Of a stretch of 34,528 bases of DNA, positions 1 through 34,528 are shown in pieces. The notes under the pieces are model-generated. The model saw only the letters and a list, made by a program, of their open reading frames with translations, did no database searches and was not told where the DNA came from. Made by a program: the position numbers and the translations under genes. Source of the stretch: Gammaproteobacteria bacterium (lineage in GTDB: Bacteria; Pseudomonadota; Gammaproteobacteria; GRL18). How positions within the stretch are numbered: the first letter of the stretch is position 1; each line of letters starts with the position of its first letter. The stretch spans positions 1 through 34,528 of the forward strand of contig JALVAL010000138.1 in assembly GCA_027011205.1 (NCBI GenBank), read 5' to 3'.

Positions 1-121
1 ACATTGGTAAATTGGCAGCATTGGTTGGTTTGGCGTTAGCTGGATCATTACTATATTACCGGATTCTGGTTATCAGGAAACTGCAATTAGAGTTAAAACA
101 AAACGATTAACAACCGCTTGA
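1..121. repeat. Terminal direct repeat, copy 1 (matches 34408-34528 with one mismatch at position 18 G vs 34425 T)
   Basis: Direct comparison of window start and end; both end ...aacaaccgcttga. Confidence 0.97.
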
Positions 122-128
122 GGCAAGC

Positions 129-422
129 ATGAAAACATTTAAAGACGATACGGTTCGGATTGAACTCGGGCCACAATTGATTGAGCTGGAAGCAACAGAC
201 GCTAATCTAGCTGATGAAGTGACAGCACCACACTACCACGAAGGCGCTATTGACGCACTTGGCAAACAGATTGTGAAAGGTCAGAAAATGACTTGTGTTG
301 ACTGGCGAGCAAAGCATGTCCCACATGTTCACAAAGTCTATCAGCATGACGGTAAGCGATTCCAACTTGTCGCAGAATATGAAAACGAAGATGACGCGAT
401 TGCATTTGCGGAGGGCTTGTAA
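129..422 (+). CDS. Small phage protein of unknown function
   Basis: ORF 97 aa, ATG overlaps next ORF. Confidence 0.7.
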   Translation: MKTFKDDTVRIELGPQLIELEATDANLADEVTAPHYHEGAIDALGKQIVKGQKMTCVDWRAKHVPHVHKVYQHDGKRFQLVAEYENEDDAIAFAEGL

Positions 423-793
423 TGCCTTATATTAACGACTCAGTTTTAGACAACCTATCGAGCCTGGCTGGTGCAACTGGTCGCCGTGTGGATATTAACT
501 ACACACAAGAGCCAACAACTTATACCGAAGCGACGAGTACTTATTCATGCGGGAACAAGACAGGGCTTACCATGACTGCGCTCGCAAACGGTGCGATTGA
601 TGGCCGGATGGTACAAACGCCAGCGATTACTGATGGAAGCGTAACAGCTACGCAAACGGCTGGGTGGTGGTCAATCACTGATGCTGCTTCGGTATTACAT
701 GCTGCTGGGGCATTAAGTACAACTCAAGGTGTCACAGACCTAAATACGTTCACACTCGATGCAATCTCAATCACTAACCGTGATGCGGCTTAA
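422..793 (+). CDS. Hypothetical virion-associated protein
   Basis: ORF 123 aa, Thr/Ala-rich, in late operon. Confidence 0.65.
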   Translation: MPYINDSVLDNLSSLAGATGRRVDINYTQEPTTYTEATSTYSCGNKTGLTMTALANGAIDGRMVQTPAITDGSVTATQTAGWWSITDAASVLHAAGALSTTQGVTDLNTFTLDAISITNRDAA

Positions 794-805
794 TAACCGC
801 GCGAC

Positions 806-2617
806 ATGACAGGTACTGCGCTAACAGCGACTAACACCAGTGATCTTGAGTTATATTCAGGCAATACTGGTAAATCACGTCGCCTGACATGGTGGAATAG
901 TTATCAATCCCGTTGGGATGGACTGCTGCCTAAAGACGATGGTGGATCAGATGACCACTACATTTTTACAGGCATCGACGGAACGCCAGTTGATACGGGT
1001 ATCCAGCTGGAGGATCGTTCTACCGGCCAGCCCACTATTTACTGGGATGACGCAAACAAAAAGCTGCATTGCGTTTCTGCACATGACTCCAGTTTTCAGT
1101 ATTGGACGATAGATTATAACTCGACAACCGATATCTATAGTTTTGTTTCTGGCCAGGGGGTTGATGGAACGGGTGTTACAGTATCAGGGTTGACTCGTGG
1201 CTCTGCAAAACGTGATGAAGGTTTCGGGCTTACTAAAACCCCAAATGGTTATTTGTGGGTATTTAATTGTCAAAATGCCAGCAATCAAATCCAAATGGCA
1301 TATAGCACAGATTCTGGTGCGACATGGTCAACAGAAATAACACTTGGAACACTCTCTGATCGTGCGTGTGTAGATGCGACATGGTTTGCCAATGGCGGGA
1401 CAAATTATGTTTGTGTGTTTGTCTCAGAAAATGGCAATGGTGGTTCGGCAGGTAGAGAGCAGCGATTTTATTATATCGACGAGGGCAACGCATCACCAAC
1501 AACATCAGGTAATTGGACTAACGATAGTGCCAATATTCCTGCATTCGACACTAGCGCAGAGGCAGATGACCATTGCTGCATGGCGAAAGACTCGTCAGAA
1601 AATCTATACATCGTCTATAAACAGGAAGGCACTGGCGAAAACGACATTAAACTCATCACCCGCAGCCCAACCGGAACTTGGGGCGGCACTTATGAAGTTT
1701 GGAATGATACAGCTGGAAGAACTAGGCCGGTAGTAGGGATAAAGAAAAAGGATAGCTCGACAGATGAAGAACTGATTGTTGCAGCAAGTTTAACATACGC
1801 CCCGCGCGGTACAATTGTATATAAAACAACCGATCTGACTACAATCAGTTTTAGTGCTGAAACGACGCTATTTGAGGATACTGTTGGGTCAGACGATTTA
1901 AACGACACAATAATTTACCAGTCTGATTTTGTTGCTACGTCAGACAGCGGTGTTTTTGCAATAGCCCACGACGAAACAGATACAGATTATTGGCAAAATA
2001 GCGTCTCAATAACTGCGTCGGCTGGGGTAACGCTAGATGCTGTAGATATAGAATCCGCAAGTGAGGTCACTAACCCTGCAATTGGCCAAATCCACGCCCT
2101 TACCGCTATAGACATAGACTCAGCGAGTAATGTTAGTCAGCCTGTTATTGCTCAGATTCATGCGTTAACAAACGTATCTGTAGATTCATCCAGCGAAGTA
2201 ACCCAGCCAAACATAAGCCAGTCTCATATATTAGCAGCGACAAGTATCGAGTCGGCAAGTAATGTCAGCAATCCGGCTGTTACCGACGTATCAGGCACAG
2301 TGTTAGATGCAGTTGATATTGAGTCGGCGAGTGAAGTATCAAGCCCTACATTTGCGCAGGTTCATTTGCTAAACCCAACAGGGGCAGAGTCTGCAAGTGT
2401 CGTTAGCACGCCGGTAATCGGTCAAATCTATTTACTGCATCCTGTGTCGGTAGACTCAAGCAGTACAGTTAGTAGCCCAACACTAAATGGCACTCCAATT
2501 GTAACGCCTAGCAGTAGAGTAATATCAGTTATCGGAGATAGTAGATTGATAAGTATCGGACAAGCAAACAGGTCAATAGTTGTTAATCCGCAAACTAGGG
2601 ATATAATGGTTAACTAA
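806..2617 (+). CDS. Putative virion fibre/beta-propeller-like protein with C-terminal internal repeats
   Basis: 603 aa; sialidase/BNR-like wording (AYSTDSGATWS) in N-terminal half; repeated ALxAxxIeSASxVsxPxixQxH units in C-terminal part. Confidence 0.7.
   Translation: MTGTALTATNTSDLELYSGNTGKSRRLTWWNSYQSRWDGLLPKDDGGSDDHYIFTGIDGTPVDTGIQLEDRSTGQPTIYWDDANKKLHCVSAHDSSFQYWTIDYNSTTDIYSFVSGQGVDGTGVTVSGLTRGSAKRDEGFGLTKTPNGYLWVFNCQNASNQIQMAYSTDSGATWSTEITLGTLSDRACVDATWFANGGTNYVCVFVSENGNGGSAGREQRFYYIDEGNASPTTSGNWTNDSANIPAFDTSAEADDHCCMAKDSSENLYIVYKQEGTGENDIKLITRSPTGTWGGTYEVWNDTAGRTRPVVGIKKKDSSTDEELIVAASLTYAPRGTIVYKTTDLTTISFSAETTLFEDTVGSDDLNDTIIYQSDFVATSDSGVFAIAHDETDTDYWQNSVSITASAGVTLDAVDIESASEVTNPAIGQIHALTAIDIDSASNVSQPVIAQIHALTNVSVDSSSEVTQPNISQSHILAATSIESASNVSNPAVTDVSGTVLDAVDIESASEVSSPTFAQVHLLNPTGAESASVVSTPVIGQIYLLHPVSVDSSSTVSSPTLNGTPIVTPSSRVISVIGDSRLISIGQANRSIVVNPQTRDIMVN
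2035..2500 (+). repeat. About 7 in-frame protein repeats (~21-25 aa, core (D/E)S(A/S)S-V--P)
   Basis: LDAVDIESASEVTNPAIGQIHALTAIDIDSASNVSQPVIAQIHALTNVSVDSSSEVTQPNISQSHILAATSIESASNVSNPAV... in translation. Confidence 0.9.
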
Positions 2618-2647
2618 TATGATAACAAATATCGGTAATATCAAAAA

Positions 2648-2935
2648 ATGAAGAGGTTTACTAAATCAAAGGATTCAGTATTAGACTACAAAATAAAGTG
2701 GACTAAATGGTTAGGCACGGACACAATTGCAACAAGCACATGGGATGCTGATTCAGGCATTACTGTAGATAGCGATACAAACGACATAACAAGCGCGACT
2801 GTTTGGCTATCTGGTGGCACAACTGGAGAAACTTATTGCGTTAAAAACACAATAACAACAAGTGGCGGCAGGACAGAGAAAAAAGCGTTTCACGTTGTAA
2901 TAGAAGACTGTGAAGATAGGGAGATAGACTACTAA
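2648..2935 (+). CDS. Phage fibre/tail-adaptor-like small protein
   Basis: 95 aa; DYKIKWTKWLGTDTIATSTWDADSGI...TTSGGRTEKKAFHVVIED pattern seen in phage adaptor proteins. Confidence 0.6.
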   Translation: MKRFTKSKDSVLDYKIKWTKWLGTDTIATSTWDADSGITVDSDTNDITSATVWLSGGTTGETYCVKNTITTSGGRTEKKAFHVVIEDCEDREIDY

Positions 2936-3270
2936 TGGCGACAAGAAAACACCTAAGGCATGATGAAAAAACAAGAGCGAAAATTCAAGCAAGTCAGCTA
3001 ATAAATCGCTTAAAGAAACATATACTTGCAAAACCAGAAGAAATAAACGGGAAATGGGTTGTAAAAGACCTGATGACGCAAAGCCAAGTAACGGCGGCTT
3101 TAGGGTTGATAAAAAAAGTATTGCCAGATTTGCAGGCCATTGAAATGAAAGCAGAAGTAACTGAAACGAAGCGCATTATAAGCAGCGAGCCATTAACTAC
3201 AGATGAGTGGGAAAGAAAATACGGAGATAATCTGGAGGCCTCAAGCAGGCCCGCAAAAAGCCTTAATTGA
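2935..3270 (+). CDS. Putative terminase small subunit
   Basis: 111 aa, basic, directly upstream of the large terminase; overlaps it by 68 bp. Confidence 0.55.
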   Translation: MATRKHLRHDEKTRAKIQASQLINRLKKHILAKPEEINGKWVVKDLMTQSQVTAALGLIKKVLPDLQAIEMKAEVTETKRIISSEPLTTDEWERKYGDNLEASSRPAKSLN

Positions 3271-4621
3271 TTGCCCAATACCAGAGATATTTTATGGAGG
3301 GGCAAGAGGAGGCGGGAAAACTGACGGCGTTCTAGGTAAATATGCCATAAAGGCAGAAACCTATGGCGAAGGATTTAACGCTATATTCTTTCGCAAAGAG
3401 TTACCAATGCTTGACGATGCCATAGAACGTAGTCGGTTTATTTTCGGATCAATTGGAGCAGTATGGCAAGACCAGAAAAAGACATGGCGGTTCCCCAGTG
3501 GTGGAAGGTTAAGGTTTAGACCATTAGAGAGGGTTCAAGATGCAGAAAAGTATCAAGGTCAGAATATTAGTGATGCGTGCGTTGAAGAAGCTGGCAACTA
3601 TCCTGACCCAGCGCCTATAGATAGGTTAAACGGTGTTTTAAGAAGTGTTTCAGGTGTCCCTACACAGTTAATAATGACAGGCAACCCCGGCGGGCCGGGG
3701 CAGAACTGGATAAGGTTAAGATATATAGACCCAGCACCACAAGGAATGAAGGTGCTAGAAAGAGCATTACCAAATGGTGAAGTACATAAATATGTATTTA
3801 TACCGTCGAAGCTAAAGAATAATAAGTTATTGGTGCAGCAAGACCCAGGATATGTAAACAGGCTGTATTTGGTAGGTTCAAAAGAGCTAGTGAAGGCATG
3901 GTTAGATGGTGACTGGAATGCAATTGAAGGTGCATATTTTGACTGCTGGTCTAAAGATATGGAGTTAAAGCCGTTTGAGATACCAGAACATTGGATGCGG
4001 TTTCGCTCATTTGATTGGGGAAGCGCAAAGCCATTTTCAGTTGGTTGGTGGGCGGTAGCTTCGGAAGACTATATCCACCCATCAGGCCGCATACCAAAGG
4101 GCGCTATGGTAAGATATCGTGAATGGTATGGGTCAAGTGGTCCTAACGTAGGATTAAAACTGACTGCTGAAAGTGTAGGAGCCGGAATAAAGGCAAAGGA
4201 ACACGGAGATAATATTAGCTATGGAGTTGCAGACCCGGCAATATTTACAAAGGATGGCGGGCCATCAATAGCTGACAGGATGGTTTTATATTGGCGTCAT
4301 GCTGATAACAAGCGCGTCGCGTCAAAAGGCCATGTAGGTGGATGGGATCAAATGAGGCAACGAATGCAAGGTGAAGACGGTAGGCCAATGATTTATTGCT
4401 TTACCACTTGTGTTGATTCAATTAGAACTATCCCAGTATTACAGCATGACGTTAACAAACCAGAAGATTTAGATTCAGACATGGAAGACCACGCAGCAGA
4501 TGAATGGCGTTATGCTTGCATGAGTAGGCCATATATCACAGAGAAGCCAGGCGAGAAAACCACGCCTAATGATTATGGTTTTGAAGACGATGATATTGAA
4601 GACGACTGGAAAACGGCATGA
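3203..4621 (+). CDS. terL: Terminase large subunit
   Basis: Walker A-like GGARGGGKT, DACVEEAG, nuclease-like SFDWGSAKPFSVGWW. Confidence 0.93.
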   Translation: MSGKENTEIIWRPQAGPQKALIDCPIPEIFYGGARGGGKTDGVLGKYAIKAETYGEGFNAIFFRKELPMLDDAIERSRFIFGSIGAVWQDQKKTWRFPSGGRLRFRPLERVQDAEKYQGQNISDACVEEAGNYPDPAPIDRLNGVLRSVSGVPTQLIMTGNPGGPGQNWIRLRYIDPAPQGMKVLERALPNGEVHKYVFIPSKLKNNKLLVQQDPGYVNRLYLVGSKELVKAWLDGDWNAIEGAYFDCWSKDMELKPFEIPEHWMRFRSFDWGSAKPFSVGWWAVASEDYIHPSGRIPKGAMVRYREWYGSSGPNVGLKLTAESVGAGIKAKEHGDNISYGVADPAIFTKDGGPSIADRMVLYWRHADNKRVASKGHVGGWDQMRQRMQGEDGRPMIYCFTTCVDSIRTIPVLQHDVNKPEDLDSDMEDHAADEWRYACMSRPYITEKPGEKTTPNDYGFEDDDIEDDWKTA

Positions 4622-6441
4622 TTGAAATCAACACAGTAAAGAAGAACATAGAGAAGTTTCTGACTGATACCGCTGACGCGCGTACAGCTTCGGAACGATG
4701 CCGTGATTATTACGACAACAAGCAATGGACGGAACAGGAAGCAAAAGTATTACAATCAAGGAAACAAGCCCCTATTGTTGTAAATCGAATTAAACCAAAG
4801 GTTGAGGGGTTAATCGGCCTTTATAATCTACGCAAGAACGATCCAAAAGCATACGCGAGAACGCAGAAACATGAAGAATCCAGCCATGTTATTACAGACG
4901 CCCTTCGATATGTAGCCGACAATACAGACTTTGACAACACTCGACTAGATATTGCGGATAACTTCTTCGTCGAGGGCTATGGAGGCGCGATTGTTGACGT
5001 AAAGCAAAAAGGCGACGATGTGGAAATTAGCGTAGATCATATCCCGTGGGATCGTATCTATTTTGACCCGCATAGCAGAAAAAAGGATTTCTCAGACGCA
5101 AGATATAAAGGAATTATCATGTGGATGTATGAGGACGAAGCGGAAGAAATGTTCCCAGATTCTGATATTGACGCATGTGTTAATCAGTATGCCGGTGCAG
5201 ATGAAACCTTTGAAGATAAACCTATTTGGACAGATTCAAGGAAGGGCCGCATTCGACTAGCTTTGCATTTTGAGGTACACAAATCTGTGTGGAATATGAG
5301 TATCAGCTGTGGTGATGTTTTTATCGTAGAGCCACAAGTATCAACATATCTCGATGATGACGGGCAGCCGACATGCCCGATTGAATTAATTAGCGCGAAT
5401 ATAGACCGAGATAATAACCGCTATGGCGAGGTTTCTGGGTTCCTTGACCAGCAAGACGAAATCAATCATAGGCGCTCTAAATTCCTTCATTACCTTAATT
5501 CTCGACAGACATTTGGCCGGAAGGGTTCACAGCCTGACATTAATAAACTCAAGAGAGAATTATCTAAGCCAGATGGTCATATTGAGTTTGAAGGCGACCA
5601 GTTTGGTAAAGACTTCGGAGTTATGCCGCAGAATCAAGGTGCGGAATCAGGGCAATTTACGTTATACCAAGATGCTAAAGCAGAGCTTGACGCTGTATCT
5701 ATAAATGCCCAGCTATCAGGAGATAGGCAGCAAGGTAACCTCTCTGGTGTTGCTATTGGGAAACTGCAACAAGCTGGAACAATGGAATTAAACCGGCAAT
5801 ATGCCTTGCTAGCTGGGTTTGAGAAAAGAATCTATCGGCAAATTTGGTGGAGAATTAAGCAGTTTTGGACTAAAGCCAAGTGGATACGCATAACAGATGA
5901 TCAGGACAACCTACGGTGGGTTGGGTTTAATACTGAAATCACTATGCAGGAAGCATTAGAAGAAAAGATAAATGACGAATCAGAGCCGTTGCACGTTAGA
6001 CGACAAGCAGCAATGTTCTATACACAAATGATTCAAACAAATGACCCTCAACTTCAATCTATTGTCGAAGTGAGAAACCCGGTTCCTGAACTTGATGTAG
6101 ATATCATCCTCAATCAGTCTTTTGATGTGGTTAATGCACAAGAAGAACAGTTCCAGATGCTTGCTCAATTTGCTAATGGAAGCGATGTTGATTTATTAGA
6201 CCTAATCGAGCTGTCCCAGCTTAAAGGGAAAGATGAACTAATTCAGAAGATCGAAAAGAGAAGAGAAGCCGCAGCTCAAGCAGCAGGCGGTAAAATCCAA
6301 TTAGAGCAGCAACAAATGGCTGCTAAAACAGAAAGCATACAAGCTAATACTGCTAAAACTTTCACAGAGGCGCAGCAAAAGCAGATAGAAAACGAACTAC
6401 TTATAACTGATCCTGCTCAAATAAATAGTATTAGTGTATAA
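4618..6441 (+). CDS. P22-type portal protein
   Basis: 607 aa; RKQAPIVVNRIKPKVEGLIGLYNLRKNDPKAYART...GYGGAIVDV, position after terL. Confidence 0.9.
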   Translation: MIEINTVKKNIEKFLTDTADARTASERCRDYYDNKQWTEQEAKVLQSRKQAPIVVNRIKPKVEGLIGLYNLRKNDPKAYARTQKHEESSHVITDALRYVADNTDFDNTRLDIADNFFVEGYGGAIVDVKQKGDDVEISVDHIPWDRIYFDPHSRKKDFSDARYKGIIMWMYEDEAEEMFPDSDIDACVNQYAGADETFEDKPIWTDSRKGRIRLALHFEVHKSVWNMSISCGDVFIVEPQVSTYLDDDGQPTCPIELISANIDRDNNRYGEVSGFLDQQDEINHRRSKFLHYLNSRQTFGRKGSQPDINKLKRELSKPDGHIEFEGDQFGKDFGVMPQNQGAESGQFTLYQDAKAELDAVSINAQLSGDRQQGNLSGVAIGKLQQAGTMELNRQYALLAGFEKRIYRQIWWRIKQFWTKAKWIRITDDQDNLRWVGFNTEITMQEALEEKINDESEPLHVRRQAAMFYTQMIQTNDPQLQSIVEVRNPVPELDVDIILNQSFDVVNAQEEQFQMLAQFANGSDVDLLDLIELSQLKGKDELIQKIEKRREAAAQAAGGKIQLEQQQMAAKTESIQANTAKTFTEAQQKQIENELLITDPAQINSISV

Positions 6442-6517
6442 TATTTAGTTATACCCGCCGCCGGGGTTTTCGGGCGAAGTGGACGCCGCACAACGGGCGC
6501 TGTTAAAAGGTGAAGAC

Positions 6518-7276
6518 ATGACCGAACAAGCTGAAGAGCTGGAAGAAGTAGCCGAGGATATTATGTCCTTATCTGATACGTTCAACGACGATCTGGAAGA
6601 CGCTGAAGATAAATCAGAAGAAACCAGCGAAGTCGAAACGGGCGAAACGGAAGAAGTAGAAGAAACCGAAGCGAAAGCCGAGGAAGAAACTACCGAAACC
6701 GAAGTGGTGACGCCGACCACGGAACAGTCCGGTCTATATGCGGCACTACAAGCCGAGCGGAAGAAACGACAGGAAGCAGAAGAAAGACTGGCTAAAAAAG
6801 AACCAGAAGTCGTACCTGACCCAATGGATGACCCAGAAGGCTATGCTAAACACATAGAACAAAAGGCAGACAAAGGGTTGCTTGAAACCAGAATCTCCCT
6901 TTCACGGGATTTAATGATGGATAGCAAAGATGACTACCTTGAAAAAGAAAAGGTGTTCATGGGTATGATTATGGATGACGAAGGTAAGGTGATTGACAAA
7001 ACCTTGCATGAGAAATTTTTGGCAAGTTCTAACCCTGCGAAATTTACTTACGACACAGCTAAAGAACATCTCGAAATTCAGGAATTAAAGTCACCAGATT
7101 ACCGTGACAAGTTAAAAGCTGAAATCCGCGCTGAGTTACTTGCTGAAATGAAAGTACCTGAAATTAAATCTGTAAAGCCAACTGAAGTGCCTAACTTAAC
7201 CAAAGCCAGCGAGGCCGGATCAAATACTGAAAAGGCTGAATCGGAAATTACCGAAATGTCCGAATTGTTTGGCTAA
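6518..7276 (+). CDS. Capsid scaffolding protein
   Basis: Very acidic Glu-rich protein between portal and capsid; ATG at 6518 has SD aaaggtga, preferred to GTG at 6479. Confidence 0.75.
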   Translation: MTEQAEELEEVAEDIMSLSDTFNDDLEDAEDKSEETSEVETGETEEVEETEAKAEEETTETEVVTPTTEQSGLYAALQAERKKRQEAEERLAKKEPEVVPDPMDDPEGYAKHIEQKADKGLLETRISLSRDLMMDSKDDYLEKEKVFMGMIMDDEGKVIDKTLHEKFLASSNPAKFTYDTAKEHLEIQELKSPDYRDKLKAEIRAELLAEMKVPEIKSVKPTEVPNLTKASEAGSNTEKAESEITEMSELFG

Positions 7277-7294
7277 TTTTAGGAGTGCTATAAA

Positions 7295-8443
7295 ATGGCA
7301 TCATCAACAATTAGTACCGGGAACCTTACAACCCGGTTTCAAAACAAAGTAAAACGCGAGTATGTCCGTGGCGGTCGTTATGCACCGTACATTGGCAACA
7401 CTCAGGATGCAATCATCCAGGTTAATAATGACCTGAAGAAAGTATCTATCCCACTGATCGGCAAGCTATCCGGCGCAGGTGTAACTGGTTCTACAGCTCT
7501 TGGCGGTAATGAAGAGGCGCTGAATAACTACGATTTCACCATGCAGCCGACGTATAAGCGAAATGGCGTCCTGATCGACAATGAAGAGAATGAAAAGGCT
7601 GAATTCGATTTGTTCTCTGAAGCACGCCCAGCCTTGATGAACTGGGCAATGGAGTTAAAGCGCGACGAAATCACGCAGGCAATGGGCGCTGTTATCGCTG
7701 GAACTACCTATGCGAACTACGGTGGCACTACCGGAGCTTATGGCGCAGCAGCAGCTACAGCGGCGCAGATGGACACATGGAACACCAATAACTCAGATCG
7801 TATTCTTTACGGTGCTGCTGTTGGTAACTATGTTTCTGGTGATCATACTGCCTCTTTAGCTACCATTGACACAACCAATGACAAGTTGGACGCGGATATG
7901 GTCCGCCTACTGAAGCGCCGTGCTGAAGCAGCTGATCCTCTGATCCGTCCGGTGATGGTCAAAGGTGATGAGCCGTGGTATGTGTTCTTTGTCGGTACTT
8001 ATGCCTTCCGTGACCTGCAAGCTGATCTTGACACTAAGCACCAGAACGCAATGCCTCGTTCCGTTGATGGGAACCCATTGTGGACTGGTGGCGATCTGGT
8101 TATGGATGGCGTTATCATTAAGAAAGTGCCAGAGATCGACTCAGTATTCATTGATGGCTCAGGCGGTGCTTTTGGCGGTGTTTGGGGAGCAGGTGCAACT
8201 GGTGACAGTCTGGCAACTGGCGGTAATCTCGGAAGCCGTGTATCAGTCGGTTTCTTCTGCGGTGCGCAGGCAGTTGGTTTCGGCGTAGGCCGTCAAGCAT
8301 CATTTAAGCGCAAGAAAGAAGATGACTATGAGCATCAGTCAGGTGTTGGCATTACTATGAAGTCTGATATCAAAAAGACTTTTTACAACAACAAGCAGCA
8401 TGGCATGGTTACTTCATTCCATAGCTCAACCGGCGACGCTTAA
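7295..8443 (+). CDS. Major capsid protein
   Basis: 382 aa after scaffold; ends with ...VGFGVGRQASFKRKKEDDYEHQSGVGITMKSDIKKTFYNNKQHGMV typical of podovirus capsids; strong SD. Confidence 0.85.
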   Translation: MASSTISTGNLTTRFQNKVKREYVRGGRYAPYIGNTQDAIIQVNNDLKKVSIPLIGKLSGAGVTGSTALGGNEEALNNYDFTMQPTYKRNGVLIDNEENEKAEFDLFSEARPALMNWAMELKRDEITQAMGAVIAGTTYANYGGTTGAYGAAAATAAQMDTWNTNNSDRILYGAAVGNYVSGDHTASLATIDTTNDKLDADMVRLLKRRAEAADPLIRPVMVKGDEPWYVFFVGTYAFRDLQADLDTKHQNAMPRSVDGNPLWTGGDLVMDGVIIKKVPEIDSVFIDGSGGAFGGVWGAGATGDSLATGGNLGSRVSVGFFCGAQAVGFGVGRQASFKRKKEDDYEHQSGVGITMKSDIKKTFYNNKQHGMVTSFHSSTGDA

Positions 8444-8449
8444 CAAATC

Positions 8450-8477
8450 GGGGCGGGGGAACTCGCCCCATTTTTTG
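8450..8477 (+). terminator. Rho-independent terminator after capsid gene
   Basis: ggggcg-ggggaact-cgcccc followed by attttttg. Confidence 0.85.
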
Positions 8478-8485
8478 AGGTTTAT

Positions 8486-8668
8486 ATGAAATTCAAATTA
8501 GTAAAGGAAGTTGATGGCAAGGTTCGTACTTATGACGGTTCGGAAATAGAAACAGGCGAAACAGTCGAATTGAACGAGCATTTCTCAGCTAAGGCACTAA
8601 ACAACCCAGATTACAAACAGGTGAAACCTCGTGGCAAGCAAAGCGGAAACAAAGCAACTAGCGGGTGA
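8486..8668 (+). CDS. Small virion-associated protein
   Basis: 60 aa ORF directly after terminator, SD gaggttt. Confidence 0.6.
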   Translation: MKFKLVKEVDGKVRTYDGSEIETGETVELNEHFSAKALNNPDYKQVKPRGKQSGNKATSG

Positions 8669-8987
8669 ACTGCTGCGGATAGTCCCTATCGGGCAGACAT
8701 TACAGTCTCACCACGACACCAGAATTGGCGAGGCTTACGATGAAGTGTATGCAGAATTGCAGTCTATGGGGCTTCCTGTATGGGATACTGACGAAGAAAT
8801 GCCGGACGAAATCACACCGCATTTTGTTGGACTAATGGCTTTTAACAAAGCCGATCTATTTGGAATTTCAGATAATCTTTATCAACGAATCCTTGTCAAG
8901 GTTGGAGATGAAGGAAATAAAGCGAAAGCCAAAATGAGAGAAATTTTAGCAAACAGCTATTATTCATCAGAAGCAACGGATTACTAA
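8631..8987 (+). CDS. P22 gp4-like head completion/tail accessory protein
   Basis: 118 aa, GTG start, IGQTLQSHHDTRIGEAYDEVYAEL; position before gp10-like gene. Confidence 0.65.
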   Translation: MASKAETKQLAGELLRIVPIGQTLQSHHDTRIGEAYDEVYAELQSMGLPVWDTDEEMPDEITPHFVGLMAFNKADLFGISDNLYQRILVKVGDEGNKAKAKMREILANSYYSSEATDY

Positions 8988-10396
8988 TGCTAATCCCAAT
9001 CAATTTAACTGGCGGTTCGTATCAATCAAGATCGAGGCCGCTATCCTCACAAGTCACCAAAAACTTCTATCCTGAACTCCAAGATGATCCTTTTGTGAAG
9101 GATAAATATGTACTCATGCCTTTTCCTGGTTATAAGCTGTTCGGTTCTTCTGCGGGACTTGATAGAGGAATGCTTGAGCATAAAGGCGTCTTGTATAAGA
9201 TAAGCGGGACTAACTTCTATTCCGTAGCAAGTAATGGAACACATACAGTCAAAGGAACTGTGTCAGGTTCCGGTCAGTGCGTGCTTACTGGAATGGGCGA
9301 TAATGTACTAATTGCCACGGATGCCGGTCTAGTTTATCAATATGATGGAACAGCTGTAACGCAGATTACTGATTCAGATTTAGAGACGCCAGTTAGTGTT
9401 GCTCATTTAAACAATCAGGCAATCTATGACGGCGATAACGGTCGATTCTGCACGTCATCGGTTGGTGATGCTACGGTTATAGATGGGCTTGATTATGCAG
9501 CAGCTGAATCTAATGCTGATGATATCGTTCGAGTCTATACATTTAATCAGAGACTGTTCTTGTTTGGTGAGAAAACTATCGAGCCGTGGTTCAACTCTGG
9601 TGTAGGCCGTCCGCCGTTTGATAAGATCGAAGGTGGCATAATTACAAAAGGACTCGCCGCTCGAATGTCTGTGGCAAACAATGATTCTTATATGTATTTC
9701 TTCGCAGATGATCGGAGAGTTTACCGGATTTCACAGGTAAGGGATGCGCAGCCGGTATCAAATATTGCCTTATCACATGAGTTTGAAGGTTACTCGACAG
9801 TATCTGATGCTATAGCCTTTTGTTTCACAATTGAAGGACAGAACTTCTATCATTTATCATTCCCAACCGAGGATAAAACGTGGTGCTATTCAGAATCAGT
9901 CGGGCAATGGTTTGAGTTATCTCGATCATCAACAAATGGCCGTGATTTGGCTAACTCTCATGCTTATGCTTATGGGAAAAATCTTGTAGCTGACTATAGA
10001 AATTCAAATATCTATGAATGGGATGTAAACACATACGACGAAAACGGACTACCAATGACAAGGGAAAGAGCTTCAGGAGTATTGCATGGAGGGTTAGCAG
10101 GCGCACCAGGTAAAGAACTGGAGTTGAATAGATTTGAGCTAATTTTAGAGACTGGTGTTGGGTTAGTAAGCGGGCAAGGCTCTGATCCAGTTATTATGCT
10201 GCAAATGTCATTAGACGGAGGACGGACATTTGGGACTGAACAATGGGCTAAAATCGGTAAATCAGCTGATTTCCTTCAAAATGTTGAATGGTTTGGATTA
10301 GGGCGGTTTAAAGAGGCTATCTTTAAGATCAAGACTTCAGACCCGGTTACTTACTCCATTCATTCAGCTAATGCGGATATTGAGGTCGGGATATGA
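8987..10396 (+). CDS. P22 gp10-like packaged DNA stabilisation protein
   Basis: 469 aa; MLIPINLTGGSYQSRSRPLSSQVTKNFYPE...GYKLF, NNQAIYDGDNGRF, FNQRLFLFGEKTIEPWFNSG. Confidence 0.85.
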   Translation: MLIPINLTGGSYQSRSRPLSSQVTKNFYPELQDDPFVKDKYVLMPFPGYKLFGSSAGLDRGMLEHKGVLYKISGTNFYSVASNGTHTVKGTVSGSGQCVLTGMGDNVLIATDAGLVYQYDGTAVTQITDSDLETPVSVAHLNNQAIYDGDNGRFCTSSVGDATVIDGLDYAAAESNADDIVRVYTFNQRLFLFGEKTIEPWFNSGVGRPPFDKIEGGIITKGLAARMSVANNDSYMYFFADDRRVYRISQVRDAQPVSNIALSHEFEGYSTVSDAIAFCFTIEGQNFYHLSFPTEDKTWCYSESVGQWFELSRSSTNGRDLANSHAYAYGKNLVADYRNSNIYEWDVNTYDENGLPMTRERASGVLHGGLAGAPGKELELNRFELILETGVGLVSGQGSDPVIMLQMSLDGGRTFGTEQWAKIGKSADFLQNVEWFGLGRFKEAIFKIKTSDPVTYSIHSANADIEVGI

Positions 10397-10848
10397 GTTT
10401 CCCGCCTCCACAGCTACTACCGGACACAATTAAAGAAATAACATTCTTTAACAATTTGATTCAGTCTGTTTATTCATTATGGTTTGAGTCAGACAAGCTA
10501 AATACTTTGCATGAATCAGAAGCGTTAACAACAACTGATGCAACAATAGCAACACTTGACCAGATCGAGCTAGAAGAAAACACAACAGCACACATACATT
10601 CAACTATAGTTGCTGTAGAGTCAGGAAGCGGTAATAGGGCGACTTACGAGATAATAGGCACGTTCTATAGGGTTTTAGGGCCGGCGGTGCAACAAGGCGT
10701 AACAACGTCATTACACAGCATTGAATCAGATGGTTCATGGGCTGTCAGTTATGATGTATCAGCCAATAGTGCTAGAATAAGGGTAACAGGCGCAGCGGCG
10801 TCAATAGATTGGCGGTCGTCCAGCCGAATTATGAGATTATCAAATTAG
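10393..10848 (+). CDS. Hypothetical structural protein
   Basis: 151 aa, ATGA overlap with upstream gene. Confidence 0.65.
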   Translation: MSFPPPQLLPDTIKEITFFNNLIQSVYSLWFESDKLNTLHESEALTTTDATIATLDQIELEENTTAHIHSTIVAVESGSGNRATYEIIGTFYRVLGPAVQQGVTTSLHSIESDGSWAVSYDVSANSARIRVTGAAASIDWRSSSRIMRLSN

Positions 10849-10856
10849 GGTTAACA

Positions 10857-11750
10857 ATGAGTTTACTCGGCAAAGTATTAGGCACAGATCAGGCGGCTGA
10901 TAAGCAGTCCAAAGCGGCAACGCAAGCAGCACAGATTCAGGCTGATGCAACGACAAAAGCGGCTGAATTATCACGCCAGACAACGCAGGATGTTATCGCA
11001 TCGCAAGAGCAAGCAGCAGCGACGGCTAGAAGTGATCTACAGCCATTTCGTGATGCTGGGGCGGCACAGCTGCCTAACCTTAATACTGATCTACAGGGAA
11101 TCCGTGGGCTTGTAACAGACCTTAATCAACAAGCCAGCTTTGTACAAGATAACCCATTTTTCAAAGCATTAGCAGATGACGCACAACGTCGTATTTTTAA
11201 CAACCAGGCTGCTAAAGGTAAAGTAGGTTCAGGTGGTACTGCTGAAGCATTACAAAACAGCATTATGTTGCTTGGCAATGATTTGGTAAATCAAAACGTA
11301 AGCCAGCGGCAGGGTGTTTTAAGCTCTGGACTCAATATTGCATCACTGGGAAGTAACGCAGCAGCTGGACAGGCAAATATCACTCAAGGAGCTGCTACGA
11401 ATGCTGGAAACACAGCTATTAGCGGGAATAGAAGTATTACCGATCTTCTAACACAAGGCGCTAATGCTCAAGCTTCTGGTGTTGTTGGTTCAGCTAACGC
11501 ACAAGCAGCCGGTACACAAGCAGCTATTAATACTGCTCTACAGATTGGAACAATTGCTGCGCTATCAGATAAACGATATAAGGAAAATATCAAACCTGTA
11601 GGTAAATCTAAAGGAGTGCCTTATTACTTCTTCAAGTACAAAGATAGCTTGAAATTACAGTTCGGCACAATGGCGCATGAAGTCGAGCATATCAAAGATG
11701 CTGTTATTGATATCGGCGGTAAAAAATACGTTAACTATGGGGCTTTATAA
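10857..11750 (+). CDS. Putative DNA ejection (P22 gp7-like) protein with C-terminal S74 intramolecular chaperone-like domain
   Basis: Ala/Gln-rich N-terminus; SDKRYKENIKPVGKSKGVPYYFFKYKD...GTMAHEVEHI at C-terminus; ATG at 10857 preferred to 10809. Confidence 0.75.
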   Translation: MSLLGKVLGTDQAADKQSKAATQAAQIQADATTKAAELSRQTTQDVIASQEQAAATARSDLQPFRDAGAAQLPNLNTDLQGIRGLVTDLNQQASFVQDNPFFKALADDAQRRIFNNQAAKGKVGSGGTAEALQNSIMLLGNDLVNQNVSQRQGVLSSGLNIASLGSNAAAGQANITQGAATNAGNTAISGNRSITDLLTQGANAQASGVVGSANAQAAGTQAAINTALQIGTIAALSDKRYKENIKPVGKSKGVPYYFFKYKDSLKLQFGTMAHEVEHIKDAVIDIGGKKYVNYGAL

Positions 11751-12982
11751 TGGCTATTAATCCAAACATCCCATTACAAGCTAATGTCGTAGTTGACCCG
11801 TCTCAAGGAATTGCACAGCTGGCTAATGCTCTGCAAGTAAGAAAGCAGAACGACAGGCAGAAAGAGTTAGACGCTCAATCAGCTAAATCACAAGGCATTC
11901 AGGACGAAGCAAACAAATTGCAGATTGACGCTGCAAAACAGAAAATTGCTCAATCTGGAAAAGAAGGCGCATTGAAAGCATGGGGAGCTGATCTTGTGCG
12001 TATTAAGTCGTTGGCCGATGCTGGCCAATTACAGCAGGCCAGACACGAATTAATCCAGCGTAAAGCTAATCTAGTCGAACAGCAAATTAATGATCCTAGT
12101 GTTGATACAAATGACACTGATGAGCTTATTAATTTTATTGATCAAGGAAATTTAGAAGGGTTCAATGCTGTTGTAAATTCAGAGCTAAGCGGATTGCAGT
12201 CACTGGGATTGCTTGAAGGTGTAAGCGGCAAACAAGGGCTTGCATCGGCTAAAACAGAACTATTCACAAGCGGATCAATTCAGGCCATGCCAGATGGGTC
12301 TGTTATCGTAAAAGACCCTCAAGGGAATACTGTAACAGGCGAGGATAGGACGAAGGTATTAGCTGCAATACGTCAAGAATCAATCGACAAAGCCCAGTCA
12401 ATGGCTAATATTGAGGTTCAAAAGAATAGAGATATTGAACAAGTTAAATCCGCTGAGAAGAAAGCGACACAGGCTTTTGATATGGTGGATAAAATACGAG
12501 GCAATATCAGAAACCTTGAAGAAGCGGCTAGGCTATCAAAAGATGGAGCTAATACTGGGCCAATTGTTTCAATGTTCCCAAGTTTCAAAGAAGAATCAGT
12601 GCGGCTTGATAACATGCAGAAACGATTAGGTCTTGATGTTGTTGGTGCAGTTACTTTTGGCGCGTTATCTAAAGGTGAATTGGATTTAGCCAAAGATGTT
12701 GCTTTGCCGACTAATTTAACACCAGAAAAACTAGTGAAGTGGATTGAAGACAAAATAGCAGCGCAAAAGAAATTAGCAACATATCTTGAAGACCAGGCTA
12801 TTTATTTAAGCCAAGGACATACTAATGCAGAATGGAAGCAATACCAGAGAGAGCAAAAGAAAATTGCTGATTCTGTAATAAAATCCACAGGTGTGAGCGA
12901 GCAAGATATTAATGACACCATGAAAGAACTTGGGTGGACAAGGCAGCAAGTAATCAACGAATTGCAGAAAAGGGCTAAATAA
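11750..12982 (+). CDS. Putative ejection/injection protein
   Basis: 410 aa helical, Gln-rich, between gp7-like protein and a large Gly/Ala-rich protein. Confidence 0.65.
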   Translation: MAINPNIPLQANVVVDPSQGIAQLANALQVRKQNDRQKELDAQSAKSQGIQDEANKLQIDAAKQKIAQSGKEGALKAWGADLVRIKSLADAGQLQQARHELIQRKANLVEQQINDPSVDTNDTDELINFIDQGNLEGFNAVVNSELSGLQSLGLLEGVSGKQGLASAKTELFTSGSIQAMPDGSVIVKDPQGNTVTGEDRTKVLAAIRQESIDKAQSMANIEVQKNRDIEQVKSAEKKATQAFDMVDKIRGNIRNLEEAARLSKDGANTGPIVSMFPSFKEESVRLDNMQKRLGLDVVGAVTFGALSKGELDLAKDVALPTNLTPEKLVKWIEDKIAAQKKLATYLEDQAIYLSQGHTNAEWKQYQREQKKIADSVIKSTGVSEQDINDTMKELGWTRQQVINELQKRAK

Positions 12983-14814
12983 TGCCTAACCTATTTCCTG
13001 ACCTTAAAGAAAAAGATAAACCGGTTAATACTGGAGGCGGCAATTTATTTCCTGACCTTGCGCCAAAACAAGAGCGTGCTACAAATCCTGATCAACCAGA
13101 GCAAGGTGGCCAGTCGTTCGCGGCAGGCGCAGGACAGCAATTATTGCAAGGCGCTACACTAAACACGGCTGATGAAATTCAATCAGTAATAGCTGCGGCT
13201 GTGGCAGCTCCTTTTATCTCTGATAAAACATTTTCCCAGCTAATGGTTGATGCTCGCAAGTCATTTAGAGAGCAAAACAAGAAGTTTGAAGAACAAAACC
13301 CTAAAACCGCATTAGGTCTGCAATTAGCTGGAGGGTTAGCAACTGGTGGAGCTGGTTTGGGTGCTACATCTACTATAAAAGGTGCTGCCGCTGTAGGTGG
13401 GACAATGGGTGCTATTGCTGGTGCAGGGACTTCAGATCAGCCAGAATTCTTGACTAAAGAAACTGCTATTGATGCTGGTATAGGTGCTGTTGGAGGTGCT
13501 GCTATCGGTGCTGCTATACCTGCTGCTGGCAAGGTTGTTAAGCCAATAGCAAAAGATATTGCTAAAATATTTACTAAACAATCTCCAACAAAGCAAAGAA
13601 TAGCAAAGCTGATTGAAAGCGGATCAGTTGATAATGAAACCGCGAGATTTAAGTTAAAAGAAGGCGTGCAACCAGCTGAAACAAAGTTAGGCGAATACTT
13701 AAGAGTAGGCGCACCAAAGGTTGAAGCTGATAATGTAGCGCGAGAAGCGATTAAACAGGGATATGATGAAGGCGTTATCGCTGCGATTAAAGGTGCAAGC
13801 AAAACAGACAAAGCAAAGATGCTGAAAATGGTCGAAATACTTGATAGAGGCCGAAAGAATCAACGGTTTTCAGTAGAGAATAGACCTTCTGACGTAGTAG
13901 GCGATACGTTATTGCAGAGGTTAAAAACAGTTAAATCAGCTAATCAAGCAGCTGGTCAACAGTTAGATATCGTTGCAAAATCTTTGAAGGGACAGCCTTT
14001 CGATGCTAAAGAGCCGGTTGGTAAGTTTGTGCAAGACCTTCATGATATGGGCATCACGTTTTCAAATAAAGGCGGGAAGATTAAGGCAAATTACAAAAAT
14101 TCTGATATACAAGGTTTGAAATCAATCGAAAACCTAATGACCCGAGTTATTAGTAGAATGAGCAATGTCGATAAAGTTGATGCTTTAGCAGCTCATAGAA
14201 TGAAAAGGTTTTTAGATCAGCAAGTTCCTTACGGGAAAACAAAGGGGTTAACAGGTAAAGCTCGAACGGTATTAAAAAAACTACGTCATAACTTAGATAA
14301 AACGCTCGATGATTCGTACCCTAAATATAACCAAGTTAATACGGTTTATTCAGATACTATAAACGCTATTGATTCTTTGCAGGATGTTTCAGGACAGAAA
14401 ATGGATTTATCTGGAAAAAATGCAGACAAGGCTGTTGGAACTCTACTTCGCAGGCTATTAAGCAAACAACAGTCTCGCGTTAGGCTTTTAGATGCTGTGA
14501 ATGAGGTTGAATCAGTCGCTAAAAAATACTCAGGCGATGGTAAAAAGCTCTTAACAGGAAAAGGAAATGGCGAGGATGATTTGTTAACACAAGTTATGTT
14601 TGCGGATGAGTTAGAATCAGTCTTTGGATCATCGGCAAAAACTTCATTTCAAGGCGACATTGAGAAGGCGATTAATAAAGGCGCAAATCTTGCGACCTCT
14701 CCGACTTCTGGTTTCGATGCAGGGGTATCAATTCTAGGGAAGGGCGCTGAAAAGATACGGGGTATTAATCCTGATAATGCAATCAAAGCAATTAAAGACT
14801 TATTGAGCGAATAA
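12982..14814 (+). CDS. Putative ejection/injection protein (P22 gp16-like position)
   Basis: 610 aa; glycine-rich hydrophobic segments (GGLATGGAGLGATS, GAVGGAAIGAAIPAAG). Confidence 0.65.
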   Translation: MPNLFPDLKEKDKPVNTGGGNLFPDLAPKQERATNPDQPEQGGQSFAAGAGQQLLQGATLNTADEIQSVIAAAVAAPFISDKTFSQLMVDARKSFREQNKKFEEQNPKTALGLQLAGGLATGGAGLGATSTIKGAAAVGGTMGAIAGAGTSDQPEFLTKETAIDAGIGAVGGAAIGAAIPAAGKVVKPIAKDIAKIFTKQSPTKQRIAKLIESGSVDNETARFKLKEGVQPAETKLGEYLRVGAPKVEADNVAREAIKQGYDEGVIAAIKGASKTDKAKMLKMVEILDRGRKNQRFSVENRPSDVVGDTLLQRLKTVKSANQAAGQQLDIVAKSLKGQPFDAKEPVGKFVQDLHDMGITFSNKGGKIKANYKNSDIQGLKSIENLMTRVISRMSNVDKVDALAAHRMKRFLDQQVPYGKTKGLTGKARTVLKKLRHNLDKTLDDSYPKYNQVNTVYSDTINAIDSLQDVSGQKMDLSGKNADKAVGTLLRRLLSKQQSRVRLLDAVNEVESVAKKYSGDGKKLLTGKGNGEDDLLTQVMFADELESVFGSSAKTSFQGDIEKAINKGANLATSPTSGFDAGVSILGKGAEKIRGINPDNAIKAIKDLLSE

Positions 14815-14815
14815 C

Positions 14816-15793
14816 ATGGCCTGGCTACCAATAGCGCAAACTGTCCCGCAATACACCTCTTCTGGTGAGCCTGCTGCGGGTTATGTTTTAAAATTCTACG
14901 CAGCTGGAACTGCAACTAATATTGTCATTGCAACTGATAACACTGGTGGCACTACCGCAACTGACGCATTATTGAACGCAGATGGCTATCCAGAGGTTAC
15001 AGGATCAGTTTTTATCCCACACATAGACCAATCCTATAAAGTTGTTTTGTATCCATCACAGGCGGCAGCAGACAGCGATACAGGGTCTGTTTGGTCTGTA
15101 GATAACTTAACTCCTCCGGTTAATACGGTTAACTCAGTTGACGAAAAGGTAAAAGTATCAAGTAACGATACAACAGCAGACACGCTTGATAGCAAGGTCG
15201 TATCAGGAACAAACATCAATGTGACTGAAAACCTAGACGGCGCAAATGAGAATCTAAGCGTAGATTTAAAATTGACGGCTGATGTAGTACCGGAAACAAC
15301 GTCGGCAATTGATTTAGGAACAGTGACAAAACAATTTAAAGATGCGCAGTTCAGCGGGACTTTAACTGTAGACACTGCTTTTTCAGGGGCAGCATTCTTA
15401 GACGAAGATGATTTAATATCTGATAGCAATACAAAAGCAGCTAGTCAGCAATCTATAAAAGCATATATTGATTTGAAAACAGGCGGTCTTAACACAAAAA
15501 TAATTGATATTGGCGACTGGGATATGGATGCAACATTATCAGTATCAATACCTCATGGTTTAACATATTCTAAAATAAGGAGCGTCAAGGCGTTAATTCG
15601 TAATGATGCAGACTCGGCTGTATATGATTTTTCTTCAGTAAATAATGCAGTGACAGAAACAGCAGGAAACTTTGTTTATGCGACAGTAACAGACGTTGCA
15701 ATAACTAGGGCGACGACAGGATTTTTCGATTCAACAGGATTCGATAGTACATCTTATAATCGTGGCTGGATTGTAATAAGGCATATTAACTAA
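14816..15793 (+). CDS. Tail fibre/adaptor with tailspike-like head-binding N-terminal domain
   Basis: MAWLPIAQTVPQYTSSGEPAAGYVLKFYAAGT...FIPHIDQSYKVVLYPSQAAAD; fibre motif SNTKAASQQSIKAYID. Confidence 0.85.
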   Translation: MAWLPIAQTVPQYTSSGEPAAGYVLKFYAAGTATNIVIATDNTGGTTATDALLNADGYPEVTGSVFIPHIDQSYKVVLYPSQAAADSDTGSVWSVDNLTPPVNTVNSVDEKVKVSSNDTTADTLDSKVVSGTNINVTENLDGANENLSVDLKLTADVVPETTSAIDLGTVTKQFKDAQFSGTLTVDTAFSGAAFLDEDDLISDSNTKAASQQSIKAYIDLKTGGLNTKIIDIGDWDMDATLSVSIPHGLTYSKIRSVKALIRNDADSAVYDFSSVNNAVTETAGNFVYATVTDVAITRATTGFFDSTGFDSTSYNRGWIVIRHIN

Positions 15794-17943
15794 TGGCATA
15801 TCTACCAATAGCTCAAACAGTACCGCAATACTCTAATAACGGTGAGCCAGCTTCAGGCTATGTCCTGAAATTCTATGCCGCTGGAACATCGACCGTTATC
15901 AATTCAGCGACAGATAACACAGGAGCAACTCTGTTAAGCGATATAGTGCTAAATGCAGATGGCTATCCAGATCAGTCTGGCTCTATCTTCATTCCGCATA
16001 TAGACCAAGAGTACAAATTAGCATTATATCCTTCACAGTCTGCTGCTGACTCAAACACAGGCGCAACATGGTCTATCGATAATCTAGCTGCTGCGGTAAA
16101 TGCTGACACAAACAGCCAAGTTCAAGTATCAAGCAATGATGCGACACCAGGTTATTTGAACGGTAAACTCGTTGTAGGTTCAGGGATAGGGTTAACAGAG
16201 CAAAATGATGGCTCAGACGAAAGCCTTTTAATTACTAATCCGGTTAAAATTTATGACACTTTGGCTTTAATGGTCGCAGACGTTGCCAATATCTCTATTG
16301 GCGATTCTATAACACTGGATGGACGGAATACGAAAGGCGATGGCGGCGGGGCTACTTGGCGCGCAGTTGATGCTACCTTGGTTACGACTAATGGATATAA
16401 TATTGTAGCTGGAAATGCTACGGTTGCTTTTCAACTTTACACCAGTTTAATCCCATTCAGTCAGCATACCGTTATCCCCGCTCAGTGGGGCGCAGACGTA
16501 ACAGGTGCAACAGATTGCACTAGCGAAGTACACGCAGTTAGAGACTATGCAAAATCTTCTGGTGCTAACGTATATTTTACCAGAGGCACTTATCTCGGAA
16601 ACTTTGATTTTCAAGGCTTAAACGCTTCTCAATGGCAGAATCTTGTTATCTACGGTGACGGTATTAATACTGTGCTTAAACGTAATTCTGCACTGTCGCA
16701 GGTGCTTAGAGTTCGTGGTGAGTCATCTTCCGGTGATATGAGATACCCGCATGTATCTAACTTGATGATCGACGGTAACGGTAGCTCTACATCACCAGCT
16801 TTTGAAATCAATTATTGCCAAACCCCACAGGTAGAGAACGTCTATTTTCAGAATTGCCATAATGCAATGTTGATGGAAACTAAGGTTTATGATGGTTCTT
16901 TAACTCACGTCATATTCCGCGATCCAGACAGAACAGCGGCTGATGGCTACGCATTAAAACTTGGCGATAGCTGCAATTACATTACTATTGACGATTCTTA
17001 TTTCATCGGCCCAGGTGATGCTAATAAACACACATTGCTGTATTGCTCAGGACCGAATGATGCGCCAGGGTATCATCGGATTATAAATTCACAGTTTGAA
17101 AACTCGTCACATCCAATTACTTTAGAGGATGTTCGCGGCATCGTTCTTGATAACAATCATATCGAAGGACACGGGGCATTGACGACTGGCACGGCTGAGT
17201 TTCATGGAATTACAATTAAACCTGTTACCAATGGTGGCGCAAGTGCTTTCGGCTCTGGAATGGTTATCACTAATAATAAATTCTGGGGGAAATCATCCAC
17301 TACGGCTTTTGATGCGTTTATCAATATTGATCTCGATAGTGCTGGGCAGACTGAAACAGAGGATTTATTCGCTGGGTGGGTTGTTGAAGGCAACACTTTC
17401 GGAACGTCTGCGACGCAAGGCGGCGATGCTTATGGCACAAAGGCTGCTATCAGCTTAAAGGCATTTAGTGCTAAAGGACAAGTGTTGAGGTTAGGCAGTA
17501 ATAACTGGCACGCTAACGGCGCATCAGGTGGAGTGTTGAGAACAGATTTTATACTGACGCCTGCTAACACTGCTGGCAACTATGCCAGGTATACTCTTGA
17601 TAATGAGTCGCCTTTGTATGACCTATGGCTAAGTGGATCGAGAGAGATAGCAACACTTAACAAGGCTATGAGTGGTGGTATTATCACCACAGAGAACGCA
17701 ACTGCAAACGGATCACTGACCCTGCCTAGCGCATTGAAGAACATGGAGTACACTTTTATTGTGTCTGAGTCCTACTGGCTTGAGTTAGACCCGGCAACAG
17801 GTGAGAGATTTAGATTAGCTTCTGCTGCTGATAAATACATCCGTTCGTCAGGTTCTAGTGGCGATACGTTGAAGATATATTGCATCGAGGATGGAATATG
17901 GGATGTTGCATATTCACAAGGAACATGGACATATCAAGTCTAA
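15793..17943 (+). CDS. Tailspike with the same N-terminal domain and beta-helix-like body
   Basis: MAYLPIAQTVPQYSNNGEPASGYVLKFYAAGT...; DGRNTKGDGGGATWRAVD and repeated N-x-x-I/GNGSS strands typical of pectate-lyase-fold spikes. Confidence 0.88.
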   Translation: MAYLPIAQTVPQYSNNGEPASGYVLKFYAAGTSTVINSATDNTGATLLSDIVLNADGYPDQSGSIFIPHIDQEYKLALYPSQSAADSNTGATWSIDNLAAAVNADTNSQVQVSSNDATPGYLNGKLVVGSGIGLTEQNDGSDESLLITNPVKIYDTLALMVADVANISIGDSITLDGRNTKGDGGGATWRAVDATLVTTNGYNIVAGNATVAFQLYTSLIPFSQHTVIPAQWGADVTGATDCTSEVHAVRDYAKSSGANVYFTRGTYLGNFDFQGLNASQWQNLVIYGDGINTVLKRNSALSQVLRVRGESSSGDMRYPHVSNLMIDGNGSSTSPAFEINYCQTPQVENVYFQNCHNAMLMETKVYDGSLTHVIFRDPDRTAADGYALKLGDSCNYITIDDSYFIGPGDANKHTLLYCSGPNDAPGYHRIINSQFENSSHPITLEDVRGIVLDNNHIEGHGALTTGTAEFHGITIKPVTNGGASAFGSGMVITNNKFWGKSSTTAFDAFINIDLDSAGQTETEDLFAGWVVEGNTFGTSATQGGDAYGTKAAISLKAFSAKGQVLRLGSNNWHANGASGGVLRTDFILTPANTAGNYARYTLDNESPLYDLWLSGSREIATLNKAMSGGIITTENATANGSLTLPSALKNMEYTFIVSESYWLELDPATGERFRLASAADKYIRSSGSSGDTLKIYCIEDGIWDVAYSQGTWTYQV

Positions 17944-19562
17944 GACTGCATTGACTTGCTTCTGTTTCGGTATCTGATGAATGAGTGAACCATATAGTTA
18001 TGCGCTTGTTCACTGTATCTTGATACTTGTTGTAAGCCTTTTGGAAATACACCGAACACTTCACGGAATTTGTGCGCCGCCATCCCTTTAGTGTTTACAG
18101 GCATCTTGCCCTGTTTCATTCTGCGCTGATTCAATTCCATAATCTCATGCAATAAACCGGAGTACATTTCTTGCTTGTCAGGTTTTTTCTTTTTATGCTT
18201 AGTTGATTTATTGTTAACAATCTCGACCATCTTCCCATGCTCAAATCTCATAACCTGTCCGTTAACGAATTGAGTATATTTCTCCGGCTTATATCCGCAA
18301 TAATTACACTGTCCGCCAGTAAAGAAGTGATGACACTCAGGGCATTCTGACTGCTTCACATCGCTTGCTTTTGGCTTATCGTCACGCTCTTTCTTTTTGC
18401 CATCACATAGCTCGGTGAACTCAGCTTCGTAAACGTCTGGATGCGAGTACCGCTCCCAGTTGCCGCCGTGGTCGTGGATAATTGCTACTTTGTCTGGGTT
18501 ATTTGGATCACTACGCCTTGCCCTGCCGTGTAACTGTATCCACCTTCCAAGTGCCGACGGGTGTCCATCCTTGTCCGGTGCGAACGCTGTGCATAAAAGG
18601 ATTGCTGACGCTTCTGGATAGTCAAAGCCCTCTATTAATTTAATGACTGAGAAAACACCGATTAACAAACCATCCTTTAATGATTTAAGCACCGCCTCGC
18701 AATCATCATGGCTCATTTTGCTGTGGACATAGCCTACATTATGTCCAGCGTTTTGAAACAGCTCTGCAAGGTGAACACAAGACTTGATTGATTTAGCGAA
18801 TCCAAGAAACGGTCGGCCTTCCATATCTGGATTGTTTTCGTACTCGGTTAGAACATCGCCGGTTAGTGACTCAACCTGCTTATCTTCGTCTCTGGTACTG
18901 TACTCACCAGTCGTTAGAACTTTCAGTTTTGAATGGTCTATTTGCTTCCTTGCCGCTAGAACCCGCATCGGAGTTATAACTCCCTGCTGTGCTAGTTTGT
19001 AGGCCGGTGTAGTCCTTACAAGGTCATCATATACGTTTGCTAGTCCTTTACTCATCGGTGTAGCAGAAAGACCGACAAGCCACTTAGTATCAATATTCTC
19101 TACTGCTTTGAACCGAAGGTGAGCCTCGTCAACAACCACACAATCGAAGTCTTTAAATAAATCTGGGTAGTCTCGAAGTCTATTACCGAGTGTTTGGATG
19201 GTCGCTATCTGTACTGCATAACTGAGATTAAAGCGTTCGTCATTTCCTTGAATAATCCCGACGTCAGTTTGCAGGATGTAGTTGAAGTCTTTGAGAATCT
19301 GGTTTATCAGAGTATTGCGAGGGACAACAAACATCAACCTGGCTTTGTTGTTTTTGCTGAGTATCCGGTGGAATAAAGTGGCTGCCCAAACAGATTTCCC
19401 TGAACCAGTTGGTGACATGCACATTTGCCGACGATATCCTGCTCGATACGATTTAATCATATTATCGAACAGTTTTATCTGAACATCCCTTAACTTTAAA
19501 TCTGCCGGTAATGGTTTTAAATCAACCGGCTTTATTATTATTTTATCATCGAACATAGTCAC
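17940..19562 (-). CDS. SF2 DEAD/DEAH-box helicase
   Basis: MSPTGSGKS Walker A, VVDEAH Walker B, GLSATP motif III, HGRARRSD motif VI, C-terminal CPECHHFFTGGQCNYCG. Confidence 0.93.
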   Translation of the reverse strand: MTMFDDKIIIKPVDLKPLPADLKLRDVQIKLFDNMIKSYRAGYRRQMCMSPTGSGKSVWAATLFHRILSKNNKARLMFVVPRNTLINQILKDFNYILQTDVGIIQGNDERFNLSYAVQIATIQTLGNRLRDYPDLFKDFDCVVVDEAHLRFKAVENIDTKWLVGLSATPMSKGLANVYDDLVRTTPAYKLAQQGVITPMRVLAARKQIDHSKLKVLTTGEYSTRDEDKQVESLTGDVLTEYENNPDMEGRPFLGFAKSIKSCVHLAELFQNAGHNVGYVHSKMSHDDCEAVLKSLKDGLLIGVFSVIKLIEGFDYPEASAILLCTAFAPDKDGHPSALGRWIQLHGRARRSDPNNPDKVAIIHDHGGNWERYSHPDVYEAEFTELCDGKKKERDDKPKASDVKQSECPECHHFFTGGQCNYCGYKPEKYTQFVNGQVMRFEHGKMVEIVNNKSTKHKKKKPDKQEMYSGLLHEIMELNQRRMKQGKMPVNTKGMAAHKFREVFGVFPKGLQQVSRYSEQAHNYMVHSFIRYRNRSKSMQS

Positions 19563-19573
19563 CTCTAACTATA

Positions 19574-19665
19574 TGGTAGTTGGGGCGAGACTCGAACTCG
19601 CATCAGCCGATTATCTGTCGTTACGGGTTATAAACCCGCTGCTCTACCAGTTAAGCTACCCAACC
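19574..19665 (-). tRNA. tRNA, 89 nt plus encoded CCA, apparent anticodon UAU, long (21 nt) variable region
   Basis: Minus strand GGTTGGG TA GCTTAACTGGTAGAGC A GCGGG TTTATAA CCCGT [AACGACAGATAATCGGCTGAT] GCGAG TTCGAGT CTCGC CCCAACT A CCA; all four arms pair. Confidence 0.85.
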
Positions 19666-19697
19666 ATTTTTGGTAATGAAACAGATTTCGCTACCAG

Positions 19698-19746
19698 ATA
19701 TAACAGGTCGATGAACCAGACGGAGCTGGCTATCTAGTTGTTAGAT
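19698..19746 (+). repeat. attC-like site L1
   Basis: Plus: ATATAAC aggtc GATGAACCAG acggag CTGGCTATC tagtt GTTAGAT; last 7 nt match GTTRRRY exactly. Confidence 0.65.
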
Positions 19747-19748
19747 TA

Positions 19749-20081
19749 CTAATCACGCCAATTATCACACCAACAATCAGGTGTTATCTCTTTTATGAAT
19801 TCAGTAGTGATATGCGTATGTATTACATCAGGTGATGATTCTTCCGATTCATCTGCAAAATAAATAAGTCTTACAGAATCTTTTTTACCATCTTCAATTA
19901 GCACCTTTTGTATGTCTTTATTAAAATCCTCAAGTGCTGAATATCTTTTTAACTCTGTATAACTAGCCCAGTAATCTCTATCGAAATCAATTAACCCATC
20001 ATATTTATCTGTAAACCATTTAGGCAATTCATCTTTCTTCATTACCATTGTGTCGCTTATTACTTGGTGTCTGTAACCCAT
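19749..20081 (-). CDS. Hypothetical cassette protein
   Basis: 110 aa; SD aggag before ATG; stop directly beside attC-like site. Confidence 0.65.
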   Translation of the reverse strand: MGYRHQVISDTMVMKKDELPKWFTDKYDGLIDFDRDYWASYTELKRYSALEDFNKDIQKVLIEDGKKDSVRLIYFADESEESSPDVIHTHITTEFIKEITPDCWCDNWRD

Positions 20082-20108
20082 TTCATTCTCCTATAATTAT
20101 TAAAGTAA

Positions 20109-20165
20109 ACCTAACAATACGCGCAAGGCGCTATCGCTCGGACTCGCTGCGCTCTAATCATTAAA
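20109..20165 (+). repeat. attC-like site L2
   Basis: Plus: ACCTAAC aatacGCGCAAGGCGC...GCGCTCTAATCATTAAAC; ACCTAAC matches RYYYAAC exactly; near-copy of sites R5 and R8 with a 12-nt internal deletion. Confidence 0.7.
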
Positions 20166-20391
20166 CCAAATAGTCCAAACACTCACTAACATAATCAGGC
20201 TGAAACGGTGTGGATTCCATCACATCAACCTTATGACCTATGTCAATTTGTATCCGAACCATAGAGAATAACAAACTTACAGCGATCAGTAAAAGCACTG
20301 TTACCGTTTTCGATGCTTGCGGTTCTTCCTCGCCTTCGTCTTTTCGTACTGTCTCCACGGGTGCATCATCCAAAAATATAGCTGATGCCAA
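20161..20391 (-). CDS. Small single-TM protein
   Basis: 76 aa with TVTVLLLIAVSLLFSMVRI membrane segment; stop overlaps attC-like end. Confidence 0.6.
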   Translation of the reverse strand: MASAIFLDDAPVETVRKDEGEEEPQASKTVTVLLLIAVSLLFSMVRIQIDIGHKVDVMESTPFQPDYVSECLDYLV

Positions 20392-20524
20392 GACCTAGCA
20401 AGTAGATCATCACGCAGACTGGAACAAGGATTAGCGCTGAACGTGCAAACCATTCCCAGCGTTCAAGTTTTGCATCTTCAAACAGTTCGATTTGATCTTC
20501 GTCGATGTCTGTTGGTTGTTTCAT
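20366..20524 (-). CDS. Small single-TM protein (52 aa, not in ORF track)
   Basis: MKQPTDIDEDQIELFEDAKLERWEWFARSALILVPVCVMIYLLGLGISYIFG; overlaps start of 20161..20391. Confidence 0.6.
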   Translation of the reverse strand: MKQPTDIDEDQIELFEDAKLERWEWFARSALILVPVCVMIYLLGLGISYIFG

Positions 20525-20730
20525 TTATCACCTCTATATTTCTTGTGTACTCGGATAACCTCATGTAGCATATCCCGAACCTTCATCATTCGAGCTGGAT
20601 CAGGGTTATGATACTTACCTTGCAGCATTTTCATAAACCAGCTAATAGGCACGCCGGATGCCTTAACGGTCATCGGATAGCTGTAGTTTGCTAACCGCAT
20701 CAAGCCTTTTAGTTCTTCTGGTGTAATCAT
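20521..20730 (-). CDS. Small HTH-like DNA-binding protein
   Basis: 69 aa; MTVKASGVPISWFMKMLQGKYHNPDPARM resembles a helix-turn-helix. Confidence 0.5.
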   Translation of the reverse strand: MITPEELKGLMRLANYSYPMTVKASGVPISWFMKMLQGKYHNPDPARMMKVRDMLHEVIRVHKKYRGDK

Positions 20731-20750
20731 TGTTATTCCTTGTTTGGATT

Positions 20751-20800
20751 GTTTCTGTCTAATTCACCATCTAAAGATTCTGTCTAGTTAGATGTTATGT
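20751..20800 (+). repeat. Type-2 repeat (attC-like), copy 1
   Basis: Plus: tttctGTCTAATtcaccATCTAAagattctgtctagTTAGATGTTATGT. Confidence 0.55.
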
Positions 20801-21031
20801 GTATTGCACTTTGCCGTTACCATTATCATCCAGAACGTAACGGAATGCGCCCCAGTTCATAGCCATCAATTCGCAGTCGTCATCAAATACCTCCAGGAAA
20901 TTTCGCAATTCTCCGACTGTTGCAGGATGTAGCAATTGGTGATCTGTGTGTATTGGATCACGCCTTTCGCAAATGCAATTAGAGCATCGATATTCGAATT
21001 CTTTATCATTTAATGGGCATTCATGTAACAT
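20795..21031 (-). CDS. Hypothetical cassette protein with Cys motifs
   Basis: 78 aa; CSNCICERRDPIHTDHQLLHPATVGELRNFLEVFDDDCELMAMNWGAFRYVLD. Confidence 0.6.
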   Translation of the reverse strand: MLHECPLNDKEFEYRCSNCICERRDPIHTDHQLLHPATVGELRNFLEVFDDDCELMAMNWGAFRYVLDDNGNGKVQYT

Positions 21032-21067
21032 ATTTCACCTATAAATTGTCGAGTAGTGATTTCAAAC

Positions 21068-21128
21068 ACATAACAATCAATTTCAACGGAGCGCAAAAAC
21101 CGCGCCCGCTGAATAATGGTCGTTATAA
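21068..21128 (+). repeat. attC-like site L3
   Basis: Plus: ACATAAC aatcaatTTCAACGGAGCGC aaaaacc GCGCCCGCTGAA taatggtc GTTATAA. Confidence 0.7.
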
Positions 21129-21335
21129 TTTCAATAACCACAAATTAGCCATCCTTCGTCCAGCATTAGTTTTCTTCTGCTCGACCGGCTCAGACTCTTT
21201 CCCAACTCGCCATTGATCAATATAGCCTTTAAATATCTTGCTATGATCTGATGGGTTAAAGCGATTAAGCTGGTCATAGATAAATTCTCTATCTTCACGC
21301 TGTGGAAGCTTGTTTATGGCGTCTGTTAGGTTCAT
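21123..21335 (-). CDS. Hypothetical protein
   Basis: 70 aa; ATG overlaps SSB stop; its own stop sits in the attC-like end. Confidence 0.6.
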   Translation of the reverse strand: MNLTDAINKLPQREDREFIYDQLNRFNPSDHSKIFKGYIDQWRVGKESEPVEQKKTNAGRRMANLWLLKL

Positions 21336-21772
21336 TAAAATGGTAGTTTGTCGAATCCTTCATTAGCAGGTGGCGCATCATTCTGGTTTTGAGCTGGCAC
21401 AGGTTCTTGCTGCTGATTTGTTTGACCGTTGTTTGACTGGCTACTACCGAGCATTTGCATTTCATGTGCAACAATCTGAGTTGAATAACGATCCTGTCCG
21501 TCTTGGCCTTGATATTTGTTTGTCTGAATCTTTCCCTCGAAGTAAGCTTGCTGTCCTTTCTTCAAATACTGAGCAGCAATCTCGCCTAACTTTCCGAACA
21601 TAACGACACGATGCCATTCAGTTTTCTCTACCTTTTCTCCAGTATTCTTGTCTTTCCATGATTCACTGGTCGCTATAGAGACTGTGCAAATAGCTGATCC
21701 ACTCGATGAATATTTAACGTCAGGGTCTTGCCCTAATGTTCCGACAATAATGGCCTTATTAACGCCTTTCAT
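21335..21772 (-). CDS. ssb: Single-stranded DNA-binding protein
   Basis: [74 protein letters not shown]-terminus ...FDKLPF. Confidence 0.95.
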
Positions 21773-22189
21773 TTACATTAAACTCCTAATCTGTTTTTGA
21801 AGGTAATAAAATCTTTTTCTGTGCTGCAATAATTTATCTTGTTCTTTATCCGTCAACTTGCCTGCCTGCTCGTACATCATAATAATCCCATGCACTTCCT
21901 TTGCCTCGACTGATAGCTTTTCCAGTCTCCATTTGTCTTTGTCGAACTCTGACTGATTATCAAAGTACAGGTCTTTAACCTGCATCCCAACTGACAAACA
22001 AATGTCATCAATAGAGCAGCCAGCAAAGCAATGTAAACTAATCTTAACCTGGTTGGCAGAAATCATTAGCGAAGGTCGTCCATCTTCATGGGCTGGGCAT
22101 CTAGCCATGTACTTCCCGTTATGTAACTGTTTAACTTTTTCCAGCCGATCAAGGAAACTGTCGATCATACCATCTTCCGTCCTATCCAA
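21773..22189 (-). CDS. CHC2-type primase zinc-finger protein
   Basis: CPAHEDGRPSLMISANQVKISLHCFAGCSIDDICLSVGM. Confidence 0.8.
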   Translation of the reverse strand: MDRTEDGMIDSFLDRLEKVKQLHNGKYMARCPAHEDGRPSLMISANQVKISLHCFAGCSIDDICLSVGMQVKDLYFDNQSEFDKDKWRLEKLSVEAKEVHGIIMMYEQAGKLTDKEQDKLLQHRKRFYYLQKQIRSLM

Positions 22190-22539
22190 ACATCAATCGG
22201 CGACAGCTTCACCTCTACCAGCTTAGGCCGTGACTTAGAATAATGCCTGCGCATCTTCATGCAATGAGGATCAACACAACTTACCCGACGATCATAGACA
22301 AACTGAGTCTCAAGCCGTCCATTGTCTTTACGCTGGCGCTCAATTCTCTTTCCGCATTCTGGGCAGTCTTTATAAACAAAGTTTCTTTCGGCTTCTGCAT
22401 CCAGATATGCCTGCCTGCAAGCGTTATCGCAGAACTTGCGGTTTTTGTAAATAATCGAGCTTTCTTTGCCGCCAGATGGAAATACTTTCCGAACTATCGG
22501 CTTGTCGCAGTTTAAGCAATTTCCTTGTTTGTCTGCCAT
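22165..22539 (-). CDS. Zinc-binding hypothetical protein
   Basis: 124 aa; CLNCDKP, FCDNACRQAYLD, CPECGKRIERQ. Confidence 0.65.
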   Translation of the reverse strand: MADKQGNCLNCDKPIVRKVFPSGGKESSIIYKNRKFCDNACRQAYLDAEAERNFVYKDCPECGKRIERQRKDNGRLETQFVYDRRVSCVDPHCMKMRRHYSKSRPKLVEVKLSPIDVWIGRKMV

Positions 22540-22540
22540 G

Positions 22541-22589
22541 TTTCTGTCTAATTCTTGATTTAAAGATTCGGCCTAGTCGGATGTTAGCC
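22541..22589 (+). repeat. Type-2 repeat (attC-like), copy 2, adjoining a hairpin
   Basis: Plus: tttctGTCTAATtcttgatttaaagattcggcctagtcggatGTTAGCC, then GCCGCACA...TGTGCGGC at 22587-22613. Confidence 0.55.
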
Positions 22590-22623
22590 GCACATAGCTA
22601 AAACCTGTGCGGCGAAAAGAAAT

Positions 22624-22893
22624 TCAAAATAATAATTCATTAAGCCGTGAAATACGCTTACGGGCGTCTTCCGTTTTTTCCATAATAGCTCCGGCACCGC
22701 CATCTAGGATGTCTCTAAGAGTAGGAAGCGACTCTTTTTCTTTTGCGAATTCATGATCTGTTGGTGACGGCCCTTCGATTCTGTGTATTAGATCATCGAG
22801 TTGTTGTGAAATAGTGCCAATTTGTTGAATGGCATCATGTATTTCGATGTGTTTTTCTCTTCTTATTGCTTCGTTGCTAATTTGTTCAATCAT
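22624..22893 (-). CDS. Coiled-coil hypothetical protein
   Basis: 89 aa ORF in array. Confidence 0.55.
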   Translation of the reverse strand: MIEQISNEAIRREKHIEIHDAIQQIGTISQQLDDLIHRIEGPSPTDHEFAKEKESLPTLRDILDGGAGAIMEKTEDARKRISRLNELLF

Positions 22894-22919
22894 AATTATA
22901 CCTTTACTTTAATTGCAGC

Positions 22920-22987
22920 GGCTAACAAGTCATTTCACAGGACAGCGTTCCGCTGCGCTCCACTTGCCTGTAAATTCGGTCGTTAGC
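22920..22987 (+). repeat. attC-like site L4
   Basis: Plus: GGCTAAC aagtcATTTCACAGGACAGCG ttccgctgcgctccacttg CCTGTAAAT tcggtc GTTAGC; pairing ATTT[C]ACAGG[A]CA with extrahelical C and A. Confidence 0.75.
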
Positions 22988-23219
22988 TAGTAATATCCCC
23001 AAAAGGTCTAAATATCTTATAGTGGCCTTTTTTATTTCTGGTTACTAATTTCTGTTTAACCATTTCTTTGCATACCGGAGAGCCAACTGAGCTGTGACCA
23101 CCATTTATTACCCGTCCAATCTCGGTTGGTGAAATCCAATCTCTACCCTCCCGCTGAGAAACACCATTCATGTATCGAATTGCTATATCTATTTTTTCTT
23201 GCATTTTCATTAAAATCAC
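22983..23219 (-). CDS. Winged-helix-like small protein
   Basis: 78 aa; ISPTEIGRVINGGHSSVGSPVCKEMVKQKLVTRNKKGHYKI. Confidence 0.65.
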   Translation of the reverse strand: MILMKMQEKIDIAIRYMNGVSQREGRDWISPTEIGRVINGGHSSVGSPVCKEMVKQKLVTRNKKGHYKIFRPFGDITS

Positions 23220-23237
23220 CTATCTCGTTTAAATTCT

Positions 23238-23300
23238 AGCTAACAATACGCACCAGCGGAGCGCTAAAACCGCGCTCGCTGTTGTGCTCGGTCGTTATAC
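23238..23300 (+). repeat. attC-like site L5
   Basis: Plus: AGCTAAC aataCGCACCAGCGGAGCGC taaaacc GCGCTCGCTGTTGTGCTCG gtc GTTATAC. Confidence 0.75.
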
Positions 23301-23359
23301 ATTCAAAATACTCTCAACAATCTCCGGCACTTTAGCAACTACTCTATCATCCCGGTTGA

Positions 23360-24124
23360 TCATTTCTTACTTAAAATATCTGCCAGAATATTCTTGTATT
23401 GCCTTTTAGCACCTACTGGAATATCCGAGCCAAACATATTAATCACAGCAATATATTCATCGTTTGACAACCGCTTATACGCCTCATGGTACTTATCATA
23501 ATCTTCTGAATCAGAATCAATAAGACTTCTGAAATAAGCGTTGGCTTTTTGAATCTTTTTAACATCAAGCAACTCACCAGAAGTCTCACCAATAAGAATT
23601 GGTACTCTATTCCACTGAAACCGAACACGTCCGTTATAATCAGTTGCCTTAAGACTATCTAGTAAGCCGTCTTTAAAAGATGATTCCCAGCGCCACAAAT
23701 CAAGACGCAATTCCCATGATTGATGAAACTTGCCATTACGCTCTTGATACTCATTTTTGAACAATTTAACAGAGATTCGCGGGTAATCGTAAAGCTCAAG
23801 ACCGATCCCCCAGTTAAAACAGGCTCTCTTGAATGAATCGGATGCTAGACCTTTCTGAGCTTCAGCCATTGACTCTGTACCTGTATCCTCCTTAGAAACC
23901 CAATGCTTTCTATCTTCGTTCCAGATAGAAACTGTGCAATTGTGGTTATCCCTCGAATGCTCACGCTTCCATCCAAGTTGACCGCAAATATCATTAAGCC
24001 GATTAATGTCAACCCTGGCATCCTTGTACGCAAGGATAGTCGCATACCCGCCGTTATTGATAGACTGAATGCGGAAGTCTATTTGGTCGATTGTAAGCGG
24101 TTTAGTTAGATTCTTGATATCCAT
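23360..24124 (-). CDS. Rad52/22-family single-strand annealing protein
   Basis: MDIKNLTKPLTIDQIDFRIQSINNGGYATILAYKDARVDINRLNDICGQLGWKREH...SDSFKRACFNWGIGLELYDYPRI; ATG at 24124 has SD gagg. Confidence 0.85.
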   Translation of the reverse strand: MDIKNLTKPLTIDQIDFRIQSINNGGYATILAYKDARVDINRLNDICGQLGWKREHSRDNHNCTVSIWNEDRKHWVSKEDTGTESMAEAQKGLASDSFKRACFNWGIGLELYDYPRISVKLFKNEYQERNGKFHQSWELRLDLWRWESSFKDGLLDSLKATDYNGRVRFQWNRVPILIGETSGELLDVKKIQKANAYFRSLIDSDSEDYDKYHEAYKRLSNDEYIAVINMFGSDIPVGAKRQYKNILADILSKK

Positions 24125-24200
24125 CTTCTTCCTCACTATACTCTGGTTCTGGTAACGCTTCGTCTGTTTCCGGTACATTCTCTAAGTACCACTCGCCCAT
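24102..24200 (-). CDS. Very small acidic ORF (32 aa) overlapping the annealase start
   Basis: MGEWYLENVPETDEALPEPEYSEEEDGYQESN; not in ORF track. Confidence 0.4.
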   Translation of the reverse strand: MGEWYLENVPETDEALPEPEYSEEEDGYQESN

Positions 24201-24205
24201 CTTGC

Positions 24206-24379
24206 TCACTTCTCACCTCGTCTATCGCGTCGATACGCTTCTACTTTTAGTTTGCACTGGTGGTTGTTCTTGCTGATCTCCACCATTCGATTATAAGCTG
24301 CTGTAAACTCAAGGTAATCATCGTCGATGATAACCATAGCTGGCAGCTTTACTATTCTCCATCTGTCGGGTCTGCTCAT
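24206..24379 (-). CDS. Small hypothetical protein (57 aa)
   Basis: MSRPDRWRIVKLPAMVIIDDDYLEFTAAYNRMVEISKNNHQCKLKVEAYRRDRRGEK; not in ORF track. Confidence 0.55.
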   Translation of the reverse strand: MSRPDRWRIVKLPAMVIIDDDYLEFTAAYNRMVEISKNNHQCKLKVEAYRRDRRGEK

Positions 24380-24384
24380 TGTTC

Positions 24385-24564
24385 CTACGCCTTAAACATA
24401 TCTATTAAAACATTGATAAACCCGTCGATCTTGTCTATCACGAAATCGCCGAAGCCTTTTTCTTGCCTTGTCTCAGGTATCATCATTTCTTCCTGCTTAC
24501 AATTCTTCTTATAATATTTAAGGTGCGCTATAGCTTCTTTTTCACTTAGTCCGAAGTTACACAT
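24385..24564 (-). CDS. Small hypothetical protein (59 aa)
   Basis: MCNFGLSEKEAIAHLKYYKKNCKQEEMMIPETRQEKGFGDFVIDKIDGFINVLIDMFKA; not in ORF track. Confidence 0.55.
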   Translation of the reverse strand: MCNFGLSEKEAIAHLKYYKKNCKQEEMMIPETRQEKGFGDFVIDKIDGFINVLIDMFKA

Positions 24565-24576
24565 TCTTTATATCTC

Positions 24577-24611
24577 GTTTAACATAGAATCTGTAGATAC
24601 CACTGTTAGCT
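24577..24611 (+). repeat. Short attC-like site L6
   Basis: Plus: GTTTAAC (exact RYYYAAC) ... GTTAGCT, only 35 bp long. Confidence 0.45.
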
Positions 24612-24902
24612 TTGTAAATCAGTTTCTTTTAAGTTCCTCACGATTTCAAGCATATTGCTAACATTCCGAATATTTTTTTCAGCCACCTCTATTGCTTTTT
24701 TATTATTGTCAAGTTTCTTTGTAAGCAATTCTACGAGCTTCATTCTCGCATCTTCAAAAATATCAAAATACCATTGCCAGTTTGTTTCTTTTCTTTCAGC
24801 TATTTTGTTTTTAAAATAAACTGTTTTTTCTGTTTCCCTTTCAACTTCTACCATTTTTATTTCATTTAAGTTAATAGTATTAACTTTATATTTCGTTATC
24901 AT
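24606..24902 (-). CDS. Coiled-coil hypothetical protein
   Basis: 98 aa ORF between two attC-like sites. Confidence 0.55.
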   Translation of the reverse strand: MITKYKVNTINLNEIKMVEVERETEKTVYFKNKIAERKETNWQWYFDIFEDARMKLVELLTKKLDNNKKAIEVAEKNIRNVSNMLEIVRNLKETDLQS

Positions 24903-24910
24903 TTCTTTTA

Positions 24911-24965
24911 CCCTGTAAATTAAAGAGCTTCACTGCGTTACGCCTTTTTAATTCGGGCGTTAGCT
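24911..24965 (+). repeat. attC-like site L7 (one end degenerate)
   Basis: Plus: ...TAAATTAAAGagcttcactgcgttacgccttTTTAATTcgggcGTTAGCT. Confidence 0.5.
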
Positions 24966-25220
24966 GTCTTTAAACGATTCAATATGCTTGCCGAACTCAT
25001 GGCGTAACGTCTCTAACTGGCTGCGCTTAACCAGCCAATCCCTTACCCGTCCTGGTAGGCTTCTATAGCCTTTGTATGCTAGATTGCCGTCCATATATAA
25101 CCACACCGCTTCCATCTCAACATCATCGCCATCCATATAATATTCAACGGTAATTTGAGCATCGAAAGACTGGCCAAACACTTCAAAATCTTGATAGAAG
25201 TCGTAAGTATGGTAGATCAT
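24960..25220 (-). CDS. Hypothetical cassette protein
   Basis: 86 aa, ATGA overlap with upstream gene. Confidence 0.6.
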   Translation of the reverse strand: MIYHTYDFYQDFEVFGQSFDAQITVEYYMDGDDVEMEAVWLYMDGNLAYKGYRSLPGRVRDWLVKRSQLETLRHEFGKHIESFKDS

Positions 25221-25525
25221 TTTTCAACCTCCGATTTAAGAATCTTTTCTGCAATCTCTCGTGCAGCATCACTCAATGCGAGATCGAATTTGCTGGCCGC
25301 TTCGGAGTAGATAGCGCCATTGAAAGCCTGACGGGTGTATTCTTCCCATGCAGCAACACCTTCGTCGGATAGGTATCCAAGAACATCGTCCCATTTATAC
25401 CCTTTATATTCTTCGCCATTAGCAGTAGCTGTCAGAATATCATCCACCATACTGTTCAGATATTCTTCCTCTAGCTCTGCTTCCTTGCTATATCCACTGT
25501 CAGGGTCTTTTGTTGCGTTATACAT
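25217..25525 (-). CDS. Hypothetical early protein
   Basis: MYNATKDPDSGYSKEAELEEEYLNSM...; ATG at 25525 with SD agaggtga. Confidence 0.65.
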   Translation of the reverse strand: MYNATKDPDSGYSKEAELEEEYLNSMVDDILTATANGEEYKGYKWDDVLGYLSDEGVAAWEEYTRQAFNGAIYSEAASKFDLALSDAAREIAEKILKSEVEK

Positions 25526-25558
25526 TTTGTCACCTCTTTTATTTAATTTATGGCTTGA

Positions 25559-25586
25559 AGTATACCACCAAAATGATATAATGCAA
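25559..25586 (-). promoter_or_regulatory. Candidate leftward early promoter
   Basis: Minus TTGCAT-16 nt-TATACT upstream of the leftward operon. Confidence 0.6.
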
Positions 25587-25617
25587 GACATAGAAACGAA
25601 AAATTATATAAAAATAT

Positions 25618-25646
25618 TTGAGGTTAGAGATAATGCGCGTTAACAT
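25618..25646 (+). promoter_or_regulatory. Candidate rightward early promoter
   Basis: TTGAGG-17 nt-TAACAT upstream of NinB. Confidence 0.5.
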
Positions 25647-25710
25647 AAACCAACTTCGAGGCCGGCATCCGGTTTTCCAAGTCACCTCCTCACAGGATAT
25701 CCCCTGTATT

Positions 25711-25738
25711 CCCCTCCCGATTTTAGGAGGGGCTTTTT
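25711..25738 (+). promoter_or_regulatory. NinB leader hairpin (terminator-like and covering the SD)
   Basis: CCCCTCC-cgatttta-GGAGGGG-c-TTTTT; AGGAGG inside the hairpin is the SD for ATG 25740. Confidence 0.7.
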
Positions 25739-25739
25739 A

Positions 25740-26033
25740 ATGCCTTCTCGCACCCCAAAACAAAACCGAGCATACTGGAAGTATCTGCGCTCTTTAGCGG
25801 ATGATCTGAATGATGCCGGTATCGACTTTAAAACGTCTGTACGACTTCCTGTGCGGTTTACTGCTGAGAACATGCACGAGTATATGTTCACGCCAGTTAT
25901 GCAGTCTTTATACCCTGAAAAGAAGTCAACGACTGAGCTATCAACTGTAGAGATGCAGGAAGTCTACGATACGTTTAATGCTGCTGTAGGTCAGCGGTTT
26001 GGAGTTAGCCGTAACTGGCCTAGTAATAGATAA
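25740..26033 (+). CDS. ninB: NinB-like recombination protein
   Basis: 97 aa; PKQNRAYWKYLRSLADDLNDAGIDFKTSVRLPVRFTAENMHEYMFTPVMQSLYPEKKSTTELSTVEMQEVYDTF. Confidence 0.75.
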   Translation: MPSRTPKQNRAYWKYLRSLADDLNDAGIDFKTSVRLPVRFTAENMHEYMFTPVMQSLYPEKKSTTELSTVEMQEVYDTFNAAVGQRFGVSRNWPSNR

Positions 26034-26101
26034 CGATTGAGCGTACTTGAAATTTATGGAGCGAAGCGGAATAAAATTTCCAGTAGCGCGACTTGTTAGC
26101 A
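26029..26101 (-). repeat. attC-like site R1
   Basis: TAACgattgaGCGTACTTGAAATTTAT ggagcgaagcgg AATAAAATTTCCAGTAGCGCgacttGTTAGC; arms align as GCG-TACTTGAAATTT-AT / GCGCTACTGGAAATTTTAT. Confidence 0.75.
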
Positions 26102-26111
26102 AGATTTTAAT

Positions 26112-26359
26112 TTAGACGCTCTGCCGCTGCGGACACCGAAGATGGCAACACCGGCAACAGAGCTGAGCTGAGGGAAACAAGACGCGAAACCCATTGGATG
26201 CACAAGTAGCGATACGCGCCCGAATAGAACCGGGACTCCCGTTAGGCGGGGATAGCGAAAAATGCGGCAGGATGGGCAATTTGACTGTGACAGGTAATGC
26301 TGGCGACGAGCTTGACCGAATCAGAGGCGGTAACTAGGTTTACCGGGCAGAGCGTCTAA
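26112..26359 (+). ncRNA. Structured RNA candidate (~248 nt) closed by a 14-bp perfect stem
   Basis: TTAGACGCTCTGCC (26112-26125) pairs with GGCAGAGCGTCTAA (26346-26359); internal hairpins CCCGaatagaacCGGG and TCCCGttaggCGGGGA; no ORF. Confidence 0.65.
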
Positions 26360-26376
26360 CTTAGGAGAGAGCAAAT

Positions 26377-26517
26377 ATGAAAGAATTAGCCAAGAAAATA
26401 CTATGCTTGATTCGTCCACTAAAACCGTGCCGGGTTGATGATTGCTATGTGTACACTGCCCGCAGAGACAAAAACGGGCAGCCTTACTGCTCGGTTTGCA
26501 GAGATGAATCTTGCTAA
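26377..26517 (+). CDS. Small Cys-rich protein (46 aa)
   Basis: MKELAKKILCLIRPLKPCRVDDCYVYTARRDKNGQPYCSVCRDESC; SD taggagag; not in ORF track. Confidence 0.6.
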   Translation: MKELAKKILCLIRPLKPCRVDDCYVYTARRDKNGQPYCSVCRDESC

Positions 26518-26525
26518 CTGACAGA

Positions 26526-26597
26526 GTTTAACGGGCGCATAGATATTGAGCTACGGAGCACGCTGGTTTAGCGCTCCGTTTTAGAACGCATTATTAT
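26526..26597 (-). repeat. attC-like site R2 (distal end degenerate)
   Basis: GTTTAAC cgggcgcat...ACGGAGCacgctggttta GCGCTCCGTtttagaacgcattatta. Confidence 0.55.
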
Positions 26598-26624
26598 ATT
26601 ACGATATTTTACGAGGAGTACAAA

Positions 26625-26843
26625 ATGAAAGATATTCTTACTGTTGTTTTTGGTGGTGTTGCGATTTCCGTACTAATAATCGCTCTGTTTTTAATTGGGC
26701 CTATTCTAGTTTTATGGGTGATCAACAGCCTTGCAGAGGCTGGCGGATTATCATTTTATATAGAGCACAATATGTGGAATTACTGGGTTGCTTTTATTCT
26801 ACTACTGTTAGTCAGGGGTGGCTCAAGTAGTAGCCGTAAGTAA
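26625..26843 (+). CDS. Small two-TM membrane protein
   Basis: 72 aa; VVFGGVAISVLIIALFLIGPILVLWVI and YWVAFILLLLVRGG. Confidence 0.65.
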   Translation: MKDILTVVFGGVAISVLIIALFLIGPILVLWVINSLAEAGGLSFYIEHNMWNYWVAFILLLLVRGGSSSSRK

Positions 26844-26914
26844 TATAACGCCAGAGCTGTGCTGACGACACGAAGCGCAGCGTAGTGGTGGTCAGAACGA
26901 GCGAATTGTTATAA
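26843..26914 (-). repeat. attC-like site R3
   Basis: ATATAAC gccagagctgtgCTGAC gacacgaagcgcagcgtagtggtg GTCAG aacgagcgaatt GTTATAA. Confidence 0.65.
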
Positions 26915-26932
26915 CTACGTTTGGTAAGAATT

Positions 26933-27391
26933 ATGGGATATGCAGAAAATACAAGTGTAAGCACAGAAAAAAGTAGGGCTGAAATTGAACGAACTTTGCA
27001 GAGATACAATGCCGACCAGTTTATGTATGGCTGGGATGCGGATAAAGCTGTGGTGGGTTTTCGTATGGCCGGAAGACAGATTCGTTTCTTGCTGCCAATT
27101 CCAGACAAAGAAGATTGCCGGTTTACCCATACACCAACTGGCAAGGTACGAAAGCAGAACGCCGCATACAACGAATGGGAGCAAGCCTGCCGCCAAAAAT
27201 GGCGAGCACTGAGTCTTGTTATTAAAGCAAAACTGGAAGCTGTTGAAGCTGGTATTGCAATATTTGAAGATGAATTTATGGCAAACATCGTGCTACCGAA
27301 CGGTGATACAGTAAGCCAATTCATGCTGCCGCAGATCGCCGCAGCGTATGACCAGGGCGAAATGCCGAAGATGCTGCCAGATTTACGGTAG
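26933..27391 (+). CDS. Hypothetical cassette protein (~152 aa)
   Basis: MGYAENTSVSTEKSRAEIERTLQRYNADQFMYGWDADKAVVGFRMAGRQIRFLLPIPDKEDCRFTHTPTGKVRKQNAAYNEWEQACRQKWRALSLVIKAKLEAVEAGI. Confidence 0.75.
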   Translation: MGYAENTSVSTEKSRAEIERTLQRYNADQFMYGWDADKAVVGFRMAGRQIRFLLPIPDKEDCRFTHTPTGKVRKQNAAYNEWEQACRQKWRALSLVIKAKLEAVEAGIAIFEDEFMANIVLPNGDTVSQFMLPQIAAAYDQGEMPKMLPDLR

Positions 27392-27397
27392 TAGTAG

Positions 27398-27457
27398 TTA
27401 TAACGACCCAGCACAGCGAGCGCGGTTTTAGCGCTCTGCTGGTACGTATTGTTATAA
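27398..27457 (-). repeat. attC-like site R4
   Basis: TTATAAC gaccCAGCACAGCGAGCGC ggtttta GCGCTCTGCTGGTACGtatt GTTATAA. Confidence 0.75.
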
Positions 27458-27478
27458 CGATTTTAATTTGGAGAAACT

Positions 27479-27781
27479 ATGAGTTTATTTCAGTGTGAAA
27501 TCTGTGGATGTGTAGAGAATACAGCCACATCATCTCAAGGCTGTACAGGCGGAATGGAACGACTTTTCGACTGGACGGGCTTAGAAGATTTAAAAGGGAA
27601 AAAACTTTGTAGTGTTTGCGCGCCAAGAATTTATCGTGACGGTACGAGCACATGGTTTGGGAGGTGGCATGGAGAGTTTAAGCGAACGTTTTTACCGAAG
27701 GGAAAATTTAAAACAAACAGGCAAGGTAACCTTGAACACATTGAAACAGGTGAAACAGATTACAGAAAATATGCAATCTGA
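27479..27781 (+). CDS. Zinc-ribbon-like cassette protein
   Basis: 100 aa; FQCEICGCVENTATSSQGC...KLCSVCAPRIY. Confidence 0.7.
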   Translation: MSLFQCEICGCVENTATSSQGCTGGMERLFDWTGLEDLKGKKLCSVCAPRIYRDGTSTWFGRWHGEFKRTFLPKGKFKTNRQGNLEHIETGETDYRKYAI

Positions 27782-27788
27782 TTTCGTT

Positions 27789-27856
27789 ATAACGACCAGA
27801 GCGAAGCGGCGAGCGCAGCGAGTCCGAGCGATAGCGACTTGCGCGTATTGTTATGT
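27789..27856 (-). repeat. attC-like site R5
   Basis: ATAACgaccaGAGCGAAGCGGC gagcgcagcgagtccgagcgata GCGACTTGCGCgtattGTTATGT; 65/67 identical to 31301-31367. Confidence 0.78.
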
Positions 27857-27878
27857 GTATATTTTTGGAGATTAGGAA

Positions 27879-28148
27879 ATGACTAATTTTATTGGCTTAG
27901 TTTCTGAGTTAGCTGGACGCAATGACATATCAATGAAACCAGAAAAAGAGATTGATTTTGGAAATCTGAATATAGAAATGCTTGACAAACAAGCTCGCCG
28001 GTTAGCAGATAATGAAGTTTTCGTTTTTATTGATGGAGAAGAGTCAGAAAGTGACGAAATCACAGAAAAGCATGGCCTTGAAGAACTCAATAGAGTATTA
28101 AACAGAATTTTTGATGGTGAACTGTATGAAAAATTTTATTACACATAA
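27879..28148 (+). CDS. Hypothetical cassette protein
   Basis: 89 aa with good SD (ttggagattagg). Confidence 0.6.
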   Translation: MTNFIGLVSELAGRNDISMKPEKEIDFGNLNIEMLDKQARRLADNEVFVFIDGEESESDEITEKHGLEELNRVLNRIFDGELYEKFYYT

Positions 28149-28192
28149 CATCTGGTTATACCGAATCACAAAATAGTGAAATAGACAGAAAC
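28143..28192 (-). repeat. Type-2 repeat (attC-like), copy 3
   Basis: ACATAACATCTggttataccgaatcacaaaatagtgaaaTAGACAGAAAC. Confidence 0.5.
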
Positions 28193-28211
28193 TACCTATC
28201 TAGGATATAAA

Positions 28212-28454
28212 ATGCCAAAATGGAACAAACCAGAAACAGCGCCTAGAAACGGCCATCTGGTCTTTGCCAACTTAGGATGGCCGTGGCCTATTACCGCCTG
28301 CTGGAACGAATACGAGCATAGATGGGTTTATGCTATGGCTCAGTTAAACATAGTGGATAGGCAGGAAGACCCATATTTTGAAAACGAGTATGCGGAAGAT
28401 AGCGAGCTATTGGGCTGGTTGCCGCTTCCAGATGTTAACGAGGTGAAGAAGTGA
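28212..28454 (+). CDS. DUF551-like small protein
   Basis: 80 aa ending ELLGWLPLPDVNEVKK. Confidence 0.55.
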   Translation: MPKWNKPETAPRNGHLVFANLGWPWPITACWNEYEHRWVYAMAQLNIVDRQEDPYFENEYAEDSELLGWLPLPDVNEVKK

Positions 28455-28633
28455 GCATATTAGAACGATTAAATTATTATAATGGTCGTGTTCTTGAGCT
28501 AGATGTTTCTGTCGATAAAAAGACTGTTAATTTAATGGAGCAATGTGACCAATATTTTAGCGTCGATTTAACTAAAGAAGAATTTGGCAAACTGATAAAA
28601 GAACTAAATCAAATTTACGACAGCATGGAATAG
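28451..28633 (+). CDS. Small hypothetical protein
   Basis: 60 aa, 4-bp overlap with upstream ORF. Confidence 0.55.
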   Translation: MSILERLNYYNGRVLELDVSVDKKTVNLMEQCDQYFSVDLTKEEFGKLIKELNQIYDSME

Positions 28634-28634
28634 A

Positions 28635-28790
28635 ATGAAATATATCTGCTATCGCTGCCTACAGGTTATGGATATATCAGAACTTCGACCAGGTGCAAAG
28701 ATGAAAGGGCTTTCTGTAGAGTTAAGCAGAAAGATTAAAATGTGCAAGTCTTGCAAGTGCAGGACGTTTTATAAAATAGGTGATATATGA
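28635..28790 (+). CDS. Small zinc-ribbon-like protein (51 aa)
   Basis: MKYICYRCLQVMDISELRPGAKMKGLSVELSRKIKMCKSCKCRTFYKIGDI; ATGA overlap with next ORF; not in ORF track. Confidence 0.65.
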   Translation: MKYICYRCLQVMDISELRPGAKMKGLSVELSRKIKMCKSCKCRTFYKIGDI

Positions 28791-28978
28791 ATGAAAATGA
28801 ACCGATCAGCATCCGACCAGTGGATAATGGGTTTATTGTTACAAAAATTTACGGTAATAGTAACGGTGAACTAATCTCTGACAAGAGTATTAAAGTTTTC
28901 AGGAGCATGAATGAGTTATGCAGATTTATTCAAGAACACTTTGAACATCGTGGGCTGTGTATTGAGAGTGACACATAA
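28787..28978 (+). CDS. Small hypothetical protein
   Basis: 63 aa ORF, overlaps upstream stop. Confidence 0.55.
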   Translation: MNENEPISIRPVDNGFIVTKIYGNSNGELISDKSIKVFRSMNELCRFIQEHFEHRGLCIESDT

Positions 28979-28985
28979 ACATACC

Positions 28986-29039
28986 GCATAAAAAATAAAC
29001 CCCGACTTGATCGAAAAACCTAGTCGGGGTATTATTCAA
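28986..29039 (-). terminator. Strong hairpin with U-rich tail on the minus strand
   Basis: ccccgact (29000-29007) / agtcgggg (29032-29039); minus reading gives GGGGTTTATTTTTTATG after the stem. Confidence 0.7.
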
Positions 29040-29092
29040 GGGTCGGAGTTAGCAGCTCCTACAAAATCAGGTTTTAACGGAACCGATTCATA
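28990..29092 (-). ncRNA. Candidate small RNA on the minus strand
   Basis: Minus TTGATT-16 nt-TAAGAT (29126 to 29099) placed ~100 nt before the terminator hairpin; GGAG/CTCC hairpin between. Confidence 0.35.
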
Positions 29093-29159
29093 AGTTAAAT
29101 CTTATCAATCCCTCCAGAAAAATCAAGTTTTCTTATAGTTGCTGCTTTAATTTGTTACT

Positions 29160-29420
29160 TTTGTTAACACTTTCCGATTATCTCACTCTACCGCCAGCCG
29201 TCTAGCGAAAGCAAACCGGCAAAACATAGCCCAGGTTATGTGGATAAGAAGGGGCGGTCACATTGTCGCAACAATAGGCAATGGGGATAAACAGGCGTAA
29301 TGGTGATTTGGTGTTAATTGACTGCTGACCAGAACTCAAGCAGCACTGCAAACAAAGCAGATTAAAAAATAATCGGTCGCTTAGTAGCGAGAACGTCCGG
29401 CAAGACGGTGTAAACTGTGT
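29160..29420. other. Candidate replication origin region
   Basis: Noncoding; perfect DnaA box TTATCCACA on minus (29239-29247) and near-match TTATCCCCA (29282-29290); AT-rich hairpin GATTAaaaaaTAATC. Confidence 0.4.
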
Positions 29421-29518
29421 CCTGATAAATAGAGTTAGATAACCAGTTGCATTGAATATGCAGGATTGGGTTTAGATCACCAAACCCTTCAAGTGATTAG
29501 TATTGTCTGGAGAATTGT

Positions 29519-29983
29519 ATGAATAGAAAATTGATGCTTGCTAGAAGGTATTTCACAGCTTATCTGGATTTGAAGCCTAATGTATCCAACGCAGCAATGA
29601 TCCAGCAGCTTATATGTAAAGGGGTTATCCATGAATCAAAAACAAAGCGTAAATCTAGCAAAGTATTGATTGAGATTTACCGCGCATTAAGCAAAACACA
29701 TAAAATAGTGTTAAGCAAAAAGAAAGGATATGTTAAGCCATCTAGTGAATTTTACAGGTCTTCGCAATGGCGGAAATTACGGTACCAAGTTTTAAAGAAA
29801 TTTGATGGGTGCTGTTGTTTATGCGGGAGGTCAAAACGTGAGCATAATATTGTTATTCATGTAGATCATATTAAACCTAGGAGCAAGTATCCTGAGTTAG
29901 AATTAGAAGAAAGCAATCTCCAGCTTTTATGCGAGGATTGTAATTTAGGGAAGTCAAATCGGGATTCTATAGATTGGCGATAA
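29519..29983 (+). CDS. HNH endonuclease
   Basis: GCCCLCGRSKREHNIVIHVDHIKPRSKYPELELEESNLQLLCEDCNLGKSNRD. Confidence 0.88.
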   Translation: MNRKLMLARRYFTAYLDLKPNVSNAAMIQQLICKGVIHESKTKRKSSKVLIEIYRALSKTHKIVLSKKKGYVKPSSEFYRSSQWRKLRYQVLKKFDGCCCLCGRSKREHNIVIHVDHIKPRSKYPELELEESNLQLLCEDCNLGKSNRDSIDWR

Positions 29984-30050
29984 TTGATAATCAGAGAGCG
30001 TTGCACTTCCTGCGGTAGATTAGACAAAAAGATAATTAAAGGTAAGTGGT

Positions 30051-30278
30051 ATGAACAAAATAACAGTTAAAATAAACGGTAAACTAAAAAAGTGTGACAA
30101 CCATTTTTCTGATCACAAAACCAGCTCTCAAGATATGCTTTCTGGTAATAAAATGGCGGATGAAATAGGAGATTTATATATTGATCATAGAATTAACTTG
30201 CCAGAAGTTCAATGGATGCAAGTTATGAAAGCGTTACGGATACATGGTTTTAAAATTACTTTTGTGAGGAACAAATGA
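30051..30278 (+). CDS. Small hypothetical protein
   Basis: 75 aa ORF with SD aaaggtaag. Confidence 0.55.
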   Translation: MNKITVKINGKLKKCDNHFSDHKTSSQDMLSGNKMADEIGDLYIDHRINLPEVQWMQVMKALRIHGFKITFVRNK

Positions 30279-30481
30279 GAAAATTAAAACAAGCAGGAAT
30301 TGCACTGGCCGAAGCTGCTGGCAGATATATTGGCGCTATAGCATACATTGATGATGTTCTTTACGATATCTATAAATACAGCCAAGAAGATTACGACAAA
30401 GCTGATAAAGAAGCAGATATAAGCAAAATAAATTTAATATCTGCAATCGAGAACTTTAACGAGGTATCTAGCAATGGCTGA
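30275..30481 (+). CDS. Small hypothetical protein
   Basis: 68 aa, ATGA overlap. Confidence 0.55.
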   Translation: MRKLKQAGIALAEAAGRYIGAIAYIDDVLYDIYKYSQEDYDKADKEADISKINLISAIENFNEVSSNG

Positions 30482-30725
30482 TATAACAATGTGCAGCTCT
30501 CGGCTATGCCCAAGACGCGAGACTTGCTATCGGGTAAGTGCAAAGCATAGCTTATGGCAGGCATGGTCTGATTTCTTTCGGCCGGAATGTCAGTGCGATA
30601 TGTTTATCAAGGCAAAGGCTGAATGCGAGGAAACAGGCGTACACTGGCCGGTGTTTAATCCGACAGACAATCAAGACTATTGCGAGACGTGTGGGAAGCG
30701 GATGGTCGATATTAATGCTAAATAA
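30474..30725 (+). CDS. Small Cys-rich protein
   Basis: 83 aa; CSSRLCPRRETCYRV, CQCDMF, YCETCGKRM. Confidence 0.65.
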   Translation: MADITMCSSRLCPRRETCYRVSAKHSLWQAWSDFFRPECQCDMFIKAKAECEETGVHWPVFNPTDNQDYCETCGKRMVDINAK

Positions 30726-30793
30726 CGATCAAGTGTCACCGGATTTCATGGAGCGCAGCGGAATGAAAATCCGTGTGTACGCGCTTGTTATGT
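30721..30793 (-). repeat. attC-like site R7
   Basis: ATAACgatcaaGTGTCACCGGATTTCAT ggagcgcagcgg AATGAAAATCCGTGTGTACgcgcttGTTATGT; homologous to site R1. Confidence 0.75.
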
Positions 30794-30880
30794 TGTTTTT
30801 TGAAATTATCTCTTGAGTTATTAGTAACGCAGTGTATTATTACTAATAACAGTGATAAACACGCAAAAGGGGGTAAGGAA

Positions 30881-31147
30881 ATGTTTGAACAAGATTTTGA
30901 CAATATGTTTGCTGACGTTTGGTTTGATGAGCGTGATTGCGCATACGCCTATGAGGAAGGTATAGGTGAGTTTGATGCTGGGGCCAATACCATGCACTCC
31001 AATGATGCGGTTATCGCTGTTCGCAAGTATGACCGCGCCCTCCGTGGTACGCATTATGCAGGCAAGCGTAACCGCCTCCGCGCACAGCGGAATAGTTTGG
31101 TTACTGCCTTTGGGCCGGAAATGGTTGAGCGCGTTGGTTATGACTAA
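30881..31147 (+). CDS. Hypothetical cassette protein
   Basis: MFEQDFDNMFADVWFDERDCAYAYEEGIGEFDAGANTMHSNDAVIAVRKYDRALRGTHYAGKRNRLRAQ; internal ATG of track ORF with SD gggtaaggaa. Confidence 0.65.
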   Translation: MFEQDFDNMFADVWFDERDCAYAYEEGIGEFDAGANTMHSNDAVIAVRKYDRALRGTHYAGKRNRLRAQRNSLVTAFGPEMVERVGYD

Positions 31148-31304
31148 GCGAAAGACGGCAAGCACCAAAGATGGTGCTTGCCGTCAAGCGAAATTTAGAA
31201 AAGAACAAAAGAAACTTGGCAGGCGCGGAAGGCTGTATTACTTGACCGATGAGGAAAAAGAGATGGTGGATTCGTTTTTGTACAAGCTACGCGAATCGCC
31301 ATAA
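31140..31304 (+). CDS. Small basic protein (54 aa) containing a 13-bp inverted repeat
   Basis: MTKRKTASTKDGACRQAKFRKEQKKLGRRGRLYYLTDEEKEMVDSFLYKLRESP; overlaps previous stop. Confidence 0.55.
   Translation: MTKRKTASTKDGACRQAKFRKEQKKLGRRGRLYYLTDEEKEMVDSFLYKLRESP
31154..31185. repeat. Perfect 13-bp inverted repeat, 6-nt loop
   Basis: GACGGCAAGCACC aaagat GGTGCTTGCCGTC. Confidence 0.95.
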
Positions 31305-31368
31305 CGACAAGAGCGAAGCGGCGAGCGCAGCGAGTCCGAGCGGTAGCGACTTGCGCGTATTGTTATGC
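31301..31368 (-). repeat. attC-like site R8
   Basis: ATAACgacaagagcgaagcggcgagcgcagcgagtccgagcggtagcgacttgcgcgtattGTTATGC; near-identical to R5. Confidence 0.78.
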
Positions 31369-31393
31369 GTAATTTTTTACTTTAGAGGTAGAT

Positions 31394-31657
31394 ATGTGCA
31401 ACTGCAAAAACATGGCCGGCTACGGCGACGATAGCTGGGGAAAACACCACCACATAGCCTGCGAAAAATACGCCACAGAAAAGAACCCCTACCTGTTTTA
31501 TTACGAGGAAGGTGTTGAGGCATGGGTTCCCGTACCAGAAAAAACTGAACATTTAATTGTTGTCGACGATCAGCTAGATAATGATGAACGAATGCAACTT
31601 TATTTTAGACGAATAGACATGACCGACAAACAAATTGCAGAAATGCCTTGTGATTAA
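31394..31657 (+). CDS. Hypothetical cassette protein
   Basis: 87 aa, MCNCKNMAGYGDDSWGKHHHIACEKYATEKNPYLFYYEEGVEAWVPVPEK; SD agaggtag. Confidence 0.65.
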   Translation: MCNCKNMAGYGDDSWGKHHHIACEKYATEKNPYLFYYEEGVEAWVPVPEKTEHLIVVDDQLDNDERMQLYFRRIDMTDKQIAEMPCD

Positions 31658-31658
31658 C

Positions 31659-31682
31659 ACATAACATCTATTTAGACAGAAA
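31659..31682 (-). repeat. Type-2 repeat, copy 4 (short form)
   Basis: ACATAACATCTatTTAGACAGAAA. Confidence 0.5.
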
Positions 31683-32236
31683 TGCAAAAGCTGAAAACCT
31701 GTAGACTCTGCAAGTCGAAGTTCCGGCAGTTCAGCTCTATGGTTCCTGTGTGTTTGGACTGTGCGCCTGCTTATGCTTTGGAGAAAGCGAAGAAGAAGCG
31801 GAAGGCGAAACAGGTAGAAAAGAAGCGTGCGACTAAGCTCAATGATAGAGCATATCTTGTTAAAAGAGCACAATTCTACTGTAATAAATGGGTAAGATTG
31901 CGTGATGAAGGCAAGTCGTGTGTTTCATGTGGAACAACAGACGCCAAGTTCCATGCAGGACATTACAGGCCAACGTCAAGCAGCCCAGAACATAGGTTCA
32001 ATGAGTACAATCTTGCAGCGCAATGCCCACAATGCAATCTGTTTAAATCTGGGAATTTAACCGAGTATCGAAAGGAACTGATTAACCGGATCGGGCTTCA
32101 GCATGTAGAGCATCTTGAAAGCAAAACACCAACACAGAAGCTGGATTGTGCCGATTTGTTGGAGATAATCGAATATTACAAAGGGAAGATTAAGGCAAAA
32201 GAAAACCCGCTAGACCATAAAGGAAAGGCGGGCTAA
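31682..32236 (+). CDS. ninG: NinG/Rap-like recombination protein
   Basis: CRLCKSKF...CLDCAPAYALEKAKKKRKAK...CVSCGTTDAKFHAGHYRPTSSSPEHRFNEYNLAAQCPQCNLFKSGNLTEYRKELI. Confidence 0.88.
   Translation: MQKLKTCRLCKSKFRQFSSMVPVCLDCAPAYALEKAKKKRKAKQVEKKRATKLNDRAYLVKRAQFYCNKWVRLRDEGKSCVSCGTTDAKFHAGHYRPTSSSPEHRFNEYNLAAQCPQCNLFKSGNLTEYRKELINRIGLQHVEHLESKTPTQKLDCADLLEIIEYYKGKIKAKENPLDHKGKAG
32197..32232 (-). terminator. Minus-strand terminator inside the ninG 3' end
   Basis: Minus CCCGCctttcctttatggtctaGCGGGTTTTCTTTT. Confidence 0.55.
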
Positions 32237-32246
32237 TTCATAAGGT

Positions 32247-32414
32247 TTATTGTTGGTTAAGTTCCTGCAAAGCCTTTTTAACCTGAGCTTTCTCAAACTC
32301 ACTCAGATTTCGCTCAAGCAGCGTTAAATATGTTAATAGGTTGTTCGGGTACTCCTTAATCAGCCGTTTAATATTGCTGACCACTACGCCGACATAGAAA
32401 GTCTGCTCAGTCAT
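32247..32414 (-). CDS. Small hypothetical protein (55 aa)
   Basis: MTEQTFYVGVVVSNIKRLIKEYPNNLLTYLTLLERNLSEFEKAQVKKALQELNQQ; not in ORF track. Confidence 0.6.
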   Translation of the reverse strand: MTEQTFYVGVVVSNIKRLIKEYPNNLLTYLTLLERNLSEFEKAQVKKALQELNQQ

Positions 32415-32604
32415 GGCGCACCTCTTTCTGGAACTTGTGGCCTTGTGTAAACACGTTCTTTGTGGATTTGCTGTACCACCATTCAGAAGGGATCATAACC
32501 GAGATAGTAGGCGCATCGAGGCCGATACACATCGGGACAAAGCTGTTAGCAGGTTTACCTACGTTAAACACTTTATAAGTGTTTCCATCCATAATAATGT
32601 TCAT
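32407..32604 (-). CDS. Small hypothetical protein
   Basis: 65 aa, overlaps neighbours at start and stop. Confidence 0.6.
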   Translation of the reverse strand: MNIIMDGNTYKVFNVGKPANSFVPMCIGLDAPTISVMIPSEWWYSKSTKNVFTQGHKFQKEVRHD

Positions 32605-32780
32605 TCTGTAACCCTCCGCACTTCTTTTTCGAGGTAGTCAATTAAGACCATCATGCTAGTTTTATCAGCAATCTGGATAGTATCGCCAAGATGTAGCGTA
32701 CCGACAACTCTCAGCTTGCCGCCAGTTACTAGCAGGCTAGGCTGGTCGCCGTGCTGGTTTTTCAATTTAATCACTTTCAT
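32601..32780 (-). CDS. Small hypothetical protein (59 aa)
   Basis: MKVIKLKNQHGDQPSLLVTGGKLRVVGTLHLGDTIQIADKTSMMVLIDYLEKEVRRVTE; SD aggag; not in ORF track. Confidence 0.6.
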   Translation of the reverse strand: MKVIKLKNQHGDQPSLLVTGGKLRVVGTLHLGDTIQIADKTSMMVLIDYLEKEVRRVTE

Positions 32781-32810
32781 TTTTCTCCTCGTTTGTTAGT
32801 TGATAGTTGA

Positions 32811-32839
32811 ATTATGCGATATCAGGTTAAACTTGTGAA
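32811..32839 (-). promoter_or_regulatory. Candidate sigma70-type promoter for the 32.2-32.8 kb leftward operon
   Basis: Minus TTCACA-17 nt-CATAAT. Confidence 0.65.
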
Positions 32840-32931
32840 AGAACTTAAAACTATAAGCAATAGAAGAAAATCGTATATTAGCGAACAAGCATAAAATGCG
32901 GTAAAATGGCGTAAATTAACGCAGAAAAGTC

Positions 32932-33318
32932 ATGTTTTCACTATCTGAACGATCAAAACGCAACAGAGATGGAGTCGATAAACGGCTTATAGATATTTCT
33001 GACCGCGCAATTCAGATAACAAAAATTGACTTTGGTCATCCGTCAACTGGTGGAGTTAGGACGGACGAACAACAGAATGAACTGTACAAAGCAGGCAAAT
33101 CAAAAGCAGACGGCTACAATAATCGCAGTAAACATCAAGATGGACTAGCACTTGATTTTTACGCATACGTTAACGGGCGCGCCACATGGAAGCCTGAATA
33201 TCTAGCAGAGATAGCCTGTGCTTTCTACCATGCCGCCAATGAGTTAGGAATTAAAATAAAGTGGGGCGGCTTGTTTAAAGGGTTTTCAGATATGCCCCAT
33301 ATTCAATTAGAGGACTAA
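32932..33318 (+). CDS. Endolysin, M15 peptidase type
   Basis: HPSTGGVRTDEQQNELYKAGKSKADGYNNRSKHQDGLALDFYAYVNGRATWKPEYLAEIACAF. Confidence 0.88.
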   Translation: MFSLSERSKRNRDGVDKRLIDISDRAIQITKIDFGHPSTGGVRTDEQQNELYKAGKSKADGYNNRSKHQDGLALDFYAYVNGRATWKPEYLAEIACAFYHAANELGIKIKWGGLFKGFSDMPHIQLED

Positions 33319-33320
33319 TT

Positions 33321-33683
33321 ATGGCTTTCTTTGATTTTCTAACTGGTGGTGTTGTTAAATCACTCGAAAACGTGGCTTCTGAATGGATCGAGACATCTAA
33401 AGAGGAAGCAGAGGCGAAAGCAGTAATGATTAAAGCGCTTGATCCTAACGGGAAGATGCGGCGTGACCTTTCCCGGGTAGCCTCACGGCTATATGTTTTC
33501 TACATGGTAGCCACTACAGCCCTTATTTTCCTACAATCATTCGGGATCGGTGACGTAGAAGGCGCAAAACTCGCAACTCAGGCTATGACTAAACTGTTTC
33601 TTCCTCTTACCACAGCTTGGGGCGGTATTGTTACAGCCTCATTCGGGATCAATCATTCAAATAACTGGAAAGACAAAAAATGA
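33321..33683 (+). CDS. Holin-like membrane protein
   Basis: 120 aa; two hydrophobic segments (LYVFYMVATTALIFLQSFGI, LFLPLTTAWGGIVTASFGI) after endolysin. Confidence 0.65.
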   Translation: MAFFDFLTGGVVKSLENVASEWIETSKEEAEAKAVMIKALDPNGKMRRDLSRVASRLYVFYMVATTALIFLQSFGIGDVEGAKLATQAMTKLFLPLTTAWGGIVTASFGINHSNNWKDKK

Positions 33684-33817
33684 AGAAATCAAAAATAATC
33701 AAACGACTGAGACGCATTCAGAGCGAAGTTGACGAATTGCTGACTAAGCTGGAAATCGGCCAGATTGCACCAAAGGCAGGAGGCCGTACTCCACCGCCGA
33801 AAAAAGTAGAAAAATGA
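33680..33817 (+). CDS. Small basic protein (45 aa)
   Basis: MKKSKIIKRLRRIQSEVDELLTKLEIGQIAPKAGGRTPPPKKVEK; ATGA overlap; not in ORF track. Confidence 0.55.
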   Translation: MKKSKIIKRLRRIQSEVDELLTKLEIGQIAPKAGGRTPPPKKVEK

Positions 33818-34263
33818 TAGTAACGATCCTTTTAGCTGGTTTGGCAGTATCTTCGATAATCGCCTATATTTTCAGGCAGGATAAGTTTTCGTTTTACGAT
33901 GCTGCCATTTTTGCAGGGCTGACTATACTTTGTGACGTATTGTTCAGTAATCAAACTGGATACACCTATTATTTGATTGCAGCAATATTTGATGTGTTGA
34001 TCCTATTCGGGATAATGCTATCAAGACCAATTACGGAATTAGGCGTAAAACTCGCACTATTAAGCATGTTTTCACTATCCCTGAATCTAATTGGTTCGCT
34101 GTTTTGGGAGTTAAATATTTATCAAAAATTCTATGAATTATCGTTCATAGCTGTTTATGGCATAGCGATTATAGAGATTCTAATCGGGTCGCATGATGCT
34201 AGAAATAATAAGAATAATCACCACAGTAATCGGGTTAATCACTCTTTTGCTAATTGGATATAG
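33814..34263 (+). CDS. Four-TM membrane protein
   Basis: 149 aa, several hydrophobic helices, in lysis cluster. Confidence 0.65.
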   Translation: MIVTILLAGLAVSSIIAYIFRQDKFSFYDAAIFAGLTILCDVLFSNQTGYTYYLIAAIFDVLILFGIMLSRPITELGVKLALLSMFSLSLNLIGSLFWELNIYQKFYELSFIAVYGIAIIEILIGSHDARNNKNNHHSNRVNHSFANWI

Positions 34264-34333
34264 TTTTTTTTTACGGATAATAGCAAGGCATGAGCGAGAT
34301 TCTAAAAACCGTAGCAACAGCCGCGCCGACTAG
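34193..34333 (+). CDS. Small single-TM protein (46 aa), out-of-frame overlap, possible spanin-like position
   Basis: MMLEIIRIITTVIGLITLLLIGYSFFLRIIARHERDSKNRSNSRAD; not in ORF track. Confidence 0.4.
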   Translation: MMLEIIRIITTVIGLITLLLIGYSFFLRIIARHERDSKNRSNSRAD

Positions 34334-34517
34334 CTGGGTCGTTTCAGGCACGACAACGGTGACAGGTGTTGCGGCAGAGTATAATTTATTTGACTGGATA
34401 CCTGACGACATTGGTAAATTGGCATCATTGGTTGGTTTGGCGTTAGCTGGATCATTACTATATTACCGGATTCTGGTTATCAGGAAACTGCAATTAGAGT
34501 TAAAACAAAACGATTAA
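34290..34517 (+). CDS. Single-TM holin-like protein
   Basis: 75 aa; LASLVGLALAGSLLYYRILVIRKLQLELKQND; lies in the terminal repeat. Confidence 0.6.
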   Translation: MSEILKTVATAAPTSWVVSGTTTVTGVAAEYNLFDWIPDDIGKLASLVGLALAGSLLYYRILVIRKLQLELKQND

Positions 34518-34528
34518 CAACCGCTTGA
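34408..34528. repeat. Terminal direct repeat, copy 2
   Basis: 120/121 identity to positions 1-121. Confidence 0.97.

Follow-up and report, generated by a model that had tools for sequence, protein, structure and literature searches.

An orphan stem-closed non-coding segment in a predicted phage integron cassette, and its possible role in hiding a Shine-Dalgarno sequence

What is a 248-nt protein-free segment, closed by a long stem, doing on a phage genome between an attC-like site and a tiny Cys-rich ORF? Integron cassettes are usually regarded as promoterless protein genes, and a preliminary description of this locus took the segment to be a structured non-coding RNA carried as cassette cargo. 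We have analyzed it within its window, the whole 34,528-nt contig JALVAL010000138.1, and tentatively propose that the segment acts in cis, as a non-coding leader that masks the Shine-Dalgarno (SD) sequence of the 46-aa ORF.

The contig was placed in a bacterial bin (as G000:C138) and is the IMG/VR phage genome IMGVR_UViG_3300028030_000037, with a 121-bp end repeat indicating that it is circular. Its genes include those of a P22-like head module (terminase, portal, major head protein, and head closure Hc3) together with those of a helicase, NinG, and a Rad52-like annealing protein. The portal has 39% identity to its counterpart in phage CBW1004C-Prop1 and 33-37% to the portals of the Pseudanabaena phages Pan3, Pam5, and Pam1. 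Two neighboring genes, probably for tail fibers, have 95-nt starts (14816-14910 and 15793-15887) that are 77% identical and resemble a duplication. A stretch of about 500 nt that lacks a long ORF (28990-29518) contains a terminator-like GC stem (ccccgacttg...agtcgggg), and immediately downstream lies the gene of a 154-aa phage HNH endonuclease (29519-29983); a search for an HNH-associated RNA 5' of that gene gave no Rfam match in permissive mode.

The 34.4-kb circular phage carries about 11 attC-like sites across 20100-31400, forming two divergent groups, one on the - strand (20.1-23.3 kb) and one on the + strand (26.0-31.4 kb). When the 11 sites are aligned in gene orientation, the 5' arm contains TAACGa and the 3' arm TTGTTA (ATTATT in one site) with a central hairpin between them, and every site is preceded by an ORF; judged by sequence, the array appears to be large and CALIN-like. 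Phage-borne attC clusters without an integrase (CALINs) are already known, and five of six phage attC sites tested were active with IntI1 (PMC9892861, section 3.4). No integron integrase was identified in the subset of phage proteins searched. The bin encodes at least two full-length enzymes above the curated cut-off (C615:14251-15195 and C130:9390-10346) and a third that is split in two pieces (C94:696-1636), and thus cassettes have a source close by and the phage and the bin have integron biology in common. The phage attC sequences had no match elsewhere in the bin, and the attC core GCGCAGCGAGTCCGAGCG gave only chance coding matches in IMG/VR. A tRNA-Ile gene (anticodon TAT, 19574-19665, - strand) lies where the cassette-bearing region of the - strand ends. 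Other ORF junctions (20721-20797 and 22510-22586 on the - strand, 28131-28192 and 31657-31689 on the + strand) share a second motif, TAACATCT..GACAGAA.., that is repeated at these gene boundaries and is distinct from the attC-like sites.

The attC-like site reported just before the segment is real and is one of these 11. It closes the upstream cassette (26028-26101, + strand), contains R''-like ATAAC and R'-like TTGTTAGC, and has the same TAACGa...TTGTTA arms as the 10 others. The segment-bearing cassette starts after G26095 and spans 26096 to about 26591, in which a short leader, TTAGCAAGATTTTAAT (26096-26111, + strand), is followed by the segment and then by the 46-aa ORF. It ends in a degenerate attC-like site (26528-26591, + strand; identified in the alignment, with boundaries set by eye) that has an R''-like GTTTAAC and, where GTT... 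is expected, an R'-like core of ATTATAT. Flanked by these two sites, in the same orientation as the array, the segment is predicted to be integron cassette cargo. The ORF itself (MKELAKKILCLIRPLKPCRVDDCYVYTARRDKNGQPYCSVCRDESC; 26377-26517, + strand) has its own SD sequence, as had been described, in the form of GGAG (26364-26367) 9 nt upstream and within UUAGGAG (26361-26367, + strand). It has no relative in Pfam, PHROG, or PDB, and none that is credible in INPHARED, IMG/VR, or 387 genomes.

The single solid feature of this orphan segment is its closing stem, P1 (TTAGACGCTCTGCC / GGCAGAGCGTCTAA), whose 14 perfect base pairs join a 5' arm at 26112-26125 to a 3' arm at 26346-26359 on the + strand, with 220 nt between them, confirming the preliminary description. 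Longer arms are complementary at 17 of 18 positions, and the predicted pairing probability of P1 is 0.98. No other inverted repeat in the window ranks above P1, which scores 15 compared to an average of 11.6 for the maxima of shuffled windows. That score was reached in one of 40 block-shuffled windows, and dinucleotide shuffles give an expectation of about 0.13 perfect 14-mer pairs within 300 nt per window, with two observed. Such a rate leaves some room for the repeat having arisen by chance or by a local inversion-duplication within intergenic DNA that is decayed or random, and the absence of homologues is consistent with this. However, the repeat ends exactly at the SD sequence and adjoins the attC-like site, and phage genomes are compact and seldom retain 250 unused nucleotides, and we consider this the least probable of the explanations. 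The arms also resemble TTTAGAC/GTCTAAC cores, and an inside-out attC was rejected as their order is wrong for attC.

The segment is indeed free of protein-coding sequence, as it lacks ORFs of at least 60 aa and its codon score is at the level of shuffles in all six frames, which also rejects a decayed protein gene. Its G+C content is above that of the surroundings. Its purine content and AT skew, although high, do not stand out within this phage, as 12 and 6%, respectively, of windows are equally extreme. The long closing stem, the non-coding and purine-rich 220-nt interior (26126-26345, + strand) with its GNRA-like loops, and a folding z score for the whole segment of -2.2 to -2.5 would all suit a stand-alone structured RNA that represents a new family, travels as cassette cargo, and is freed from the transcript by processing. 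The z score of the whole segment is, however, due to P1, as the interior alone has a z score of +1.5, and when the P1 arms were fixed and the interior was shuffled, 160 of 200 shuffles folded equally low or lower. The impression of complexity conveyed by the preliminary description is therefore not borne out. The small hairpins that it listed can all be drawn, but a high pairing probability (0.93 each) is predicted only for CCCAUU/GAUGGG (26190-26195/26271-26276) and CGGUAA/UUACCG (26328-26333/26340-26345), both on the + strand; CCCG/CGGG reaches 0.62, UCCCGU/GCGGGG 0.53, and the other inner pairings are ambiguous. The predicted energy lends no support to a tertiary or pseudoknotted RNA, although it would not by itself argue against one.

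The search for relatives also weighs against a stand-alone RNA. Rfam covariance models at the gathering cut-off matched no family at the segment, a tRNA elsewhere being the sole match, and in permissive mode only GA-cis appeared (18 bits versus a cut-off of 34.7, E 0.43), in agreement with the earlier judgment that the segment could not be placed in a family. HEARO, GOLLD, ROOL, raiA, and group I and II introns, among others, did not reach the gathering cut-off. BLAST searches with the cassette or the segment gave only chance matches, 17-49 nt long in INPHARED, PLSDB, and E. coli and no longer than 38 nt in the bin and in 24 genomes of the family and 387 of the class. A covariance model, R1, built from the one sequence and its predicted structure, found no homologue in 24 order, 387 class, and 399 phylum genomes (about 800 in total) or in related phage contigs, with about 60 related phage loci also searched; its best outside matches, of 24.2 bits (L307), within a tyrosine-recombinase-like gene, and 17.9 bits (L308), antisense to a 505-aa gene, were rejected as chance. 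Four scans of IMG/VR (segment or arms) and one of GTDB (arms) used exact short patterns only. In IMG/VR the patterns ACAAGACGCGAAAC, GCAATTTGACTGTGA, and GATAGCGAAAAATGCGG gave additional matches without flanking similarity and the arm pair matched this contig alone, while in GTDB the arm pair was found at five loci that are protein-coding-like, shared among relatives, and unrelated to the segment. The absence of relatives is hence real, if incomplete, within the collections searched, and as far as these searches reached there are no covarying homologues, the outcome that the preliminary description had named as speaking against its own proposal. What stands of that proposal is a non-coding, stem-closed, and cassette-borne segment, and what does not is an interior structured beyond its shuffles. 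We therefore regard a stand-alone RNA as unlikely, and as still less likely the fuller version in which a new family of structured RNA of about 250 nt, as cargo of a phage integron cassette, controls or partners the tiny zinc-finger-like protein of the same cassette.

What argues for a cis-acting leader is the position of the stem, which is the top-ranked inverted repeat in the window and ends immediately 5' of the SD sequence, and the non-coding segment shares its strand with the ORF and the cassette genes. No terminator follows the segment and no promoter-like site lies just upstream of it, and co-transcription with the ORF is hence probable; a stand-alone RNA would be without a promoter or terminator of its own. 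Beyond P1, and separated from it by one mismatch, UUUUAA in the cassette leader (26105-26110) can form six weak pairs with UUAGGA (26361-26366), a helix that we term P0 and that is predicted to mask the first three bases of the SD sequence. The predicted probability that these bases, GGA, are unpaired is 0.01-0.03 with the element and 0.60-0.63 when the 248-nt element is omitted from the fold. On the proposed mechanism, the cassette would be transcribed from outside, P1 would form in the transcript and bring the AU-rich cassette leader beside the SD sequence, and P0 would then cover it and keep the ORF off until P0 was opened or cut, and with its 20 pairs the helix formed by P0 and P1 may be long enough to serve as a substrate for RNase III. 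The analysis shows P1, the non-coding nature and cassette position of the segment, the lack of a terminator, and a predicted masking of the SD sequence, whereas transcription, regulation, and any trigger are inferred. Several points count against a leader: its interior structure is at the level of shuffles, which is not the case for most ligand-binding leaders, a perfect 14-bp stem is too stable for easy switching, the masking comes from one thermodynamic prediction and involves a weak AU/GU helix, and no relative backs the ORF or its expression. Moreover, as there are no homologues, neither SD masking nor any base pair is backed by covariation.

The cassette leader points to another possibility. 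The cassette at 27449 has a homologous leader, GTTATAACGATTTTAATTTGGAG (83% identity to GTTAGCAAGATTTTAATTTAG here), and in that cassette the SD sequence follows at once (GATTTTAATTTGGAG), whereas here GATTTTAATTTAG and GGAG are separated by the segment. The segment might then be a small non-autonomous MITE-like DNA element, with the stem arms as terminal inverted repeats, that was inserted into an ordinary cassette leader and whose interior has no RNA function. A direct repeat of TA (or TTAG) at the arm junctions, the higher G+C content of the segment, and the lack of interior structure above shuffles would all fit an insertion, but a target duplication of 2-4 bp could be chance, the bin contains no second copy, the paired arms are absent from the 24 family genomes, and neither GTDB nor IMG/VR revealed them at a related locus. 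The homology of the leader favors an inserted element and the P0 pairing favors a regulatory leader, and both can hold.

We therefore place the SD-masking leader first, although tentatively, followed by the inserted element bounded by inverted repeats, which is possible but less probable, by the stand-alone RNA, and last by chance or decayed DNA. If the segment is an RNA, it would show that structured non-coding RNA can move between bacteria and phages in integron cassettes, such that expression control travels with the gene. As an inserted DNA element, it would provide a routine but useful case of phage cassette interruption.

Among known systems, HEARO/omega RNA, GOLLD, and ROOL are likewise stem-closed, non-coding, and found in a mobile or phage setting, and the preliminary description had compared the segment to such ornate RNAs. 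That likeness does not extend to an Rfam match or to structure above shuffles. GOLLD and ROOL are also much longer, and the IscB-type gene associated with HEARO is absent here, as had been noted, with no IscB-type match among the neighboring proteins (25740-28454). A group II intron was rejected, as there is no Rfam match and no GUGYG start, and so was an RNA anti-CRISPR, with no repeat-like match in the bin. In retrons, an inverted repeat of 12-14 bp (a1/a2) closes an msr-msd RNA of 150-250 nt, and P1 is a comparable repeat closing a segment in that size range; a retron was rejected as there is no reverse transcriptase among the large or neighboring proteins searched and no msd hairpin that is both long and stable. 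Bacterial MITEs such as Correia and Nezha have terminal inverted repeats, are non-coding and 100-250 bp in length, and can have a TA target repeat. The segment resembles them in its terminal inverted repeats, its lack of coding capacity, and its possible TA repeat, and differs in being single-copy, with no related pair of repeats (as exact arms) in the bin, the family, GTDB, or IMG/VR. In the part of PMC9892861 used here, the cassettes of phage CALINs encode proteins, such as methyltransferases, and no non-coding cassette segment is reported. Those arrays and the one described herein both have attC-like sites after small ORFs, no integron integrase identified, and sites in two orientations.

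Follow-up and report, generated by a model that had tools for sequence, protein, structure and literature searches.

Phage-borne attC sites are already known. Qi et al. 2023 (PMC9892861) reported clusters of them in the virulent phages TJE1, P12002L, PH101 and ctTUS972, and in laboratory assays with IntI1, five out of six sites taken from TJE1, PH101 and P12002L recombined. These phage CALINs share with the locus described here small genes separated by attC sites and the lack of an integron-integrase gene (intI), but the present phage differs from them in carrying nine sites in two divergent arms. Moreover, PH101 is described in that paper as arranged like bacterial arrays, whereas in our measurements both PH101 and ctTUS972 are inverted.

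Sedentary chromosomal integrons and bacterial gene cassettes agree with the present locus in attC architecture, in the position of the crossover and, usually, in having one small gene per unit. In chromosomal integrons, however, gene and attC point the same way, whereas here they are opposed and the contig is without intI. In the experimentally inverted superintegron of Vibrio cholerae (PMC11023631), the reactive attC strand lies on the lagging-strand template, as it would here should the replication forks travel in the direction of the genes. In that experiment the entire array had been turned round on the chromosome, whereas in the phage every gene is reversed with respect to its own attC, and the direction of the fork is only assumed. 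Genes opposed to their attC are also found in inverted toxin-antitoxin cassettes of the chromosomal integrons in the bacterial bin from which our contig comes (ccdAB-like in contig C283, vapBC-like in C107), but these are isolated, whereas the present case concerns whole arrays of operon genes.

The phage contig and its bin

The window, i.e. the whole stretch of DNA analysed, is contig C138 (34,528 bp) of a bacterial bin of 639 contigs, and has the same sequence as the viral contig IMGVR 3300028030_000037. It is a small tailed phage with P22-like head genes, whose genome looks complete, since its two terminal stretches of 121 bp match at all but one base. Head-closure genes (PHROGs), a primase-like protein and an M15-type endolysin candidate are encoded in addition to the following features:

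3203..8443, + strand, structural module with terminase, portal, scaffold and coat (PHROGs matches; scaffold by position only)
21335..21772, − strand, single-strand binding protein (PF00436, E 3e-37)
23360..24178, − strand, Rad52/Erf-like annealase (PF04098, E 2e-9; phrog_1097)
31682..32236, + strand, NinG-like nuclease at the right end of the + arm (PF05766, E 4e-41)

Two operons of early genes diverge from about 25.6 kb, and the GC skew flips at about 25.6 kb and at 17.9 kb. This skew is compatible with forks running with the genes, but is confounded with transcription. The search of viral contigs turned up no relative of the phage, whose helicase and attC core are present in no other viral contig, and a megablast search against phage records found nothing; the phage is represented by a single genome.

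One contig of the bin carries an integron integrase (TIGR02249, 419 bits), while the search of the bin for intI gave no match within C138. Lacking this gene, the contig is not a complete integron, in which intI adjoins attI and an array; both arms are CALINs, with at least two attC sites nearby and no intI. The bin's own integron, in contig C615, has an attC family different from that of the phage, and the binning does not prove which host C138 had. The nearest attC family seen belongs to a Thiomicrorhabdus-binned contig, where polarity is normal, and no donor integron lineage for the window sites was identified among the sequences compared.

attC sites of the two arms

A covariance model (CM R1) was trained on 20 attC sites, all of them from outside this phage: a Shewanella prophage integron, a class 1 integron, one Pseudoalteromonas site, the Thiomicrorhabdus-binned contig and the C615 integron. 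With filters off, it returns nine matches in the window (E 3e-6 to 0.03), which are exactly the nine expected sites, and as the next-best match has an E of about 1, chance can be excluded for them. A cruder hairpin scan at a 19-point threshold likewise gives 9 in the window against 1.1 expected in shuffles; Rfam had no match for the window sites. The nine predicted sites are, with their CM R1 scores:

21066..21130, + strand (genes −), attC M2, inverted (23.9 bits, E 3e-4)
22918..22990, + strand, attC M3, inverted (27.4 bits, E 3e-5)
23236..23302, + strand, attC M4, inverted, following the Rad52-like gene (22.4 bits, E 8e-4)
26026..26103, − strand (genes +), attC A1 (18.5 bits, E 0.009)
26841..26916, − strand, attC A3, inverted to the genes (29.0 bits, E 1e-5)
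27396..27459, − strand, attC A4, inverted (23.2 bits, E 4.5e-4)
27785..27858, − strand, attC A5, inverted, first copy of a 67-bp repeat (31.1 bits, E 3e-6)
30718..30795, − strand, attC A6, inverted (16.6 bits, E 0.03)
31297..31370, − strand, attC A7, inverted, second copy of the 67-bp repeat (30.6 bits, E 4e-6)

All nine have R''/R' boxes with pairable AAC and GTT cores. The L''/L' stem, with an extrahelical base in L'', has the canonical-strand geometry (a spacer of 5 and the extra base mostly after three pairs) in eight of them, A6 differing slightly; in A1 the extrahelical C was read by eye in GCG[C]TACT. The spacing of this base equals that in the outside reference sites. Although the sites otherwise resemble one another at only about 60-70%, with stems that differ in sequence, they retain the R and L boxes and the extra base. 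DNA folding energies are similar for both strands and do not favour the expected (bottom) one. By the independent covariance model these are genuine attC-type sites, all putative substrates of IntI.

Three further candidates were set aside. A2 (26520..26600, − strand) is a doubtful, degenerate attC-like hairpin and M5 (24905..24966, + strand) a doubtful half-site with the GGGCGTTAGC end only, both without a CM R1 match; M0 (19698-19746) is a weak hairpin and was rejected as an attC.

Several sites fall into families, as the first-pass annotation had proposed. The two copies at 27789-27855 and 31301-31367, in A5 and A7, are near-identical as claimed, differing at 2 of 67 positions between unrelated flanking genes; a repeat-finding program gives the pair a length of 83 nt at 92%, and the likeness ends at the attC boxes. 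The shortened inverted copy at 20109-20165 is also borne out, as the A5/A7 sequence with an internal loss:

20106..20165, + strand, M1, decayed copy of A5/A7 (12-bp loss, R' core GTT changed to ATT; missed by CM R1)

From this loss and the decayed R' box, M1 is probably inactive. Both other pairs proposed there were recovered, M4/A4 across the arms (23236-23302 and 27396-27459, 83% identical) and A1/A6 (26026-26103 and 30718-30795, 70% identical).

Polarity of attC sites in phages and chromosomes

Each of the nine sites is on the strand that does not encode its neighbouring genes, − for the six of the + arm and + for the three of the − arm, such that every flanking gene in both divergent arms is opposed to its attC (18 of 18); none is arranged as in a canonical gene cassette, where the gene runs the same way as its attC. 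As a chromosomal control, 29 loci were found with CM R1, one per gammaproteobacterial genome (n = 29), and there 46 flanking genes have the same direction as the attC against 7 with the opposite one. The inversion in the window had been overlooked by the first-pass annotation.

The model also recovers the attC sites of PH101, TJE1 and ctTUS972; by their depositors' own annotation the arrays of PH101 and ctTUS972 are inverted and that of TJE1 is canonical. Viral contigs were surveyed by two scans with attC-core motifs, their genes being predicted by a small caller based on codon usage, which had been checked against the window. Among the 28 non-redundant phage loci with 90 sites obtained in this way, 155 flanking genes are opposite to the attC and 20 the same, a count that omits loci judged bacterial, L117, L102 and TJE1 having been placed with the controls after their polarity was seen. 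When all viral loci are counted, with these three included and L159 added, the figures become 163 opposite and 50 same, and 26 of 32 loci are inverted, in a sample that was collected by attC motif, and is therefore a non-random one of phages, with automatic gene calls. Compared with the chromosomal set, this gives a Fisher p of 1.5e-17 for flanking genes and of 1e-7 for loci. The exceptions are TJE1 (L082) and contig L102, which are canonical, and L117, which is canonical but has its own intI. Most of the survey loci checked encode hallmark phage proteins, e.g. terminase, head, tail sheath, baseplate, tail, polymerase or recombinase.

Jumbo-phage matches to the attC pattern (L023 and L024) were discarded as chance, being one common stretch inside a coding frame of 1609 aa, and BLAST with just the attC sites as queries against annotated phages yielded nothing except class 1 integrons in P1-like records. 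Taken together, the survey suggests that reversed attC polarity is general among the phages examined. Such a consistent reversal appears to be unreported in the searchable open literature.

The stop codon at the crossover

IntI cuts G^TT. At an inverted site, the antisense strand carries the crossover as G^TTA and the gene strand as TAA^C, and in the window the TAA stop of the upstream gene falls at TAA^C in A1, A6, A7, M2 and M3. At A1 this stop (26031-26033) abuts the predicted crossover, while the boxes of A6, A7 and M3 hold the stops of the genes 30474-30725, 31144-31304 and 22983-23210 (− strand), respectively. The same coincidence is seen in about 34 of 75 phage sites (about 45%), a proportion that is partly forced, as the TAAC box supplies TAA in one frame of three. 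Some called phage genes read into the attC in other frames. Genes running through an inverted attC in this manner end in a recognisable tail, e.g. ...NVELRG, and may be a source of misread annotations.

Cassette genes and exchange of units

The candidate cassette genes of the + arm are the following:

26933..27391, + strand, cassette gene (phrog_17260), between A3 and A4
27479..27781, + strand, cassette gene (phrog_11861)
27879..28148, + strand, cassette gene after A5
30881..31304, + strand, two small genes between A6 and A7

The phrog_17260 gene has no adjoining attC in the other 28 phage loci, L036 having one about 2 kb off, and no homologue of 27879-28148 was found in viral contigs. The gene at 27479-27781 has a homologue in IMGVR 3300007102_000037 (L159) that is 61% identical, is bracketed by inverted attC sites with its TAA stop in the box, and has neighbours different from those in the window; four other viral homologues show no attC.

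The clearest case of exchange comes from two other phages. L095 and L115 have in common a 345-bp stretch, 91% identical, that runs from the CTAAC box through a single attC and a single gene to the TAA of that gene, with unrelated sequence on either side. At this TAA end one of the partners has no attC. Read from the sequences, this is the exchange of one whole attC-gene unit between the two phages. Site-mediated movement, which the first-pass annotation had deduced from shared sites with different cargo, is in part supported, by the L095/L115 unit and, through its context, by the family of 27479-27781. The 65/67 pair alone does not demonstrate movement, because similar attC sites with different cargo are normal in any cassette array.

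How the units may have moved

It is probable, from these sequence features, that the two divergent early operons of this phage carry mobile gene cassettes of reversed polarity that are moved by the IntI of the host. The moving unit would consist of an attC directed against the gene, a ribosome site and a gene ending in TAA. By recombining attC sites in their folded bottom-strand form, host IntI would move attC-gene units, a phage without integrase depending on that of its host. Since the reversed attC makes the crossover read TAA^C on the gene strand, an incoming unit would be inserted immediately after the stop of the preceding gene in the operon, leaving both genes intact, and operons could grow undamaged by such insertions. 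The sites, their polarity, the stop-codon coincidence, the recurrence of the same polarity in many phages, the exchange of a whole unit between two other phages and the cassette state of a window gene family in another phage are read in the sequences; IntI as the mover and movement within this phage itself are inferred. Provided that replication proceeds in the direction of the genes, a further step would be that the reactive strand lies on the lagging-strand template; excision in Vibrio cholerae rose strongly once the reactive strand had been shifted to the lagging template (PMC11023631, PMC5371416).

An unlikely alternative is that the attC sites are inert relics, or short blocks of homology, at which the Rad52-like annealase of the phage shuffles early genes between near-identical repeats without any integrase. 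The phage does encode a Rad52/Erf-like protein, an SSB and NinG, the A5/A7/M1 and A4/M4 families are similar enough across the arms, and M1 is decayed. Annealing would, however, find no homology at the TAA end of the L095/L115 unit, where one partner has no attC, nor is it in keeping with the conservation of R and L boxes and extra base in sites otherwise about 60-70% alike, and it does not predict a single polarity across unrelated phages.

It is improbable that the hairpins are kept for a role in RNA, as weak terminators, mRNA stabilisers or processing sites between early genes, with their polarity reflecting the RNA fold. Sites between co-oriented genes, all in one orientation, would suit such a role, and attC sites have been discussed as weak terminators (PMC9892861), but it is the IntI-binding boxes and the extrahelical base that are conserved, and not the sequence of the stems, and termination leaves unexplained why common units are bounded at TAA^C.

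Import of the array as a block from a bacterial integron is very improbable. Vibrio phages with blocks of the host integron are known (PMC9892861), but bacterial arrays are canonical, whereas here both divergent arms are inverted throughout; several window genes belong to phage families, and the cassette DNA has no match in the other contigs of the bin except at 65% in the ssb region. Finally, a dispersed non-integron repeat such as a host REP element, which the first-pass annotation had named as the case that would overturn its reading, can practically be dismissed, for although the 67-bp element is short, palindromic and present in several copies on both strands, its three matches in the whole bin are all on C138, it is absent from 56 relatives, and an independently trained attC model matches the sites.

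Implications for phage evolution

Under movement by host IntI, a broader reading is tentatively put forward, as plausible but somewhat short of an even chance: phages may keep a cassette pool of their own, with a polarity opposite to that of bacterial integrons, and host IntI may drive the modular evolution of their early regions. The reversal would then combine a seamless plug behind the stop codon with a reactive strand on the lagging-strand template. Phage units caught by a bacterial integron would be antisense to Pc and silent, and bacterial cassettes in a phage would likewise be antisense and silent.

It has long been asked how phages reshuffle their early genes with such precision at the ends of genes. 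If true, this reading would provide a site-specific answer for many phages, as well as a testable reason why the arrays stay functional, and the cassette pool would be partitioned between phages and bacteria.

Segments at attC sites and the integron of the bin

A 76% identical segment, ending at an attC, connects the viral-contig loci L107 (9347-10062) and L122 (911-131), and its order is circularly shifted between the two phages. Reopening of a cassette circle at another point, or its duplication, would be expected to give such an arrangement. A 72% identical segment bounded by attC is likewise common to the viral contig L097 (10034-10483) and the bacterial-type integron array L117 (2765-3213), with an integron integrase present on both loci.

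The bacterial bin (G000) that contains the window contig has an integron of its own, located on contig C615:

14242-15258, integron integrase (TIGR02249, 419 bits)
16127-16223, single attC of normal polarity, 3' of an O-methyltransferase-like gene

Additional attC sites are found on contigs C433, C107 and C283 of this bin, those of C107 and C283 adjoining, respectively, a vapBC-like and a ccdAB-like pair in reverse orientation.

Other elements in the window

Another repeated element, with the pattern TAACATC...GAATC...TTAGACAGAAAC, occurs at gene junctions, and further features include a tRNA gene and two non-coding stretches:

28146-28192 (+), repeat
31660-31682 (+), repeat, short copy
20797-20751 (-), repeat
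22586-22540 (-), repeat
19574-19665 (-), tRNA-Ile (anticodon TAT), adjoining the - arm
26105-26365 (+), non-coding, after attC A1
29150-29515 (+), non-coding, about 360 nt

The repeat has the same orientation as the genes, and in two copies its first bases are the stop codon TAA of a gene. It is not matched by the attC model and is absent from all other loci examined. The tRNA presents an unusually long insertion (about 18 nt) in its variable region. The stretch after A1 has a 14-bp closing stem (TTAGACGCTCTGCC/GGCAGAGCGTCTAA) and a fold z-score of -2.2, with no match in Rfam; it is possibly a structured RNA carried as a cassette. The second stretch is moderately structured (z -1.6) and lies immediately 5' of the gene for an HNH endonuclease (29519-29983).

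Protein tails from inverted attC sites

Phage proteins reading through inverted attC sites (L089, L090, L091 and L094) end in recognisable C-terminal tails, such as NVELSG, NVELRG or NAELRG, which could serve for mining protein databases for inverted cassettes.
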